A stretch of DNA of 64,000 nucleotides, taken from positions 2,222,001 through 2,286,000 of the forward strand of contig CP073261.1 in the NCBI GenBank assembly GCA_019739335.1, given 5' to 3'. Positions 1-64,000 of this stretch are shown here, in pieces. The stretch comes from Erythrobacter sp. (GTDB lineage Bacteria > Pseudomonadota > Alphaproteobacteria > Sphingomonadales > Sphingomonadaceae). Position 1 is the first letter of the stretch. Every line of letters begins with the position of its first letter. Under the pieces are notes generated by a model. That model worked only from the letters and a program-made list of their open reading frames with translations, was not told the DNA's origin and made no database searches. The translations under genes and the position numbers were made by a program.

Positions 1-3000
1 CGGCGGAGACGTGCTCGACGGCGGCCTCGGCTCCGACACGGCGAGCTATTTCTTCTCCGATGCCGGCGTCACCGTGTCGCTGATCGACGATACGGCGAGC
101 GGCGGCTGGGCCGAGGGTGACGAACTCGACAGCATCGAAAACCTGATCGGTACCGAACACGCCGACAGCCTCACCGGCGATGACGGCGACAACCTGCTCG
201 ACGGCGGGCGGGGCGACGACATTCTGATCGGCCTTGACGGCGATGACGTGCTGATCGGCGGTCGCGGAGCGGACCAGCTGCTCGGCGGCGAAGGCGTGGA
301 CACCGCCGACTACTCGCTCTCGAACCTCGGAATCGTGATCGACATGGTCGACGGCAGCGCCAGTTCGGGCGACGCCGAGGGCGACACCTTCTCCTCGATC
401 GAGATCGTCATCGGTTCCAACCAGAACGACACGATTCGCGGCGACGACCAGGACAACATCATCCGCGGCAACCTGGGTGCGGACATTATCGATGGCCGTG
501 GCGGGTTCGATACCGCCGACTATTCGGGCGCGGACAATGGCGTGGTGGTCGATCTCTCCACCGGCACTGGTTCGGCGGGCGAAGCGCTGGGCGATACGCT
601 GTTCGGGATCGAGAAGCTGGTCGGCTCCAGCTGGATCGATACCTTCGTCGGCAGCGATCTGGGCGACACTTTTGACGGGATGTTCGGCAACGACCTGCTG
701 ATGGGCGGGCTGGGTTCGGACATTTACCTGTTCGGGCTCGACAGCGCCGAGGATACCATCACCGAGCTCGGCAATGCCGCCGATATCGACCGGGTGGTCT
801 TCGATGCCGAAGTGCTCACCAGCGGGGTCTCGCTGATCCGCTTCGGCGACGACCTGTTCATCGAACTGGAGCGCGATGACGGATTCCTGATCGATACGAT
901 CACCGTCACCGATCACTTCCTCGGCGCGGCGAACGGGATCGAGGAGATCGTGTTCGCCGACGGCACCGTGTGGGATGCGGCCTTCATCGCCGCCAACCTG
1001 CGCCCCGGCCGCTTCAACGCACAGGACGATATCGTCCGCATTGCGACCGAGGACCAGCCGGTCCTGATCGATCCGGCAGACCTGATCGAAAACGACGCCG
1101 CTGATATTACCAACATCACCTTCGTCGGAGTCTCTGCGCCCAAATTCGGCACGGTGTCGGTGAATGCCGATGGCATGATCGTGTTTCAGGGCGTGCAGGA
1201 TCACAACGGCGACGCCTTCTTCAACTACACTGTGGAAGACGAATTCGGCCGCCGCTCCACCGCGCGGGTCGAGGTCAACCTTGCCCCGGTCAACGATGCC
1301 CCGGTGGCGGTGGACGATCCGCTGCAATATGGCGTGGAAGACATTCCGCTGCGTATCCGGGTCGAGAACCTGCTGGCGAACGATTACGATGTCGATGGCG
1401 ATGCCGAGCAGGAAGGCCTGCGCATCGTCGAGATCCTGCCGCTGACCAATCTGGCCGGTGATCCGATCGATCCGTACAAGAACAACGATTACAGCTTCAC
1501 CGCCACGCACGTCTCGGCCAAGCTGGACGGCGATTACATCGAGTTCATCCCGCGCCCCGATTACTTCGGCTTCGCCGGATTCCGCTATGTGCTGGAAGAC
1601 AATTCGGGCGCGCAATCGACCGCCGATGTCGAAATCTACTTCTCCCCGGTCAACGATGCTCCGCGCATCGGCCGGCACGAGAAGAGCGTCCGGCTGGAGC
1701 AGACTACCACGATCACCATCGATGACATCATGCGCCATGTGTATGATATCGAAGGCGATGATTTCGAGTTCGTGGGCCTTGTCGGCGGGGCGGACGAAAA
1801 TCCCACCTCCAACGGCTCGCTGACCTTCGACGAAGCGACCGGCGTGATCGACTACACGCCGGCCCGTCTCGGCGCCTCGGTGATCGAATTCGAAGTGATC
1901 GATGCGCGCGGCCTTTCCGCCGTTCTGCAATACAATATCAGGGTGCGCCCGCTCAACGATCCGCCAAAGGCGATGGACGATTACGGCCTGCGCACGCTCG
2001 AAGACACCGTGTTGCTGATCGATCCGGCCACGCTGCTGCTCAACGATACCGACGAAAATGGCGACGTGCTCTCCTTCGAGAGCATTTCGCGCTTCGCGGT
2101 GAACGGGAAGGTGCGGTTGAACGAGGACGGGATGATCGAATTCAGCCCGCGCGACAGCTTCAACGGTCCGGCCAGCTTCGAATATACCATCACCGATGCT
2201 TTCGGGGCGACCGACAGCGCCACCGTCCACATCACCATCCTGCCGCGCAACGATGCGCCCGTGGTGCGCGATGACGTGGCGGCGGGGATCGAGGATTTCT
2301 CCACCTACATCATCCCCGCCGAAGCCTTCGGCAACGATCTCGACCGCGATGGCGACGTGATCTTCTACAATTTCACCGAAGTGCTGGGCGAACTGGAATT
2401 CCGCTTCCTCTCGCCCGATTACAGCGTGGAAGCTCGAAGCGACAATAACGGCGAACTGCCGGGCTGGCTGGCCTTCGACGAAGCCACGCTCACTTTCGTC
2501 GGCGTAGTGCCGGACGGCCTGACCGCGCCGGTCGAAGTGGTGGTGTTCCTCCGCGATCCGTCCAACGGGGCAACGCATCCGTTCCGCTTCGCCTTCGACC
2601 CGACCGATCAGGATGTGGTGGACGAGTTGGCCACCGGGTTCTCGGTCGAAGAAGACGTGCTCGGCGGATTCAGCGTCCGCGAACCCTTCGCCACGAGCTT
2701 CGAATTCGGCGCGGATACGCTGGGCGACGATGTCACCGTGGAGGCCACGCTGGCCGATGGCTCGCCACTGCCAACCTGGCTGGTGTTCGATGCCGCCACG
2801 CTCAGCTTCAGCGGCACACCGCCGTTGGACGTGACCGATCCGTTCGATGTCGAACTGACCTTCACCACCCCCGGCGCGGGTGGCCCGGTGACGTTCGAGG
2901 AAACTCTCTCCATCGATCCAGCCACTGTCGCCGCAGGGGTCGCCTACAACAGCGACATTGCCCTGTTCGATCTGGGTGCGGGCGAGTGGAAGGTCTCGCT

Positions 3001-6000
3001 CGCAAGCAGCCGCGACCTGCCCGACTGGCTGGAATTCGACTATGCCACGATGACGCTGGCGAAATCAGGCTTCGAACCCGATGAGGATGCGCCGGTTGCC
3101 CGCGTGCAGATCACCTGGGTTCCCGACAGGGAGCAGCAGGTTGACGAGGACACCTGGCTTTCCACCACGCGCGGCTTCACGCTGGAATTCGTGCTCAATC
3201 CGGACGACCCCATCGATCCGGCAATCAATGCGCTGTTGCAGAACCTGCCGTTCTTTGCCGAACAGGGGCTGTTCGCGCTCGACCTGGGCGGGGCGACCAG
3301 CCTCGATTCCACCCGCGAAAGCGGTGCGCCGCTCAATTCGTGGCTCGATTTCGACGGCGAGACTTTCGGCTATTCCGGCACTCCTGCCAGCGAATATGTC
3401 GGCGCGGTGCCGGTGCGGATCGATGTCGGCGGCAACGGCTCCAGCCTGCCGACCATGTCGATCATCACCGAAGTGGTGGTCGACCCGACCTTCACCGTGG
3501 TGGAGAACAACCTGCTCGGCGGCAGCGACGATGGCGAACGCATCGAACTGAGCACGCCGGAGGATTACAACGGTGCCATCGTGATCCGCTACGGCGCGGA
3601 AGACGAAAAGGGCGGGATTTCGGAGGACGATGCCTTCATCGTCTTCAACACCCGCCCGGCCGCCGAACGGCCCGATCCGCGCAACGACGCCTTCGACCTG
3701 TTCGAAGAGGGCACGATCACTTTCGACGTGGTGGAACTGCTCGCCAACGACCGCGACGACGACGGTGACGCGATGCGGGTGATCGCGATTGCCGATGCCG
3801 CCAACGGCGCATTGGTCATCAACGAAGCGGTGGTAACGCTGGACGGCGCTGCTCTGGTGACAGAAGTTGCTGGTGGCAGCTATTCGGCGCGGCTGGTCGG
3901 CGGCGCAGCGCTGCCGGACTGGATGGCGATCGATCCCGCCACCGGCCTGATTACCGCCACGGTCCCGCTGGCTACGCTGGCGAGCTTCGCCATCGAGATC
4001 ACCCATTCGGACGGCACGCTGAGCAATACGGCCACCACGAACTGGGCACTCGACGGCAACGACGGGGCAACCGTCACCTACACGCCCGACAGCGCCTATT
4101 CGGGCGTCGACAGCGTCACCTACACCGTCACCGATGACCGCCAGGGCAGTTCGACCGGGCAGATCGCCTTCAACGTCCAGCCGCTGTTCGATCCGCCGGT
4201 CGCCAATCTCGACCGGGTCAACGGGCTGGAAGACACGGCTCTGGTGATCGATCCCGCCACGCTGCTGGCGAACGATATCGATTACGATGGCGATACCATC
4301 ACCTTCATCGACGTGCGCAATCCCGTGGGCGGGACGGTGTTCTTCGATGGCACGAACATCTTGTTCAACCCGACGCCGAACACGCAAGGGACAGCGACTT
4401 TCGAGTATCTGGTTACGGACAGTGTCCACGGCACCAGCGTCGGGCTGGTGGAAGTCAACGTGGTCAGCACCAGCCGCGCGCCGGTGGCGGTGCTCGATCA
4501 CTTCGACACGGTGGAGGACACGCCGTTCGAATTCACCATTGCCGACCTGCTCGGCAACGATTTCGATCCCGATGGCGACACCTTCAGCTTCGTATCGCTG
4601 AACAAGGTTGGCGCGGAAAGCCGATTGCAGGAACTGCCCGACGGGCGCTGGCAATTCGTGCCGGAGGAAAACGTCACCGGCTTGCAGACCTTCCGCTACA
4701 CGATCAGCGACGGTCGGCGGACGGTCAACGGCTTGATCGAATTCGATATTGCCGCCGTCAACGACGCGCCGATCGCCAATCAGGACGGCATCTATTTCGC
4801 CGATCAGGACACGCCGCTGGTGATCGATCTGGCCGAACTGATCGCCAATGATCGCGATGTGGAAGGCGATGCCTTCACCCTCGTCGAAGTGTTCGACGGT
4901 GACAACGGCACGGTCCAGCAGGTCGGCGATACCGCCGTGTTCCTCGGCCGCGAGGGCTATTTCGGCGATGGCGGCTTCCATTACCGTGTCACCGACGAAT
5001 TCGGCGCGACCTCCATCGGCTTTGTCGAGATCATCGTTCTGCCCGAATTCGAGCTGCCAATTGCGGTCTCCGATGCCGGGTTCGAAGTGCTGGAAGATAC
5101 CTTCATCGATATCGATCCCGCCTTCCTGATGGCCAACGATTACGTTCCCGAAGACACGATCCCGACTTTCCTCGGCCTCGCCGGACCGGGGGTCACGCTG
5201 CTCGACAACGGGCTCTATCGCGTCACCCCGCTGGCGGATTTCTTCGGCACGCTGACGCTGACCTATGCGATTACCAACGAGAGCGGCTTCGCCATCCCGA
5301 CCACGGTGACCATCGAAGTGCTGGGCGCGCCGGACAATCCGGTGGCGACCGACGATACCTTCAGCCTGGTTGAAGACACCCCGTTGACGATTTTTACCAC
5401 GGCGCTGCTCGAAAACGATTTCGATGTCGACCGGCAGGCCTTCACCATCAGCCGCCTGCTCGGCAGCAGCGGCGTGAGCGTAGTGGACAACGGCATTGGC
5501 CAGTTGGTCATCACGCCGGGAGCCAACGCGATCGGCCCGGCCTGGTTCGAATACGAGATCCGCGACAGCAGCGGCGCGACCGACGTGGCGCGGGTGAACC
5601 TCACCATCGCCGCGCGCAACGATGCGCCGCAAATCGGGGCGATCCCGGCGTTCGAGGGGACCGAGGACACTCCGTTCGCCTTCACCTTGCCGCGCTCGCT
5701 TGTCACCGATGCCGATGGCGATGCGCTGGTGCTCGAACTGCGCAGCCCCGGCGGCGGCGCGCTGCCTGCGTGGATCGCCTACAATTCGCTGACCGGAGCG
5801 ATCACCGGCACGCCGCCGCTGAACTTCAACGGTGATGTGACGCTCGAATTCGCGGCTTTCGACGGCGAAGTCGAAACTTTGAAGCAGGTGGTTCTGAGTT
5901 TTGCTCCGGTGAACGATGCACCGAGCGTAACTGCTCCGATCGCTGATTTCGAGGTAGCCACGGGTGAAAGCGTAAGCCTGGTCGTGCAGCCGCTCACATT

Positions 6001-8641
6001 TACCGATGCCGAAGGCGATCTGCTTACCATTACGGCAAGGCTCGTGGGTGGGGATCCGCTACCCGGCTGGTTAAGCTTTGACGGCAATGCGTTTACAGGC
6101 ACGCTGCCAAACAATCTTTCCGCTACTTACGAAATCGAGCTGACCGCCGACGATGGGGTGCTGACGCAAACCGAGGTTTTCGTAATCACAGCCATCGATC
6201 TCAACTTGAATCCGGTAGCCATTGATGATGGCCCGCTGACCGGCACGGGTGACCGGCTGCGAATTGATCCCGTATGGCTGTTGGCCAATGACAGCGATCC
6301 GGACAACGACAACTTTGCGATCATCTCGGTGCAGGGGAGCAACGCGGGAACGGTATTCATCGATACCGATGGCTTCGTCGTGCTGGATCGGATCATTACA
6401 TTCGCTGGGAACGCGACATTCACTTACACCATAAGCGATGGCTTCCTGACCGATACCGCAACGGTCAGTGCAAACATCACCAACCGTTTCGGCGGGTTTG
6501 CCGAGGGCACCGACGGCAGTGACGCGGTAAGCGGAAACGATACGCAGAGCTTCAGCTATTACGGCCGTGGTGGCGACGATGGAGTGCGCGGTGGAGCGCT
6601 TGATGATCGGTTGGCCGGGGCCGAAGGCAATGATGTCCTGCGAGGGCGCGGCGGCAATGATTCGTTCTGGGGCCTCCAGGGCGATGATCGCATTTTCGGC
6701 GATGACGGCACCGATACCGCCTATTTCGATGGCAATTTCGCCGATTTTGACATCACAATAACACAGCCCGGTTTTGTGGTGGTGACTGATCTCGACGCTA
6801 CCGACGCGGGAGATGAAGGAACGGACACGCTGCTGGGCGTCGAATTCCTTGTCTTCGGTGATGGCACGGTGATCGAAGCTCTTTCGCTGTTCCCGGCAAG
6901 ACCTGTGCTGGCTGTGCCTATGGCGGACATCCAGGTACCAGAGAACCAGCCGGTTTCCTTCACCATCCCGACCGGAATGTTCACCGATCTGAACGGCGAC
7001 ACCCTCACATTGACAGCGATCGCCGTGGGCCAACGCTGGCCGAGTTGGCTGACGTTTGACGGAACCACCTTCAGCGGCATGCCCCCCACCGGCCTTGATG
7101 GATTTTACGATATCCGCATTTATGCCAGTGACGGCACCAGTGCCTATCGGGCCCAGGATCTGTTCCGGCTGACTATCTATCCAGTCCCGGTGGCCCCAGT
7201 CGCAACCGATGACGGGCCGTTCATCGGATATGACGGACGATTGCTGATCCCGATTGCCGATGTGCTTGCCAACGACATTGATGAAAACCGCGATGTGCTG
7301 TTCGTATCGGCCGTCTCGGGCGGTGCGAACGTAACTGCAGTGATCAATGGCGATCTCATCGAGGTCACGTCGGCTCCAGGTTTCCTTGGCAGCGACACCA
7401 TCACCTATACGCTATCCGACGGCACCTTCACCGATACCGCCACTATCTCCCTCGCCTTCATAGATTCACCCTATTCGGGGTTCGTGGAAGGCACCGAGTC
7501 CGACGACGAGCTGAGGGGCGACCTGTACTCTGCCAACCTGATAAACGCATTGGGCGGGGACGACCTGGTCGTTGGCGGTGGTGAGGTCGACAGGCTTGTC
7601 GGGGGGCGTGGCGACGACGCGCTTCAAGGCCGCGGGGGCGACGATGAACTCTGGGGCAACGAAGGAAATGACTTCCTCTACGGCGGGCTCGGTATCGATA
7701 CCGCGCACTATTCCGGGTTCTCGACGGATTACGTACTTGATCTGACCCGCAATCAGCCGATCATCAGGGACAATCGGCCGGATAGTTATGGCAACGACGG
7801 TCAGGATTGGCTGATCGGCATTGAGCGTCTTTATTTCGCAGCGGATAACGTGACCATTTCCCTCGCTGCACCGATAGTGCTCGATCTTGATCGCAACGGC
7901 ATCGTGACCTCGACAACCTCGACGACCACGGCTGCGTTCGATTTCGACGGCGATGGAAGAGCCGATCGGACTGCCTGGATTGGCGCTGGCGATGCCTTCC
8001 TGTTCATCGATCGCGACGGGGACGGGACCGTGAGCGACGCGGGCGAGCTGAGCTTCCTCGCCGATAGTCCGGGCGCGCTGACCGATCTTGCCGGTTTGCG
8101 GAGTTTTGACAGCAGCGGTGATGGCGTGCTCGACACTGCAGACCATGGATTCGGTGCATTCGGTGTCTGGCAGGATGCCGATAGCGATGGGGTCGTGGAC
8201 GAAGACGAAGTCTCGTCACTGGTCGCTGCCGGAATTGCTGCGATCGGACTTTCCGCCACTTTACCGGATGCCAACAATGGTATCGATGGAGTGACCATAG
8301 TTCAGCAGGGCAGTTTCACCTTTACCGATGGCACCAGCGCCACCTTCTATGACGCTGCTCTGGCGTATGTGCCAACCTTCGCCTCCAGCCAGCGCGTGGG
8401 TGGAGGTAACGCGGTTGCACTGGGCGCTGGTCAGACATCGGAATGGCTCGGCATTCAGGGCAATCAGGAGCAACAGTTAGGCCGGAGTGTTCTCGAAGGA
8501 GATTCGCGCGGGGAATGGCTCGACTATGGTATTAGCGTGGGGGGACGCGACTGGCTCGATGCACTCGGGCGACACAACCCGCTCTCCGATCCGTTCGCAC
8601 ACGAAGTGTTGCAACTGTGGCGGGACGATAGCTTCGGCTGA
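1..8641 (+). CDS. Giant RTX / cadherin-like repeat secreted protein, 5'-truncated by the window
   Basis: About 2,880 residues are visible and the frame is open to base 1, where the codons already encode a glycine/aspartate repeat, so the true start lies upstream. RTX nonapeptide-type repeats (GGxGxDxLxG) occupy roughly residues 1-240 and return near 2180-2220 and 2510-2560. Between them lie many tandem cadherin-like/tandem-95 repeats, recognised by recurring NDAPVAVDD, EDTPL and LLANDxDxDGD motifs, plus putative-Ig blocks of the LPxWLxFDxxTxxFxGTPP type. Near residues 2620-2720 is a calcium-binding-like segment with DRDGDGTVSD and DADSDGVVDED. RTX proteins of this kind are normally exported by a type I system through an uncleaved C-terminal signal and act as adhesins or surface proteins; no secretion genes are in the window. 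The product type is confident, the function is inferred. Confidence 0.93.
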   Translation, partial: GGDVLDGGLGSDTASYFFSDAGVTVSLIDDTASGGWAEGDELDSIENLIGTEHADSLTGDDGDNLLDGGRGDDILIGLDGDDVLIGGRGADQLLGGEGVDTADYSLSNLGIVIDMVDGSASSGDAEGDTFSSIEIVIGSNQNDTIRGDDQDNIIRGNLGADIIDGRGGFDTADYSGADNGVVVDLSTGTGSAGEALGDTLFGIEKLVGSSWIDTFVGSDLGDTFDGMFGNDLLMGGLGSDIYLFGLDSAEDTITELGNAADIDRVVFDAEVLTSGVSLIRFGDDLFIELERDDGFLIDTITVTDHFLGAANGIEEIVFADGTVWDAAFIAANLRPGRFNAQDDIVRIATEDQPVLIDPADLIENDAADITNITFVGVSAPKFGTVSVNADGMIVFQGVQDHNGDAFFNYTVEDEFGRRSTARVEVNLAPVNDAPVAVDDPLQYGVEDIPLRIRVENLLANDYDVDGDAEQEGLRIVEILPLTNLAGDPIDPYKNNDYSFTATHVSAKLDGDYIEFIPRPDYFGFAGFRYVLEDNSGAQSTADVEIYFSPVNDAPRIGRHEKSVRLEQTTTITIDDIMRHVYDIEGDDFEFVGLVGGADENPTSNGSLTFDEATGVIDYTPARLGASVIEFEVIDARGLSAVLQYNIRVRPLNDPPKAMDDYGLRTLEDTVLLIDPATLLLNDTDENGDVLSFESISRFAVNGKVRLNEDGMIEFSPRDSFNGPASFEYTITDAFGATDSATVHITILPRNDAPVVRDDVAAGIEDFSTYIIPAEAFGNDLDRDGDVIFYNFTEVLGELEFRFLSPDYSVEARSDNNGELPGWLAFDEATLTFVGVVPDGLTAPVEVVVFLRDPSNGATHPFRFAFDPTDQDVVDELATGFSVEEDVLGGFSVREPFATSFEFGADTLGDDVTVEATLADGSPLPTWLVFDAATLSFSGTPPLDVTDPFDVELTFTTPGAGGPVTFEETLSIDPATVAAGVAYNSDIALFDLGAGEWKVSLASSRDLPDWLEFDYATMTLAKSGFEPDEDAPVARVQITWVPDREQQVDEDTWLSTTRGFTLEFVLNPDDPIDPAINALLQNLPFFAEQGLFALDLGGATSLDSTRESGAPLNSWLDFDGETFGYSGTPASEYVGAVPVRIDVGGNGSSLPTMSIITEVVVDPTFTVVENNLLGGSDDGERIELSTPEDYNGAIVIRYGAEDEKGGISEDDAFIVFNTRPAAERPDPRNDAFDLFEEGTITFDVVELLANDRDDDGDAMRVIAIADAANGALVINEAVVTLDGAALVTEVAGGSYSARLVGGAALPDWMAIDPATGLITATVPLATLASFAIEITHSDGTLSNTATTNWALDGNDGATVTYTPDSAYSGVDSVTYTVTDDRQGSSTGQIAFNVQPLFDPPVANLDRVNGLEDTALVIDPATLLANDIDYDGDTITFIDVRNPVGGTVFFDGTNILFNPTPNTQGTATFEYLVTDSVHGTSVGLVEVNVVSTSRAPVAVLDHFDTVEDTPFEFTIADLLGNDFDPDGDTFSFVSLNKVGAESRLQELPDGRWQFVPEENVTGLQTFRYTISDGRRTVNGLIEFDIAAVNDAPIANQDGIYFADQDTPLVIDLAELIANDRDVEGDAFTLVEVFDGDNGTVQQVGDTAVFLGREGYFGDGGFHYRVTDEFGATSIGFVEIIVLPEFELPIAVSDAGFEVLEDTFIDIDPAFLMANDYVPEDTIPTFLGLAGPGVTLLDNGLYRVTPLADFFGTLTLTYAITNESGFAIPTTVTIEVLGAPDNPVATDDTFSLVEDTPLTIFTTALLENDFDVDRQAFTISRLLGSSGVSVVDNGIGQLVITPGANAIGPAWFEYEIRDSSGATDVARVNLTIAARNDAPQIGAIPAFEGTEDTPFAFTLPRSLVTDADGDALVLELRSPGGGALPAWIAYNSLTGAITGTPPLNFNGDVTLEFAAFDGEVETLKQVVLSFAPVNDAPSVTAPIADFEVATGESVSLVVQPLTFTDAEGDLLTITARLVGGDPLPGWLSFDGNAFTGTLPNNLSATYEIELTADDGVLTQTEVFVITAIDLNLNPVAIDDGPLTGTGDRLRIDPVWLLANDSDPDNDNFAIISVQGSNAGTVFIDTDGFVVLDRIITFAGNATFTYTISDGFLTDTATVSANITNRFGGFAEGTDGSDAVSGNDTQSFSYYGRGGDDGVRGGALDDRLAGAEGNDVLRGRGGNDSFWGLQGDDRIFGDDGTDTAYFDGNFADFDITITQPGFVVVTDLDATDAGDEGTDTLLGVEFLVFGDGTVIEALSLFPARPVLAVPMADIQVPENQPVSFTIPTGMFTDLNGDTLTLTAIAVGQRWPSWLTFDGTTFSGMPPTGLDGFYDIRIYASDGTSAYRAQDLFRLTIYPVPVAPVATDDGPFIGYDGRLLIPIADVLANDIDENRDVLFVSAVSGGANVTAVINGDLIEVTSAPGFLGSDTITYTLSDGTFTDTATISLAFIDSPYSGFVEGTESDDELRGDLYSANLINALGGDDLVVGGGEVDRLVGGRGDDALQGRGGDDELWGNEGNDFLYGGLGIDTAHYSGFSTDYVLDLTRNQPIIRDNRPDSYGNDGQDWLIGIERLYFAADNVTISLAAPIVLDLDRNGIVTSTTSTTTAAFDFDGDGRADRTAWIGAGDAFLFIDRDGDGTVSDAGELSFLADSPGALTDLAGLRSFDSSGDGVLDTADHGFGAFGVWQDADSDGVVDEDEVSSLVAAGIAAIGLSATLPDANNGIDGVTIVQQGSFTFTDGTSATFYDAALAYVPTFASSQRVGGGNAVALGAGQTSEWLGIQGNQEQQLGRSVLEGDSRGEWLDYGISVGGRDWLDALGRHNPLSDPFAHEVLQLWRDDSFG

Positions 8642-9039
8642 TCGACTGATCGTGCTGCGGCTGGACCGGATGCCCGGCACTTTGCGCGCGGTCGCCGTGA
8701 GCCGTCTTGGAGGCAATTTCGCCCCGCACATTTTGGCGAAATCCGGGCTTTCCTCCACCAAACCAAAGTGGGCCGACCCGCGCTCCGATCCAGCTTCGGG
8801 ATAGGTGCTTTCGTCAAATGCGAGCCTCCCTTTGCTTCGTCTCACGCTAGCCTCCGTTCAGCGCGTCGGTCTCCTTATTCTGGGCGCTGAGTTGCACTTC
8901 AGCTTTCGCATTCAACTCTCTGGAAAAGAAGGACAAACAGGTAAGACAGTTGGTCAGGTTGGATTGCCGACTAACCAAGGTTAACGGAACGAACTCCTTA
9001 ATGGGACATTACAGAAGGGTATCCCCGCAGGAGAGTAAA
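8642..9039. other. Intergenic region with possible gene remnant
   Basis: No convincing complete gene is seen. A plus-strand reading at about 8645-8804 (LRLDRMPGTLRAV..., ending at a stop before 8805) looks protein-like but has no start of its own and no family I recognise; it could be a remnant. The 3' part serves as leader of the following ferritin-like gene, whose likely Shine-Dalgarno sequence, AGGAGAG, lies at 9029-9035. Confidence 0.4.
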
Positions 9040-10317
9040 ATGAGCTTCAACCCCTTGAAAGAGAGTGGAATTCCGATCGACCGGCAGCTACGAAACTGGT
9101 CTGAGCTGAACACTGCTCCTTACGATACCAGGGCGGTAGATCCCTACACCCGCTGCCGCGTAATTGCGATGAACGGCATCGAGGTTGAAGCCATCATCAA
9201 CTCGCATCAGTTCGCCCGGCACACTGCGGACACCGGCATCAAGCAGAACCTTGCCATGGTCCGCCGGATCGAACAGCAGCAGCAGAAGGCAATCAACTGG
9301 CTGTTACCGAGCGACGAAACCACGCTTGAACGTACGATCGGCTATGAGCAGGTGGCCGTCGATCTGACTTCGTGGCTCGCCCGGCACGAACCCGATCCGT
9401 ATCTGAAGAAGGTCTATGACTTCGCCCTGCTCGAGGATTTCGACCACCTCTATCGCTACGCCAACCTGATGGATCTGCTGGGCGAGCGACGGAAAGCCGA
9501 GGATATCACCGGTGAATTGACCGAGATCCTTCCGGGCCGACCGACCATTTTCCAGCACCGCCACCCGCATGACGAATTGCGCCGGCCGATGACCCTGAAG
9601 GCGGCCGATACCCAGTCGGTGATGAATGCGATCACCATCGTTTCTGCCGAACAGCAGACCATGAATTTCTACATGAATTCGGGCAACATTCCCGAAAATC
9701 CGCTGGCCCGCGCGCTCTATCTCGAGATCGCGCAGATCGAGGAGGAGCACGTAACGCATTACGAATCCATCCTCGATCCCACGCTTGGCTGGCTCACCAA
9801 TCTGGTGCTCCACGAATACAACGAATGCTGGCTCTACTGGTCCTGCATGGTGACCGAGGATGACAACCGTATCCGGGCACTGTGGGAACTGCATCTCAAC
9901 ATGGAGATCGAACACCTGCGCCTGGCCTGCGAAATGCTGAAGGAAATCGACGGGATCGATCCCGAAAGCTTCCTGCCGGAAAGCGGAATGCCCGATCCGC
10001 TGAAGTTCGAACCGAACAAGGAGTATGTCCGGAAGGTTCTCGAAGATACGATCGCCTGGACATCCTACGATGCGCAGTTCGTCCCCGTGGGCGAGCTGCC
10101 TCCCGGTCACCGCTATTTCGATTACCAGCAAAAGGTGAATGCGGGCGGCGTTCCCACCGAGCAGGTCATCGAGCGGATGCGTGCGGAAAACGGGCATGAA
10201 TACCGTTCCGCCAGCGAAGGCCCGCACCCGGTTGCTTCGCTGCGCGAGGACGGTCAGCACGACGAACTCGACTATCACCGTGCGGACGCGCGCGCCGCCG
10301 AACTCCAGGAGGCATGA
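9040..10317 (+). CDS. Ferritin-like di-iron domain protein
   Basis: 425 residues from the ATG at 9040, chosen because AGGAGAG lies about 5 bases upstream; an in-frame start at 8950 would add 30 poorly conserved-looking residues. Helical Glu/His motifs typical of ferritin-like folds are visible: SAEQQTMNFYMNSGN, IAQIEEEHVTHYE (an ExxH-type ligand pair) and HLNMEIEHLRLAC. This points to a four-helix di-iron centre. It is followed after 3 bases by a DUF4142 gene and then by a hemerythrin gene, so three helical-bundle proteins, two of them probable iron binders, lie in a row. A role in iron or oxidative stress handling is inferred from the fold and context; no substrate is known. Confidence 0.8.
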   Translation: MSFNPLKESGIPIDRQLRNWSELNTAPYDTRAVDPYTRCRVIAMNGIEVEAIINSHQFARHTADTGIKQNLAMVRRIEQQQQKAINWLLPSDETTLERTIGYEQVAVDLTSWLARHEPDPYLKKVYDFALLEDFDHLYRYANLMDLLGERRKAEDITGELTEILPGRPTIFQHRHPHDELRRPMTLKAADTQSVMNAITIVSAEQQTMNFYMNSGNIPENPLARALYLEIAQIEEEHVTHYESILDPTLGWLTNLVLHEYNECWLYWSCMVTEDDNRIRALWELHLNMEIEHLRLACEMLKEIDGIDPESFLPESGMPDPLKFEPNKEYVRKVLEDTIAWTSYDAQFVPVGELPPGHRYFDYQQKVNAGGVPTEQVIERMRAENGHEYRSASEGPHPVASLREDGQHDELDYHRADARAAELQEA

Positions 10318-10320
10318 ACA

Positions 10321-10842
10321 ATGGCCGGAGAAATCAGGAACACCGTGAACAAGCTGACGGATAGTCTTGGCGGCACTGCGGGCAAGTTGAGCGCCGCAAG
10401 CACCACCGGAGCCGATAGCTTCGTCGAGAACGCGGCCATCGGTGACCGGTACGAGATCGAGGCCGCCCGGATCGCACTTGCGCGCTCGGGCAACGAGACG
10501 GTCCGGAGTGTCGCCCGAAAGATGATTGCCGATCACACCACCAGCACCCACCACCTGCAAGCCGCGCTGGAGATGAACGAAGCCGAAGGCGTGGCCTCTC
10601 CACCGCACAGTCTGGATTCTCGTCGCCAGACGATGCTCGATCACTTGGCGGAGGCGCCGGATGACGCCTTCGACAAGACCTACATAGACCAGCAGCTCCT
10701 CGCTCACGAGGAAACAGTCTCGCTGTTCCGCAGCTACGCCGAGGGCGGGGACAATGCGCAATTGCGCTCGGTTGCGCTTGGGGCGCTCCCGGTTGTCGAA
10801 CGCCATCTCAACCATGTGCAGATCGTTCGAAAGCAGTTCTGA
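10321..10842 (+). CDS. DUF4142-family protein (ferritin-like helical bundle)
   Basis: 173 residues, starting 3 bases after the preceding stop, so very probably co-transcribed. The core shows the DUF4142 pattern: an A-x-x-D/N-x-x-E-I-x-A-A-x-x-A-L helix (ENAAIGDRYEIEAARIALAR), RKMIADHTTSTHHLQ, and a late FRSYAEGGDNAQLRSVA-LPVVERHLNH helix. Unlike most DUF4142 proteins it has no signal peptide; the N-terminus is a short Ser/Thr/Gly-rich stretch, so it is probably cytoplasmic. The family has no established biochemical function. Its partners here (ferritin-like and hemerythrin proteins) suggest a stress role, which is inference. Confidence 0.8.
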   Translation: MAGEIRNTVNKLTDSLGGTAGKLSAASTTGADSFVENAAIGDRYEIEAARIALARSGNETVRSVARKMIADHTTSTHHLQAALEMNEAEGVASPPHSLDSRRQTMLDHLAEAPDDAFDKTYIDQQLLAHEETVSLFRSYAEGGDNAQLRSVALGALPVVERHLNHVQIVRKQF

Positions 10843-10899
10843 ATCACCCGTCCAACCGGCGGAGGCTTTTGCAGCACCGCCATTTCGAGGAGAATGTGA

Positions 10900-11454
10900 A
10901 TGTCATTTCTGGATAGAGTCGCCGCCGCCGTCACCCCTGCGGCGTCCGATGAACAGCGCGCCGAGGCCCGGCGCCGGGTCGACGAACTTGCCGTGGGTGA
11001 ACCCTGGCTGGGCATGATCGTGGAGCAGCACCGCAAGATCGAGTCGCTGTTCGAACAGGCGAGATCGGCCACCGACGTCGCCAGCCGCGAACGCACCGTC
11101 AAGCAACTGGCTACCGAACTGACCGGCCACGCAACGGCTGAAGAGGCAGTGGTCTATCCGATTGTTTCCGAAGACAGCGGCAAGACCCATGCGGGTATGG
11201 CCTACGAAGAGCACGCGATGACGAAAATCCAGCTCGCCAAGCTGGAGCAGATCGATCCCATGAGCGCCGAATGGGAAGAGAAGCTGGAGCACATCCGCGG
11301 TGCCGTTCAGCAGCACATCTACCAGGAGGAGGATAGCTGGCTGCCGGATGTGGTGCAGAATTCGTCACCCGAAAAACGGGCGCTGCTCAACCGCCGCTAT
11401 GCAGAAGAATATGAACGCTACTGCGGGACCGGATCGGTTCCCACGGTCGCATGA
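10900..11454 (+). CDS. Hemerythrin HHE-domain protein
   Basis: 184 residues preceded by a strong GAGGAG ribosome site. Hemerythrin-type ligands are visible in order: MIVEQHRKIESLFEQ, ELTGHATAEEAVVYP, EEHAMTKIQLAKLE and VQQHIYQEEDSWLP, matching the H...HxxxE...H...HxxxE/D arrangement that binds a non-haem di-iron centre. Bacterial single-domain hemerythrins bind oxygen or take part in iron or nitrosative stress responses. It is the third gene of the ferritin-like/DUF4142 set, 57 bases downstream of DUF4142. The N-terminal ~40 residues (ending ARRRVDELAVGEPW) are an extension before the helical bundle. Confidence 0.88.
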   Translation: MSFLDRVAAAVTPAASDEQRAEARRRVDELAVGEPWLGMIVEQHRKIESLFEQARSATDVASRERTVKQLATELTGHATAEEAVVYPIVSEDSGKTHAGMAYEEHAMTKIQLAKLEQIDPMSAEWEEKLEHIRGAVQQHIYQEEDSWLPDVVQNSSPEKRALLNRRYAEEYERYCGTGSVPTVA

Positions 11455-11515
11455 TGGGTCGTTCACGCCGGATTGCTGCCTCCTCGCAGTGACCCGGCGA
11501 ACGCCGCCTCAAAAC

Positions 11516-11773
11516 TCATGCAGCCTTGGTGGCACAGCGCGTGACCACAACCGCGTCCTCGAAGTCGAGGCGATGGACGAGTTGGCCGCCAGTATCCTGC
11601 ACGTCGAGATGATAATCCAGCTTGATCCGCCCTTCGCGCGCGTCGTGGCTGATGATCTCCCGCGCTTCCCGCAAGGTGGCTGCGGCGACTGCCTCCATGT
11701 CCGGAAGCTCCCGGCCATCCGGATCGAGGAGCAGATCCTGCCCGTCACGTAAGTGGAAAAAATATCTGGCCAT
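11516..11773 (-). CDS. DUF6894-type small protein
   Basis: 85 residues from the ATG at 11773, favoured because the protein then begins MARYFFHLRDG, the characteristic opening of this small alphaproteobacterial family. The rest reads DGQDLLLDPDGRELPDMEAVAAATLREAREII and is followed by a beta-rich LVHRLDFEDAVVV end. A longer reading to 11812 adds 13 residues without support. Function is unknown; family members are small soluble proteins common in rhizobia and sphingomonads. It converges on the hemerythrin gene. Confidence 0.7.
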   Translation of the reverse strand: MARYFFHLRDGQDLLLDPDGRELPDMEAVAAATLREAREIISHDAREGRIKLDYHLDVQDTGGQLVHRLDFEDAVVVTRCATKAA

Positions 11774-11893
11774 TGCGGATTTCCAAGCTTTGGAGGGCGG
11801 GAGCGCGATCATCTCCCAGCCGCCAGAGCCCTTGCCAATCCGACGATTTGCCCATCTTGCACGATCTCAGGCAAATAGCTATCATTGCATCGA

Positions 11894-11937
11894 ATAACAT
11901 AACAAATGTTAGTCCGTTTCGTGATTTCCTATGTTAT
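11894..11937. promoter_or_regulatory. Spaced 8-bp inverted repeat upstream of the Crp-type gene
   Basis: ATAACATA (11894-11901) and TATGTTAT (11930-11937) are exact inverse complements separated by 28 bases in an AT-rich stretch, 85-129 bases before the Crp-type regulator start. It could be an operator for that regulator or for the divergent DUF6894 gene. The arms do not match the FNR (TTGAT-N4-ATCAA) or Crp (TGTGA) consensus. Confidence 0.25.
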
Positions 11938-12022
11938 AGAAGCTCTATCGCCAGAACGTCTATCAGGGTCTCCGGCGACTGAGAGTTGATTTGTGCTCCC
12001 GCCCACGCGTCGGGAGAAAACT

Positions 12023-12772
12023 ATGGCTACGCGCCACCCACTCGAATTGCTCGTTCGCAGCCTTGAGCTGAGATCACCTTTCTCGGAGGATGACCGCCAG
12101 GCGTTGCTGGCTCTTCCCCATAATCTGCGCACGCTGGAATCTTCAAGCTACCTCGTCCGTGAAGGCGAGCCGCCCACCCATTGCGGGGTCCTCGTTTCCG
12201 GCTACGCCTATCGCCAGAAGATCACCCGCGCCGGAACCCGGCAGATCATCGCCATCCATATCCCCGGCGACGCGGTCGATTTCCAGAACCTCCTGCTCGA
12301 TACCGCCGATCACAGCGTACAGATGCTCACCCGTGGCGAAGTCGCGCTCGTCCCGCGCGACGCGCTGCGGGACCTGACGCGCTCCAGCCCGCAGATCGGC
12401 GAAGCCATTTTCGTGAAGACGCTGGTGGAAGCCGCGATTTTTCGCGAATGGGTGGTCAATGTCGGGCGGCGGCAAGCGCCCGAACGGATCGCCCATATCC
12501 TGTGCGAACTCGGCTGCCGCCTCGATGCGATGGGGCTGGCCGAGGGATACGGGTATACCCTGCCGATGACGCAGGAGGAACTGGGCGATGCGGCAGGGCT
12601 TACCCCGGTGCACGTCAACCGCACGCTCAAGATCCTTGCCGCTGCCGGGCTGATCGTACGCGACCGGCGCAGCATCAGCTTCCCCGACTGGCGAAAAGTG
12701 CGTGACGCCGCCGATTTCAATGAACGCTATCTCCATCTGGGAGTTCAGCAATACAAGCAAGCAGCGGGCTGA
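12023..12772 (+). CDS. Crp/Fnr-family transcriptional regulator
   Basis: 249 residues from the ATG at 12023, which has GGGAGA about 6 bases upstream; an in-frame start at 11993 lacks such a site. The N-terminal cyclic-nucleotide-binding-like beta roll is seen around residues 35-120 (YLVREGEPPTHCGVLVSGYA, IIAIHIPGDAVDFQNL). The C-terminal winged helix is at about 165-225: PMTQEELGDAAGLTPVHVNR followed by TLKILAAAGLIV. It lacks the N-terminal cysteine cluster of FNR and the RxxF-type cAMP-binding signature, so its effector is not predictable. Neighbouring respiratory genes (NDH-2, fumarase) could be targets, but that is speculation. Confidence 0.88.
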   Translation: MATRHPLELLVRSLELRSPFSEDDRQALLALPHNLRTLESSSYLVREGEPPTHCGVLVSGYAYRQKITRAGTRQIIAIHIPGDAVDFQNLLLDTADHSVQMLTRGEVALVPRDALRDLTRSSPQIGEAIFVKTLVEAAIFREWVVNVGRRQAPERIAHILCELGCRLDAMGLAEGYGYTLPMTQEELGDAAGLTPVHVNRTLKILAAAGLIVRDRRSISFPDWRKVRDAADFNERYLHLGVQQYKQAAG

Positions 12773-12827
12773 GGCAGCGCGCAGCTCGCGACAGCCAATC
12801 GGGCTAACCGGCTTGCCAGTAGATCCG

Positions 12828-14159
12828 CTATTCGTTTTCCCGCTGAGCGGAGTCTCCCTGCTCCAGCCGATCGTAGGATATTAGTCTCGCCCCGTTTTGA
12901 TATGTGATCCACCGCCAGAACCATTGCACGCTTACCAGCAGGCGTTGCTCGAAAGCGACCAGCAGGTACACGTGGATCACCGCCCACATCACCCACGCGA
13001 ACCAACCCTTCAGTTGCCGCTTGCCAAAATCGAAAATTGCCGCGCTTCGACCGACCACGGCGGTGTTCCCGCGATTGCGGAAGCGGAATGGAGCGAGCGG
13101 GGTGCCCCTTTCGAGATGAGCGGCAAGCGAGTTGCCAAGATGTTGACCTTGCTGCTTCGCGACTTGGGCAAGTCCGGGAAGCGGCCTGTCCTCCAGGTCG
13201 AGCATTAGTGCTGTGTCGCCGATAGCGAAGACATCATCCACGCCTTTCACAGACAGATCGTCCCGAACCGGAATGCGGCCGCTGCGGTCGGTCTCGATGC
13301 GCAGCCATCGTGCCGCGGGTGAAGCCGCGATTCCGGCGCCCCAGACGACCGTGCTTGCCTTTATGAACTCTTCGCCGATCAGCACGCCATCGGCTCGAAC
13401 GTCGCCAACAGCCTGACCGATGCGTATCTCCACCCCCATGCGCTCGAGCGCCCTATGAGCGTAGCCGGCGAGCTTTTCAGGAAACGGGGCGAGTATCCTT
13501 GAACCCGCTTCTACGAGGATTACCCGCGCCGATCCTGGATCGATATTGCGAAAGTCGCGCCGCAGACTCCAACGCGCGAGCTCCGCGATCGCGCCAGCCA
13601 TTTCCACACCGGTCGGTCCGCCACCCACAATAACCGACGTCATCAACGCCGCCTGTTCTGCCGGGTCCCTGCTTGTCTCTGCCCGCTCGAAGCCGAGCAA
13701 TACCTTGGCGCGGATTTGTCTGGCATCGGACACAGTTTTAAGACCAGGCGCGTAGGCAGCCCAGTGGTCATTGCCGAAGTAGTTGTAGCTCGATCCGGTG
13801 GCGAGAACCAGCCGGTCGTAGGGAACAAGACGTCCCTGCTCCAGCTGGACGCGGCGATTGGCAAGGTCAACACCGATAACCTCCGCCATGATCACATCGA
13901 TATTGGTGTGCTTGCGCAGGATCCTGCGGATAGGTTCGGCGATATCGGCCGGTGACAGGGCCGCGGTCGCGACCTGGTAGAGCAGCGGAACGAAGAGGTG
14001 ATAATTGTGCCGATCGATGATCGTGACCCGTACGTTACGTCCTCCCATTGCCTTGGCGCAGGCCAAGCCGCCGAACCCCGCACCAACGATGACAACGTGC
14101 GGGCGGGTGTCCGCCGCTGCGGGGCCAAGATCGTGATCTTTCTGATTGGTTGAACCCAT
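12828..14159 (-). CDS. ndh: Type II NADH dehydrogenase (NDH-2), FAD-dependent
   Basis: 443 residues. An FAD-binding Rossmann motif is at about 24-32 (IVGAGFGGL), followed by HNYHLFVPLLYQVATAALSP, a stretch typical of NDH-2. The NADH-binding Rossmann motif is IVGGGPTGVEMAGAIAE near residue 175. The second FAD contact is VFAIGDTA near 315, followed by LPGLAQVAKQQGQHLG. The C-terminus (GWFAWVMWAVIHVYLLVAF) is hydrophobic/amphipathic and fits peripheral membrane binding. NDH-2 oxidises NADH and reduces quinone without pumping protons. It is transcribed divergently from fumC, with a 210-bp spacer. Confidence 0.9.
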   Translation of the reverse strand: MGSTNQKDHDLGPAAADTRPHVVIVGAGFGGLACAKAMGGRNVRVTIIDRHNYHLFVPLLYQVATAALSPADIAEPIRRILRKHTNIDVIMAEVIGVDLANRRVQLEQGRLVPYDRLVLATGSSYNYFGNDHWAAYAPGLKTVSDARQIRAKVLLGFERAETSRDPAEQAALMTSVIVGGGPTGVEMAGAIAELARWSLRRDFRNIDPGSARVILVEAGSRILAPFPEKLAGYAHRALERMGVEIRIGQAVGDVRADGVLIGEEFIKASTVVWGAGIAASPAARWLRIETDRSGRIPVRDDLSVKGVDDVFAIGDTALMLDLEDRPLPGLAQVAKQQGQHLGNSLAAHLERGTPLAPFRFRNRGNTAVVGRSAAIFDFGKRQLKGWFAWVMWAVIHVYLLVAFEQRLLVSVQWFWRWITYQNGARLISYDRLEQGDSAQRENE

Positions 14160-14369
14160 TTGCTGTCTCGATAGTTGGCATTTCAGACGTCGAAAGAGTG
14201 ATCTCGAGAGGCGGTCACCAGCCGATCTTTAGCGATTGAGCGCGGCCGAGGTTCCACCGTGTGTCCGCCAAAGTTCGGACCCAGCCTTTAGCTCAAGTCG
14301 CAGGGCCACCCGACGACATTCGGGCGAACGGCAATCGTATCCTCCACCCAAGTTGATTATGGAGAACCC

Positions 14370-15755
14370 ATGGAAGACATGCGTACCGAAACCGATTCCC
14401 TTGGCCCGATCGAGGTTCCAGCAGCAGCATATTGGGGAGCACAGACCCAGCGGAGTCTGCTGAATTTTCCCTTTCCCGCACATCAGCGGATGCCGCTTCC
14501 GATAGTTCACGCGCTAGCCGCAGTGAAGCAGGCCGCAGCACGGGTAAACCGGCGGCATGGTCTGGATGCGACGCTGGCCGATGCCATCGAAGCAGCAGCC
14601 AAGGCGGTGGGCGCCGGCTATCACGACGACCAGTTTCCCCTCACCATTTTCCAGACGGGCAGCGGCACGCAGACGAACATGAACGTGAATGAGGTGATCG
14701 CCGGAATCGCTAACGAAACTCTTACTGGCTTTCGCGGCGGCAAGGATCCGGTGCACCCCAATGACCATGTGAACAGATCGCAGAGCTCGAACGACAGTTT
14801 CCCGACTGCGCTGCATATCGCGGCCGTCCTCATTTCACGGCAAAGGCTGCTCCCCGCAGCGGAGAAGCTCCACTCGGCTCTCGACAACAAGGCGAAGTCG
14901 TTCGCCGACATCGTCAAGATCGGGCGCACCCACACCCAGGATGCGACGCCGCTCACGCTGGGACAGGAGTTTTCAGGATACGCTGCGCAGATCGCCAGCT
15001 GCGTTCAGCGGATCGAGGACTCGCTCGATCGTGACTTGGGGGTGCTCGCCATAGGCGGGACGGCGGTAGGAACGGGTCTGAATGCGCCCGAAGGCTGGCG
15101 AAATGATATGATCGCAGCGCTGTCCGATATCACAGGCGTGACATTTCGACCGGCAGGCAACGCGTTCGAGCAGCTCGCCGCCCGGGACGGACTCGTTTCC
15201 CTTTCGGGAGCGCTCAACACGCTGGCTGTGGCGCTGAACAAAATCGCTAACGATATCCGCCTGCTGGCCTCGGGACCACGATCAGGTCTCGGCGAATTGT
15301 CGCTTCCGGCAAACGAGCCGGGGAGTTCGATCATGCCGGGCAAGGTCAATCCCACCCAGGTCGAAATGCTGACGATGGTCGCGGCGCAGGTGATCGGCAA
15401 TCATCACGCGTGCACGATCGGGGGCATGCAAGGCCAGTTTGAATTGAACACATTCATGCCGTTGATCGGGTCCGATGTGCTTCATTCGATCGAACTGCTG
15501 GCCATTGGCATGGTCAGCTTCGCAAGCCGCTGCATCGAGGGGCTCGAGGCAAATGAGGAAAGGATCGCCGAGCTGGTTGAACGATCACTGATGCTGGTGA
15601 CCGCACTGATGCCCGAAATCGGCTACGACAATGCCGCGGGAATCGCGAAGCACGCGCTGGAGAACAATCTGACCCTGAAGGAAGCTGGACTGGAACTCGG
15701 CCTGGTCGATGCCGAGACCTTCGACCGCCTCGTGCAGCCCCAAAACATGGTCTAG
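14370..15755 (+). CDS. fumC: Class II fumarate hydratase
   Basis: 461 residues, the usual class II length. It starts MEDMRTETDSLGPIEVPAAA and carries the family signature GSSIMPGKVNPTQ near residue 315, the catalytic-loop serine within it, plus FQTGSGTQTNMNVNEV and GRTHTQDATPLTLGQE. The enzyme interconverts fumarate and malate in the TCA cycle and needs no iron-sulfur cluster, which makes it oxygen-tolerant. ATG at 14379 is an alternative start three codons in. It is divergent from ndh; no operon partner follows. Confidence 0.95.
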   Translation: MEDMRTETDSLGPIEVPAAAYWGAQTQRSLLNFPFPAHQRMPLPIVHALAAVKQAAARVNRRHGLDATLADAIEAAAKAVGAGYHDDQFPLTIFQTGSGTQTNMNVNEVIAGIANETLTGFRGGKDPVHPNDHVNRSQSSNDSFPTALHIAAVLISRQRLLPAAEKLHSALDNKAKSFADIVKIGRTHTQDATPLTLGQEFSGYAAQIASCVQRIEDSLDRDLGVLAIGGTAVGTGLNAPEGWRNDMIAALSDITGVTFRPAGNAFEQLAARDGLVSLSGALNTLAVALNKIANDIRLLASGPRSGLGELSLPANEPGSSIMPGKVNPTQVEMLTMVAAQVIGNHHACTIGGMQGQFELNTFMPLIGSDVLHSIELLAIGMVSFASRCIEGLEANEERIAELVERSLMLVTALMPEIGYDNAAGIAKHALENNLTLKEAGLELGLVDAETFDRLVQPQNMV

Positions 15756-16113
15756 CAATCACTTGTGTCAGCATTGCTTCGATTGAGGCGATCCGAGTGG
15801 CGCAGCTTGATACTCGTTTAGCAACCTATTGGATCGGCGATCCGCTCGATCGAGCGCAGCAGGTGATCCTCTGGCAAATGATCTTCAATGCGGAAGCTGT
15901 AGACCAGTGCCTCCTCCAATACCTTCTCCTAGCCCATCACCAGCCTGAATCCGCTTGCCTGCAGAGACATTGAATCTCTACCTTCCCGCAGAGAAAGGAT
16001 TTTTTCGAATAGATTGGACCCAAAAGCCGACATTCCATTCGACTTGCGCCAAGAAGTGAGCATTGGTGTTCGCATGAGCGAAGCTAGATTGTCACCGATC
16101 GCAGTCACTTTAC
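15756..16113. other. Intergenic region, no gene recognised
   Basis: About 360 bases between fumC and the convergent CYTH-CHAD gene. Only a weak minus-strand 64-codon reading (15929-16123) is present and it resembles no family. A minus-strand stretch around 15975-16050 reads EWNVGFWVQSIRKNPF-like in another frame, possibly a remnant. No terminator with a T-tract was seen. Confidence 0.35.
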
Positions 16114-17568
16114 TCACCGCCAAAATCGTTTCACATCGATCAACACGTCATGGGATTTGGCGGCTGCAGCAAGAAGGCGCTGCTTGTCCTTTTTCCGGAA
16201 AAGGGCAGGAACTTGCGGGTGATCTGCCAGGTCGAGCCGCGCCAACAACGCCGAGCCGGTGGCAAGATCATTTAGGGCACCGAGCTGATCCTCAAAATCC
16301 TTCAGCGCCTGCATGAACCTCCGGTGGCGGTGCAGCTCGTGCTTTTGGACGAAAAGTGAAGCGAAGAAATCCGCTGCATAGTGCAGCTTCTTGGCCGCCT
16401 TGCGAACCTCGTGCCGTGTCGGGTCGTCCATTTGTTCAAGGGTGCGCCCCCTCTTCCTGACCTTGCGTCGGTAACGCTCGAGCGCTCCTGACGCGACCTC
16501 GCGGGCGGGCAGAGCACGGCTGCGCGGTTCAGGTCGCACGCGCCATTCCCCGATGGCAAGCCAATCGGCAAGATCGAGCATGAGCTTCCTCGACCGGGCA
16601 GTCGATAGCGAGTGGACTGCCCTGGTATAGGCATTTGCCCTCTCTTCAATCAGCCGCTCGCGCAGCGATCCTTTGCAGGAACGCTCGACCAGCACATCAA
16701 GATCGCGCGCCTCCCCCAGGACGCTCGCCAGCCAGCGCACCTCGTCAACCAGAGCAGCAGACCTTTCATCTGTCAGCATGTCACGGTGGATCGAGAAGGC
16801 CGAGCGCAGACGGCGCAGGGCCACGCGGGCCTGATGCACGGCCTCGGGAGTCTGGTTCTCAAGGATCAACGGTTCATTGAGCCGAAACTGCCTGATGCAG
16901 GAACGGACGACCACCTGGAATGCATCGGCAGCAGCCATGTCCGGAACCAGCACAATCGGCTCGGCCTTGGCAGCCCCGGGCAGAGGGCCAAGCAGGCGGT
17001 AGCCACGCTCCGCCTTGCTCAGCACACCAAGCCGCACCGGCGCGACCTTCGCAATCCGCCGCGAAAGAGCGATCAGAGTGCCAAAGTCCCCCGACTTCTG
17101 TTCGAGCTCCGCCTCGCAAAAGAATGACTCGCGGCCGCCTGCAATGATGCGCCCGCGATCGACAGTGATCTCGATCCCGTCCAATCGCCAGATCCGCCGC
17201 TCGTTCTCTACGGTAAAAACCGGGACGAGATCGGTGACGCGATTTTTGAGTAAGGCCACGATCGGGTTCGAGCCGTCGAGGAAGGGGTGATCGTCCTTGA
17301 CACCACACTCCCACTCCTGACGCCTGAAGAGACCCGCTGCGGTGCCGACATCGAATTTGACCGTTTGCACGCGCTTCCTGCCAACGCGCCGTATGCGTAA
17401 GGAAAGCCCCTCCTCGGCAAGTTCGTGTTCCGGCGTGTCAAAGTAGATCGTGTGCTGGCGAACGGTACCCTGGGCGGCACCGAAGAGCCTGGCTGCGTCA
17501 AGAGCCTCTGCCGCTTCGCTGCTCAGTTCAAGCTTGAATTCAACTTCTTCGAGTGCGCCAGAAGTCAT
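16114..17568 (-). CDS. CYTH-CHAD domain protein (putative inorganic triphosphatase)
   Basis: 484 residues. The CYTH triphosphatase-tunnel signature ExExK is at residues 8-12 (EVEFK), followed by the TIYFDTPEHELAEEGLSLRIR strand pattern, cut here between D and T by the family's usual loop, and QTVKFD. The second half is a CHAD helical domain with the conserved EAVHQARVALRRLRS motif near residue 250 and HEVRKAAKKLHYAADFF near 405. CYTH domains hydrolyse triphosphates such as inorganic tripolyphosphate; CHAD domains bind polyphosphate. The combination is the standard CYTH-CHAD architecture, suggesting a role in (poly)phosphate metabolism. It is divergent from the MgtC/DUF4010 gene. Confidence 0.9.
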   Translation of the reverse strand: MTSGALEEVEFKLELSSEAAEALDAARLFGAAQGTVRQHTIYFDTPEHELAEEGLSLRIRRVGRKRVQTVKFDVGTAAGLFRRQEWECGVKDDHPFLDGSNPIVALLKNRVTDLVPVFTVENERRIWRLDGIEITVDRGRIIAGGRESFFCEAELEQKSGDFGTLIALSRRIAKVAPVRLGVLSKAERGYRLLGPLPGAAKAEPIVLVPDMAAADAFQVVVRSCIRQFRLNEPLILENQTPEAVHQARVALRRLRSAFSIHRDMLTDERSAALVDEVRWLASVLGEARDLDVLVERSCKGSLRERLIEERANAYTRAVHSLSTARSRKLMLDLADWLAIGEWRVRPEPRSRALPAREVASGALERYRRKVRKRGRTLEQMDDPTRHEVRKAAKKLHYAADFFASLFVQKHELHRHRRFMQALKDFEDQLGALNDLATGSALLARLDLADHPQVPALFRKKDKQRLLAAAAKSHDVLIDVKRFWR

Positions 17569-17725
17569 TTCTGCAGTCCTCGTCAGATGCCGTTCCGATA
17601 TACGGCAGCATTCAACGAACGCCGCCCTCGCTTGTGCAATGCCAGATCGGGCGAGTTTCCTTGCATGGCTTGCTGGTCGCGTCCCGCTTTGCCACGGTCC
17701 GTGGTAAGAACATGTATCGCAGATC

Positions 17726-19036
17726 GTGGCACCGCCCTATGTAGTTCCCATGTTTGCAGGCACCGATTGGGCAGCGCAGGTCGATCTCGCGTTTCATCTG
17801 CTGGCCGCGCTTGCCGCTGGACTGCTGGTGGGGATCGAGCGCGGGTGGCACCAGCGGGACGAAGCGGAGGGCTCCCGTGTGGCCGGGGTGCGAACCTTCA
17901 CACTTATCGGCGGTTGCGGTGGCCTGATTTCCACCCTTGCGGTGCAATTCTCCCCTCTGCTGGCGGCAATCCTCCTGGCAGGCCTGGTCACTCTGCTCGT
18001 CGGCGCATTCCTGAAGCCACGATCCGCAGACACCGGCCGCGATGCCACCACCATGGTATCCGCGATGGCAACCCTCGGCCTGGGGCTCCTGGCTGGCGGG
18101 GGCCTTGCAGCCATCGCCCTGGCCGGTGCGGCTGTGACCACGCTGGTCCTCGCCCTCCGCAAGCAGATGCACGGTTTGCTCAAATCACTTTCGGAGCAGG
18201 AAATACGGGCCATCGCCAGGTATGCGGTGATTGCGGTGGCAGTGCTCCCCTTTCTCCCCGACGCGAACTACGGGCCTTACGACGCCTGGAATCCGTTCCG
18301 GCTGTGGCTTGTTGTCCTGCTCGTCACCGGCTTCTCGATACTGGCCTATGTGTTCAACCGCATAGTCGGACAGAACCGGGGCACCATCGCCACGGCGCTC
18401 ATCGGCGGAGCCTACTCCTCGACCGCGGTCACGGCGGCATTTTCCAGCAAGCTGAAAGCCGAGGAAGCGGGTCCGTTCGCCACCGGAATCGCCCTGGCCA
18501 GCGCGGTCATGTATCTGCGGGTGTTGTTGCTGGCGGCTGTCCTGGCACCGGCGGTGGCAATTTCGCTCCTGTGGCTGCTTGGCCCGGCAGCCTTCGCGGC
18601 TTTCGTGCTGGCGCGCCTGGTGTGGAAGCGCGAAAAGGCCGGAACCGGTGCGAAAGCCGCCCTTTCAGCCAAGCCATTTGAACTGCTTCCGGCCTTTGGC
18701 TTTCTGGCAGCAGTAGCGGCCGCATCGCTTCTGGTTCAATGGGCGCAAGTCGAATTTGGCGAAGCAGGCGCGGCGATTTCCCTGTTTATCGCAGGAAGTT
18801 TCGATGTTGATGCAGCACTGGTCGCCTATTCAACCTTGCCACGCGATGTGCTCCCCGTAGCTGTTGCCGCACTCGCACTCGCCGGAACGGTGGTGATCAA
18901 CATGGCTTTCAAGACGGCGATTGTCTTCACGAATGCAGGTGCCAGGCTGGGCGCTGCAGCCGGCTATTCGCTGCTTGCCAGCTGCGGCGTGCTGGTGGTG
19001 ACAATAGCGCTGCGCGCTTTCAACCTGTTCGGCTGA
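17726..19036 (+). CDS. MgtC/SapB-DUF4010 family integral membrane protein
   Basis: 436 residues from a GTG at 17726; an ATG at 17750 is an equally possible start, as neither has a clear ribosome site. The N-terminal ~140 residues match the MgtC/SapB pattern: LLAALAAGLLVGIERGW, SRVAGVRTFTLIGGCGG, and ATTMVSAMATLGLGLLAGGG. The remaining ~280 residues form a DUF4010-type membrane domain with about eight more hydrophobic helices, including GGAYSSTAVTAAFSSK and FIAGSFDVDAALVAYS. Proteins with this pairing are inner-membrane and of unknown function; the MgtC name refers to a magnesium-limitation virulence factor with which only the N-domain is shared. Confidence 0.85.
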   Translation: MAPPYVVPMFAGTDWAAQVDLAFHLLAALAAGLLVGIERGWHQRDEAEGSRVAGVRTFTLIGGCGGLISTLAVQFSPLLAAILLAGLVTLLVGAFLKPRSADTGRDATTMVSAMATLGLGLLAGGGLAAIALAGAAVTTLVLALRKQMHGLLKSLSEQEIRAIARYAVIAVAVLPFLPDANYGPYDAWNPFRLWLVVLLVTGFSILAYVFNRIVGQNRGTIATALIGGAYSSTAVTAAFSSKLKAEEAGPFATGIALASAVMYLRVLLLAAVLAPAVAISLLWLLGPAAFAAFVLARLVWKREKAGTGAKAALSAKPFELLPAFGFLAAVAAASLLVQWAQVEFGEAGAAISLFIAGSFDVDAALVAYSTLPRDVLPVAVAALALAGTVVINMAFKTAIVFTNAGARLGAAAGYSLLASCGVLVVTIALRAFNLFG

Positions 19037-19130
19037 ATGTCGCCCGACTGAAGGCAATCCAGTTGATCAAGCACGGCCATCGAGGTCGGCCTTGAGCGAC
19101 TTGCCGGACACAGCTGGGCCCAATTCTCCC

Positions 19131-19699
19131 CTACCGCGCGCGAATCCTGTCTCCAGCGTGCAAGGAATTGGCCGGATTGAGGACGACTTGGTCGCCCGCC
19201 TCCAGCCCGTCTGTCACCTTAGCGAACTCGTCATTCAGATGGCCGATGTTCCCGGCGATTTCCCGCGCACGGCCGCCTTTCTCGACAAACACGCGCCAGC
19301 CTCCATCGCCGCCACGGAACAGTGCGCCGATCGGCACGCGCAGCATGTCGTCCGACTGCCACAGGAAAATCGTGGCAGCGAGCTGGTAGCCGTGTCCAAG
19401 GCGTGCGGCAGCCGTCGCTGCCGCTCCGGTAAAGCCAATGATCACGTTGACGCGCTGCTCCTCGATGCCCAGCGCGGAAACCTCCAGCCGCCCGAACGGC
19501 TCGTTCCGCAGCACCGTTCCAGCCAGCGGATCGGGGCCGCTCCACTAGGTAATCTCCACCGGGCTCCCTGGTCCGGCACGAACGGCTCGCGGGAGAGGAG
19601 ATCGACGACGACCTCGATTGATTGCGGATTGCCGATGGACATGAGCTGGGTGCCTTCGGCGATGACCCCTTCGCTTTTACGCGGAAATGCGGGGATCAA
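19131..19699 (-). pseudogene. Remnant of an RND-type efflux periplasmic adaptor (HlyD/MFP family)
   Basis: Two frames read the middle and C-terminal parts of a membrane fusion protein. The upstream frame (19699 down to about 19565) gives GVIAEGTQLMSIGNPQSIEV and VVDLLSREPFVPDQG. A second frame then continues from VEIT, is interrupted by a TAG at about 19545-19547, and resumes WSGPDPLAGTVLRNEPFG, EVSALGIEEQRVNVIIGF, IFLWQSDDMLRVPIGALF and GLEAGDQVVLNPANS. So there is at least one frameshift (near 19562) and one nonsense codon. The N-terminal half (signal peptide, first barrel strands, hairpin) is absent. It ends 50 bases from tRNA-Thr, compatible with loss by recombination at the tRNA. Confidence 0.8.
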
Positions 19700-19748
19700 A
19701 AGGCCTTCCGGGCAGGCTCTCCGGAGAACCGGAGATTTTGGGACTGTG

Positions 19749-19824
19749 TGGTGCCGGCTAGAGGATTCGAACCCCTGGCCTGATGATTACAAATCAACTG
19801 CTCTACCAACTGAGCTAAGCCGGC
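19749..19824 (-). tRNA. tRNA-Thr (anticodon TGT)
   Basis: Read on the minus strand: acceptor GCCGGCT pairs with AGCCGGC, D arm TAGCTCAGTTGGTAGAGCA, anticodon loop TTTGTAA (TGT), T loop GGTTCGAATCC. The CCA end is encoded (19749-19751), preceded by discriminator A. The anticodon stem GTTGA/TCATC has one U-U mismatch. Confidence 0.97.
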
Positions 19825-19858
19825 GTGCCACACGGGTGGGCTGGGCTCGCCCCATGCC

Positions 19859-20749
19859 TCAGCGCACGCCGAAGGTCCAGCCCTCGGTTTGCGCGATTTC
19901 GCGGGTCATCCCGGTTGGGGACCACAGCGCTGCATTGCCCGCTACTGTGCGCAGCCATGCGGCTGTGACCAATGCGTCGGCGGAGTGATCGTCCATAACG
20001 CCACTGCCTCCCAGCGTGGGGCTGCCGAGCGCGGCCAGCGCCTTGTCGAGTTCCTCGCGGCTGCGGATCTTGCTGCGCGACGCGGTACGGCCCGCCGCCA
20101 TCGCCGCCAGCGCGGTGTAGATTTCCACCAGCACAGATCCCTCGTGCGGCAGCGGGTCCACCGGCCAGACGGGGAGCGCCCCGCGCAGGGCGTGGAGCAC
20201 GCGCATACCGGTGAGACTGGACTTGCCCACCTGCGCCGCGCCGACAAGGTTGAAGTTGGAGTAGGGCTTGCACCCCGCCAGAGATTGCGCCCGTTCGGTG
20301 ACGCGGAAACGGCCTTGGCCCCCCGGCTTTCCATTGGCGCTAAAGTACTCTCCCTCGCGCCCGCCATGCCGGCGGAAATAGGCGCTCGCCTGCGGATGAT
20401 CGACGAAGCTGGCGGCGGCGAAATGCTTATCGGCCTCGCAAGTGCGCTCGATCAGCGCCCACAGTGCCTTGGCATCCGCCGGGCTCTCCGCCCAACCGGG
20501 AAAGAACGCGCCCTTGTCCGCGAAGGGCAGCGAAATGCCGAGATCGAGCCCGACCAGTGAATTGGCGGGCAGGGCATGGCGCAGAACCTCGACGATCTCC
20601 CCCCGCGCCCAGCCGCCTTTCATCGTCGCCAGCACCGGCGGCCCGCCATCCGCGCGGGCAACCGCCACCGCAATCGACTTGTGCCGCGCACCCTGCGCGC
20701 CGGACCAGTCGATGGCGACGAAATGTTCGAACTCGCGAACCCTAGCCAC
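19859..20749 (-). CDS. Uncharacterised protein, possible DUF429-like/RNase H-fold
   Basis: 296 residues from a GTG at 20749 that overlaps the rarA stop (GTGGCTAG), with GGGGAGC upstream; this gives a start VARVREFEHFVAIDWSG and implies translational coupling to rarA. The opening FVAIDWSGAQGARHKSIAVA resembles the first acidic strand of RNase H-like folds such as DUF429, and later conserved-looking blocks are LVGLDLGISLPFAD and DDHSADALVTAAWLR (Asp-rich). The acidic residues at the ends of these strands would fit a metal-binding site. Family assignment is tentative and I do not know a function. Confidence 0.7.
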   Translation of the reverse strand: MARVREFEHFVAIDWSGAQGARHKSIAVAVARADGGPPVLATMKGGWARGEIVEVLRHALPANSLVGLDLGISLPFADKGAFFPGWAESPADAKALWALIERTCEADKHFAAASFVDHPQASAYFRRHGGREGEYFSANGKPGGQGRFRVTERAQSLAGCKPYSNFNLVGAAQVGKSSLTGMRVLHALRGALPVWPVDPLPHEGSVLVEIYTALAAMAAGRTASRSKIRSREELDKALAALGSPTLGGSGVMDDHSADALVTAAWLRTVAGNAALWSPTGMTREIAQTEGWTFGVR

Positions 20750-22061
20750 GCCGCTCCCCGCGCAGCTTCTCCCAATAGTCGAGCCGTTCGCGCACCTTTC
20801 GTTCGAACCCGCGTTCGACCGGCTGGTAGAATTCCTGCGGGGCCATTTCCTCGGGCCAGTAATTGTCGCCCGAAAAGCCCTCATCCGCGTCGTGATCGTA
20901 GGTGTAGCCCTTGCCGTAGCCGACGTCCTTCATCAGTTTGGTCGGCGCGTTGACGATGTTCATTGGCGGCATCAGGCTGCCGGTCTCGCGCGCACTCTTC
21001 CACGCGGCCTTCTGCGCCTTGTAAACGGCGTTCGATTTGGGCGCGGTGGCGAGGTAGACGCAGGCCTGTGCCAGCGCCAGTTCGCCTTCCGGGCTGCCGA
21101 GGAACTGGTAGGCGTCCTTCGCCGCCATGCACTGGGTGAGCGCGGCGGGATCGGCCATGCCGATGTCCTCCACCGCCATCCGCACCAGCCGCCGGGCGAG
21201 GAACAGCGGTTCCTCTCCCGCCGTCAGCATCCGCGCTAGATAATAGAGCGCCGCCTGCGGATCGGACCCGCGCACCGCCTTGTGCAACGCGGAAATGAGA
21301 TTGTAATGCCCCTCGCGGTCCTTGTCGTAGACCGCCACCCGGCGTTGCAGGAACGCGCCCAGGGCGGCGGGATCGAGCGGTTCCGCGATCTTTGCGCTGT
21401 AGAGCGTTTCGGCCTGGTTGAGCAGGAACCTCCCGTCACCATCGGCGGAGGCCACCAGTGCATCGCGCGCTGCGGGCGTTAGGGGAAGGGGGCCTTCGAG
21501 CTCCTCGGCGCGGGCGAGCAATCGCTCCAGCGCCGCCGCGTCGAGCCGGTGCAGGATCAGCACCTGTGCGCGGCTGAGCAGCGCCGCGTTGAGTTCGAAA
21601 CTGGGGTTCTCGGTAGTCGCGCCCACCAGCGTCACTACGCCCCGCTCGACGAAAGGCAGGAAGCCATCCTGTTGCGCGCGGTTGAAGCGGTGGATCTCGT
21701 CCACGAACAGCAGCGTGCGCTGGCCCATCTTCTGCGCTGTCTCGGCAGCGGCAAAGGCCTTTTTGAGGTCTGCCACTCCGCTGAACACCGCGCTCACCGC
21801 TTCGTAGCGCATCCCCACCGCGTCGGCGAGCAGGCGGGCGATGCTGGTCTTGCCGGTGCCGGGCGGGCCCCAAAGGATCGAGCTGGAGAGCCGCCCGGCT
21901 GCCACCATGCGTCCGATCGCGCCTTCGGGGCCGGTGAGGTGTTCCTGCCCGATGATCTCGGAAAGATCGCGCGGGCGCAGGCGGTCGGCCAGCGGCGCGT
22001 CGGCGGCGGGCGCATCGGGGCCGCTGAATTGCGGGAGGTCATCGGCGAAAAGGTCGGCCAT
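20742..22061 (-). CDS. rarA: Replication-associated recombination protein A, AAA+ ATPase
   Basis: 439 residues from ATG at 22061 (MADLFADDLPQF), preferred over an in-frame start at 22097. The N-terminus has the PLADRLRPRDLSEIIGQEHL motif of the RarA/MgsA family, Walker A GPPGTGKTS near residue 65, Walker B LLFVDEIHRFN near 120, and sensor 1 VTLVGATTENPSFELN. The C-terminal half includes YLARMLTAGEEPLFLARRLVR and the family end segment NIVNAPTKLMKDVGYGKGY. RarA acts at stalled replication forks and in gap repair. It is followed by an overlapping uncharacterised gene (DWSG protein). Confidence 0.95.
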   Translation of the reverse strand: MADLFADDLPQFSGPDAPAADAPLADRLRPRDLSEIIGQEHLTGPEGAIGRMVAAGRLSSSILWGPPGTGKTSIARLLADAVGMRYEAVSAVFSGVADLKKAFAAAETAQKMGQRTLLFVDEIHRFNRAQQDGFLPFVERGVVTLVGATTENPSFELNAALLSRAQVLILHRLDAAALERLLARAEELEGPLPLTPAARDALVASADGDGRFLLNQAETLYSAKIAEPLDPAALGAFLQRRVAVYDKDREGHYNLISALHKAVRGSDPQAALYYLARMLTAGEEPLFLARRLVRMAVEDIGMADPAALTQCMAAKDAYQFLGSPEGELALAQACVYLATAPKSNAVYKAQKAAWKSARETGSLMPPMNIVNAPTKLMKDVGYGKGYTYDHDADEGFSGDNYWPEEMAPQEFYQPVERGFERKVRERLDYWEKLRGERRG

Positions 22062-22118
22062 TGCCGAGCTTCTAGCGGGGCCGCAAAAATTTTGCACCGC
22101 CTCTTGTTACGATAGGTC

Positions 22119-22132
22119 TAAGATATATCTTA
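22119..22132. promoter_or_regulatory. Perfect 14-bp palindrome, probable PadR operator
   Basis: TAAGATATATCTTA is a perfect palindrome 28 bases before the PadR start. It overlaps a plausible -10 (TATCTT, 22126-22131) placed 16 bases after a -35-like TTGTTA (22104-22109). PadR regulators commonly repress their own promoter at AT-rich palindromes, so autorepression is likely. Confidence 0.6.
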
Positions 22133-22160
22133 AGATCGGGACGAGACAGGAGTTTGCGCC

Positions 22161-23039
22161 ATGAGCAACAAGAACGACAAGGGGCCGGGAAGGCCCAAGC
22201 CGCCGAAGCCCCCCAAGCCGCCAAAGGCACCGCGTCCGCCCGAGGATGTGTTCGAGCCGGAGGATATGGAACCGGTGGAGGACGAGGAAGACGAGTTCTC
22301 CATCGAGATCGGCGCCGATGGCGACGATGAGGGCGAGGACCGCGACGAGCGCCGCCGCCGCCGTCGCAGCGAGTTCAAGAGTCAGTTCCGCCGCGAGTTC
22401 AATAGCGACAATCTGTTCGGCCCCGGCGGCCCCTTCGGAGCAGCCGGACCCTTCGCGCTTCAGGGCGTGTTCGGACCGGGCGGACTGTTCGGCAAGGGCG
22501 GCATGATGGGCGGCGGCGGACGTGGTGGCCGGCATCGCGGCGAGATGCACGGTGGCCCCCGCCAGCGTCGGCAGCGGATGTTCGGCTCCGGCGAATTGCG
22601 ACTGGTGTTGCTCGCCATGCTGGCCGAGGAACCGCGCCACGGATACGAGCTGATCAAGGCGCTGGAGGAGCTGACCGACGGGGCCTATTCGCCCAGTCCG
22701 GGCACCATCTACCCGACTTTGCAGATGCTCGCCGACGAAGGCGTGATTGCCGAACAGGAGAGCGAGGACGCGCGCAAGCTCTACCGCGCCACCGATGCCG
22801 GCACTGCCGAACTGCTCGATCGCAAGGACGAGCTGGAAGAGCTGTGGCACCGACTCGGTCGCCGGTTCGAGAAGCGTGCCGAGCGGGAGCGCTCTGGCGG
22901 GCAATCGGCGATGTTCCGCGCGCTGGGCAACCTCGCCTCGGTCATCACCAACAAGGCTGCCAGCGGCGGGGTGACGATGGACAAGGACCAGGTGATCGAC
23001 CTGATCGACGAACTGGCCCGCAAGATCGAGCGGATGTGA
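22161..23039 (+). CDS. PadR-family regulator with long disordered N-terminal extension
   Basis: 292 residues. The PadR winged helix starts near residue 144: GELRLVLLAMLAEEPRHGY, ELIKALEELTDGAYSPSPGT, IYPTLQMLADEGVI, then a long C-terminal helix for dimerisation. Ordinary PadR proteins have the helix near residue 10. Here the first ~140 residues are low complexity: a Lys/Pro segment (PKPPKPPKPPKAPRPP), an acidic segment (EPVEDEEDE), an Arg run, and a Gly/Phe-rich segment (FGPGGPFGAAGPF, FGKGGMMGGGGRGGR). PadR proteins sense small molecules or metals. The gene likely represses itself through the palindrome at 22119. A terminator follows 38 bases after the stop. Confidence 0.88.
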   Translation: MSNKNDKGPGRPKPPKPPKPPKAPRPPEDVFEPEDMEPVEDEEDEFSIEIGADGDDEGEDRDERRRRRRSEFKSQFRREFNSDNLFGPGGPFGAAGPFALQGVFGPGGLFGKGGMMGGGGRGGRHRGEMHGGPRQRRQRMFGSGELRLVLLAMLAEEPRHGYELIKALEELTDGAYSPSPGTIYPTLQMLADEGVIAEQESEDARKLYRATDAGTAELLDRKDELEELWHRLGRRFEKRAERERSGGQSAMFRALGNLASVITNKAASGGVTMDKDQVIDLIDELARKIERM

Positions 23040-23076
23040 CTTCGGCCTGAGTTTGGCGGTCTGCCGAAACCATGAT

Positions 23077-23114
23077 ACTCCTCCTCCGGGATTTCTCGGG
23101 GGAGGAGTTTTTTT
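23077..23114 (+). terminator. Rho-independent terminator that overlaps the next gene's ribosome site
   Basis: A 12-bp stem (23077-23088 with 23097-23108, one G-T wobble) is followed by seven T (23108-23114). The right arm contains GGAGGAG (23101-23107), the Shine-Dalgarno sequence of the gene that starts at 23115, so the same hairpin could also block translation of read-through mRNA. A smaller hairpin (TTCGGC/GCCGAA, 23041-23068) lies just upstream. Confidence 0.8.
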
Positions 23115-23573
23115 ATGGATTCGACTGCATCTGGCGCAGCGCCTTGGCACCTGTGGGTGGTCGGCGTAATCGCGCTGCTGTTCACCGCGTTTGGCGGTTA
23201 CGATTACACAATGTCGCAGCTGGGAGACCGCGCCTATATCGAGGCGGCGGTGGGCGGCATGGGCATCCCTGTCGACGCGGCGGTGGACTATTTCTCCAGC
23301 TTCCCGCTGTGGCTGGATTTCCTCTGGGCGGTCGGCGTCTGGGGCGCGGTGCTAGGGGCGGTGCTGCTGCTCTTGCGCAAGCGAATGGCCTATCCGATAT
23401 TTGTCCTGTCCCTCGCCGCCTTTATCGCCACCAATGTCTATGGCTTCGCGAATCCGATCCCGGGGATCAACGATCCGACGCCGACCTACATCGCTACCGC
23501 TGTGGTCTTTTCCGTCATGCTCGGCCTTACGCTCTATGCGCGGGCGATGGCGGCGCGCGGGGTGTTAGGCTGA
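23115..23573 (+). CDS. Small integral membrane protein, unknown function
   Basis: 152 residues; the ATG directly follows the T-tract of the PadR terminator, with GGAGGAG 8 bases upstream. Four hydrophobic helices can be drawn: VVGVIALLFTAFGGY, LDFLWAVGVWGAVLGAVLLL, PIFVLSLAAFIATNVYGF and IATAVVFSVMLGLTLYARAMA. It looks like a family of small sphingomonad/caulobacter membrane proteins carrying a FGGYDYTMSQ-type loop. No function can be assigned. Its last 9 bases overlap the end of the convergent glycosyltransferase gene. Confidence 0.75.
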   Translation: MDSTASGAAPWHLWVVGVIALLFTAFGGYDYTMSQLGDRAYIEAAVGGMGIPVDAAVDYFSSFPLWLDFLWAVGVWGAVLGAVLLLLRKRMAYPIFVLSLAAFIATNVYGFANPIPGINDPTPTYIATAVVFSVMLGLTLYARAMAARGVLG

Positions 23574-24734
23574 GGCCAGCGCTTCCGCTCCGCCGCGTTC
23601 GGACAACAGACGGAGGTAGGCGGAGGCGACCGCTGCGTTGATCGCATCCCAGCTGTAGTCGCGGCTGCGCGCATACCCCGCACGGCCGTGCGCCTCGCGC
23701 AGGGCGACATCGCGGACATAGGCTTCCACCGCGTCGGCAAAGCCTGCCGCGTCGCCCGGTTGGACCAACCTTCCAGTCACCCCGTCCTGCACCAGGCTGG
23801 TCGAGCCGGTTGCCCGCGCCGCCACCACCGGAATGCCACTCGCCATCGCTTCCAGCGTGACATTGCCGAAAGTCTCGGTGATCGAGGGGTTGAGCAGCAG
23901 GTCCATGCTCGCCACGGCCCGGCCAAGGTCTGCGCCGCCCTGGAAGCCGACGAACACCGCCTCCGGACACTCGCGCGCGAAGAAGTCTCGCGCCGGGCCT
24001 TCCCCCACCACCAGCACCCGGTGCGCCACGCCGCGTTCCCGCAGCAGCGCCACCGTTTCGGTGAACACGTCCAGTCCCTTTTCCAGCACCAGCCGCCCGA
24101 GGAAGCCGACCGCCACCTCGTCATCGCCGATGCCGTGTGCGCGCCGCCACGCCGAGTCCCGGCGTTCGGGCGCGAAGATCCCGCGGTCCACCCCGCGCGC
24201 CCAGATTGAGACGTCCTGCCCCATTCCCTGTTCGCGCAGTACCGCCGCCATGCTCTCCGACGGAGCGACCAGCGCATCGCAGCGATTGTAGAACCGCCGC
24301 AGGATCGCCACCAGTGCCGGCTCAAGGAAGGCCAGCCCGTAATAGCGCGGATAGGTCTCGAACCGCGTGTGCACCGAAGCCAATATCGGCAGCCCCCGCG
24401 CCCGCGCCCAGCGCACCGCCGCGTGTCCGGTGGGGTCGGGCGAGGCGACGTGGATTACATTGGGCGCGAAGGCTGCAAGATCCGCCTTCACAGCCGCATT
24501 AAAGCCCATTGGCACCCGGTATTCGCCGCGCCCCGGGATCGCCAGACTGGGCACTCCGACCAGATCGCCCTGCGGTGCGAATGCGGGCTTTGCCACCGTA
24601 GGCGAATAGACGCGCACCTGCGCACCCTGCCGCAACAGGTACTCCACCAGCCGGTTCAACGCCTGGTTCGCCCCGTCGCGGACGTAGTTGTAGTTCCCGC
24701 TGAACAGCGCAACGCGAAGGTCCGACATATTCAT
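23565..24734 (-). CDS. GT4-family glycosyltransferase
   Basis: 389 residues from ATG at 24734 (MNMSDLRVALFSGNYNYVRDG); the reading frame is open further to 24863 without conserved sequence. The GT-B fold is evident: N-domain with VRDGANQALNRLVEYLLRQG and SVHTRFETYPRYYGL; C-domain with VGFLGRLVLEKGLDVF, VGEGPARDFF and the nucleotide-sugar-binding NPSITETFGNVTLEAMASG (EX7E motif). The N-terminal acceptor part resembles alpha-mannosyltransferases that glycosylate lipid or diacylglycerol acceptors, so a glycolipid role is plausible. It stands alone, away from the large sugar locus at 35.7-49 kb. Confidence 0.88.
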   Translation of the reverse strand: MNMSDLRVALFSGNYNYVRDGANQALNRLVEYLLRQGAQVRVYSPTVAKPAFAPQGDLVGVPSLAIPGRGEYRVPMGFNAAVKADLAAFAPNVIHVASPDPTGHAAVRWARARGLPILASVHTRFETYPRYYGLAFLEPALVAILRRFYNRCDALVAPSESMAAVLREQGMGQDVSIWARGVDRGIFAPERRDSAWRRAHGIGDDEVAVGFLGRLVLEKGLDVFTETVALLRERGVAHRVLVVGEGPARDFFARECPEAVFVGFQGGADLGRAVASMDLLLNPSITETFGNVTLEAMASGIPVVAARATGSTSLVQDGVTGRLVQPGDAAGFADAVEAYVRDVALREAHGRAGYARSRDYSWDAINAAVASAYLRLLSERGGAEALASA

Positions 24735-24945
24735 GCCGCGAGCCTTAGGCGAGCGAGCGGACGATTGCGAGAGGGTGCGAACGTTGGCCAGGCCACGATG
24801 TTCGGCAGGCGAGGCCTGGCAACCTTGAGTGGGCAGCGCGCGCGTCCGGGAAACATTTCTCACCCTCGGTCATTGCTAACTGTAGTTCATGAAGATGGTT
24901 TGAATGCATGCGAGAGAAAAGGCGGATCATGAAAGCAGGTGCGGC

Positions 24946-25437
24946 ATGAACATGTATGTCCGATTCATGGCGATGATCGCCACTAGCACTATCGTCATGT
25001 TTCTGCTGATGTACGTGAATACATATAACATAGATCATGTTTTCTGGAGCGAGACGCGGTTCTGGATGGCTTTCGTGATGGGGGCGGCAATGATGGTGAT
25101 CATGCTGCTGTTTATGTGGGGGATGTACGAGAGCCGCGCCAAGAACTTCACGATACTGGGGATTGCAGTAGCAGTTTTTGCCGTGGCCCTGTGGCTGGTG
25201 CGAAGCCAGACTACCATATCCGACACCGAATATATGTCGGCGATGATCCCTCATCACTCCATCGCCATAATGACGAGCGAGCGGGCCCATATCCGCGATC
25301 CACGGGTGCGCAGGCTGGCGCATGACATCATTCTTGCCCAGCGGCGCGAGATCGCGGAAATGCGCTATCTCATTGCGGACATCGAGGAAAACGGGGTCCG
25401 GATGACCGAGCGCGTTCCTGAAGGAGCGCAGCCATGA
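24946..25437 (+). CDS. DUF305-domain membrane protein
   Basis: 163 residues from ATG at 24946, with AGCAGGTG upstream. Three hydrophobic helices precede the DUF305 motif: MYVRFMAMIATSTIVMFLLM, WMAFVMGAAMMVIMLLFMWG, and FTILGIAVAVFAVALWLVR. Then comes EYMSAMIPHHSIAIMTSERA, the diagnostic DUF305 sequence with adjacent histidines, which is proposed to bind copper in relatives. It overlaps the following lipoprotein gene by 4 bases and heads a three-gene operon ending in a c-type cytochrome. A role in copper or periplasmic redox handling is inference. Confidence 0.85.
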   Translation: MNMYVRFMAMIATSTIVMFLLMYVNTYNIDHVFWSETRFWMAFVMGAAMMVIMLLFMWGMYESRAKNFTILGIAVAVFAVALWLVRSQTTISDTEYMSAMIPHHSIAIMTSERAHIRDPRVRRLAHDIILAQRREIAEMRYLIADIEENGVRMTERVPEGAQP

Positions 25438-25931
25438 AGTGGCTGGCTGCCTTGATTTCCGCGCTGTGCCTGCCCTTGGCGGCCTGCAACCAGAACAGTG
25501 CTCTCGGAAACGACCGCGAGGCTCAGCTCGATCCGGCCCCCACGCCTGCTCCGGTGGTCGGTGCTGCTGCCGCGCTCGAAAATGTCGCCAACCCGGTAAT
25601 CAAGCCGGAAACAATGTCCACGGCCGATATCGCAGCGCTCGGCGGGCTGGAGGGCAAGTGCGCGATAAGGCTTACCGAAGTGGCCCATCCCTCGTTTGTC
25701 TTCGAGGCCGGCGCCAGCGGTGCGATCAAGCTCAACGGGAAGATCATCCCTCTTCCTGCAATCGGCAGCAATCAGTTCGGGGAGGACAATCTCACCGTGA
25801 CGCTCAGCCCGACGAGCGATGTTGGCGATGCTGGGCTGTCAGGAATGGACATGGTCCTCGTGTTGCCGGGTAGCGAAGATGAACTGGGATATGCGGGTTT
25901 CGTCGACTGCAGCCTCGGAGAAGGACAATGA
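25434..25931 (+). CDS. Predicted lipoprotein, unknown function
   Basis: 165 residues with a lipoprotein signal: hydrophobic LAALISALCLPLAAC, lipid-attachment cysteine at 18. The mature part has a Pro/Ala-rich linker and a compact domain containing CAIRLTEVAHPSFVFEAGAS and a late cysteine (FVDCSLGEG), possibly a disulfide pair. The gene overlaps its neighbours by 4 bases on both sides (ATGA), so it is translationally coupled between the DUF305 and cytochrome c genes. No family is recognised. Confidence 0.8.
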   Translation: MKWLAALISALCLPLAACNQNSALGNDREAQLDPAPTPAPVVGAAAALENVANPVIKPETMSTADIAALGGLEGKCAIRLTEVAHPSFVFEAGASGAIKLNGKIIPLPAIGSNQFGEDNLTVTLSPTSDVGDAGLSGMDMVLVLPGSEDELGYAGFVDCSLGEGQ

Positions 25932-26431
25932 CCTCGAAATTCAAAGGCGCGATTCTCGGCGCTCTCGGCACCCTTGCCTTGCTGTTGCTGTTTGGCCTGC
26001 TGGTGGTCCTCACTGGCGGTTACAATGTCGCCGCAACGCAAAGGCATACCACCGTAGGGGCCTGGGCGCTCGATACCAATTTCAGCAACTCGGTGCAGCG
26101 CCAGGCCGGAGATATCGAAGCGCCGGAAATGACTCGCGCCATGGTTGCGGCAGGCGCTTCCGACTACAAGTCCATGTGTGCCCATTGCCACGGAGGGGTG
26201 GGCGAGGGTCGCGCCGACTGGGCCCAGGGAATGCGCCCCATGCCACCCGCCCTCGCTCATGCAGCGCAGGAATGGAGTCCTGCCGAAATTTACTGGCTGG
26301 TAACGCACGGAGCCAAGATGACTGGAATGCCCGCCTTCGGCCCGACCCACGAAGAGGAGGCGATCTGGAACATTGTCGCCTTCGTAAAGGCGATGCCGAA
26401 TATGACCGAAGCTCAGTACGCCGCTTACTAG
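25928..26431 (+). CDS. Membrane-anchored c-type cytochrome
   Basis: 167 residues. A single N-terminal hydrophobic helix (GALGTLALLLLFGLLVVLTG, residues 11-30) anchors the protein. Haem c binding is by CAHCH at residues 84-88, and the probable distal Met is in KMTGMPAFGP. The fold matches class I monohaem cytochromes (end helix EEEAIWNIVAFVKAMPNMT). It would carry electrons at the periplasmic face of the inner membrane. It is the last gene of the DUF305-lipoprotein-cytochrome operon. Confidence 0.9.
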   Translation: MTSKFKGAILGALGTLALLLLFGLLVVLTGGYNVAATQRHTTVGAWALDTNFSNSVQRQAGDIEAPEMTRAMVAAGASDYKSMCAHCHGGVGEGRADWAQGMRPMPPALAHAAQEWSPAEIYWLVTHGAKMTGMPAFGPTHEEEAIWNIVAFVKAMPNMTEAQYAAY

Positions 26432-26503
26432 GACCGCCGTTCGCAAGGGTATCCCCCATCTGGTCGGCAGGAACCGCGCCCAGTCGCCAAGCGTAGGCCC
26501 AGG

Positions 26504-27010
26504 ATGAAACATCCCGCCTCCGCCCTGGCCGTGCTCACCCTTGCGTTGGCCGCCTGCTACGATCCGGTGCCGGACAGTCCTGCCGAGCCGCCCGATGTCC
26601 CGACACAGGCAGGTGGCGGGGTCGTCGCTCAGCCGCCGGTCGGTACCGCCGATCCGGAAGGCGAGGCCGGCATCGGGCAGGAGGAGGCTCTCGCACAGGC
26701 AGGCGCGGTGCAGGATAGCATTCCGGCGCGGTTCCACGGGCGCTGGGCCGAAAGTGCGGCGGCCTGCGGCGGTCGCAATCACCAGCAGTATCATATCGAG
26801 GCGGCGCAGGTCGGGTTCTTCGAAAGCGTGGGCGAAGTGCAGCAGGTGCGCGCGCAGGGCGACTATGCCGCCGCCACCCTGTCCGAACAGTATGCCGACG
26901 ATTCGCCCGCGGTCTATGTCTTCTACATGGCGCTGGATGGGGCGGACGCGATGCGGGTGCGGTATGACAACGAACCGCGTATCGGCCTGGTCCGTTGCCC
27001 GCGTGTCTGA
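26504..27010 (+). CDS. Predicted lipoprotein, unknown function
   Basis: 168 residues with a lipoprotein signal ending LTLALAAC (Cys 18). A Pro/Gly/Val-rich linker (residues 20-70) is followed by a domain beginning IPARFHGRWAESAAACGG, a pattern seen in small sphingomonad lipoproteins with one conserved disulfide (the second cysteine near the end, GLVRCPRV). It lies 72 bases after the cytochrome c gene and could belong to the same transcript. No function is known to me. Confidence 0.78.
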   Translation: MKHPASALAVLTLALAACYDPVPDSPAEPPDVPTQAGGGVVAQPPVGTADPEGEAGIGQEEALAQAGAVQDSIPARFHGRWAESAAACGGRNHQQYHIEAAQVGFFESVGEVQQVRAQGDYAAATLSEQYADDSPAVYVFYMALDGADAMRVRYDNEPRIGLVRCPRV

Positions 27011-27163
27011 AAAAGCAGGCTCCAGGGGGGGTATGGCATCGTCGGGGAGCAGGCGGGCTGTCCAGTCGCAAAATTGCCCGGATTGTGGCCCCGCGCGTGT
27101 TGCCCTTGGCATTGCCTTTCCCTAGGGCGTCGCGGTTATCCCCTACGGTAAAGGATGTGCAGC

Positions 27164-28453
27164 TTGGCCAATGTCACGGTGATCGGCGCCCAATGGGGCG
27201 ATGAGGGCAAGGGCAAGATCGTCGACTGGCTCGCCGCCCGCGCCGATGTCGTCGTGCGGTTCCAGGGCGGGCACAACGCCGGGCACACGCTGGTGGTGGG
27301 GGACAAGACCTACAAGCTCAGCCTGCTGCCCAGCGGCATCGTCACCGGCACGCTCAGCCTGATCGGCAACGGCGTGGTGCTCGATCCATGGGCCTTGCAG
27401 GGCGAGATTGCCAAGCTAGAGGCGCAGGGCGTTGCAATCACGCCGGAGAATTTCGGCATTGCCGACAACTGCCCGCTGATCCTGCCGCTGCACCGCGACC
27501 TCGATGGCCTGCGCGAAACCGCGGCAGGCAAGGGCAAGATCGGTACGACCGGGCGCGGCATTGGGCCCGCCTATGAAGACAAGGTCGGCCGCCGGGCGAT
27601 CCGCGTTTGCGACCTGGCGCATCTCGACCAGATCGGGCCGATGCTCGATCGCCTCTGCGCGCATCACGATGCGCTGCGCGCGGGCTTCGGCCAGCCGCCG
27701 GTGGACCGCGAGGCGCTGCTTGCCGAACTGGCGGAGATCGCGCCTTTCGTCGCCCAGTTCGCGCAACCGGTGTGGAAGCGGCTCAACGAATTGAAGAAGG
27801 CGGGCAGGAAGATCCTGTTCGAAGGCGCACAGGGCGTGCTGCTCGATGTCGATCACGGCACCTATCCCTTCGTCACCAGCTCCAACACCGTCAGCGGCAC
27901 CGTGGCGAGCGGCACCGGGCTTGGCCCCAATGCAGCAGGCTTCGTGCTCGGCATCGTCAAGGCCTATACCACCCGCGTCGGCTCCGGCCCGTTCCCCACC
28001 GAGCTGGAGGACGAAGTCGGCCAGACGCTGGGCGAGCGCGGCCACGAATTCGGCACCGTCACCGCACGCAAGCGCCGCTGCGGCTGGTTCGACGCGGTGC
28101 TGGTGCGGCAGACCTGTGCGCTCTCGGGCGTCACCGGCATCGCGCTGACCAAGATCGACGTGCTCGACGGATTCGAGAAGATCCGCATCTGCACCGGCTA
28201 CCGGATCGGTGAGCGGGTGCTCGATTACCTCCCCGCCCACGCTGCCGAGCAGGCCGCGGTCGAACCGATCTACGAGGAGATCGACGGCTGGGAAGGGACC
28301 ACCGTGGGCGCGCGCAGCTGGGCCGACCTTCCCGCCCAGGCGATCAAGTACATCCGCCGGATCGAGGAACTGATCGACTGCCCCGTCGCCAGCGTCTCGA
28401 CCAGCCCGGAGCGCGAGGACACGATTCTGGTGCGCGATCCGTTCGCGGATTGA
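27164..28453 (+). CDS. purA: Adenylosuccinate synthetase
   Basis: 429 residues from a TTG at 27164, which gives the normal family N-terminus [18 protein letters not shown] and places AAGGA 8 bases upstream. The ATG at 27155 would put the same AAGGA directly against the start codon. Signatures include the P-loop-like GDEGKGK, the GHNAGHT motif ([12 protein letters not shown]), [15 protein letters not shown] and [19 protein letters not shown]. It joins IMP and aspartate using GTP to make adenylosuccinate in AMP synthesis. The length is normal. Confidence 0.96.
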
Positions 28454-28465
28454 TGCTTAACGCCA

Positions 28466-28502
28466 GTTCTTGACACGAACCTGTTTTGTTCTACTCCTGT
28501 TC
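28466..28502 (+). promoter_or_regulatory. Four GTTC/GAAC half-sites at exact 11-bp spacing
   Basis: GTTC at 28466, GAAC at 28477, GTTC at 28488 and GTTC at 28499 are each separated by 7 bases. The last pair fits GTTC-N7-GTTC, the alphaproteobacterial LexA box. A -35-like TTGACA (28470-28475) lies between the first two half-sites, 30 bases before the end of the array and 57 before the ATG of the winged-helix gene. This is a probable promoter/operator for that gene. Confidence 0.5.
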
Positions 28503-28531
28503 ACCTATCGCGACTCAGGGGAACAACGGGA

Positions 28532-29521
28532 ATGGCGCAGGTCGATTTTGCTTATGGACTGGCGGTGGACGGGGTCGGACTGCCGATTGCCGTCTCGATC
28601 TTCACCGATTGCGCCGATTTGCGCGAGGAACTGGTGGGCGATGTCGCAGCGGCCGGATTGCAGCTGCGCGAAAGCGGTGACCTTGACCAGTTGTTTGCCG
28701 GCGATGCGCGGGCACTGGGGGAACTGGTGCTGGTCGATTGCCCGCGCCCCGATGCGCAGGCGCTGGCAACATTGGCGCGGTTGGATAGCCGGGCTGCGAA
28801 ATCGGGGGCGCGGCTGGTAATTTCGACATCGCTTGGCGCACTCGACGCAGTGTTCGGTTGTTGCGCGCAAAGCAATCCGCAGATTCTCGTCAATCCGCAG
28901 CGGGCAGAACGGGTGATCGCGCTGGGCCGGGTCCTCGCCGAAGTTCCCAGCCTGCGGCTGCGCGAATTGTCGGAGGATGACAGGCTCACCCTGCTGCGGC
29001 TGACCGAACAGGTTGGCCATATCGCCGAACGGCTGGAGAAGCTTGACCGGTCTGCCGGGGGCTGGGGTGCTACCGGTTGGGGCCAGCGGGCAGGCGGCGG
29101 CGCCTTCCGCTTCGAAAGTCCGGGCGAGGGCTACCGGGCCGAACAGCAATTGATCCGCAAGCCGCGCCCGCCGCTGCCCGACGCGCGGCTGGTGCGGCAG
29201 ATCATCCGCCAGCGCCGCGCCCGGTCCAAGTTCCTCGACGCGGACCTGTTTGCCGATCCGGCGTGGGACATGCTGCTCGATCTCACCGCCGCGCGGGTGG
29301 AGCATGCGCGCGTCTCGGTCACCTCTTTGTGCATTGCCGCAGGCGTGCCGCCGACGACGGCGCTGCGGTGGATCGGGCAGATGGTGGAATCGGGACTGTT
29401 CGCGCGGGTTGAGGACGATGCCGACCGCCGCCGCGCCTTTATCGAACTGTCGGACAAGGCCGCCGAGGCGATGGCGCGCTATTTTGCCCAGGTGGGGCAG
29501 GATGCGCTCGTTCTGGCGTGA
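28532..29521 (+). CDS. Winged-helix DNA-binding protein (MarR-like C-domain)
   Basis: 329 residues. The C-terminal ~110 residues form a MarR-like winged helix: ILLDLTAARVEHARVSV-type helix (observed as MLLDLTAARVEHARVSV), SLCIAAGVPPTTALRWI recognition region, ESGLFARVEDDADRRRAF wing, then AAEAMARYFAQV. The N-terminal ~150 residues form an alpha/beta domain with FTDCADLREELVGDVAAAG and ELVLVDCPRPDAQALATL, resembling a receiver-like or Rossmannoid fold without an obvious phosphorylation site. A Gly-rich linker (GGWGATGWGQRAGGG) joins them. Immediately upstream is the 11-bp phased GTTC array. Regulatory target and signal are unknown. Confidence 0.78.
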   Translation: MAQVDFAYGLAVDGVGLPIAVSIFTDCADLREELVGDVAAAGLQLRESGDLDQLFAGDARALGELVLVDCPRPDAQALATLARLDSRAAKSGARLVISTSLGALDAVFGCCAQSNPQILVNPQRAERVIALGRVLAEVPSLRLRELSEDDRLTLLRLTEQVGHIAERLEKLDRSAGGWGATGWGQRAGGGAFRFESPGEGYRAEQQLIRKPRPPLPDARLVRQIIRQRRARSKFLDADLFADPAWDMLLDLTAARVEHARVSVTSLCIAAGVPPTTALRWIGQMVESGLFARVEDDADRRRAFIELSDKAAEAMARYFAQVGQDALVLA

Positions 29522-29531
29522 CGCCAAAAGC

Positions 29532-30515
29532 CTAGCGCAAATCGAACGCCGACTGCGCCTCGCGCCAGTCGGTTACCCCGTTCGCCAGCAGCAATTGCAG
29601 CAGGATCCGCGCCTTGGCCGGGCCGAGCGCGCGGGCGGCGATGAAGCCGTGTGTGTCGTCGCCCGGTTCGCGATCGACCAGTCCTTCGTCCACGCGGGTG
29701 GCGCGGACCACGGCCACGCCCTGCTGAACCGCATCGGCAAGCGCGGTGCGGACGGAATCGGGCATATTGCCATCGCCGAAGCCGGCAATCACGATTCCCC
29801 GCGCTCCTCCCTCCATCGCTTGCTTGACGCAACTTTCGTCCATCCCGGCAAAGGCGTGCAGGATCGGCACTCGCGGGAAACTGTCGGGGAAGGCGAAGCG
29901 CGCTGCCTCGTCCATGCGCCATGGTGGCGAAAGCCAGTCGAGCGAAGCCGGAGTGGCCAGCGCGACCGCTCCGCGCGGAAATCCTGCGAAGGCATTGGTG
30001 CCTCCGGTCTTCGCCTTGCGCGCGTCTCGCGCCGAAAACACGCTCTCGCCCATCACCAGCAGCACCCCGCGCCCGCCCGAATCGGGATGCGCGGTGACCT
30101 GCACCGCATTGGCGAAATTGCGAAGCCCGTCGCTGCCCACCGCATCGGCGGGCCGCATTGCCCCCACCAGCACCACCGGTTTGCCGGTGGGCAGCGTCTG
30201 GTCGAGGAGGAATGCGGTCTCCTCGGCGGTATCGGTGCCGTGGGTGACGATCACACCGGCACAATTGGGATCGGCCAGCGCATCGGCGCAGGCCGCGTGT
30301 AGTTCGCGCCAGATAGCGGGCCCGATATTGGCCGAATCGATGGCGGCGATCTGCTGCCCGTCGAGCTGCGCTGCCACGCCCAGCGCGCGGAACTCGGCGA
30401 GAAAGTCGGCGATATCGATCTGGCCGGGGCGATAGTCGCGGCGGGTAGCAGAGCCCGCCTGTCCGGCAATCGTGCCTCCGGTGGCGAGGACAAGGATACG
30501 GCGCTGGTCGCTCAT
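29532..30515 (-). CDS. L-asparaginase (type I/II bacterial family)
   Basis: 327 residues. The first catalytic threonine is in LATGGTIAG (near residue 15), the second in VIVTHGTDTAEETA, and the lysine/arginine-containing block is RGVLLVMGESVFSARDA. VGAMRPADAVGSDG and GFGDGNMP are further family motifs. It hydrolyses asparagine to aspartate and ammonia. There is no signal peptide, so it is probably cytoplasmic. It converges with the winged-helix gene, 10 bases apart. Confidence 0.92.
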   Translation of the reverse strand: MSDQRRILVLATGGTIAGQAGSATRRDYRPGQIDIADFLAEFRALGVAAQLDGQQIAAIDSANIGPAIWRELHAACADALADPNCAGVIVTHGTDTAEETAFLLDQTLPTGKPVVLVGAMRPADAVGSDGLRNFANAVQVTAHPDSGGRGVLLVMGESVFSARDARKAKTGGTNAFAGFPRGAVALATPASLDWLSPPWRMDEAARFAFPDSFPRVPILHAFAGMDESCVKQAMEGGARGIVIAGFGDGNMPDSVRTALADAVQQGVAVVRATRVDEGLVDREPGDDTHGFIAARALGPAKARILLQLLLANGVTDWREAQSAFDLR

Positions 30516-30605
30516 CAGCGCAGCGTTAGCGTGCCTGACGGTGCATGACCACCAAGGCAGTACCTGACCACACGATTGCTGCGAATGCTCGGGGGTACGA
30601 AGGGG

Positions 30606-31364
30606 TCATTCTTCCGCCGCGCTTTGAACTGCGCTTCCGGCCGGGTGCGATGAGGCTCGCCCGTGATCACCCGGCTGGCCCGGGTCGCTGTTCAGCGCAT
30701 TGATAGCCGCGTGCACCCGCGCCTCGATTTCCGCGCGTGGCAGGCCCGGTTCGATCACCTCGCCAAAATGCAAGGTGACGATGCCCGGCCGCTTCCACTT
30801 GCGGTGATATAGTGGCCCGCTATCCACCGCTACCGGCACCACCGGTAGTGCCATCAGCTTGTACAGCGCCGCAAAGCCCGCCTGGAGCGGGGGCGCGCTG
30901 CCATGCGGCACCCGCCCGCCTTCAGGAAAAATCACCACCGGACGGCCGCTCTCCACCGCCGGACGAATTTCGCGCAGCATCCGGCGCAGCGCCTTCGCAC
31001 CCTGATCGCGCGCCACTTCGATATTCCCCCAGGCGCGGCTGGCATGACCCCAGCCGGGGATTTCCGAAAGTTCGGCCTTGGCGAACACGGCAGGAAATTC
31101 GAACAGCCACGGCAGCGAAATTGCCTCGAAGAAACTCTCGTGCCGGATGGCGTAGAATGCCTGCTCATGCGGGCGCGTGCCGGTGATGCGGATTCTTATC
31201 CCGAGCAGCTTCTCGCAGCAGAACGTATGCCAGCGGGACCATGTTTCGCAAAACCAACGGACCCGCGGCGGTGAGACGTAGCCGGAGATCATTGCTCCGA
31301 GCACGAAGAAGATCGAACCTAGATAAAACGCCAGATAGAAGGCCATATTGCGCAGATAGATCAT
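30606..31364 (-). CDS. 1-acyl-sn-glycerol-3-phosphate acyltransferase (PlsC family)
   Basis: 252 residues. An N-terminal membrane helix (FYLAFYLGSIFFVLGAMISG) precedes the acyltransferase motifs: RHESFFEAISLP, a variant HX4E in place of HX4D that is common in alphaproteobacterial relatives; then FPEGGRVPHG (motif III) and VVPVAVDSGPLY (motif IV). The enzyme acylates lysophosphatidate to phosphatidate at the inner membrane. It overlaps the ydcF-like gene by 4 bases and is the last gene of the ftsE-ftsX-ydcF-plsC operon. Confidence 0.9.
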   Translation of the reverse strand: MIYLRNMAFYLAFYLGSIFFVLGAMISGYVSPPRVRWFCETWSRWHTFCCEKLLGIRIRITGTRPHEQAFYAIRHESFFEAISLPWLFEFPAVFAKAELSEIPGWGHASRAWGNIEVARDQGAKALRRMLREIRPAVESGRPVVIFPEGGRVPHGSAPPLQAGFAALYKLMALPVVPVAVDSGPLYHRKWKRPGIVTLHFGEVIEPGLPRAEIEARVHAAINALNSDPGQPGDHGRASSHPAGSAVQSAAEE

Positions 31365-31888
31365 CCCAGCGCCTTCAGCAGCCAGACAGCGACGAATTTG
31401 TGATATTCGACAAACAGGGTGGAGAGGTTTGCCTGCGATCGCACGGCATCACCCTCGATGCGGATCGTGTCGGGCAACTGGCTGGCCAGTTCGGCCTCTG
31501 CGCGGCGCATATGCCAGTCCGCCGTGACCAGCCTAAGCGAGGTATATCCTCGCTGAGTCATCCATTGCGCGGTCTCGCGCGCATTACCGCGGGTGTCGAG
31601 CGCGGAGAACCCCAGAGTCACGCAACAGTCCATCACCCTGTCCGGCACATTGTATTCGGCCTGGAACTCCGCCGGCAGGACAGCTGGATCGACACCCGTC
31701 ACCAGCATCTGCTCCGCCGCGCCGGCTTGCAGCATGTCCAGGCCGCGCGGGATGCGCCCGCCACTCCCGGTGGGGACGACGATGGCATCGGTTTCGAACT
31801 GGCCTGCGGGCTGCGGCAGCGTGGCTGCAAACAGCACGAAGCCGAGCACCCAGATGACGAGCAGGATGGCGAGAAAGCGGCGGATCAT
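31361..31888 (-). CDS. YdcF-like DUF218 membrane-anchored protein
   Basis: 175 residues. One N-terminal transmembrane helix (FLAILLVIWVLGFVLFAATL) is followed by a DUF218 domain: DAIVVPTGSGGRIPRGLDML, LDTRGNARETAQWMTQRGY and LVTADWHMRRAEAELA. DUF218 proteins include SanA and ElyC, linked to envelope or peptidoglycan-precursor functions. It starts 11 bases after ftsX ends and overlaps plsC, which fits an envelope-biogenesis operon. Confidence 0.88.
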   Translation of the reverse strand: MIRRFLAILLVIWVLGFVLFAATLPQPAGQFETDAIVVPTGSGGRIPRGLDMLQAGAAEQMLVTGVDPAVLPAEFQAEYNVPDRVMDCCVTLGFSALDTRGNARETAQWMTQRGYTSLRLVTADWHMRRAEAELASQLPDTIRIEGDAVRSQANLSTLFVEYHKFVAVWLLKALG

Positions 31889-31898
31889 CGATAGTCCT

Positions 31899-32819
31899 TT
31901 AGAGCATCCGCCTTAACGCGCCGATCACAGTCAGCCGTGCCGTTATCATGGCAATCACGATCCCCGCCACCGGAATCGCGCCGATCATCATCCAGTCGAG
32001 CGGACCCAGACCGCCACCCGCAATCAGGCCCGAGCCAAGCTGGGCAAATTGCTGGCCGAGCACGAATACTGCCGCCAGCCCCAGCAGCAGCCCCGCCGCG
32101 CCGCCCAGTGCCGCATCCAGGCCGATCGAGCGCTGGAAAATCCCGGCAATCTGCCCGTCGGTTCCGCCCAGATGGTGGATCACCTCGATCGTGTCACGGT
32201 TGGAGCCCAAAGCGCTACGCGCTGCCAGCCATACCGCTGCGGCGCTGGTCAGCGCCAGCAATACGATCAGGCCCACGGCGAGAAATTGCAGCGCCCGGAT
32301 GGCGTCGAACACAGGGCCAAGCCAGCTCGCCTGCGCATCGATCTGCGCGGCCGGGGCCTGCTCCAGCAATTCCTCACGCATCTGTTGCAGCCGCACCGAA
32401 GTGACCGGGCCGGACAGTCGCACGTCAACCAGTGCCGGGATCGGTACACCGTCTTCTTCCGCCATGACGACTTCGCCAAGCCACGGTTCGAGCAGCGCCG
32501 CCAGCTCGGCATCGGGGACGCGGCGGACCGAGGCGACATCGTCCCGGTTGGAGAAATAGGATACCGCCCGCTCGGCCTGTCGGTTGCGCTCGGCAGGTGC
32601 CCCTTCGACAATCTGTATGGTGATGCCGCCGGCAATCTCGTCACGCGCATTGCTCGCCAGATTGCTGAGTGCGAGGCCAGCGGCGGCCGCCATCACTGTC
32701 AGCGCGATCATGATCGCGATCACCCACGGCATCGGTCCGGCAATCCGCGCTTGCTGCAAGATGCGCGCGCTGTCGCCGAAACGCGGGGAACGGCGACGAA
32801 TTGGGTAGGGCGGCTTCAT
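31899..32819 (-). CDS. ftsX: Cell division protein FtsX
   Basis: 306 residues with the FtsX topology: a first transmembrane helix (VIAIMIALTVMAAAAGLAL), a ~140-residue periplasmic domain starting at ASNARDEIAGGITIQIVEG, then three helices (FLAVGLIVLLALTSAAAVWL, LDAALGGAAGLLLGLAAVFV, LDWMMIGAIPVAGIVIAMIT). FtsEX controls septal peptidoglycan hydrolases during division. It starts 8 bases after ftsE on the same strand, the normal order. Confidence 0.92.
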   Translation of the reverse strand: MKPPYPIRRRSPRFGDSARILQQARIAGPMPWVIAIMIALTVMAAAAGLALSNLASNARDEIAGGITIQIVEGAPAERNRQAERAVSYFSNRDDVASVRRVPDAELAALLEPWLGEVVMAEEDGVPIPALVDVRLSGPVTSVRLQQMREELLEQAPAAQIDAQASWLGPVFDAIRALQFLAVGLIVLLALTSAAAVWLAARSALGSNRDTIEVIHHLGGTDGQIAGIFQRSIGLDAALGGAAGLLLGLAAVFVLGQQFAQLGSGLIAGGGLGPLDWMMIGAIPVAGIVIAMITARLTVIGALRRML

Positions 32820-32826
32820 TTGGGCA

Positions 32827-33552
32827 TCATTGGGGCTTGGCCTCGCGCCGGGGCGGATAGCGCAGCGCGCCGGTGGGATCCGAGAGTTGCCCCTTGTCCA
32901 GCCGCATGATCAACGAATCGGGAACCTTGCGCAGCAGGTGGACATCGTGGGTGGCTACCACCACCGTTGTGCCCAGCCGGTTCAAAGCCTCGAACAGCCG
33001 TAGCAGCTTGAGCGCCATTTCCGGGTCGACGTTGCCGGTGGGCTCGTCGGCTACGAGGATTTCCGGCCGGGCGATCACCGCGCGAGCGATGGCGACGCGC
33101 TGCTGTTCCCCGCCGGAAAGCGTCTCCGGTCGAGCCTCGCTGCGGTGATCGAGCCCGACCCAGGCGAGCATATCGTCGACCGGTTTGCGGAGGCGTTCTT
33201 CCGACATCCCGGAAATCCGCAGCGGCAAGGCGACGTTATCGAATGTCGACAGGTGCGGGACGAGGCGGAAGTCCTGGAACACTACTCCGATCCGCCGCCG
33301 GAAATCGGGCAGTGCCTTGCGCGCCGTGGTAATCACGTCCTCGCCGAACATCGAGATCATCCCCCGGCTGGGACGCTGCGCCAGATAGAGCAGCTTGAGC
33401 ATCGAGGTCTTCCCCGCGCCGCTCGCCCCGGTGAGGAAATAGAAACTGCCGGGGTAAAGCGTGAAGGAGATGTCGCTGAGCACTTCGCGATCGGTCCCGT
33501 AGCGCAGGCCCACGTTGGCGAACTGGACGATGGAGCTTGGCGGCGAAGTCAT
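32827..33552 (-). CDS. ftsE: Cell division ATP-binding protein FtsE
   Basis: 241 residues. Walker A is GASGAGKTS near residue 43, Q-loop VVFQDFRLVPHLS, ABC signature LSGGEQQRVAIARA near 145, Walker B ILVADEPTGNVDP and switch histidine in VVVATHDVHLLR. The VPHLSTFDNVALPLRISG stretch is typical of FtsE. It energises FtsX in the division ring. First gene of the operon; upstream lies the nested inverted repeat at 33565-33831. Confidence 0.93.
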   Translation of the reverse strand: MTSPPSSIVQFANVGLRYGTDREVLSDISFTLYPGSFYFLTGASGAGKTSMLKLLYLAQRPSRGMISMFGEDVITTARKALPDFRRRIGVVFQDFRLVPHLSTFDNVALPLRISGMSEERLRKPVDDMLAWVGLDHRSEARPETLSGGEQQRVAIARAVIARPEILVADEPTGNVDPEMALKLLRLFEALNRLGTTVVVATHDVHLLRKVPDSLIMRLDKGQLSDPTGALRYPPRREAKPQ

Positions 33553-33564
33553 GCGGAGTAGCTG

Positions 33565-33831
33565 GACCCTGTTTCAGGTAGGTGGAAGCATCGTCATCGC
33601 GTCAGGATGTCCGCTGGACAGGAGCGGCGTGTAGCAGGGGCTGGCTGTCCCCTGCAAGCGGCGCAACGTGGCCAGCGGACATCCTGACGCGACCCCGTTT
33701 CGGCGGGCCGAATTTTGCTCAGCGCCGCTTCTCTCGTGGGTCTCTATGCTTCGGTATGGCTCCCTCCTCGCTCCTAGCGCTGAACAAAATTCGGCTCCGT
33801 GCCGATGGTTTCACCTACCTGAAGCAGGGTC
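33565..33831. repeat. 267-bp nested inverted-repeat element
   Basis: Outer arms of 29 bases (33565-33593 and 33803-33831) match in 26 positions. Inside are two hairpins. The first has perfect 21-base arms (33597-33617 with 33672-33692) and encloses a 7-bp hairpin (GCAGGGG 33634-33640, CCCCTGC 33649-33655). The second has 18-base arms (33708-33725 with 33777-33794) and one mismatch. Nearly the whole element can fold into a branched structure on either strand. It could be a structured RNA or a MITE-like repeat; no protein is credible here. From 33832 to 33982 I see nothing else. Confidence 0.75.
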
Positions 33832-33982
33832 GTAGGCCTCGTAGAGGTGACGGGAAGGGCGGGAACACCCCGCACACGAGCTTTAGTCGCTGGTGCTTGT
33901 GGAAAAAAGCCGCAACCGGGCCTTCTCGGGGCAGGGTAATCTTGTTGCGCGGGATATGCGGGCGTAGGCAGGACTTTAGGCT

Positions 33983-34885
33983 ATGATCATCCAGTGCCCC
34001 GCCTGTACGACTCGATATGTCGTGCCCGATACCGCGATAGGTGGGGATGGGCGAACCGTGCGCTGTGCGAAATGCCGCCATAGCTGGTTCCAGGAGGGGC
34101 CAGGCGTGGATGGCAGTGAAACGGGCGATATGGCGCCTACGCCACCCTCACTTGCAACTCCACCGCCACCGTCTCCTGTAACTCCACCTACACCTCCACC
34201 TCCACCTCCACCTCCACCTCCACCTCCACCCTCGGTTTCGGCCAGCGCACCTGCGCCACGCCCGGAAGCGGCAGAGGCGCAATCGGCCTTCGAAGCACCC
34301 GTCGCGGACGAGCCCCTGCCGGAGCCACCGACCGGGCCTTCGCCCGAGTCCCTGCGCGACGAAGTGCGCCCGCCGCGCGCGCGGGAAAGGGAAGTGCCGA
34401 GCGATTTTGGCGATCCGCCGCAGTCGCCGTTCGATCACGAACCTCCCTTCCGCCCGCGCCGCAATCCGCTCAAGATGTGGAGCTGGGCGGCGGGAATTTT
34501 CGCGGTGGTCGCTGCCGGCCTGATCTTTGCGGTATCCTACTGGGGCCTGCCAGACTGGGTTCCGGTGGACCGCCCCACCTTTGCGCCGGGTAATCCGGAT
34601 CTCCAGCTCGATTTTCCGCGCGAACAGCAGGAACGCCAGTCGCTGCCCAATGGCACCGAATATTTCAGCGCGCGCGGCACGATCACCAACATCGGTACGC
34701 AAACGCACAGCCTGCCCGCGATCCTGATCGTGCTCCGCGATTCGCGAGATCGCAAGGTGTACGAATGGGTGGTTCGCCCGCAGCAAGCCACCCTCGCTCC
34801 GGGCGAAACCGTCCCAGTGAGCGAAGCGGTGACCGATATTCCCCGCTCGGCCCGCGAAGTGCAATTCGGATGGAAGCCCGAATAG
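33983..34885 (+). CDS. MJ0042-type zinc-ribbon membrane protein (DUF3426-like)
   Basis: 300 residues. An N-terminal MJ0042 zinc ribbon uses Cys 5, 8, 28 and 31 (CPAC...CAKC). A long Pro-rich, low-complexity linker (residues 50-150) follows and contains the PPPPPPPPPPPPP run encoded by a hexamer repeat. A single transmembrane helix (WAAGIFAVVAAGLIFAVSYW) is near 175. The C-terminal domain resembles DUF3426: FSARGTITNIGTQTHSLPAI, KVYEWVVRPQQATLAPGE and SAREVQFGW. This architecture is widespread in proteobacteria but has no established function. Confidence 0.88.
   Translation: MIIQCPACTTRYVVPDTAIGGDGRTVRCAKCRHSWFQEGPGVDGSETGDMAPTPPSLATPPPPSPVTPPTPPPPPPPPPPPPPSVSASAPAPRPEAAEAQSAFEAPVADEPLPEPPTGPSPESLRDEVRPPRAREREVPSDFGDPPQSPFDHEPPFRPRRNPLKMWSWAAGIFAVVAAGLIFAVSYWGLPDWVPVDRPTFAPGNPDLQLDFPREQQERQSLPNGTEYFSARGTITNIGTQTHSLPAILIVLRDSRDRKVYEWVVRPQQATLAPGETVPVSEAVTDIPRSAREVQFGWKPE
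34191..34230 (+). repeat. In-frame hexanucleotide tandem repeat (CACCTC)
   Basis: About 6.7 copies of CACCTC encode Pro-Pro pairs in the linker of the zinc-ribbon protein. Slippage by whole units would change linker length without breaking the frame. Confidence 0.9.
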
Positions 34886-34983
34886 ATCGAAACTTGTCCT
34901 GCATTCGCAGCTTGCAGGCACCAAACCCTTTTGCTAGTGGCGCGCTCCTACCGAGGCGGGCCACTGGCCGGTCCCATCGATGT

Positions 34984-35070
34984 GCGGTCGTGGCGGAACT
35001 GGTAGACGCGCAACGTTGAGGTCGTTGTGGGCGAAAGCCCGTGGAAGTTCGAGTCTTCTCGACCGCACCA
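34984..35070 (+). tRNA. tRNA-Leu (anticodon GAG)
   Basis: Acceptor GCGGTCG pairs with CGACCGC, with encoded ACCA at 35067-35070. The D region is TGGCGGAACTGGTAGACGCG, the anticodon loop TTGAGGT gives GAG, a class II variable arm GTGGGCGAAAGCCCGT is present, and the T loop is GTTCGAGTC. The 87-base length suits tRNA-Leu. Confidence 0.96.
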
Positions 35071-35668
35071 AACAGTCCAAAAAGCTAACCTAATTTTGCC
35101 TCCGGGCGATGAGCGCCTTCAGAATGGCGCAGTTCTGCGGGCTTTGGCGCTCGGAAATGCGGCGTCGCGGGCGAGAGAGACCGCTGTCGCGGCAAGAAGG
35201 GGGCCAACATTCGCTTAAGTCTCTGCCTGGAAGTAGCGTACCCCCTTTCCGAGCGTGCATGAGGATGAAGGGAGTGTCCACGCAGCCATAGAGCGAAGAT
35301 GAATGCCTTCCTGCAGATGCGCGACTGAGTGCCAAGAACCGTACGCAATCACGGCACAGCAAATGTTCGCCTCCAGTCAATCATCGACGTCATCGAAAAT
35401 CGAATCAGCCCGAACCTGGGGGGATCTTCGATTTGCTGTTCGCCGACGGGTCCCGCCCGGTAGCGTCTGGCTCGGGCTGGTGGCCTCCAGCGCCTCGATA
35501 TGAGCGTCGACCTGGGCGTAAAGCTGAGCGAAATCCTTATCGGCCTCCACCTCGAAGTAGGCCTGCGCTGTTTGCAGATTATTCTTCAAATCTTTATAGT
35601 GGGCCCGCTCTTGCGCTGAGTGGAGCCATAGCTGCGACCAGCGTCCTCGCGGCTGTCCCGTGGTGACG
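35071..35668. other. Region downstream of tRNA-Leu with a possible gene remnant on the minus strand
   Basis: No complete gene. On the minus strand from about 35640 to 35377 a reading gives SQLWLHSAQERAHYKDLKNN, then QAYFEVEADKDFAQLYAQVD and AHIEALEATSPSQ, ending at a stop at 35377. This has protein-like composition, but its apparent N-terminus is only the antisense of the neighbouring oxidoreductase gene, so it looks like the 3' fragment of a lost gene. 35071-35376 shows nothing recognisable. Position beside a tRNA fits remnants of integration, which is inference. Confidence 0.3.
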
Positions 35669-36658
35669 CTAGTCGGGCGCGTAGATCCGGTCGAGAATTG
35701 CCGATACGTTTCCGACCTGGTGAACGTCGGGATCGAAGCGTGTGCTTCTCGCGAGCGATGTGGCCCAATGGGCGGCGGCCCGCCCGCCCCATTTATCGGG
35801 CGGAGAGGAGAGGCAGGTCCGTGCGGTGCCATTATTCGCGAAGGCTTCGAAATCGTAGAAGCTGCCGCCGATGTTGCGAAACCCGGCGGCTGCTTGCGGG
35901 CCATGGAACACGGCTTCGATCACGGCTTCCTGTCCCGCATGGAGGTTCCACGAACAGGCAAGCCGGAAGCTGGCACCGGTATCAAGATCGAGGTGGGCCA
36001 CTGCATAGTCTTCGACAGCGCCTGCACCGGGTTCAAGCGGGCGGCCATTGGCATAGAGCCGTGAAGTGACACGCTCGACAGCCGGGTAGCCGAGCAGCCA
36101 CATGGCCAGGTCGACAAGGTGAACGCCGAGGTCGATGACGCAACCGCCGCCGGACTGGAAGCGGTCGTAGAACCACGGCTTGTCCGGCCCGTAGGCATTG
36201 TGGAACGTCAGGTCGGCGGCGAATACAGGCCCGGTTCGGCCCTCCTGAATTTCCTTCGCCACAGCCTGAGTAGCGGCAGTGTAGCGATACGACAGGTCCA
36301 CCCCGAGCAAGCGGTCAGCCGCCTGCGCCGCCGCAATGACTCTGCGCGCCTCGGCTTCATTGCGGCCAAGCGGCTTCTGGCAGAACACCGCGATTCCCCG
36401 CTCCAGCGCGGCGATCGCCTGCTGCGCATGCAGCGCGCTGGGCGTGGCGATGACCAGCCCGTCGAGGTCCAGATCGAGCATGGCTTCCAGCGAGGGGACC
36501 GGCTTCGCATCAGGGGCTATCTCCAGCGCCGCGGCCAGACATTCCGGGGAAGGATCGCAGAGCGCGGTCGCACTGACCGCCCCGCTGGCGACCATCGCCT
36601 GCAACCGGTGGCGCCCGATCCAGCCGGTGCCGAGAAAGCCCACGCGCGGCAGCTTCAT
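35669..36658 (-). CDS. Gfo/Idh/MocA-family NAD(P)-dependent oxidoreductase
   Basis: 329 residues. The N-terminal Rossmann fold begins VGFLGTGWIGRHRLQAM; DLDGLVIATPSALHAQQAI and FCQKPLGRNEAEARRVI (the family's EKP motif with Gln for Glu) follow. The catalytic-type segment GGGCVIDLGVHLVDLAMWLL is near residue 170. Family members oxidise or reduce sugars and inositols. It overlaps the upstream dehydrogenase gene by 4 bases and is last in the operon that also encodes myo-inositol-1-phosphate synthase, so an inositol or inositol-derived sugar is a reasonable substrate guess. Confidence 0.9.
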   Translation of the reverse strand: MKLPRVGFLGTGWIGRHRLQAMVASGAVSATALCDPSPECLAAALEIAPDAKPVPSLEAMLDLDLDGLVIATPSALHAQQAIAALERGIAVFCQKPLGRNEAEARRVIAAAQAADRLLGVDLSYRYTAATQAVAKEIQEGRTGPVFAADLTFHNAYGPDKPWFYDRFQSGGGCVIDLGVHLVDLAMWLLGYPAVERVTSRLYANGRPLEPGAGAVEDYAVAHLDLDTGASFRLACSWNLHAGQEAVIEAVFHGPQAAAGFRNIGGSFYDFEAFANNGTARTCLSSPPDKWGGRAAAHWATSLARSTRFDPDVHQVGNVSAILDRIYAPD

Positions 36659-37620
36659 GGATAGAGTACCAGGGCCTTGACGAAGCCGGGCGGCTTGTCG
36701 CGGGTGGCATCGAGCGCCTCGCCGAGTTCTTCGAGCCGATAGATGTGGGTGTAGAGCGGCGCGGGATCGAGCCTGCCGCTGACCACTGCCTCTGCTGCCT
36801 CGCGCATCCCGCGCATCTGCACGGCGAGATCGCGCTCGTGGGCGTTGATCACGTCGACCCCCTTCCAGTTCCAGCCCTGCATGTCGACCTGTCGCGGGCC
36901 GTCCTGGTGATAGCCGGCGACGACGAGCCTGCCGCCGAACGCCACCAGTTCACCCGCCAGATCGAGCGGCCATTGCTTGCCAACGCATTCGATTACCCGT
37001 TCGCACATCGTGCCGTCTGTGAGTTGCTTCGTGGCATCGATGATGGCCTGGTGATCGTCCATCGGGATCACTTCTGCCGCGCCATAGTGCTTCGCCAGCT
37101 CAAGCGACTCCGGGCGGCGCGAGATCGCGATGACGCGCGCCCCGGCATCGCTGGCGAGCTGGGTAAGCACAGCCCCCAGAAAACCGATGCCGATGATGGC
37201 GACGTTTTGCCCCGGCGCGATATTGCTGCGGCGGAAAATGTTGAACGCGCAGCCAAGCGGTTCGCCGGGGAAGGGCTTGCCCTCCAGTTCTGGGGGCAGC
37301 TTGAGCAGCGCCTTGGCATCGGCAAGATCGAACTCGGCGTAGGCGCGGTAGCTCAGCGCTGCCACCCGATCACCCACCCTGACCTCGGAAACCCCCTTCC
37401 CCACGGCCTCCACCACGCCCCACCCTTCGTGCCCCAGATCGCCCGGCGGCAGGGGAAATTCGAGCCAATCGGGCCCAGCCCATGGGCCAAGGTTTGAAGC
37501 GCAGACGCCGCAGCCCTCCAGCCTAATCCGGACCTGCCCCTCGCCGGGTTCGGGCACGTGGATATCAGCCATTCGTACGCTCCCCGGGGCGATGACTTCC
37601 GCCGATTTCATCCGACCCAT
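36655..37620 (-). CDS. Zinc-type alcohol/polyol dehydrogenase (MDR family)
   Basis: 321 residues. GroES-like N-domain with the catalytic cysteine in EGCGVCASNLGPWAG and GHEGWGVVEAVGKGV; Rossmann domain with IIGIGFLGAVLTQLASDAG near 165. The four-cysteine structural zinc lobe usual in alcohol dehydrogenases is absent, which accounts for the short length. The enzyme probably oxidises a polyol or sugar alcohol with NAD(P). It starts 3 bases after the inositol phosphate synthase stop and overlaps the Gfo/Idh gene; the two dehydrogenases may act in series. Confidence 0.88.
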   Translation of the reverse strand: MGRMKSAEVIAPGSVRMADIHVPEPGEGQVRIRLEGCGVCASNLGPWAGPDWLEFPLPPGDLGHEGWGVVEAVGKGVSEVRVGDRVAALSYRAYAEFDLADAKALLKLPPELEGKPFPGEPLGCAFNIFRRSNIAPGQNVAIIGIGFLGAVLTQLASDAGARVIAISRRPESLELAKHYGAAEVIPMDDHQAIIDATKQLTDGTMCERVIECVGKQWPLDLAGELVAFGGRLVVAGYHQDGPRQVDMQGWNWKGVDVINAHERDLAVQMRGMREAAEAVVSGRLDPAPLYTHIYRLEELGEALDATRDKPPGFVKALVLYP

Positions 37621-37623
37621 CGT

Positions 37624-38730
37624 TCAATCCTGCCCGATGAACTGTTCGAGCGCAGCCCAGGCTTCGTCATCGGTGACCTGTTTCGGGGGGTGCTTGCAGA
37701 AATAGGAGGCGGCGGGATGGACCGGCCCTGCCAGCCCGCGATCGCGCGCCAGCTTCGCGCAGCGGATCATGTCGATCGCGACCCCAGCGGAATTCGGGCT
37801 GTCCTCCACCGAGAGCCGCAGTTCGAGGTTCATCGGCACGCCGCCGAACAATTGCCCTTCCATGCGGATGAACGCGACCTTGTTGTCGTTCTGCCAAGCG
37901 ACATAATCGGACGGGCCCACATGGATATGCTCGTCGACCAGCCTTGATGCCGCCACCGATTGCACAGCCTCGGTCTTGGACAGCTTTTTGGACGCGAGGC
38001 GGCTCCGTTCAAGCATGTTGAGGAAATCGGTATTGCCGCCGGTGTTGAGTTGATAGGTTCGTTCCAGCTTCACACCGCGCTTCCTGAACAGGTCGGTCAG
38101 CACGCGGTGCACGATCGTGGCACCGAGCTGCGATTTGATATCGTCTCCGATGATCGGCACCCCGGCCTTGCGGAAGCGCTCGGCCCAGTCGGCATCGCTG
38201 GCAATGAACACCGGGATGTTGTTGACGAAGGCGACCCCGGCTTCGAGCGCGCATTCGGCATAGAATTCGGTGGCCTGTTGTGATCCGACGGGAAGGTAAT
38301 TCACCAGCACGTCGGCTTCGCTTTCCAGCAGCACCTCGATCACTTCCTGCTTGTTCGGTTCTGTCTCCCCGGCGGGTTTGAAGGTTCGGGCTTCCGGGTA
38401 TCCGGCCATGTGCCCGGCGATCCCGTCGAGCGCGCGTCCCATGCGGACCGTGGTTCCCGTCGGCTCGACCCTTTCACAAAAGACCTGCGTGCAATTGGGC
38501 GGCGCGAAGATCGCTTCTGCCACGTCGCGGCCGACCTTGCGCTCGTCGACATCCCAGGCTGCCACCACGTGAATATCTTCCGGACGGTAGCCAGCCACTT
38601 CGGCGTGCATCAGGCCGGTCAGGTCGTTGGCGCCGCCGCGATAATGCGCGAGACCTTGCACCAGCGAACTGGCGCAATTGCCGACGCCGACCAGCGCCAG
38701 CCGGATGCCGCGGGAATCAGGGGACAACAT
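37624..38730 (-). CDS. ino1: myo-Inositol-1-phosphate synthase
   Basis: 368 residues from ATG at 38730 (MLSPDSRGIRLALVGVGNCA); the frame is open to 38904 but that part is antisense of the neighbour. Length and motifs match the short bacterial/archaeal type: VGVGNCASSLVQGL NAD-binding loop, VLVNYLPVGSQQATEFYAEC, GDDIKSQLGATIVHRVL and NTGGNTDFLNMLER, with the active-site lysine region KSQLGAT. It converts glucose-6-phosphate to inositol-1-phosphate using NAD. One base separates it from the upstream glycosidase-like gene. In bacteria it usually feeds phosphatidylinositol, mycothiol or inositol glycosides. Confidence 0.94.
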   Translation of the reverse strand: MLSPDSRGIRLALVGVGNCASSLVQGLAHYRGGANDLTGLMHAEVAGYRPEDIHVVAAWDVDERKVGRDVAEAIFAPPNCTQVFCERVEPTGTTVRMGRALDGIAGHMAGYPEARTFKPAGETEPNKQEVIEVLLESEADVLVNYLPVGSQQATEFYAECALEAGVAFVNNIPVFIASDADWAERFRKAGVPIIGDDIKSQLGATIVHRVLTDLFRKRGVKLERTYQLNTGGNTDFLNMLERSRLASKKLSKTEAVQSVAASRLVDEHIHVGPSDYVAWQNDNKVAFIRMEGQLFGGVPMNLELRLSVEDSPNSAGVAIDMIRCAKLARDRGLAGPVHPAASYFCKHPPKQVTDDEAWAALEQFIGQD

Positions 38731-38731
38731 T

Positions 38732-39667
38732 TCAGGACCTCCCCGCGCGCAGATCACTCGCACGCTTGATGTTTTCTGCAGGGGCGTACCGTTCAACCAT
38801 CCAGGCGCAGAAGTCGGCAAACTGCTGCGGGTCTTTGGCGCAAGAGGTGTGGTGGGCCTCCACGCCGAGATGCTCCGGAGTGAAGCAGAAGGTGACCAGC
38901 ACATCGAAGTCCGCCAGTGCTTCCATCTGCCGGTCGAACCAGTCGAGTGCTCCCGGCCGGAAACTGTCCGCCCATGAAAGTCCTGTGCGCAGCTTGGTCA
39001 CGCCGAGCTCCTTCATCCACCGGACCGCATCGCCGAGCCGGGGATCGTGGAAATGGAACCACTGCATCAGACCCATGCGGTCGGCGTAGCGCCGATAGTG
39101 TTCCAGCGCCGGCTTGGGGGTGCCGTCCTCCCGGATCAGGCCCATGTAGAAGTGGCGGTAATAGCTCGAACCCTCCGCCTCGCGGTGGCGCGTTTCCGCA
39201 CCCCATTCCCGCGGCAGATCGAACAGCGAGTACCAATAGACCTCCGGCACCCGGTCGAGCAGCAGTTCGGCAGTCTTGTCGATGCCGAATACCTGCACTT
39301 CCTCTGCGCCGAAACTGCCCACCCCCACTTCGGTCGCCCAGATCGGCTTGTCCGGAACAACGGCTTCAATCTCGGCAATCTTTTCCGGCCAGGCGTGGAT
39401 CGGCCACAGGTTCCAGTCGAGCGGGAAGCCATGCACCGCCACCACGTCAACATGATCGAGCGCGCCCTGTTTACGCATCCGCGATACCCAATGCGGATCG
39501 ATCGGCGACATTCCGCCGAGCACTCGCGTCAACTGCGGGTTGATCTGCGAGATCGCGCTGCCCGCGCGATGCACGGTGTCCGCATAAATGGCCCAGTCGG
39601 GATCGAGTTCGGGGTTCCAGTGGCTCTTGTTGTTCGGTTCATTCCAGATCATCACGGAATTGATCAT
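38732..39667 (-). CDS. Glycosidase-fold protein with apparently circularly permuted (beta/alpha)8 barrel
   Basis: 311 residues. The ATG at 39667 overlaps the upstream stop (ATGA), so the start is secure, yet the protein opens MINSVMIWNEPNNKSHW: the strand-4 acid/base motif (Glu 10) of clan GH-A glycosidases such as GH39 or GH5. The nucleophile motif ATEVGVGSFG has Glu 113, about 100 residues later as usual, and YWYSLFD near 145 fits strand 8. Residues ~198-295 then read MQWFHFHDP, VTKLRTGLSWADSFRPGALD and FDVLVTFCFTPEHLG, which are the strand 1-3 segments normally found before the NEP motif. Both catalytic acids are kept. Substrate is unknown; the operon suggests a glycoside made by the same locus, or a transglycosylase role. 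Confidence 0.8.
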   Translation of the reverse strand: MINSVMIWNEPNNKSHWNPELDPDWAIYADTVHRAGSAISQINPQLTRVLGGMSPIDPHWVSRMRKQGALDHVDVVAVHGFPLDWNLWPIHAWPEKIAEIEAVVPDKPIWATEVGVGSFGAEEVQVFGIDKTAELLLDRVPEVYWYSLFDLPREWGAETRHREAEGSSYYRHFYMGLIREDGTPKPALEHYRRYADRMGLMQWFHFHDPRLGDAVRWMKELGVTKLRTGLSWADSFRPGALDWFDRQMEALADFDVLVTFCFTPEHLGVEAHHTSCAKDPQQFADFCAWMVERYAPAENIKRASDLRAGRS

Positions 39668-40503
39668 TGCGCGTCTCCCGCCTTGACTTGCGCGCGCGCG
39701 GGATAGACGGCAGCCGGCCCGTATTGCGCGTAGGGGACCTCGGTTACCCGGCAGAGGTAGACCTCCGGCTCAGGCTGCTGTTCGATGGTGAAGCCAGCCG
39801 CGCGGAGCATGGCCTGGCTGCAGGCCGCATTCGGTGCCCACCAATTTGTCCAGTCCTGCGCGAATTCGCGCTCGATGAAGTGGAGCTTCGGATAGGCCGG
39901 ATTGTCGAAGTAGTCGGGCGGCTGGGTTGTCCCGGGCTTGTGGAACGGGTGATCCTCGGGAACCTGCAACACTGCTTCGGTGCCCTGCTGCATCGTCTGG
40001 AACAGCATCAGGTCGCCGGCGACATGTTCGCGGATCAGGTCGAGCGCCAGCAGCGGGTGCCGCAGATGGTAGAGCACCCCCATAAACACGACGAGATCGA
40101 ACTTCTCCCCCAGACTACCGACGTCGTAAACCGACAAGTTGCGGTACTCGATCTCGGAAAATCCCAACGTGTCGGAAGCCAGCTGCGCCTGTTCGAGATA
40201 GCGATCGTCACTATCGATGCCGAGCACCCGGCTGGCGCCGCGCCGCTTCATTTCGATCGCGTAGAAGCCCGCATTGCAGCCGATGTCGAGCACTGACTTT
40301 CCGGTCAGGTCGGCAGGAATTGCGTCAGCGAAGCGGTCGAACTTGAAGGAGGGATAGTCGCCGAGGAAATGATCCGGCGCTGTGCGAATGCCATGTCCGA
40401 GATCGATATTCTGAAACCAGGGTTGCAGCTCCTCCACCTGCTTTCGCAGCTGAGATGCGCCGGCGTCTTTCACGATCCGCGCTGCTGATCCTGACCTGCT
40501 CAT
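39664..40503 (-). CDS. SAM-dependent methyltransferase (resembles the Rta_06860/TIGR04290 family)
   Basis: 279 residues. The class I motif is VLDIGCNAGFYAIEMKRRGA with LGIDSDDRYLEQAQLA; LVVFMGVLYHLRHPLLALD is motif post-II. The preceding QVEELQPWFQNIDLGHGIRT and DHFLGDYPSFKFDRF also recall CmoB-like carboxymethyltransferases, but the gene context is sugar biosynthesis. It overlaps genes on both sides by 4 bases. It probably methylates a sugar or inositol hydroxyl. The family name is recalled from memory and should be taken as a lead. Confidence 0.85.
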   Translation of the reverse strand: MSRSGSAARIVKDAGASQLRKQVEELQPWFQNIDLGHGIRTAPDHFLGDYPSFKFDRFADAIPADLTGKSVLDIGCNAGFYAIEMKRRGASRVLGIDSDDRYLEQAQLASDTLGFSEIEYRNLSVYDVGSLGEKFDLVVFMGVLYHLRHPLLALDLIREHVAGDLMLFQTMQQGTEAVLQVPEDHPFHKPGTTQPPDYFDNPAYPKLHFIEREFAQDWTNWWAPNAACSQAMLRAAGFTIEQQPEPEVYLCRVTEVPYAQYGPAAVYPARAQVKAGDAQ

Positions 40504-41096
40504 GCCGTGTACTCGTTGAGCGAAAGCACGCGGCCGCCCCAGTCGCCGAGTTGCACGCGGCTCACTGACGCAGGTGCGATCTCGAAGCGAAGCACATAGT
40601 CGAGCGACAATCCCAGAATGCCGGCAATGGCAGCCCGGATGGTGTCACAGTGGCTGACGAAAGCGACTGTCGCGCCAGCAGCGGTTTCGGCGATTGCCCG
40701 CATAAAGTCAGTCATGCGCTGTTGAACCTCTGTCATTGTTTCTCCTCGCGGGGCGCGCGCTTGCGCGCGGTTGTTGTTCCAACGCTGCCAGTCCGGATCG
40801 CTGGCAAGTTGGTCGAAGTGCTTCCCCGTCCAGTCACCGAAATCGATCTCGTCGAGGGCGTCCGAAACCCTGGGCGCCATCCCGAGCGATGCGCCGATTG
40901 CCTGTGCTGTCTCACGTGCGCGGAGCACGGGACTGGTATGGATTGCAGCTACGCCCTCGGCTGACGACCAGCGCGCGAGGCGTTCTGCCTGCAGCAGCCC
41001 GGAAGAACTCAATCGGCCTCCGGGGGCTCGACCGGACAGGACCCGGCCAAGCTCTGCATGGGCGGCATGCCTGATCAGGAGGATGGTAACGGTCAT
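40500..41096 (-). CDS. Histidine phosphatase (phosphoglycerate-mutase-like) family protein
   Basis: 198 residues. The phosphohistidine motif is LLIRHAAHAELG (RHA in place of RHG) near residue 8; SSSGLLQAERLARWSS, HTSPVLRARETAQAIG, LDEIDFGDWTGKHFDQL and the second histidine in VAFVSHCDTIRAAIAG complete the fold. First gene of the minus operon. Since the locus makes inositol-1-phosphate but contains no inositol monophosphatase, this protein could remove that phosphate or one from a later intermediate; that is inference. Confidence 0.88.
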   Translation of the reverse strand: MTVTILLIRHAAHAELGRVLSGRAPGGRLSSSGLLQAERLARWSSAEGVAAIHTSPVLRARETAQAIGASLGMAPRVSDALDEIDFGDWTGKHFDQLASDPDWQRWNNNRAQARAPRGETMTEVQQRMTDFMRAIAETAAGATVAFVSHCDTIRAAIAGILGLSLDYVLRFEIAPASVSRVQLGDWGGRVLSLNEYTA

Positions 41097-41352
41097 GCGA
41101 AGCAGCGGTCCCGGGAAGGTAAGTAGAAGCTCTCTCCGGAATGCTCAACCAACAGATCAGGTTCCCGATTTAACTTAGGTTTATTCGATGATCTGGAACA
41201 AACAAGAAGAAGTTACATTTCGAGAATGGTCTTTAGATAGTCAAGGGGATGCAGTACTTAACATAAGTTATATTGTCGAATCTCGCATATAGAAAACCAG
41301 TTTTCATTCTCCCGTCAACCGGATCATTTGCCACTTCCGGAAAGGAAATCTT
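41097..41352. promoter_or_regulatory. AT-rich divergent promoter region of the sugar locus
   Basis: 256 bases between the divergent operons. From about 41160 to 41310 it is clearly AT-richer than its surroundings (for example TTCGATGATCTGGAACAAAC and TAACATAAGTTATATTGTCG), as expected for control regions. AACATAAGTTAT includes the imperfect dyad ATAAGTTAT. No known operator was recognised. The plus operon has AGGAAA before its TTG start. Confidence 0.45.
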
Positions 41353-42465
41353 TTGTCCGAACGCATTTTGATAACCGGCGGCGGCGGCTTTATCGGTAAA
41401 GCTGTCAGTCGCGAGCTGCTGCAGCGCGGCCACCAGGTTCGCGTCCTCGATAGTTTGATCGAACAGGTCCACGGTCGGAACGGCCAACCGAGCTTCGCGT
41501 CAGACGTGGAATTTATCCGTGCCGATGTGCGCGATGGAAATGCCGTCGCTGCTGCGCTGCGCGGGATCGACAGTGTCATCCACCTCGCCGCCGAAGTCGG
41601 CGTGGGGCAGTCGATGTATGAGGTGGAGCGATACACTTCCACCAACGATGTCGGCACAGCCGTCCTGTTCGAACGGCTGATCGATCACCCGGTGCGCCGG
41701 GTAGTCACTGCATCTTCGATGAGCATCTACGGTGAGGGACTTTATCGGAACGCCGACGGTGCGCTGGTGGAAGATGCATCTCGCAGCAGCCTGCGCGACG
41801 GACAGGCGAACTGGGAGCCGGTCGACCAGCAGGGCCGCCCTCTGGCGCCGGTCGCCACACCCGAATGGAAAAGACCAAACCTCGCTTCGATCTACGCGCT
41901 TAACAAGTATGTGCAGGAGCAGATCACCCACATCATGGGCGCTCCCTATGGTGTCGAAAGCGTCTGCCTGCGACTGTTCAATGTCTACGGGCCGGGACAG
42001 GCTCTCTCCAATCCCTACACCGGCGTGCTGGCGATCTTCGCATCACGACTGCTCAACGGCCAGTCTCCGATGATCTTCGAGGATGGTCAACAACGCCGTG
42101 ACTTCGTGCACGTGCGCGACGTGGCCCGCGCGTTTGCCGAAGCCCTTTTCCACCCCGATGCTGCCGGCGGCACCTTCAATATCGGATCAGGGCATGATCG
42201 CTCCATCGCGAGCGTAGCAAACGACCTCGCAATAGCGATGGGACGCGAAGGCATCGGAGCCGAGACCGTGGGTAAGGCGCGCACCGGAGACATAAGGCAC
42301 TGTTTTTGCGACACTACCCTGGCGCGCGAAGTGCTCGGCTTCGAGGCAAGTGAGGATTTCGAGGCGGGCCTTGCCGATCTCGCGCAATGGGTCGCCAAGC
42401 AAAAGGCGGAGGACCGCGTCAGCGAGGCGCGGAGCGAACTTGAACGCCGCGGACTTGTGGCATGA
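41353..42465 (+). CDS. NAD-dependent epimerase (dTDP-rhamnose 4-epimerase-like extended SDR)
   Basis: 370 residues, starting with TTG at 41353 preceded by AGGAAA; the protein begins MSERILITGGGGFIGKAV. Features are the GGxGxxG NAD site, HLAAEVGVGQSMYEVERYTS, VTASSMSIYGEGLY and catalytic Tyr/Lys in SIYALNKYVQEQ. VEDGQQRRDFVHVRDVARAF (observed as EDGQQRRDFVHVRDVARAF) is typical of nucleotide-sugar epimerases. The closest pattern I know is the dTDP-L-rhamnose 4-epimerase-like group, but substrate cannot be fixed from sequence. First of seven overlapping genes. Confidence 0.88.
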   Translation: MSERILITGGGGFIGKAVSRELLQRGHQVRVLDSLIEQVHGRNGQPSFASDVEFIRADVRDGNAVAAALRGIDSVIHLAAEVGVGQSMYEVERYTSTNDVGTAVLFERLIDHPVRRVVTASSMSIYGEGLYRNADGALVEDASRSSLRDGQANWEPVDQQGRPLAPVATPEWKRPNLASIYALNKYVQEQITHIMGAPYGVESVCLRLFNVYGPGQALSNPYTGVLAIFASRLLNGQSPMIFEDGQQRRDFVHVRDVARAFAEALFHPDAAGGTFNIGSGHDRSIASVANDLAIAMGREGIGAETVGKARTGDIRHCFCDTTLAREVLGFEASEDFEAGLADLAQWVAKQKAEDRVSEARSELERRGLVA

Positions 42466-43538
42466 GTGTCGGCGCGGAAAGCACCATACTGGTTACCGGT
42501 GGAGCTGGATTCGTTGGCTCCAACCTTGCCGACCGCCTGGCCGCGCGGGGTCATCGGGTGCGAGTACTCGATCACCTGGGCCGACCGGGGGTTGAAAGCA
42601 ATCTGGAATGGCTGTGCCATTCGCATGGCAGTCTGATCGAGCCGGTCATCGGCGATATCCGGGATCGCGCCACGGTCACCAAGGCAGCCCGGGGAATTGG
42701 AGCAGCTTTCCACTTCGCGGCGCAAGTGGCGGTGACGACCAGTATGGAAGACCCGCGCGAGGATTTTGCGGTGAACGTGGTGGGAACCTTCAACCTGCTG
42801 GATTCGCTTCGCCAGCAGAACAGTCATGCTGCTCTGATATTCGCATCAACGAACAAGGTTTACGGCAACCTTGCGGGAGTTCCGCTCTACCTGACGGATC
42901 GCGGGTATCGGGCATCCGACCCGAAGATTGCCGAACACGGGGTGCCAGAGGACCAGCCGCTGTGCTTCCACACCCCGTATGGCTGCTCGAAAGGTGCCGC
43001 CGACCAATATGTTCTCGACTACGGGCGCAGCTTCGGAATGCGCACGGCCGTGTTGCGGATGAGCTGCATTTATGGCGAGCGGCAATTGGGCACCGAAGAT
43101 CAGGGCTGGGTTGCGCATTTCCTGATCCGCGCGCTGGCCGGGGAGACAATCACGCTGTTCGGAGACGGAGAGCAGGTTCGCGATGTTTGCGACGTCCGCG
43201 ATACCTGCGATGCCTACCTTGCCATGCTCGACCGCATCGATGCGGTTCAGGGGCGCGCGTTCAACTGGGGGGGCGGCGCGGAAAATGCGATCAGCCTGCT
43301 CGGCCTGATCGAGGAAATCGCCCGGATTACCGGGCGCCGCCCTGCCATAGAGTTTGCCGATACCCGTCCGGGGGACCAGCGCTGGTTTGTCGCGGACACG
43401 CGCAAGATCGATCAGGCGCTTGGGCTGAAGCCGAGGACTCCGTGGCGAGATGGGGTTCGTAACCTTGCGGACTGGCTGCATCAGTCGCGCCGTGCAGCCG
43501 CACCGGCGCTCGCACCAAGTGCGAGGGCGAACGCATGA
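42462..43538 (+). CDS. NAD-dependent epimerase, CDP-paratose 2-epimerase-like
   Basis: 358 residues, overlapping the previous stop by ATGA. GGAGFVGSNLADRLAARGH is the NAD site. IFASTNKVYGNLAG, HTPYGCSKGAADQYVLDYGR (catalytic Tyr and Lys) and LRMSCIYGERQLGTEDQGWV are close to CDP-paratose/tyvelose 2-epimerases (RfbE), whose unusual C2 chemistry is at a non-activated carbon. The substrate here may differ, because no other CDP-sugar genes are present. Confidence 0.88.
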   Translation: MSVGAESTILVTGGAGFVGSNLADRLAARGHRVRVLDHLGRPGVESNLEWLCHSHGSLIEPVIGDIRDRATVTKAARGIGAAFHFAAQVAVTTSMEDPREDFAVNVVGTFNLLDSLRQQNSHAALIFASTNKVYGNLAGVPLYLTDRGYRASDPKIAEHGVPEDQPLCFHTPYGCSKGAADQYVLDYGRSFGMRTAVLRMSCIYGERQLGTEDQGWVAHFLIRALAGETITLFGDGEQVRDVCDVRDTCDAYLAMLDRIDAVQGRAFNWGGGAENAISLLGLIEEIARITGRRPAIEFADTRPGDQRWFVADTRKIDQALGLKPRTPWRDGVRNLADWLHQSRRAAAPALAPSARANA

Positions 43539-44638
43539 CCCTGTATCCCCTGCATGTCCTTATGACGACAGACGCGGTCGGCGGAGTATGGCAGTATTCA
43601 GTCACTCTTTCGCGCGAATTAGCGAACCGGGGCCATCGTATCACACTGGCCGTTTTGGGCCCGCCACCCGATCTTGCGCAGCGCGCGCAAGCGGAGGCCG
43701 TTCCCGGCCTTTCGCTTCGGGAGACAGGGCTTCCGCTGGATTGGCTGGCCGATGGTCCGGCGCAGGTGAAGCACTCAACCGGGGAACTGGCGGACCTCGC
43801 CCGGAGGATCGGTGCCGACCTGATCCATTGCAACAGTCCGGCCCTTTGCGCTGGCGCAAGGTTTCCGGTGCCGGTCATCGCAGTCGCTCACGGATGCATC
43901 GCCACCTGGTGGAAGGCTGCGCGTCGCGAACCGCTCGCACCCGAACTGCAATGGCACGCTGCGCTGATGCAGGAAGGCTTGAAGGCTGCCGACATGATCG
44001 TGGCACCTAGCGCCAGCTTCGCTCGCCAAGTCGCTCAGACATACGGTCTGCCGCGCTCACCCATGGTTGTTCACAACGGCCGCAACCCGCTCGGCTCCGA
44101 TGCTTCTGCCGGCCAGCTGAACGTCGCCCTGACTGTCGGGAGATTGTGGGACCCGGTGAAGAATGTCGCGGTCCTCGATCAGGCGGCGGCGCAGCTGGAC
44201 ATCGGCTTCCTTGCCGCGGGCGCTCTGGTCGGTCCGCACGGGGAAACCTGTGCTCCCGAAAACCTGCAGTGCCTTGGCTATCAGAGCGAGGCAGCAATCG
44301 ACCGGCTGCTCAGACTGCAACCGGTCTTCGTTTCTGCCGCAACATTCGAGCCGTTCGGGCTGGCAGTTCTGGAAGCAGCATCGGCAGGATGTGCGCTGGT
44401 GCTTTCCAACATCGATACCTTCCGCGAGCTGTGGGAAGGCGCTGCACTGTTCGTGGATAGTGGCGATGCCGAAGGGTTTGCCCGCCAAATCAACGCCCTC
44501 ATCGCGGATCCCTCGCGGCGCAAGGACTTGGGTGAAGCCGCCCGGAAGCGCAGCGCGAATTACTCCCCGGCGGCAACGGTCGAAGCGATGTGCGGCATTT
44601 ACCAGTCGCTGCTGGCTGCGCGGGAGGTGGCAGCATGA
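43535..44638 (+). CDS. GT4-family glycosyltransferase
   Basis: 367 residues, overlapping both neighbours by 4 bases. The N-domain starts MTLYPLHVLMTTDAVGGVWQ and contains IAVAHGCIATWWKAARREPL; the C-domain has ALTVGRLWDPVKNVAVLDQ, NLQCLGYQSEAAIDRLL and the sugar-nucleotide-binding SAATFEPFGLAVLEAASAGC (EX7E). It would transfer a sugar from a nucleotide donor to an unknown acceptor made by this locus. It is cytosolic and has no transmembrane helix. Confidence 0.9.
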   Translation: MTLYPLHVLMTTDAVGGVWQYSVTLSRELANRGHRITLAVLGPPPDLAQRAQAEAVPGLSLRETGLPLDWLADGPAQVKHSTGELADLARRIGADLIHCNSPALCAGARFPVPVIAVAHGCIATWWKAARREPLAPELQWHAALMQEGLKAADMIVAPSASFARQVAQTYGLPRSPMVVHNGRNPLGSDASAGQLNVALTVGRLWDPVKNVAVLDQAAAQLDIGFLAAGALVGPHGETCAPENLQCLGYQSEAAIDRLLRLQPVFVSAATFEPFGLAVLEAASAGCALVLSNIDTFRELWEGAALFVDSGDAEGFARQINALIADPSRRKDLGEAARKRSANYSPAATVEAMCGIYQSLLAAREVAA

Positions 44639-45747
44639 AGCTGGCCTATTTCACGCATTCGCTGGCCTCCTGCTGGAACCACGGCAATGCCCACTTCCTG
44701 CGCGGCGTGCTCGATGAACTCATTGTGCGGGGACATGAAGTTGCGGTCTTCGAACCGCAAGGCGCCTGGAGCCTGGCCAATCTGCTGCGCGATCATGGAT
44801 TACAAGGCCTTGCAGTCTGGCACGATCGCTATCCGAGGCTCAGTTCGACCGAATACCCGTCAGACGCCGATCTGGAGGAACTGATTGGCGATAGTGACCT
44901 GATCATCGTGCATGAGTGGAACGAGCCGAAGCTGATTGCTCGACTCGGACAATTGCGGAAACGCAGAGGGAACTTCCGCCTGCTGTTCCATGATACCCAT
45001 CACCGCGCGGTGAGCGCACCCGAGGACATGCAGGCTTTCGACCTATCCGGGTTCGACGGAGTGCTGGCTTTCGGCGAAGCACTGTCGGAGGTCTATCGCG
45101 GCTGGGGCTGGGGCAATCGCGTGTGGACCTGGCACGAAGCCGCCGATGTCCGCCGGTTCCATCCGCCCGCACAGGAAAGCGAGCGCGAAGGGCTGGTCTG
45201 GATCGGCAACTGGGGGGATGGCGAGCGCAGCGAGGAACTCGTCACTTTCCTGCTAGACCCCGCCCGGCAGGGTGGTCTTGATCTCGATATCTATGGCGTG
45301 CGCTATCCCGCGGAGGCGAAGGAGACCTTGGCGCGATACGGCGCCGAGTATCGCGGCTGGGCACCCAACGCCCTCGCGCCAGACATTTTCGCGAGGCACT
45401 TGGCCACGGTTCACGTACCGCGCCGCTACTATACGCAGGTGCTTCCCGGCATTCCGACCATCCGGGTCTTCGAAGCGCTTGCCTGCGGCTTACCCCTCGT
45501 GAGCGCGCCGTGGGACGATGCCGAAAGCCTGTTCCGAACAGGCGAGGATTATCTTGTTGCCCGCAGCGGCAAAGAGATGACGGAAATCCTACGCGCGCTG
45601 GCAGAAGATGCCGGATTGCGGGCCTCGCTCGCTGCCAGCGGTCGGGAGACCATCCTGCAACGGCACACCTGCGCGCAACGCGTGGACGAGTTGCTGGCGA
45701 TCGCCGCCTCGCTCGAAACTGAAACCAGCCTGAGGAAATCCGCATGA
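44635..45747 (+). CDS. CgeB-like glycosyltransferase, paralogue 1 of 3
   Basis: 370 residues from ATG at 44635, overlapping the previous gene by 4 bases. The N-terminus MKLAYFTHSLASCWNHGNAH, then FLRGVLDELIVRGHEVAVFE, matches the pattern of the next two genes. The C-domain has VPRRYYTQVLPGIPTIRVFE and ALACGLPLVSAPWDDAESLF, the donor-site region of CgeB/DUF3880-type GT-B enzymes. These transferases occur in spore-coat, maturation and glycan loci; donor and acceptor are unknown. Confidence 0.87.
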   Translation: MKLAYFTHSLASCWNHGNAHFLRGVLDELIVRGHEVAVFEPQGAWSLANLLRDHGLQGLAVWHDRYPRLSSTEYPSDADLEELIGDSDLIIVHEWNEPKLIARLGQLRKRRGNFRLLFHDTHHRAVSAPEDMQAFDLSGFDGVLAFGEALSEVYRGWGWGNRVWTWHEAADVRRFHPPAQESEREGLVWIGNWGDGERSEELVTFLLDPARQGGLDLDIYGVRYPAEAKETLARYGAEYRGWAPNALAPDIFARHLATVHVPRRYYTQVLPGIPTIRVFEALACGLPLVSAPWDDAESLFRTGEDYLVARSGKEMTEILRALAEDAGLRASLAASGRETILQRHTCAQRVDELLAIAASLETETSLRKSA

Positions 45748-46835
45748 AGATCGCCTTCTACGGCTCCAGCCTGCTGTCGGCCTACTGGAACGGCGCGGCG
45801 ACCTATTACCGAGGAATCCTGCGCGCGCTCGCCGATCGCGGGCACGACATCTCTTTTTACGAGCCTGACGCGTTCGACCGGCAGAAGCATCGCGATATCG
45901 ATCCGCCGGACTGGGTCCGCTCGGTTGTCTACCCTGCCACGACTGAGGGCCTCCATTCCGTGCTGGCGGAAGCCGGTGCGGCAGACATCGTCGTAAAGGC
46001 CAGCGGTGTCGGAGTATTCGACCGAGAATTGCTCGAAGGCATTCTCCGCGAGGCAAACCCCGATGGGATGACCGTCTTCTGGGATGTCGATGCTGCCGCG
46101 ACGCTGGACGAAATGCGCAGCGATCCTGAACATCCTGTGCGCGCGGCTCTACCGCATCTCGATGCCGTGTTCACTTACGGCGGCGGACCTCCGGTCATCG
46201 AAGCCTATCGCGCATTCGGTGCGCGCCGCCGCGTGCCGATCTACAATGCGCTCGATCCATCGACCCACCATCCGGTCGATCCCGATCCGCGCTTCGCCTG
46301 CGATTTGGGTTTCCTCGCGAATAGCCTGCCCGATCGCGAAGCGCGGGTGGAGGAGTTCTTCCTGCGCGCGGCGCAACTGCGCCCGTCGAGCAGGTTCATG
46401 CTTGGCGGAAACGGCTGGCAAGACAAGGCGCTGCCACCGAACGTCCGCGCCATCGGCCACGTCGGTACCGTTGATCACAACGCCTTCAATTGCACGCCGC
46501 GCGCAGTGCTGAACGTGGCGCGTGATTCGATGGCGAGTGTGGGCTTTTCTCCCGCAACCCGGGTGTTCGAAGCGGCCGGCGCCGGAGCCTGCCTGATTAC
46601 CGATGCATGGGAAGGGATCGAGCAGTTCCTCAAACCGGGTGAGGAAGTCCTTATCGCCCGCGACGGGAAGGACGTTGCCGAAATCCTTGCCGGTCTCAGC
46701 CGCGAACGCGCGGAAAGGATCGGTGCCGCTGCGCTCGATCGGGTTCTGGCGAAGCATACCTATTCGCTCCGCGCTGTCGAAGTCGATGCTGCGTTCAACA
46801 AAATTCTGGAGCACAAGCACGAGGAAGTGGCATGA
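45744..46835 (+). CDS. CgeB-like glycosyltransferase, paralogue 2 of 3
   Basis: 363 residues, ATGA overlap on both sides. It begins MKIAFYGSSLLSAYWNGAAT and YYRGILRALADRGHDISFYE, parallel to its neighbours. Middle motifs are HLDAVFTYGGGPPVIEAYRA and LGFLANSLPDREARVEEFF; the donor-site end is RVFEAAGAGACLITDAWEGI followed by EQFLKPGEEVLIARDGKDV. It belongs to the same CgeB-like family as the genes before and after it. Confidence 0.88.
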   Translation: MKIAFYGSSLLSAYWNGAATYYRGILRALADRGHDISFYEPDAFDRQKHRDIDPPDWVRSVVYPATTEGLHSVLAEAGAADIVVKASGVGVFDRELLEGILREANPDGMTVFWDVDAAATLDEMRSDPEHPVRAALPHLDAVFTYGGGPPVIEAYRAFGARRRVPIYNALDPSTHHPVDPDPRFACDLGFLANSLPDREARVEEFFLRAAQLRPSSRFMLGGNGWQDKALPPNVRAIGHVGTVDHNAFNCTPRAVLNVARDSMASVGFSPATRVFEAAGAGACLITDAWEGIEQFLKPGEEVLIARDGKDVAEILAGLSRERAERIGAAALDRVLAKHTYSLRAVEVDAAFNKILEHKHEEVA

Positions 46836-47929
46836 AGCTCGTTGTTTTGGGTCTCAGCCTGTCCTCCTCATGGGGTAACGGCCACGCGACGACCTTTCGC
46901 GCCCTGCTCGAAGCATTCGCCGCGCGCGGTCACGAGGTGTTGTTCCTCGAACGGACGCAACCCTGGTACGCCGCGAACCGCGACCTTACCGATCCAGAAT
47001 ATTGTCGGCTGGAATATTACGCCGATCTCGGCGGGCTCGAGCAATGGCGTGCTCAGGTCGAGGCAGCGGACGCGGTGATGGTCGGCTCCTACGTGCCCGA
47101 CGGTGTCGCGGTCGGACGATGGGTCCAGCAGACCGCGCAGGGGACCACCTGCTTCTATGACATCGATACCCCGGTGACCTTGGCCAAGCTCGCGCGCCGC
47201 GATCACGAATATCTGTCGCCCGATCTGATCCCCGGCTATGACATCTACTTCTCGTTCACCGGCGGCCCCACGCTTGGCCGGCTGGAAGAGGAGTTCGGCG
47301 CGCCGCGGGCACGCCCGCTCTACTGCTCGGTCGACACCGCGCGATACCGTCCGCTTGACGTGCCGCTCCGCTGGGACCTGTCGTATCTCGGCACCTACAG
47401 TCCGGACCGGCAGCCGACGCTCGAACGGCTGTTGCTGGAGCCGGCTCGCCGCCGACCCGATCTGCGCTTTGTCGTCGCCGGGCCGAAGTACCCGGAGGAA
47501 ATCGACTGGCCGGAAAATGTGGAGCGGATCGAGCATATTCCCCCTGCGGACCATCCCGCGTTCTATGCTGCTTCGCGCTTCACACTAAACGTCACGCGGG
47601 CGGACATGATCGCCGCAGGGTGGTCCCCATCGGTACGGCTGTTCGAAGCGGGAGCTTGCGCGACACCGATCATTTCCGACCGGTGGAGGGGCATCGATAC
47701 CTTGTTCGCACCGGGCAAGCAGATCGTGTTGGCCGAACACCCCGAAGATGTCCTCACAGCGCTCGACGGCGACGCCAGGCAAATGGGATCTTCGGCGCGT
47801 GAGGAAGTGCTCGCCAATCACAGTTCCGAGCGACGTGCCGAGCAACTCGAAAAGGAACTCGAGCAGGCGAGGAGCGCCGTCTCGATTACGGGAAATAGAA
47901 GGAATGTGCCGCATCATGTATATTCGTAA
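46832..47929 (+). CDS. CgeB-like glycosyltransferase, paralogue 3 of 3
   Basis: 365 residues, overlapping the previous gene by 4 bases and the next by about 14. It begins MKLVVLGLSLSSSWGNGHAT and TFRALLEAFAARGHEVLFLE. Other motifs are CFYDIDTPVTLAKLARRDHE, YDIYFSFTGGPTLGRLEEEF, WDLSYLGTYSPDRQPTLERL and the donor site RLFEAGACATPIISDRWRGI. With two sister genes upstream it suggests successive addition of related sugars to one acceptor. Confidence 0.88.
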   Translation: MKLVVLGLSLSSSWGNGHATTFRALLEAFAARGHEVLFLERTQPWYAANRDLTDPEYCRLEYYADLGGLEQWRAQVEAADAVMVGSYVPDGVAVGRWVQQTAQGTTCFYDIDTPVTLAKLARRDHEYLSPDLIPGYDIYFSFTGGPTLGRLEEEFGAPRARPLYCSVDTARYRPLDVPLRWDLSYLGTYSPDRQPTLERLLLEPARRRPDLRFVVAGPKYPEEIDWPENVERIEHIPPADHPAFYAASRFTLNVTRADMIAAGWSPSVRLFEAGACATPIISDRWRGIDTLFAPGKQIVLAEHPEDVLTALDGDARQMGSSAREEVLANHSSERRAEQLEKELEQARSAVSITGNRRNVPHHVYS

Positions 47930-48989
47930 CGGGCTCACCCTGGTTGCCGGTGGCGCGGGGTTCGTCGGCTCGCACCTCTGTCGCGCCTTGCTCGAAGAGG
48001 GTCATCGTGTCGTCTGTATCGACAACCTGCAAACATCGCGCGCGTCGAACCTGCTTGGTTTGCAGAACCATGCGCATTTCACATTCATCAAGGCCGACAT
48101 CACCGAACCGCTCCCCGATGAAGTCACTCGTCTTGAGGGACAGATCACCCGGATCTACAATCTGGCCTGCGCCGCTTCTCCGGTACTTTATCAGGAGAAT
48201 CCGGAACACACGATGCTCACCAGTGTGCTCGGCACCAATCGCCTCCTGCGTCTGGCGGAAGTGTCAGGGGCACGCTTCCTGCTAGCTTCGACCAGCGAGG
48301 TCTACGGCGATCCTGAAGTGCATCCCCAGCCCGAAGATTACCGCGGCCACGTCAATTGCACCGGGCCTCGCGCTTGTTATGACGAAGGGAAACGCGCGGC
48401 AGAGACGCTCGCTTTCGACTACGCCCGCTCCGGGCGGGCCGAGGTCCGCGTGGCCCGCATCTTCAATACCTACGGCCCCAACATGCGTATCGACGATGGG
48501 CGCGTGATATCGAACCTCGCCTGCCAGGCACTCTCGGGCGAGCCTCTGACCGTCTACGGCGATGGCAGCCAGACGCGCAGCTTCTGCTATGTTGCGGATA
48601 CGGTCGACGGGCTCCGCAGGTTGATGGAATGCCCTTTGGCGGAAATGGAACCCGTCAACATCGGCAATCCCGACGAAATCACCATCAGGCAGCTGGTCAG
48701 CGCGCTGGCGAGGATTATCGGTCATCCGCTCGATCTCAATTTCCGCGCGCTCCCCACTGATGACCCGCAACGACGCCGCCCGGTCATCGATCGTGCCCGC
48801 GACCTGCTTGGCTGGACTCCGCAAACCTCCCTTGAAGACGGGCTTGAGCTTACGCTGGGATGGTTTGCGCGGGAACTGAAGAGCAATCACCCGCAACAGC
48901 TTGTCGAGCGGCATGGCCACGAGCGCGTCTTGCGATCCGCCATGGGCGAAAAGGAGCCTGCCGGAACCGCAGTTCCGCAAAGGATGTAA
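47916..48989 (+). CDS. UDP-glucuronate decarboxylase-like SDR (UDP-xylose synthase family)
   Basis: 357 residues from ATG at 47916; ATG at 47904 is an alternative but sits directly against AAGGA. The family motifs are LVAGGAGFVGSHLCRALLEE, DNLQTSRASNLLGLQNHAHF, FLLASTSEVYGDPEVHPQPE and the catalytic YDEGKRAAETLAFDYAR, with ARIFNTYGPNMRIDDGRVIS. UXS enzymes decarboxylate UDP-glucuronate to UDP-xylose, so the locus can probably supply a pentose donor to its glycosyltransferases. It overlaps the preceding gene, and is last of the plus operon. Confidence 0.9.
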   Translation: MYIRNGLTLVAGGAGFVGSHLCRALLEEGHRVVCIDNLQTSRASNLLGLQNHAHFTFIKADITEPLPDEVTRLEGQITRIYNLACAASPVLYQENPEHTMLTSVLGTNRLLRLAEVSGARFLLASTSEVYGDPEVHPQPEDYRGHVNCTGPRACYDEGKRAAETLAFDYARSGRAEVRVARIFNTYGPNMRIDDGRVISNLACQALSGEPLTVYGDGSQTRSFCYVADTVDGLRRLMECPLAEMEPVNIGNPDEITIRQLVSALARIIGHPLDLNFRALPTDDPQRRRPVIDRARDLLGWTPQTSLEDGLELTLGWFARELKSNHPQQLVERHGHERVLRSAMGEKEPAGTAVPQRM

Positions 48990-49035
48990 ACCCCGCCTAC
49001 AAGGGAACCAATCTGCGAAAAGGAGAGTTACCGTT

Positions 49036-49503
49036 ATGGAAAGTGCATCCGATCGACCCTCGATCGCGCCAGCGGGGATTGTGCTGGGCATCGGACTGGG
49101 CGGGTTTATCGATGGCATCGTCTTCCACCAGATACTGCAATTGCACAACATGATCTCGGCCAAGGTTCCCCCTGACACGATGCAGAACATGTCACAGGGA
49201 ATGGTGGCAGATGGGTGGTTCCACATCGGAACCTGGCTCGCCACCGTGATAGGCGTCGCCTTGCTTTGGCGCGCGCTCAACCGAAGGCAGACCATGCTCC
49301 CCTCCGGCGCGGCCTTCATCGGCTACCTTCTTGCCGGATGGGGCTGGTTCAACCTCGTAGAGGGATTGATCGACCACCACCTGCTTGGCCTGCATCACGT
49401 GGTTGAACGTCTCGGCCTCTCCATGTTCGATTGGCTGTATCTGGCTTCAGGTGTCGTCCTTATCGTCCTCGGTCACGTCATGGGTCGCAGGGGCGCAACC
49501 TGA
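49036..49503 (+). CDS. DUF2243 membrane protein
   Basis: 155 residues from ATG at 49036, with AGGAGAG upstream. The DUF2243 motifs are GIGLGGFIDGIVFHQILQLH, PPDTMQNMSQGMVADGWFH, LAGWGWFNLVEGLIDHHLLG and LHHVV. Four transmembrane helices are evident, and several conserved histidines face the helices, recalling metal- or haem-binding membrane proteins. Function is not established. It starts 46 bases after the decarboxylase and shares its last base with the start of the next reading frame. Confidence 0.88.
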   Translation: MESASDRPSIAPAGIVLGIGLGGFIDGIVFHQILQLHNMISAKVPPDTMQNMSQGMVADGWFHIGTWLATVIGVALLWRALNRRQTMLPSGAAFIGYLLAGWGWFNLVEGLIDHHLLGLHHVVERLGLSMFDWLYLASGVVLIVLGHVMGRRGAT

Positions 49504-49943
49504 TGCGCATCCATTATCTCAACTGCGGGACCGATTGTCCTCTGGGTGGTCGCCTCTTCGATGGCAAAAGCAAAGGGCCCTTCGCCAAACTTTCCTGCGC
49601 TGACCAGTTGATCGAGACCGATCGCGGCCTCGTCCTGATCGATACCGGATACGGAGTGCAGGATGTCCGGAAGCCGCACCCTCGCTTGAGCCGAACATTC
49701 GACACGCTGCTCAATATCCGTTTCCGAATGCAGGAGACGGCGCTGCACCAGGTCAAGGCGCTTGGATATGGGGCCGCGCCATCCGCTCGAAGACCGCTGC
49801 ATCGAGCTCACTCCCCAAGGGAAATGACAGTCAGTCGGCATTGCCACTCATTGCAAATCCTCTTGATCTGTGCTGGCTTCAATCCGCGCCCACTCTTCCA
49901 TCGCCTCCAATACTGGCCTGAGACTGCGCCCCCGATCGGTTAG
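49503..49943 (+). pseudogene. Truncated MBL-fold metallo-hydrolase
   Basis: Starts at 49503, overlapping the DUF2243 stop (TGATG). The first ~90 residues match MBL-fold hydrolases: MRIHYLNCGTDCPLGGRLFD, DQLIETDRGLVLIDTGYGVQ and ETALHQVKALGYGAAP. The next element should be the zinc-binding HxHxDH motif, but the frame continues into unrelated sequence (ARRPLHRAHSPREM) and stops at 49943, inside the convergent HxlR gene. Just after the break, another frame (from about 49767) reads GPRHPLEDRCIELTPQGK and stops, perhaps the original C-terminus after an internal deletion. The enzyme cannot be active. Confidence 0.75.
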
Positions 49944-50228
49944 CGCATAGTCGACGCGGGGCGGCATCTCACCATAGTCCTTGCGCTGAACAAGGCCATC
50001 TGCCTCCATCTCCTTCAGTGTCTTCGAGAGCGTCCTGTGCGTGATCGCGCCGAGCCGCCGTTGCAACTCGTTGAAGCGGAGCGGCGCATCCATCAGCCAG
50101 TAGATTATCATGGGCCGCCACTTGCCCGAGAGAAACTCCAGCGTTGCTTCCGCCGGGCAATGCCAGCCGTCCCCAGCCGCGTTAGGTGCGGCGATCACGG
50201 TATCCTTCGGGAGCGTACTTGCTGACAT
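49848..50228 (-). CDS. HxlR-family transcriptional regulator
   Basis: 126 residues from ATG at 50228 (MSASTLPKDT). The HxlR winged helix is clear: CPAEATLEFLSGKWRPMIIY, WLMDAPLRFNELQRRLGAIT, HRTLSKTLKEMEADGLVQRK and ALTDRGRSLRPVLEAMEEWA. The N-terminal cysteine position (WHCPAEA) is the usual redox-active or ligand-responsive one in this family. It is divergent from the pirin gene at 50311, the classic arrangement for a repressor and its target, and two palindromes lie at its start. Confidence 0.9.
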   Translation of the reverse strand: MSASTLPKDTVIAAPNAAGDGWHCPAEATLEFLSGKWRPMIIYWLMDAPLRFNELQRRLGAITHRTLSKTLKEMEADGLVQRKDYGEMPPRVDYALTDRGRSLRPVLEAMEEWARIEASTDQEDLQ

Positions 50229-50248
50229 GTCAGCATGAACATATGTTC
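50221..50248. promoter_or_regulatory. Two adjacent palindromes, probable HxlR operators
   Basis: GCTGACATGTCAGC (50221-50234, 14 bp) and GAACATATGTTC (50237-50248, 12 bp) are both perfect palindromes, two bases apart, covering the HxlR start codon and the region 63-90 bases before the divergent pirin start. Their shared ACATRT core suggests binding of one dimeric regulator. Confidence 0.6.
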
Positions 50249-50310
50249 CCTCCAACACGAAAGCAATGCCCCGGGGCGGGGCGGAAATACGCCCCACGAA
50301 AGGTCATGCG

Positions 50311-51174
50311 ATGAAAACGATCGACACCATCCTCCGCAACGATACCCCCCATTGGGTCGGTGACGGCTTTCCCGTTCGCTCGCTCTTCAGCTACCACGGC
50401 GATACGGCAGCGATCAGCCCGTTCCTGTTGTTCGACTATGCCGGGCCGTGGAATTTCGATCCCGTGAAGGGTTCTCCGCGCGGCGTGGGCGAGCATCCTC
50501 ACAAGGGCTTCGAGACCGTTACCATCGTCTATGACGGCGAAGTCAGTCACCGCGACTCCACCGGCGGGGGCGGCACCATCGGAGCGGGCGAAGTCCAGTG
50601 GATGACTGCCGGGTCCGGCGTGCTGCACGAGGAGTTCCATTCGCCCGGCTATTCGAAGACCGGCGGCCCCTTCCGCATGGTACAACTGTGGGTCAATCTG
50701 CCCGCAAGGGACAAGCTGACCCCGGCGCGGTACCAGGCAATCACGCGCGACATGATCCCCGAGGCCACTTTCGAAAGTGGTCGCGCACGGGTCATCGCTG
50801 GCGAGTTCGAAGGGATGGAGGGGCCGGCGAGCACCTTCACACCGATCAATTTGTGGGATGTTCGGCTCGAGGCCGATGCGCAGATCACCCTCCCCCTGCC
50901 GGAGGGGCACACGACCATGATCGCGGTGCTCTCGGGTCACGTCACGATCGATGGCCAGGGCGTTCGGGAAGCCGAGATTGCCCGGCTCTCCACCGACGGC
51001 GAGGGCGCGGCGATCACGGCTGATGGCGATGCTATGCTACTGGTGATGACGGGCGAACCGATCAACGAACCGGTATTCGGTTACGGTCCCTTCGTGATGA
51101 ACACAGAAGCCGAAATTCGCGAAGCGATCGCGGAATTCAACGCAGGCAAGTTCGGCGCCCTCGCGCCGGCCTGA
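50311..51174 (+). CDS. Pirin family protein
   Basis: 287 residues from ATG at 50311, with GAAAGGTC upstream. The N-terminal cupin has the pirin metal signature: GVGEHPHKGFETVTIVYDGE, VSHRDSTGGGGTIGAGEVQW and TAGSGVLHEEFHS, supplying three His and one Glu. A C-terminal RmlC-like half begins near ARVIAGEFEGMEGPASTF. Pirins are iron-binding cupins; some have quercetinase activity or act as redox-sensitive regulators. It is divergent from HxlR and followed by a good terminator. Confidence 0.92.
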   Translation: MKTIDTILRNDTPHWVGDGFPVRSLFSYHGDTAAISPFLLFDYAGPWNFDPVKGSPRGVGEHPHKGFETVTIVYDGEVSHRDSTGGGGTIGAGEVQWMTAGSGVLHEEFHSPGYSKTGGPFRMVQLWVNLPARDKLTPARYQAITRDMIPEATFESGRARVIAGEFEGMEGPASTFTPINLWDVRLEADAQITLPLPEGHTTMIAVLSGHVTIDGQGVREAEIARLSTDGEGAAITADGDAMLLVMTGEPINEPVFGYGPFVMNTEAEIREAIAEFNAGKFGALAPA

Positions 51175-51181
51175 GCCGTTC

Positions 51182-51215
51182 GTGCCCGGAGGGAGCGATC
51201 TCTCCGGGCACTTTT
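51182..51215 (+). terminator. Rho-independent terminator after the first pirin gene
   Basis: Perfect 10-bp stem GTGCCCGGAG (51182-51191) with CTCCGGGCAC (51202-51211), 10-base loop, followed by TTTT (51212-51215). Confidence 0.85.
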
Positions 51216-51278
51216 GCTCGCGACTGTCACGCTGTCGTCCTCACATCCTGTCAAAAAGCCTGCGAAAGGAAATCATGA

Positions 51279-52163
51279 ATGATCGAACGCATAATCGACA
51301 AACGCACACATGACCTTGGTGGCGGGTTCGAGGTCGGCCGCGTGCTTCCCTTCCGCGCCCGTCGCACGGTCGGACCCTATATTTTCTTCGATCACATGGG
51401 ACCGGCAGATCTCGCTCCGGGATTCCCGCGCGAAATGGACGTGCGCCCGCATCCGCATATCGGCATCTCTACGGTCACTTATCTCTACGATGGAGCCCTG
51501 ACCCACCGCGACAGCCTGGGTGTGACGCAAGATATCCGGCCGGGCGAAGTCAACTGGATGGTGACCGGCAGCGGCATCACCCATTCCGAACGCTTCGATC
51601 ACGCTCGCAAGCACGGGGCGCACATGCACGGTATCCAGGCCTGGGTTGCCCTGCCGGTCGAGCACGAGGAGGCCAATCCTGCATTCTACCACCACGCCGG
51701 GTCCGTCGAATTGCCGACCTGGGAAGAGAAGGGCCTGCGCGGCCGCCTGATCGCGGGCAGTGCCGAGGGAATGCGATCGGCGGTCCAGGTCCACAGCCCG
51801 CAATTCTACATGCACTTGGATATGGATGCAGGCGCAAGCCGCACGCTTCCAGCGGAGTATAGGGAACGGGCGGTCTACGTTGCGGCCGGAACCGCGGAAG
51901 TTGCGGGGCAGGTCTTGCGAACTGGTCAGATGGCTGTGCTTGAGCCTGGCAAGGACGTTTCCGTATCGACCGGGGAAGCGGCTACCATCATGGTCTTGGG
52001 TGGCGATCCTATTGGCGAGCGCTTCATGCTTTGGAACTTCGTCAGCTCGTCGAAAGACCGAATTGAACAGGCCAGGCAAGACTGGACGCAGGGGCGCATG
52101 AAGCTGCCCGATACCGACGACAAAGAATTCACGCCATTTCCCGAAGGGCGCGATTACGGCTGA
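51279..52163 (+). CDS. Pirin family protein, second copy
   Basis: 294 residues. Cupin motifs are FEVGRVLPFRARRTVGPYIF, VRPHPHIGISTVTYLYDGAL, THRDSLGVTQDIRPGEVNWM and GSGITHSERFDH. The usual metal-ligand Glu after the last His is displaced (THSER rather than LHEE), so metal binding may be altered. The sequence is only distantly related to the first pirin and is closer to the YhhW/YhaK-like branch. It lies downstream of the first pirin's terminator and has AGGAAATC upstream, so it may have its own promoter. Confidence 0.9.
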   Translation: MIERIIDKRTHDLGGGFEVGRVLPFRARRTVGPYIFFDHMGPADLAPGFPREMDVRPHPHIGISTVTYLYDGALTHRDSLGVTQDIRPGEVNWMVTGSGITHSERFDHARKHGAHMHGIQAWVALPVEHEEANPAFYHHAGSVELPTWEEKGLRGRLIAGSAEGMRSAVQVHSPQFYMHLDMDAGASRTLPAEYRERAVYVAAGTAEVAGQVLRTGQMAVLEPGKDVSVSTGEAATIMVLGGDPIGERFMLWNFVSSSKDRIEQARQDWTQGRMKLPDTDDKEFTPFPEGRDYG

Positions 52164-52424
52164 AGGAGCAACGAAATAGCCGTCCCGCCAATAGCAATTA
52201 TCGTTGGCCAGCCTTGCCGGGAGGTGTGCCAATTTCGTCGGGCGCTTTCACTATGTGGCCGACCGCCCTGGTGCTGGGACGATATCATCAAGCCGCATGA
52301 GACTTCTTCACGAATTCATTTCCAAGTGGAAGGTGAAGCGCTTTTCGTCCGGTACCGACCGCAAGATGATTGGGCGATCTGTGACGATGACTGAACTTCA
52401 ACAAGGGTTCTTGTGCCCGTGGCC

Positions 52425-52460
52425 CCGAAGTTGCCACATTGGTGCCGATCTTGCGGCGAT
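52425..52460 (+). promoter_or_regulatory. 36-bp conserved element, copy A (core TGCCGATCTTGCGG)
   Basis: Matches the element at 55447-55482 in 29 of 36 positions with no gaps; the core TGCCGATCTTGCGG (52443-52456) is identical. A third, shorter match with one change is at 57174-57187. It lies 245 bases before the first AraC gene. Likely an AraC-type operator, the two conserved blocks (GAAG-TGCCA and the core) being one helical turn or more apart. Confidence 0.55.
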
Positions 52461-52649
52461 AAACACTGTGGCGACTTTTACGAACGCTGACCAATTGCTA
52501 TATTATGCCGGACTCACGAAGCAAATGCCGCTGCTCGTGCCAACAGTTCGCAAAGCCATACTCCCATTTGCTCGACCTGCAGAGATTGTGGGGCTGACGC
52601 CAAGTTAGACGAGCGGACGAGCTCAGGCGGGCGCCTTTTGGGAATGTGG

Positions 52650-52679
52650 GCGCAGACCAAGATTGCGCAGACCAAGTTA
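52650..52679 (+). promoter_or_regulatory. 15-bp direct repeat before the AraC gene
   Basis: GCGCAGACCAAGATT (52650-52664) is followed directly by GCGCAGACCAAGTTA (52665-52679), 26 bases before the start codon. Direct repeats are typical half-sites of AraC dimers, but a chance duplication is possible. Confidence 0.4.
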
Positions 52680-52705
52680 ACGGCCGAAACATTGGAGACA
52701 CAACA

Positions 52706-53644
52706 ATGACGGTACCGGTCTATTTGTCATCCTCTGACTGGTACTGCAGGGGTCGGCAGGCGTCCTATCTCCGGGCGCAAAAATCCCCTGGTGGCGTCCT
52801 CGACATGCTCGAGGTTGCGCGACCGGCCGGGGATATGTCCCGCCCGGGCCTCCCGGATATCGTCCTCTATCAGGACTTGCTCGGCGGAAGCCGCGTCAGC
52901 GGCGACCTGGGAGGGGGACACTTCGATATAAAGGGTACGCGGGGCGACTTTTGCCTCGCCGCGCCGAACTTTGCCACAACAGCAGTTATGGAAGAGAGCC
53001 ATCAGCTTCGCAGCCTGGTGTTCCCGATGGCGCAGTGGGAAGGCGTGCTCGACGAAGCCGCTGACGGTCGGTTTTCGTTCGACAGTTCCTGTATCTATGG
53101 CCGGATGTTCGACTCATCGGCGATCCGATCTGCATTCCGGAACCTTTGGACTCTTTGTGAGGACGAGGGAGCGCCATCGCGCCTGCTGGCGCGGGCAGCC
53201 GGCTGCGAGATCCTTGCCGAACTGAGCCGATTGGGCGGCGCGCCGTTCCCCACGGCAAAGGGCGGCCTTGCGCCGTGGACGGAGCGGCGCTGCCTGGAAC
53301 TGATGCGGGCGCGGCTGTCGGACGATATCAGTCTCGACGAACTGGCGGCCGAGGCGCAGCTCTCTCCGTTCCACTTCGCCCGTATGTTCAAGCAGAGCCT
53401 TGGCGTGCCGCCACGCGTCTACCTCACGCGACTGAGGATGGAGAAAGCTTGCGACCTCCTCGAACGAACCGAGCTTTCGATCACGGAGATCGCGCTGGAG
53501 GTCGGATACTCTTCGAACCAGGTCCTCGCCCGCGTTTTCCTCAAGCACATGCGCTTGAGCCCGTCCGATTATCGCAGAGCTGTGCGGGGCACTTCAAGTA
53601 ATACCCAAGGTTCCATGCGAGCCGCCTTGGGAGAGCATCAATGA
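52706..53644 (+). CDS. AraC-family transcriptional regulator, copy 1
   Basis: 312 residues from ATG at 52706. The C-terminal ~100 residues are two AraC helix-turn-helix units: DDISLDELAAEAQLSPFHFA, RMFKQSLGVPPRVYLTRLRM, EKACDLLERTELSITEIALE and VGYSSNQVLARVFLKHMRLS. The N-terminal ~190 residues are an effector domain of unknown ligand (SDWYCRGRQASYLRAQKSPG, GDMSRPGLPDIVLYQDLLGG). It overlaps its sister gene by 4 bases. The region before it carries two candidate operators. Confidence 0.92.
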   Translation: MTVPVYLSSSDWYCRGRQASYLRAQKSPGGVLDMLEVARPAGDMSRPGLPDIVLYQDLLGGSRVSGDLGGGHFDIKGTRGDFCLAAPNFATTAVMEESHQLRSLVFPMAQWEGVLDEAADGRFSFDSSCIYGRMFDSSAIRSAFRNLWTLCEDEGAPSRLLARAAGCEILAELSRLGGAPFPTAKGGLAPWTERRCLELMRARLSDDISLDELAAEAQLSPFHFARMFKQSLGVPPRVYLTRLRMEKACDLLERTELSITEIALEVGYSSNQVLARVFLKHMRLSPSDYRRAVRGTSSNTQGSMRAALGEHQ

Positions 53645-54552
53645 CCGCGCCTGCATTTCCGTCGTTCGCTCAATGGTATAGTAAAGGCCCGCGCGCGCGC
53701 TATTTGCGCTCGCTAAAGTCCACCGGCGGGATTCTCAACATGCTGGAAACATCCCAACCGCCCGGGGACATGTCCGTCCCAGCCGTGCCTGATCTCGTCC
53801 TCTATGAGGATCTGCTGGGAGGCACCCGCTTCAATGCAAACCATGGAGGAGGGGATTTTGGCGGCGTGACCGAAAAAGGCGATGTGTATCCTGCTGCACC
53901 AGATTTCGCACTCAGGTCCAAGGTTGCTACGCCTCATCACCTTCGCTCCTTCGCGTTTCCAGTGGCGCAGTGGCAATGGGTGCTGGACGCAGCAAACGAT
54001 GGCAGTTTTTCGTTCGATGACCTGAGTATTTTCCGGGGAACCCAAGCGACGCCGGCCATCCGAACAGCGCTGGGGAACCTGTGGTCTCTTAGTGCGGACG
54101 AGGGCGCGCCTTCACGTCTGTTGGCAAGAGCGGCGGGATGTGAGATTCTCGCGGAATTATGCCGCCTGGGGGGCGCGCCGTTTGCCCCAGCGAAGGGCGG
54201 CCTCGCACCTTGGACCAAGCGACGTTGCCTTGAATTGATGCGGGAGAAGCTGTCGGAAGACATCAGCCTCGACGATCTGGCCGCAGAGGCGCAACTCTCT
54301 CCGTTCCATTTCGCCCGCATGTTCAAGCAGAGCCTGGGCGTGCCGCCGCGGGTCTACCTCACGCGACTGAGGATGGAAAAAGCTTGCGACCTCCTCGAAC
54401 GGACGGACCTTTCGATCACGGAGATCGCGCTGGATGTCGGGTATTCGTCGAACCAGGTCCTCGCCCGGGTTTTCCTCAAATACATGCGCTTGAGCCCGTC
54501 CCAATATCGCCGGGCCGTTCGCGATCCGCTGCGCTACATTGCGTTGCATTGA
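53641..54552 (+). CDS. AraC-family transcriptional regulator, copy 2 (tandem paralogue)
   Basis: 303 residues, starting ATGA-overlapped with copy 1. The architecture is the same. The effector domains are clearly related but diverged (YSKGPRARYLRSLKSTGGIL versus YCRGRQASYLRAQKSPGGVL), whereas the DNA-binding halves are nearly identical in protein and DNA. Both proteins should therefore recognise the same site while sensing different signals, or form heterodimers. Downstream is a hairpin shared with the convergent hydrolase gene. Confidence 0.92.
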   Translation: MTAPAFPSFAQWYSKGPRARYLRSLKSTGGILNMLETSQPPGDMSVPAVPDLVLYEDLLGGTRFNANHGGGDFGGVTEKGDVYPAAPDFALRSKVATPHHLRSFAFPVAQWQWVLDAANDGSFSFDDLSIFRGTQATPAIRTALGNLWSLSADEGAPSRLLARAAGCEILAELCRLGGAPFAPAKGGLAPWTKRRCLELMREKLSEDISLDDLAAEAQLSPFHFARMFKQSLGVPPRVYLTRLRMEKACDLLERTDLSITEIALDVGYSSNQVLARVFLKYMRLSPSQYRRAVRDPLRYIALH

Positions 54553-54635
54553 CCTTCGCCAGCGATTCTACCGGCTCCGAAGGCCCCGTTTCGCGCGGTC
54601 CACGCGTTCTCCCTATTGCCGCTTGCCAAAGATCT

Positions 54636-54692
54636 GCGGATGACGGGGCGGGCACCTTTCCGTTCGTGCCTCGGGCTCGCCCCGTCATCCGC
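54636..54692. terminator. Long hairpin between convergent genes, possible bidirectional terminator
   Basis: GCGGATGACGGGGCG (54636-54650) pairs perfectly with 54678-54692; inside, GGCAC (54651-54655) pairs with GTGCC (54666-54670). It lies between the stops of AraC copy 2 and the isochorismatase-like gene. No T-tract follows on either side, so it may be a REP-like repeat rather than a classical terminator. Confidence 0.5.
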
Positions 54693-54699
54693 GCACTGA

Positions 54700-55353
54700 T
54701 CAGCCCGAATTGCTCGGCACCGGCGTGTTGAGCAATTGCTGCTCCCAGAGATAGGCGATTGCGCTGCCGCCGAGATGGTTCCTGAGGGCGTCGTTGAGCA
54801 GCATTGCGGTCTCGGCCCGGGCCCAGTCGCGTTGCCATTCAGAAGCCAGCGCCAGCCAGGTCATCATGTTGATGCCGGCTGCAACCATGCGCTGTATCGC
54901 TACCTCGTGGGCTTCTACCGACGTGCCGCCCGATGCATCGGTGATCACGGTCACGTCCCAACCTTCGCCCGCCGCCTGGATTGCGGGCATGGCTACGCAG
55001 ATTTCGGTCCACAGGCCGGCGATTACCAACTGCTTGCGGCCTGTCGCCTTGACCGCGTCCACGACCCTGGGATCCTCCCAAGTGTTGATTGTCGTCCGGT
55101 CGATTACCTCCTGTTCGGGAAACACCTCGGTTACGTGCGGGAAGATGACCCCGCCGCGAGCGGCGACCACGCTGGTCAGAATGGTGGGCACGTCGAACAC
55201 CTTGGCGCACTTGGCGAGCGCGGTCGTATTGTTCACCACCATGTGGGGGTCATGGCTGTTCAGGTTCGCGAGCTGATAGGGTTGGTGGTCGATCAGAACG
55301 AGAACCGAATCTTCGGGACGAAGAAGCGAATCGAGGCCGTTGCGGTAGGTCAT
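54700..55353 (-). CDS. Isochorismatase-like cysteine hydrolase (YcaC-type)
   Basis: 217 residues. The catalytic Asp is in SVLVLIDHQPYQLANLNSHD, and the nucleophilic Cys in VIAGLWTEICVAMPAIQAAG. FPEQEVIDRTTINTWEDPRV and the C-terminal MLNDALRNHLGGSAIAYL-like helix (observed as LLNDALRNHLGGSAIAYL) resemble YcaC, an octameric hydrolase of unknown substrate. It faces the AraC genes and may be one of their targets. Such genes frequently accompany pirin and alpha/beta hydrolase genes, as here. Confidence 0.9.
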   Translation of the reverse strand: MTYRNGLDSLLRPEDSVLVLIDHQPYQLANLNSHDPHMVVNNTTALAKCAKVFDVPTILTSVVAARGGVIFPHVTEVFPEQEVIDRTTINTWEDPRVVDAVKATGRKQLVIAGLWTEICVAMPAIQAAGEGWDVTVITDASGGTSVEAHEVAIQRMVAAGINMMTWLALASEWQRDWARAETAMLLNDALRNHLGGSAIAYLWEQQLLNTPVPSNSG

Positions 55354-55446
55354 TGTTTCATCCTTTGCATCTTAGGGGGCTTTGTTTCTTAGGGGGAGCG
55401 GAGCTCTGGGAGCTGGACCTAGAGTGCATAGCCGAGGAGCGCGGCG

Positions 55447-55482
55447 CGGAAGCTGCCAAAAAAGTGCCGATCTTGCGGTGAT
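55447..55482 (+). promoter_or_regulatory. 36-bp conserved element, copy B (core TGCCGATCTTGCGG)
   Basis: See copy A at 52425-52460: 29 of 36 identical, core 55465-55478 identical. It lies in the divergent space between the isochorismatase-like gene and the DUF4260 gene, 106 bases before the latter's start and in the same orientation as copy A relative to the plus strand. Confidence 0.55.
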
Positions 55483-55587
55483 GTAGACCTCGCCCAAGTC
55501 CGGGAGCCCCCTTGCGCAGCGTAAACTGGCACTTGCAGCTTCTCGTGAGGCTTCCGGTATGCCGACTGAATGAAATCACGCGACACG

Positions 55588-55975
55588 ATGAATCTGGTCG
55601 ATGAAACAGTGATCTGGCAGCGCTTCGAGGGCGCGCATGTCTTTGCTGCCGCCGGCAAAAATGTTCTTACTGCAGGATGGCGGTTTTGCGTGGTGGGTGA
55701 CTCTCGCTGCGTTCTTTGCTCCCGGTGGCAGCATTGCGGCCTATGCCTTCGGATCGAGGATTGGCGCTATTGGCTACAATCTCTTGCACATCTACGGATT
55801 TGGCGCAGTCGTCCTCGCACTTGGAATGGCGGTCGATTCCGTAACATTAGCCATGCTGGGTGCACTCTGGCTGGACCATTCGGGTTTTGACCGCCTTTTC
55901 GGCTATGGCCTCAAATCAAGAAGTGGCTTCCGGTTCACGCATCTTGGGATAGTCCGTCCGCTGCTTGGGAAGTGA
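55588..55975 (+). pseudogene. DUF4260 small membrane protein, frameshifted
   Basis: The N-terminal part in one frame reads MNLVDETVIWQRFEGAHVFA; the rest in the next frame reads FLLQDGGFAWWVTLAAFFAP, SRIGAIGYNLLHIYGFG and DHSGFDRLFGYGLKSRSGF, then THLG, which are DUF4260 motifs. The frames join at a run of five A (55656-55660); one A fewer would restore a single open frame of about 128 codons. So either a one-base insertion inactivates the gene, the run is a slippage site, or the base is a sequence error. The gene follows element copy B. Confidence 0.7.
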
Positions 55976-56153
55976 ACGCGCTCTCGCGTTTGGAAGGGCG
56001 GGGGGCGGCGCCCGCTGCGCGCCAGCCAGATCCCGCGGCTTCGATGTGTTATTCGCGAAACCATTTTTCAGCGTCGGCACTGGTGGACAGCCTCGGGGGA
56101 AGTGGAAAACCCCGAGGCTGCTGATGCGGATCAGACACAATTGGGCCTCTACG

Positions 56154-56984
56154 TCAATCGCGAACGAAAGCCAGCAGGTCTGGATTCACCACTTTGGGAT
56201 GCGTGGCGAACAGGCCGTGCGAAAGACCCGGATAGGTTTTCAGCGTGCCGTCCCGCACCAGCCTGACTGCCTTGTGAGCCGAGTTTTCGATCGGAACGAT
56301 CTGGTCGTCCTCGCCGTGCAGGAACAGTACTGGAACGGAGATCGCCTCCAGATCCTCGGTGAAGTCGGTCTCGGAAAATGCCTTGATGCAGTCGTAATGG
56401 GCCTTTGCGCCGCCGGCCATTCCCTGGCGCCACCAATTGTCGATCAGCCCCTGGCTGACTTCGGCGCCCTCGCGGTTGAAGCCATAGAACGGGCCGCTCG
56501 GAATACCCTTGTAAAACTCTGCGCGGTTCCGCGAGAGCGCCTCGCGAAATTCGTCGAACACCTCCATCGGAATACCGTCCGGATTCTTGTCCGACTTGAC
56601 CATCACCGGGGGGACCGCGCCGATCAGCACAGCCTTGGCGATTCGACCGGACTCGGCCCGGGCGGAATAGCGTGCAACCTCGCCACCGCCGGTTGAATGG
56701 CCGATATGAACGACATCATGCAGATCCAGCGCCTTCACAATTGCCGCAACATCCGCGGCGTAGGTGTCCATTTCGTTGCCCGTGTCGGTCTGATCAGAGC
56801 GGCCATGGCCGCGCCTGTCATGGGCGATCACGCGATACCCGTGGGACAGGAAGAACAGCATCTGGCTGTCCCAGTCGTCGGCGCTCAGCGGCCAGCCATG
56901 GTGAAACATCACTGGCTGCGCGTCCTTCGGGCCCCAGTCCTTGTAGAAGAGTTCGGTACCATCGGATGTGATGAGTATGGCCAT
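56154..56984 (-). CDS. Alpha/beta hydrolase (non-haem chloroperoxidase/esterase-like)
   Basis: 276 residues. The fold motifs are VMFHHGWPLSADDWDSQMLF, VIAHDRRGHGRSDQTDTGNE, nucleophile Ser in GHSTGGGEVARYSA near residue 100, catalytic Asp in FLHGEDDQIVPIENS near 227 and His in YPGLSHGLFATHP near 257. This is the cofactor-free chloroperoxidase (perhydrolase) subgroup. It probably acts as an esterase in the cell; there is no signal peptide. It is divergent from the quinone oxidoreductase gene across a 577-bp spacer that carries element core C. Confidence 0.92.
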   Translation of the reverse strand: MAILITSDGTELFYKDWGPKDAQPVMFHHGWPLSADDWDSQMLFFLSHGYRVIAHDRRGHGRSDQTDTGNEMDTYAADVAAIVKALDLHDVVHIGHSTGGGEVARYSARAESGRIAKAVLIGAVPPVMVKSDKNPDGIPMEVFDEFREALSRNRAEFYKGIPSGPFYGFNREGAEVSQGLIDNWWRQGMAGGAKAHYDCIKAFSETDFTEDLEAISVPVLFLHGEDDQIVPIENSAHKAVRLVRDGTLKTYPGLSHGLFATHPKVVNPDLLAFVRD

Positions 56985-57561
56985 GATAGATTTCCTTCAG
57001 TTCGAGCTTGTCCAGGCAAGTATGGCGCGGAGACTACCCTCACGGGACATGCCGAGGATCGGGTCGTGCAATTCCTTTCCTTGGGTTCCATTCCCAGCGA
57101 GCCCTCGGTGGTCTCCACGCTTTGCTGCTAGCAAGCAATGGATCACCGTGCGGCGCTAAAACTGCGGCTCCGTTGCCGATTTTGCGGGACTGGGTGGCGC
57201 GGCACAATCTTTTCACCAAATCTGCATGACTTGCCTGGTCCGCACCAAGGCATCCAGAGCGCTCCAACAGAAGCGGGCTGCTTCGAGGTTCATGAAACAT
57301 GGAACTCCTGGTCGGATCTTCGCGATCTGCCGCCAGGTCGGTCGCCATACCGGGAGAAGGGCGCAATTTCGGCAATTACACAGCAGCCGCCGCACCGCAT
57401 TTCTTTGGCGATTCGGTAAATTGTGGCCATTGGCGAGGTCGCTACCGCTTTGTAACTTTCGGCAGCGCCCCTCGCAGGATCAGAGGGAGTGCAGACGGAA
57501 TACTCGCCCATTTCGGGTTTGATGTCCTGGCCTCTTCAGATACGATGAAAGGGAAGACAGC
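56985..57561. other. 577-bp intergenic region with element core C
   Basis: No gene recognised on either strand; short readings have no family resemblance. TGCCGATTTTGCGG at 57174-57187 matches the core of elements A and B with one change. It lies 190 bases upstream of the hydrolase start (minus strand) and 375 bases before the oxidoreductase start (plus strand). Confidence 0.45.
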
Positions 57562-58479
57562 ATGTCCGACACAATGAAGGCCGTCGTCCTGACCCGCTTC
57601 GGCGGTCCCGACGAATTCGAGATGCAGAACCTTTCCATCCCTTCGGTTGGTCCCCGGCAGGTTCGCGTTCGCGTCCACACTACTGCGATCAACCCGCTCG
57701 ACCATCAGATTCGCCGGGGTGACTACGCCGATTACGTGCCGCTGCCGGCAGTGATCGGCTACGATGTCTCCGACGTCGCCGAGGCCGTCGGTACGGATGT
57801 CGCGGAGTTCGTCCCCGGCGACGAGGTTTACTACACGCCGAAGATATTTGGTGGTGACGGGTCGTACGCCGAGATCCATGCGGCAGACGTCGATCTTGTC
57901 AGCCGCAAACCCCGCAACCTGTCGCACGTCGAAGCAGCGAGCCTGACACTCGTGGGCGGGACAGTCTGGGAGGCCCTCGTAAGCCGCGCCGGTTTGCGCG
58001 TCGGCGAAACGATCCTGATCCATGGCGGAGCGGGCGGCGTAGGAATGATCGCGATCCAGATCGCAAAGGCCATCGGAGCACGGTTCATCACAACTGCGCG
58101 CACGGACAATCATGATTTCGTCCGTTCGCTCGGCGCTGACGATGTGGTCGACTACTCCCATACCGACTATGTCGACGCTGTGGGCGCGCTCACCGGCGGG
58201 CGCGGAGTCGATGTCGTGTTCGATACTATCGGCGGTGACACTCTGACGACGAGCCCGCTTGTGCTCGCGCCATTCGGGCGCATCGTCTCAATCGTCGATA
58301 TTGCGGCGCTGCAAAATCTTGTTGAGGCCTGGGGACGGAACGCCTCTTGTCACTTCGTCTTCACACACCAGAACCGCGGCAAACTGGACGAGCTGACGAA
58401 CCTCGTCGAACGCCGCGGCCTGATGCATGATTCCGCGACGGCGCCTCGTGACCAATTTCAAATGGAGAACGCGATATGA
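57562..58479 (+). CDS. Zinc-independent quinone oxidoreductase (MDR family), C-terminally shortened
   Basis: 305 residues. MDR motifs are [54 protein letters not shown] and the NADPH-binding [20 protein letters not shown]. Relatives run to about 335-340 residues and end with PVIGAVLPL-type strands. Here the sequence stays canonical to [13 protein letters not shown] and then changes to [18 protein letters not shown] and stops, overlapping the next gene by 4 bases. It is thus missing the last catalytic-domain strands, and activity is doubtful. The overlap itself suggests stable co-translation with the following gene. Confidence 0.82.
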
Positions 58480-59759
58480 CGAACAACTGGCCCCGTCTGG
58501 ACTACCTCAGTTGGCGTGAAACCTGTTCTGCGCTTCATCTTTACCTGCAGATAGCAGGCAAATACCGGCTGGCGCACAGCCCGTGGCTCAATCATTCATG
58601 GAACGCGACGTTCTACGTCACGCCCACCGGCCTGGCGTCTTCGCCAATTCCAGACGGCCCGGGCATCGAAATCGTGTTCGATCTTCTCGAACACGAGGTC
58701 ACGGGAACCTGCGGCGAGGGCGGAAAGGCGTCTTTCCCGCTCGAGCCAATGACGGTTGCAACATTCCACGCCCGTTTCATCGAGCTGGTTACGGAGCTCG
58801 GCGGCACGCCCATCTTCAACGGACAGCCGAACGAAGTGCCCGACCCGGTGCCCTTCAAGGAAGATCATCGCGACCGGCCGTACGATCGCGACGCGGTTCG
58901 ACGCTACCATCAGGCACTCGTGTCGGTCGACAAGGTCTTTAATCGGTTCCGGACTTCGTTCCTCGGCAAGTCCAGTCCCGTTCATCTCTTCTGGGGCGCC
59001 TTGGACCTAGCCGTCACCCGCTTTTCGGGGCGGCGCGCGCCGCTCCACCCCGGCGGCATTCCTGCTTTGCCGGACGACGTGGCCCAGGAAGCCTATGACC
59101 GCGAGGTCTCATCGGCAGGCTTTTGGCCGGGCGGCGGCGGCATCGATTATCCCGCCTTCTACGCCTATGCCTATCCGGCGCCGAACGGCTACGGAGCTGC
59201 GTCTGTGCAGCCCGATGCCGCGTTCTGGCATGCGCAACTGTCTGAATTCATTCTGCCCTACGATGCCGTCCAGACGGCGCAGGATGGCGATGCTACACTG
59301 CTGGCCTTTCTCAATTCGACCTATGAAGCCGCAGCAGATCTCGGCCGCTGGGACCGCGACACGCTGGAATGTGTAATGGGGCGGCCAGCTATCGTGCGAC
59401 CAGCGGATTCCTTATCGGCAAAGCACAAGGCACCACTACCCGACGAGCCTGTTCAACGAGAGGATGGAGCCTCGAAAGGGCGCTACCATATGATTGTCGA
59501 CGGCGTCGAAGCCGAGATGACCTACAGCCGTGCCAGCAAAACGCTCGTTATCATCGATCATACCGATGTACCCGATGCGTTGCGCGGGCGCAGGGTCGGC
59601 GAAAGAATGGTCCGACAGGCCGTCAATGATGCACGCAGCGAAGGGTTCGCGATCATTCCGCTCTGCCCCTTTGCAAAGGCGCAGATCGATCGGAACCCTG
59701 AGCTACAGGATGTTCTCCACCGAGCCGGTATGACGGGGAAAGCTGCGTCGACTCCTTGA
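58476..59759 (+). CDS. DUF5996 protein fused to a GNAT acetyltransferase domain
   Basis: 427 residues, beginning in an ATGA overlap. Residues 1-~305 are a DUF5996 protein: [59 protein letters not shown] and [20 protein letters not shown]. After a charged linker, residues ~330-427 form a NATD1/YidJ-type N-acetyltransferase domain: [60 protein letters not shown]. The two domains are usually separate genes. Function is unknown; the second domain would bind acetyl-CoA. Confidence 0.87.
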
Positions 59760-59816
59760 TTGAGGAACTCAGCGAGGCCGTACTGCACAACTCTACTAAG
59801 CAAAAAGGGACTTCCC

Positions 59817-60230
59817 ATGCGCACCAGCCAGGCCATTTTCCCCGCCAATCGGCACGCACTGTACGAAAAGCACGGCTATTCCGCCGCCATCCGCTCCGGC
59901 AGTCTTCTTTTCGTTTCCGGACAGGTCGGCAGCTGCGATGATGGCACGCCGGAGCCTGAGTTTGAAGTGCAGGTCGAGCGAGCGTTCACCAACCTGATAT
60001 CGGTCCTTGCCGCTGCAGGGTGCGAACTCACCGATATTGTCGATGTAACCACTTTTCACACCGATCCTGAACATCAGTTTGATACGATCATGGATGTAAA
60101 GCGCCGCTATTTCCGCAATCCGCCCTATCCGAACTGGACAGCTGTCGGCGTGAACTGGCTGGCTGGTTTCGACTTCGAGATCAAGGTCATCGCCCGGATT
60201 CCGCAAGCCCCTGATCATCTCGATTTTTGA
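59817..60230 (+). CDS. Rid (YjgF/YER057c) family protein lacking the RidA catalytic arginine
   Basis: 137 residues from ATG at 59817. Rid motifs are YSAAIRSGSLLFVSGQVGS, VQVERAFTNLISVLAAAGC and DIVDVTTFHTDPEHQF. In RidA the conserved late motif is R-S-x-V-E-V, whose Arg binds the imine substrate; here the corresponding stretch is YPNWTAVGVNWLAGFDFEIK, without the Arg. It therefore belongs to a non-RidA subgroup whose activity is undefined. It follows the DUF5996-GNAT gene by 57 bases. Confidence 0.88.
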   Translation: MRTSQAIFPANRHALYEKHGYSAAIRSGSLLFVSGQVGSCDDGTPEPEFEVQVERAFTNLISVLAAAGCELTDIVDVTTFHTDPEHQFDTIMDVKRRYFRNPPYPNWTAVGVNWLAGFDFEIKVIARIPQAPDHLDF

Positions 60231-60497
60231 AAGGTGCTTCGCAAGTTGCCGGAGCTCCAATGCATGCTGCGCCTTCGTTATTCGCAAGGTGAGGGTGATG
60301 AAAGGCGTTACGATCTTCTTGAACATAAATGAAGAGCTGACTCCGAAACGGCGCGGCGTTAAAGCTGCTCACACAGGTTTTGTGCCGCGCGGTCTATACC
60401 CGCAAGCCGGCCGAGGACGGGCTCGAGCAAGAGTTCAACAGCCTCGATGCACACGGTACGATTCCTGTACTGCCTAAGCCCTGGGCCAGCGCCGCTT
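60231..60497. other. Intergenic region with possible gene remnant
   Basis: No complete gene. On the plus strand (about 60360-60532) one frame reads LLTQVLCRAVYTRKPAEDGL, EQEFNSLDAHGTIPVLPKPW and stops inside the end of the GntR gene. It is protein-like but has no start; possibly the end of a lost gene. No terminator recognised. Confidence 0.25.
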
Positions 60498-61178
60498 TCA
60501 ATCACTGTAGTGCATTGCGCGATCGAGTTCGCTGAGGAATGACAGACCATTTTCGACATGCGCCCGCATTTCGCGCTCGGCTGCGGCGCCGTCGTGTAAG
60601 CGGATCGCGGCGAGGATTCTGCGGTGGTCGCGTGCCGCTTCCCGTAGGCGCTCGCCGCGATAAAAAGTGCCGAATAGCAGGTGGTGGACGGGGGTATTCA
60701 GCCGCTTGACCAGTTCCTCGATCACATCATTGCCCGCACCCCGCATGATGAGCTGGTGCCATTCGGAATTCAGCCGACCGAACTCTTCCGGCCGTTCGCT
60801 TTCCACGCATTCTTCCATGCCGCGCGCGATTTCCTCGAGTCGCGCGCGCTCCTCTTCTGTAGCGCATTCAGCGAAATCGGCGGCGCACAGGCCTTCCAGC
60901 GCGGCACGGGCGCGGTATAGCTGGCGCACTTCGTTCATCGAGGCACCCCGAACGCGGGCACCTCGGTACTCCTCGATTTCGAGCAGCCCTTCCGCAGCGA
61001 GGCGCTGATAGGCTTCGCGGACCTTGAACCGGCTGCCCCCGGTCTGGCGGATGATATCGACTTCGACGAGCCGCTGCCCAGGTACCAGCCGGTTCGCGCG
61101 GATCTGCGAACGAATCCAGTCAGCGATCTCGGCGCCTGTGGGCCCTTTACGCGCAAGTTCTGCAACAGCGTCTTCCAT
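60498..61178 (-). CDS. GntR-family regulator with FCD (FadR-type) domain
   Basis: 226 residues. The winged helix is ADWIRSQIRANRLVPGQRLV followed by EVDIIRQTGGSRFKVREAYQ and RLAAEGLLEIEEYRGARVRG. The FCD helical domain follows, with LYRARAALEGLCAADFAECA, FGRLNSEWHQLIMRGAGNDV and DHRRILAAIRLHDGAAAERE, including the Asp/His residues that bind metal and carboxylate ligands in this family. It is divergent from a TonB receptor gene, with a palindromic operator between, so it probably represses uptake of a carboxylate-type substrate. Confidence 0.92.
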   Translation of the reverse strand: MEDAVAELARKGPTGAEIADWIRSQIRANRLVPGQRLVEVDIIRQTGGSRFKVREAYQRLAAEGLLEIEEYRGARVRGASMNEVRQLYRARAALEGLCAADFAECATEEERARLEEIARGMEECVESERPEEFGRLNSEWHQLIMRGAGNDVIEELVKRLNTPVHHLLFGTFYRGERLREAARDHRRILAAIRLHDGAAAEREMRAHVENGLSFLSELDRAMHYSD

Positions 61179-61199
61179 AACCCCAACCTAAAACACGCA

Positions 61200-61216
61200 A
61201 CAATATTGTCAACAAT
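61200..61216. promoter_or_regulatory. Overlapping palindromes, probable GntR operator
   Basis: ACAATATTGT (61200-61209) and ATTGTCAACAAT (61205-61216) are overlapping dyads in the 136-bp divergent space, 22 bases before the GntR start and about 100 bases before the receptor start. TTGT-N2-ACAA resembles the GT...AC cores bound by FCD-type GntR proteins. Confidence 0.6.
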
Positions 61217-61314
61217 CTCGTTGTCGAAGTTTCGATTGCATGGCGCGCGCTTCTGGCGAAAACGGCAGGCGTTGGGCAACGCCCCCGCAGAGGGGTTTGT
61301 AATGGGAGAGAGTG

Positions 61315-64000
61315 ATGTTGGTGAATTCGGAACTGAAGCGCGGTGCCGCTTTGCAGCGGGCGACATCGGTTTTCGCAATTGCCGCAGCCAGCCTCCTGGG
61401 CAGCACGGCTGTGCTGGCGCAGGACGCGGTGCCGGCTCCTGCTGACGATGAGACGGCCGAGCGCATCGTCGTGACAGGCAGTCGTGTCAGTACAGGTGGC
61501 GCACCGGTCGGCGCGACAGCAACAGTGCTGGGCCGCGACGAGATCACCGCCTCGGGCAATGTTACGATTGACCGGATCATCCGCGAACTGCCCCAGGTCT
61601 TCGATCTGGGTGTCTCCGAAAATTCCCGCGGCCAGGCGGGCGGTTCGGGCAACATCACTTACGGCAACAGCGTGAACCTGCGCGGCATCGGGCCTTACTC
61701 CACGCTGGTGCTGATCGATGGCCACCGGGTGGTCAACAACAGCCGCTCGACCGATCCTTCGGTCCTGCCCACCCTCGGTGTCGAGCGCGTCGAAGTCGTC
61801 GCCAACGGAGCCTCCGCCATTTACGGTTCGGACGCAGTGGCGGGGGTGGTGAACATCATCCCGCGCCGCAATCTCGATGGCGTAGAAGCCTTCGCCCGCT
61901 ACGGCAGTGCCGAGGACGGGGCCTTTGACGAGTGGTCCGCCGGGGCAGCCGCCGGAATCCAGTTCGATCGTGGCCAGTTCATGATCGCCTACGAGCATGT
62001 CGAACGCTCCAACCTGAGCGGCGACGATCGCGATTTCTTCGTTTCCGACCAGACGCCGTTCGGCGGCAACGATTATCGGGTGAACCGTTGCTCGCCCGGC
62101 ACGCTGCTGCTTGGCACGGTCACCTACGCCTTGCCCGCGCAGTATACGCAGGCGAATGCCGGAGCGATTCAGGCGGGTACGGCCAACCGTTGTGACGCGC
62201 TGATCGGCCAGGACCTGATTCCGGAGCAAAGCTACGATTCGGTCAACAGCACCGGCACCTTCGAGATCACCGACTGGCTCGAGGTGTTCTACGACGGCTT
62301 CTATTCCAAGCGGAATTTCCGCCGCATCAATTCACAGCCTTCGGCGCGGCTGACCGTCCCCGAAACCAATGCCTTCTTCGTCCGTCCGCCGGGTTTCACC
62401 GGTACGAGCTACCAGATCGACTACAGCTTCGCGGGCGATGTTCCATTCACCCAGTCCGGCGGCTCTGCGGAAAGCTGGCAGATTTCGCCGGGGCTGCGGG
62501 TGCAACTGCCGTTCGACTGGGAGATCGAGGGACTGTTCGCTTACGGAGAAACCAGCGATTTTTCGGGCAGCTATGATGGCACCAACAATGCCGCGCTCAA
62601 TGCCGCACTGGCCAGCAGCAATCCCGCCACCGCCTTTGATCCTTATGGCGGCGGGCGCACCCAGCAATCGGTGCTGGACGGCATTTTCAACCAGATTTTC
62701 CTCGCACCCACCGATGGCGAACTGACCTTCTACGAAGTGGGCGCGAGTGGGCCGCTGTTCGATCTGCCGGGTGGCGAGGTTCGCCTTGCAGTGGGCTATG
62801 AGCGGCAGGACTTCGAAGTCGCGCTCGGCTCTGCGCGCGGTGCGCCAACCAATCCGATTGTCACCCGCGTGTTCGGGCGTCAGGTGGATTCGTTCTACGC
62901 GGAAATGCTGGTCCCGATCTTCGGCGGCGGCAATGCCCGGCCGGGGTTTGAAGAGCTTGAGCTGGTCGCGGCCATCCGCCACGACAGCTACAGCGATGCG
63001 GGCGATACCACCAATCCCCAGTTCGGCATCAACTGGATGCCGTTCGACCGGCTGACCCTGCGCGGCAGCTACGGCACATCGTTCCGCGCGCCAACGCTTC
63101 CGGAAATCTACGGCAACAGCAACAACCTGTTCGTGCAGAATTACCAGAATCCGGCCGGCGGCGCACCGCTGGTGGGCGTGGCGCTGTCCGGGCCGAACCT
63201 TGAACTTGGCCCCGAGACTGCGACCACCTGGTCCTTCGGCGCGGATTTCGAGCCGATCGACGATCTGCTGCTGTCGTTGACCTATTTCGACGTGGCCTAT
63301 GACAATCAGGTAAGCGCCAATCTCTCCAACCTCACCATCCTCGGACAGGAGGACCAGTTCGATGGCACCAGTGTAATCCTGCGCGGGCAGGCGGCGCGGG
63401 ATCGCATTACCGAACTGATCGGGCAGGGCGTCGGAGTTCTCGGCGCGTTTCCGGGCGGCAGCCTCAGCAATATCGACGTGTTCGTCGATGGTCGTTCGCG
63501 CAACTTGGGCAAATCGGTCACCCGTGGTATCGATTTCAGCATCGCATACACAATGGATCTCGGTCCTGACGACCTGCTGCGACTGAGCGCTTCCGGAACC
63601 TATCTTACCGATTACGAAGTGGCAGTGGCCCCGGCGGCGGATTTGCGTGATCAGCTGAACATCATCTTCCAGCCATTGCGCTTCAAGTCGCGGTTCGTGG
63701 CGAACTGGGATCATGGTCCGCTGACCGCACGGCTGATGGCCACCCATGTCGGCGGCTACACCAACAACCTCGTCACGCCTGAACAGGAAGTCGACAGTTA
63801 CACTCCGGTGGACCTGTCGATCACCTGGCGGGTGGCCGACAGCCTCGATATGCCGCTGATGGAAAGCCTCGAACTGACCGCCGAAGTGCGCAATATGTTC
63901 GATGTCGATCCGCCGTACGTCAATCTGGCACCAAGCGGCAACGGCAGCGGGGGATACGATGCTACGGCGGCCAATCCTGTCGGGCGCATGTTTGCCATCG
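61315..64000 (+). CDS. TonB-dependent receptor, 3'-truncated by the window
   Basis: 895 codons are visible and the frame is open at the window end. ATG at 61315 has GGGAGAG 5 bases upstream. A signal peptide (ATSVFAIAAASLLGSTAVLA, cleavage after VLAQ) is followed by the sphingomonad-type TonB box region ERIVVTGSRVST, the plug domain (NLRGIGPYSTLVLIDGHRVV, YGSDAVAGVVNIIPRR) and beta-barrel strands (for example LRGSYGTSFRAPTLPEIYGN). Such receptors import siderophores, vitamins, glycans or aromatic compounds across the outer membrane. The substrate is unknown; regulation by the divergent GntR protein suggests a catabolic rather than an iron-uptake role. Confidence 0.93.
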   Translation, partial: MLVNSELKRGAALQRATSVFAIAAASLLGSTAVLAQDAVPAPADDETAERIVVTGSRVSTGGAPVGATATVLGRDEITASGNVTIDRIIRELPQVFDLGVSENSRGQAGGSGNITYGNSVNLRGIGPYSTLVLIDGHRVVNNSRSTDPSVLPTLGVERVEVVANGASAIYGSDAVAGVVNIIPRRNLDGVEAFARYGSAEDGAFDEWSAGAAAGIQFDRGQFMIAYEHVERSNLSGDDRDFFVSDQTPFGGNDYRVNRCSPGTLLLGTVTYALPAQYTQANAGAIQAGTANRCDALIGQDLIPEQSYDSVNSTGTFEITDWLEVFYDGFYSKRNFRRINSQPSARLTVPETNAFFVRPPGFTGTSYQIDYSFAGDVPFTQSGGSAESWQISPGLRVQLPFDWEIEGLFAYGETSDFSGSYDGTNNAALNAALASSNPATAFDPYGGGRTQQSVLDGIFNQIFLAPTDGELTFYEVGASGPLFDLPGGEVRLAVGYERQDFEVALGSARGAPTNPIVTRVFGRQVDSFYAEMLVPIFGGGNARPGFEELELVAAIRHDSYSDAGDTTNPQFGINWMPFDRLTLRGSYGTSFRAPTLPEIYGNSNNLFVQNYQNPAGGAPLVGVALSGPNLELGPETATTWSFGADFEPIDDLLLSLTYFDVAYDNQVSANLSNLTILGQEDQFDGTSVILRGQAARDRITELIGQGVGVLGAFPGGSLSNIDVFVDGRSRNLGKSVTRGIDFSIAYTMDLGPDDLLRLSASGTYLTDYEVAVAPAADLRDQLNIIFQPLRFKSRFVANWDHGPLTARLMATHVGGYTNNLVTPEQEVDSYTPVDLSITWRVADSLDMPLMESLELTAEVRNMFDVDPPYVNLAPSGNGSGGYDATAANPVGRMFAI

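Follow-up and report, generated by a model that had tools for sequence, protein, structure and literature searches.

A probable natural circular permutation of a clan GH-A-type glycosidase domain in a conserved gene cluster of Erythrobacter sp.

The window analysed here, a whole stretch of 64,000 nucleotides from contig CP073261.1 of Erythrobacter sp., carries a cluster whose products are sugar-nucleotide enzymes and glycosyltransferases, read from two divergent operons (Table 1). The ATG of the gene under study overlaps the TGA of the methyltransferase gene before it (ATGA, 39664-39667), as the earlier note had reported, and this ATG is the earliest ATG, GTG or TTG past the preceding in-frame stop. 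The protein begins with MINSVMIWNEPNN. The same note had placed an NEP motif with Glu10 at the protein start, the nucleophile motif with Glu113 behind it and the strand 1-3 segments last, and all of them were located in that order: NEP, TEV, and then WFHFHDP, KLRTGLSW and LVTFCFTPEHLG. The neighbour counts in Table 1 refer to the best 80 loci of a species-genome scan (see below) and are lowered by contig ends and by the length fetched. The earlier note had proposed to check whether homologues starting at NEP share the operon. In every one of the 76 loci that have it, the TIGR04290 family methyltransferase was mapped immediately before the permuted gene. In Sinorhizobium meliloti (L024:8330-9963), the permuted gene directly follows the histidine phosphatase gene, without the methyltransferase. 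The last epimerase/dehydratase of the plus-strand operon probably has its real start downstream of the ORF start. A literature search on TIGR04290, TIGR04295 and Rta_06860 found no paper.

Table 1. Features of the cluster in the window, with the basis of each assignment and its recurrence among the best 80 loci
Feature	Position	Strand	Basis or recurrence
Gfo/Idh/MocA-type oxidoreductase	35669..36658	-	57/80 loci
Zinc-type dehydrogenase	36655..37620	-	54/80 loci
Inositol-3-phosphate synthase-like	37624..38730	-	451 bits, under NCBIfam equivalog cut-off 638; 44/80 loci
Circularly permuted glycosidase-type (beta/alpha)8 domain, 311 aa	38732..39667	-	ORF, rotation scan, predicted model
Residues 194-298, strands 1-3 of normal barrel	38774..39088	-	Predicted model, strand correspondence
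Residues 1-193, strands 4-8 of normal barrel	39089..39667	-	Predicted model, strand correspondence
Glu113, presumed nucleophile, normally strand 7 end	39329..39331	-	Role inferred from clan GH-A
Asn9-Glu10, presumed acid/base motif, normally strand 4 end	39638..39643	-	Role inferred from clan GH-A
TIGR04290 family methyltransferase, next upstream	39664..40503	-	365.4 bits, cut-off 300; 76/80 loci
Histidine phosphatase superfamily gene	40500..41096	-	66/80 loci
EPI1, NAD-dependent epimerase/dehydratase, divergent operon	41353..42465	+	63/80 loci
EPI2, NAD-dependent epimerase/dehydratase	42462..43538	+	63/80 loci
Four glycosyltransferase genes	43535..47929	+	56-61/80 loci each
GT1	43535..44638	+	
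GT2	44590..45747	+	
GT3	45744..46835	+	
GT4	46832..47929	+	
Epimerase/dehydratase, likely UDP-glucuronate decarboxylase type	47748..48989	+	Relatives' annotation at this place; 31/80 loci

Enzymes of clan GH-A catalyze the retaining hydrolysis of beta-glycosides and share a (beta/alpha)8 barrel whose strands 1 to 8 follow each other in sequence order, with an Asn-Glu acid/base motif at the end of strand 4 and a Glu nucleophile at the end of strand 7. The permuted protein has a predicted eight-strand barrel, Asn-Glu at strand 4 and Glu at strand 7, but its strands come in the order 4-5-6-7-8-1-2-3, and because of this order we filed it as a permuted derivative of clan GH-A and not as an ordinary member. 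The permuted order also leaves the family poorly annotated, since Pfam recognises the barrel in part and NCBIfam does not recognise it at all. PF11790 (Glyco_hydro_cc, GH128 type) matched the window protein with 21.7 bits (cut-off 21) over just positions 67-209 of 237; three relatives remained under the cut-off, and the label was precomputed in 8 of the 120 homologues listed. NCBIfam gave nothing for the permuted protein at E up to 0.01. The GH39 Pfam family PF01229 did not match the window protein, and among three relatives one reached 12.7 bits (cut-off 26) and two had no match. Database records call the family beta-xylosidase, glycosyl hydrolase or hypothetical protein, and the beta-xylosidase names carry no weight as evidence. 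The closest solved enzymes by sequence profile were PslG, which is encoded in a polysaccharide operon, and the GH39 beta-xylosidases; they share the clan GH-A acids with the window protein but, unlike it, have the normal order and 416-520 residues. GH39-type enzymes have a C-terminal beta-sandwich, according to the accessible text of the source (PMC6933502), which is absent from the permuted model, where only helices (280-294 and 298-309) lie past strand 3.

Sequence comparisons demonstrated that the permuted protein runs through strands 4-8 and then strands 1-3 of a clan GH-A-type barrel. In a PDB search with the window protein as single sequence, residues 6-193 matched PslG 135-327 and residues 202-250 matched PslG 26-80, the latter very weakly (-0.8 bits); a single-sequence PDB search with the normal-order domain alone gave no match at E up to 1. 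A family profile of 45 sequences recognised PslG with a whole-sequence E of 2.7e-7, in two pieces in reversed order (4-155 to 133-302, 25.0 bits; 201-296 to 25-130, weak, 7.3 bits). For the rotation scan, the cut point was moved along the normal-order domain of one relative (P0139) and each rotation was scored with the permuted profile. Unrotated, this domain gave two partial matches of 90.8 and 51.9 bits. The maximum, 149.6 bits, appeared with the cut immediately ahead of HLELWNEPNN, before strand 4, and the rotated domain was then a single match across profile positions 7-296, collinear with the full length of the permuted profile; the worst cut among those printed scored 65.9 bits. When normal-order epimerase fusions were rotated, the best single match rose in all 105 that were usable out of 120 (the domain end was not recognised in the 15 dropped), from a median of 82.7 to 133.0 bits and with gains of 1.6 to 62.5 bits, while the top score of 500 shuffles was 5.0 bits. 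A profile-profile comparison reached a probability of 100 and an E of 3.5e-45 at residues 5-194, the match being confined to this part because a sequential aligner can cover no other.

The structure of the permuted protein was predicted as a monomer on the basis of 45 close relatives, 68-88% identical to the first sequence, and the model had a mean pLDDT of 84.5 and a pTM of 0.86, with pLDDT below 50 in the loops 83-86 and 156-168. Five of its eight barrel strands were predicted in residues 1-193 (2-7, 47-50, 75-79, 109-114 and 143-146) and three in the C-terminal part (199-201, 225-231 and 255-261). The latter map to strands 1, 2 and 3 of a separately predicted normal-order relative, in agreement with the earlier proposal that residues 198-295 occupy these strands, and the eight strands of both models correspond one to one in rotated order. 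Asn9-Glu10, His79, Glu113, Tyr146 and Arg227 sit at equivalent places in the normal-order model, where Asn120-Glu121 at the end of strand 4 corresponds to Asn9-Glu10 and Glu228 within strand 7 (223-229) to Glu113. The barrel is predicted to close to a complete (beta/alpha)8 fold. Its new chain termini would fall in the helix 3-strand 4 loop, opposite the active-site face, and residues of about 186-198 would bridge the former ends. In TIM barrels in general, the chain ends are close together. One could also imagine a domain-swapped dimer, in which strands 1-3 of a second chain complete the strands 4-8 of the first, since the prediction covered the monomer only. However, a single chain was predicted as a complete barrel with the above pTM and the joining stretch is short, making such an exchange very improbable.

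Up to an E of 0.001, Foldseek matched the permuted model to 24 solved structures, TIM-barrel and other proteins with no glycosidase among them; GH10 xylanases followed from rank 25. The TM-scores were mostly 0.2-0.5. This outcome agrees with what a sequential aligner would make of a rotated topology, without proving it. Sequential structure aligners aligned the model with numerous TIM barrels unrelated to it, nearly its full length being covered in VIA, and this could be taken to mean that the apparent rotation is the internal pseudo-symmetry of TIM barrels, the C-terminal strands resembling the normal strands 1-3 by chance or convergence. That reading is contradicted by the specific sequence similarity that the C-terminal third shows (46-52 bits for the seven fusions printed and up to 98.5 bits among the shorter normal-order proteins printed, where shuffles reach 5.0) and by the correspondence of all eight strands and the whole presumed catalytic set, and we attach practically no probability to it.

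The permuted protein is a conserved family rather than a lone oddity. The first protein search scored 8000 candidates only, and all 8000 passed E 0.001, so that it was saturated; the best 120 were listed. A species-genome scan found at least 581 stretches encoding a relative, and the best 80, which were picked by score and are hence biased to the window's form, were kept. They include loci of Sphingomonas, Sphingobium, Novosphingobium, Porphyrobacter, Paracoccus, Rubellimicrobium, Roseomonas and Microvirga. Each of them gave a one-piece match from query residue 1 or 2 to at least residue 292, with ATG, GTG or TTG exactly at residue 1 in 75 and a stop codon immediately before residue 1 in two. 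The permuted gene of genome G265 (L003) has one in-frame TGA. The earlier claim that the gene is no truncation was borne out, as start and order are common to all 80 loci. The possibility of a local rearrangement of a gene with normally ordered homologues, which the note had named as an objection, was not borne out: such homologues do exist, but the rotated order recurs in 80 of the 80 best loci from other genomes. A truncated or rearranged gene, or an assembly artefact, might still be suspected because the gene was found in one of 61 relatives' genomes searched, namely its own. The conserved permuted family refutes this, with its at least 581 encoding stretches, its invariant presumed catalytic residues and the methyltransferase gene that immediately precedes it at 76 of the 80 loci, leaving the suspicion essentially no chance.

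A class-wide search of 289 genomes, in which all candidates were scored, found a match in 13. Six of these contained the permuted gene as a single full-length match (100% for the window's own, 61-74% for the others), six had the two pieces in their normal order (28-37% identity), and a distant partial match was all that the last one gave. The permuted gene and the fusion occurred together in none of the 12 genomes; genome G336, which has the permuted gene, contains in addition a distant match of normal type within another, longer protein. The genes matched in two pieces code for a protein of about 680 residues with the glycosidase domain N-terminal and an epimerase C-terminal. The domain was found in 1634 of 7989 fusion-length proteins scored, which were just the candidates with most words in common, and in 413 of 1688 shorter proteins; some of the shorter normal-order proteins may be cut by contig ends, and some carry a precomputed GH1 label (PF00232). 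Among the 240 proteins listed, 233 had both pieces in normal order and none had the permuted order, while the remaining seven gave one piece at the thresholds used (in P0320 the first piece starts just past the limit). Identity to the window protein after rotation was compared for 182 of the 240, the other 58 being below the completeness limits. The fusions had a median of 33%, and the highest values named, 44% (117/266) and 42.5%, belonged to P0268 (311 aa) and P0341 (334 aa), which are in normal order, unlike the window protein.

The fusion WP_014747405.1 of Tistrella mobilis, annotated merely as an epimerase, has the same domain, equivalent catalytic residues and the same kind of cluster; however, the domain of such fusions has the normal strand order and is N-terminal in a long protein, whereas that of the window is a separate gene. 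The Tistrella cluster consists of EPI1, the domain-EPI2 fusion, a TIGR04295 radical SAM gene, four glycosyltransferases and a UDP-glucuronate decarboxylase, past which the TIGR04290 methyltransferase is found further along. Across the normal-order loci, the domain was fused in frame to EPI2 in 8 of 8 distinct loci and EPI1 was directly before it in 7, with L009 and L021 (apparently one record) counted once and L010 and L116 (one genome) counted once. No second, normal-order copy was detected in the 80 permuted loci within the 5-19 kb fetched for each; in the genome scan for second copies, at most five first-look candidates were scored per genome, so absence there is not evidence. Since both topologies occur in one kind of cluster, the permuted and normal-order forms seem to fill one role, and the job of the permuted enzyme would be that of the normal-order domain fused to EPI2 in related clusters. 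In a tree of a sample without outgroup (27 permuted, 25 fusion and 45 shorter normal-order rows), a single branch with support 100/100 separated the 27 permuted rows from all others. This branch was kept in 100% of 200 bootstrap trees, the bootstrap not being settled, and the stem of the permuted clade was long (2.04 changes per column). The alignments held 45 sequences chosen from those at hand (A3), 13 (A2) and 16 (A5). One permutation event is the simplest reading of this tree, which has no outgroup root. The permuted form would have a single origin, probably a normal-order gene that was duplicated in tandem and then lost the outer ends.

Residues were counted in 201 permuted proteins, with possible duplicates; the window and the protein search supplied 121 of them and the loci 80. 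Glu113, His79, Arg227, Trp145 and Tyr146 were present in all 201 and Glu10 in 200, the remaining protein being without that part. The 240 normal-order proteins listed had 233 Glu, 4 Lys, 1 Trp and 2 gaps in the Glu10 column and 227 Glu, 2 Arg and 11 gaps in the Glu113 column. By analogy with clan GH-A, Glu10 would be the acid/base and Glu113 the nucleophile, and since both acids and the other conserved residues are in place, a putative retaining beta-glycosidase is likely. Cys261 (38885-38887, end of strand 3) and His205 (39051-39053, after strand 1) were likewise found in 201 of 201 permuted proteins, whereas normal forms mostly have His (159) or Trp (39) at the former and Arg (170), with His in 42, at the latter, which hints at a different or refined substrate. 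The same two differences, and the fusion of the counterpart domain to an epimerase, would also suit a catalytically dead protein acting as a binding or scaffold subunit for epimerases or glycosyltransferases. We regard this as unlikely, for a scaffold would need fewer conserved residues than the two presumed acids, Arg227, His79, Tyr146 and Trp145, each kept in 200 or 201 of 201. Very probably, then, the window protein is a naturally circularly permuted clan GH-A-type domain with a predicted closed barrel, and likely an active, putative retaining beta-glycosidase.

With strand 4 right at the N-terminus, a signal peptide would not fit, and the enzyme would be expected to work in the cytosol. 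The sugar-nucleotide enzymes and glycosyltransferases encoded in the neighbourhood suggest a cytosolic pathway building a glycan or glycoside. In such a pathway the enzyme would trim, edit or transfer a sugar on the compound that the epimerases and the four glycosyltransferases encoded next to it build. In clusters that include the synthase and dehydrogenases, this compound possibly has an inositol-like core, the synthase occurring in just 44 of 80 loci.

The earlier note knew of no described natural permutation of this kind in such a locus. No permuted clan GH-A enzyme was found in the open-access literature on permutation with glycosidases or TIM barrels, a body of text to which subscription journals mostly do not belong; for glycosidase barrels at large, GH70 is a precedent (PMC11046441; PMC6274110). 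The accessible text of these sources describes GH70 glucansucrases as large extracellular multidomain enzymes from GH13 alpha-amylase barrels, with the order N-alpha3-beta4 ... beta8-alpha8-beta1-alpha1-beta2-alpha2-beta3-C relative to GH13 (PMC11046441), and credits the permutation to MacGregor and colleagues 1996 (cited in PMC6274110). GH70 also includes non-permuted members, and the carbohydrate esterase domain of PgaB is likewise permuted, as stated in the accessible parts of PMC9732880 and PMC13366581, respectively. GH70 thus resembles the window protein in being a natural circular permutation of a glycosidase barrel; however, its cut lies before helix 3 and that of the window protein one element later, after helix 3. 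The GH70 family model did not match the window protein (Pfam E up to 1; NCBIfam E up to 0.01). Given the near-same cut in GH70, which comes from the unrelated alpha-amylase clan, the helix 3-strand 4 junction may be a privileged breakpoint of glycosidase barrels, and the rotated enzyme may have replaced the fused normal one in the same pathway and spread as a separate gene, so that one type of biosynthetic cluster would run on either topology; we judge the chances for and against this to be about equal. Natural permutations of glycosidase barrels are rarely described, GH70 being the sole other found in the literature searched, within its accessible part. The present family would be a second, independent case in another clan, with at least 581 encoding stretches, the best 80 of which were examined. 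With living normal-order relatives (identity up to 44%) and with clusters of one kind that contain either form, it would be a good natural experiment on permutation, which could address folding, oligomerisation, active-site evolution and operon architecture.

Some minor observations concern the surroundings of the cluster. A tRNA-Leu (gag) gene lies at 34984-35070, about 600 bases before it. The cluster may be an island, because in many congeners the similarity to the window stops at the 3' end of this tRNA gene and 0 of the 36 same-genus genomes searched, some incomplete, have the permuted gene; an attachment repeat of more than 11 bases was not found in the window. Genes for a sigma factor, topoisomerase IB, Ku, LigD and cold-shock proteins are located near the normal-order cluster of Tistrella mobilis (L127:15869-35851), and manganese catalase and DUF892 genes near the permuted cluster on pKN1 of Sphingobium yanoikuyae (L023:14865-16345). 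A link of the cluster to stress survival is possible. Past the glycosyltransferase operon of the window, two adjacent genes (50266-51174 and 51279-52163) are presumably pirin-like. They are followed by two overlapping genes at 52646-53644 and 53641-54552, which we take to be AraC-type regulators and whose C-terminal halves are nearly identical, a likely tandem duplication.
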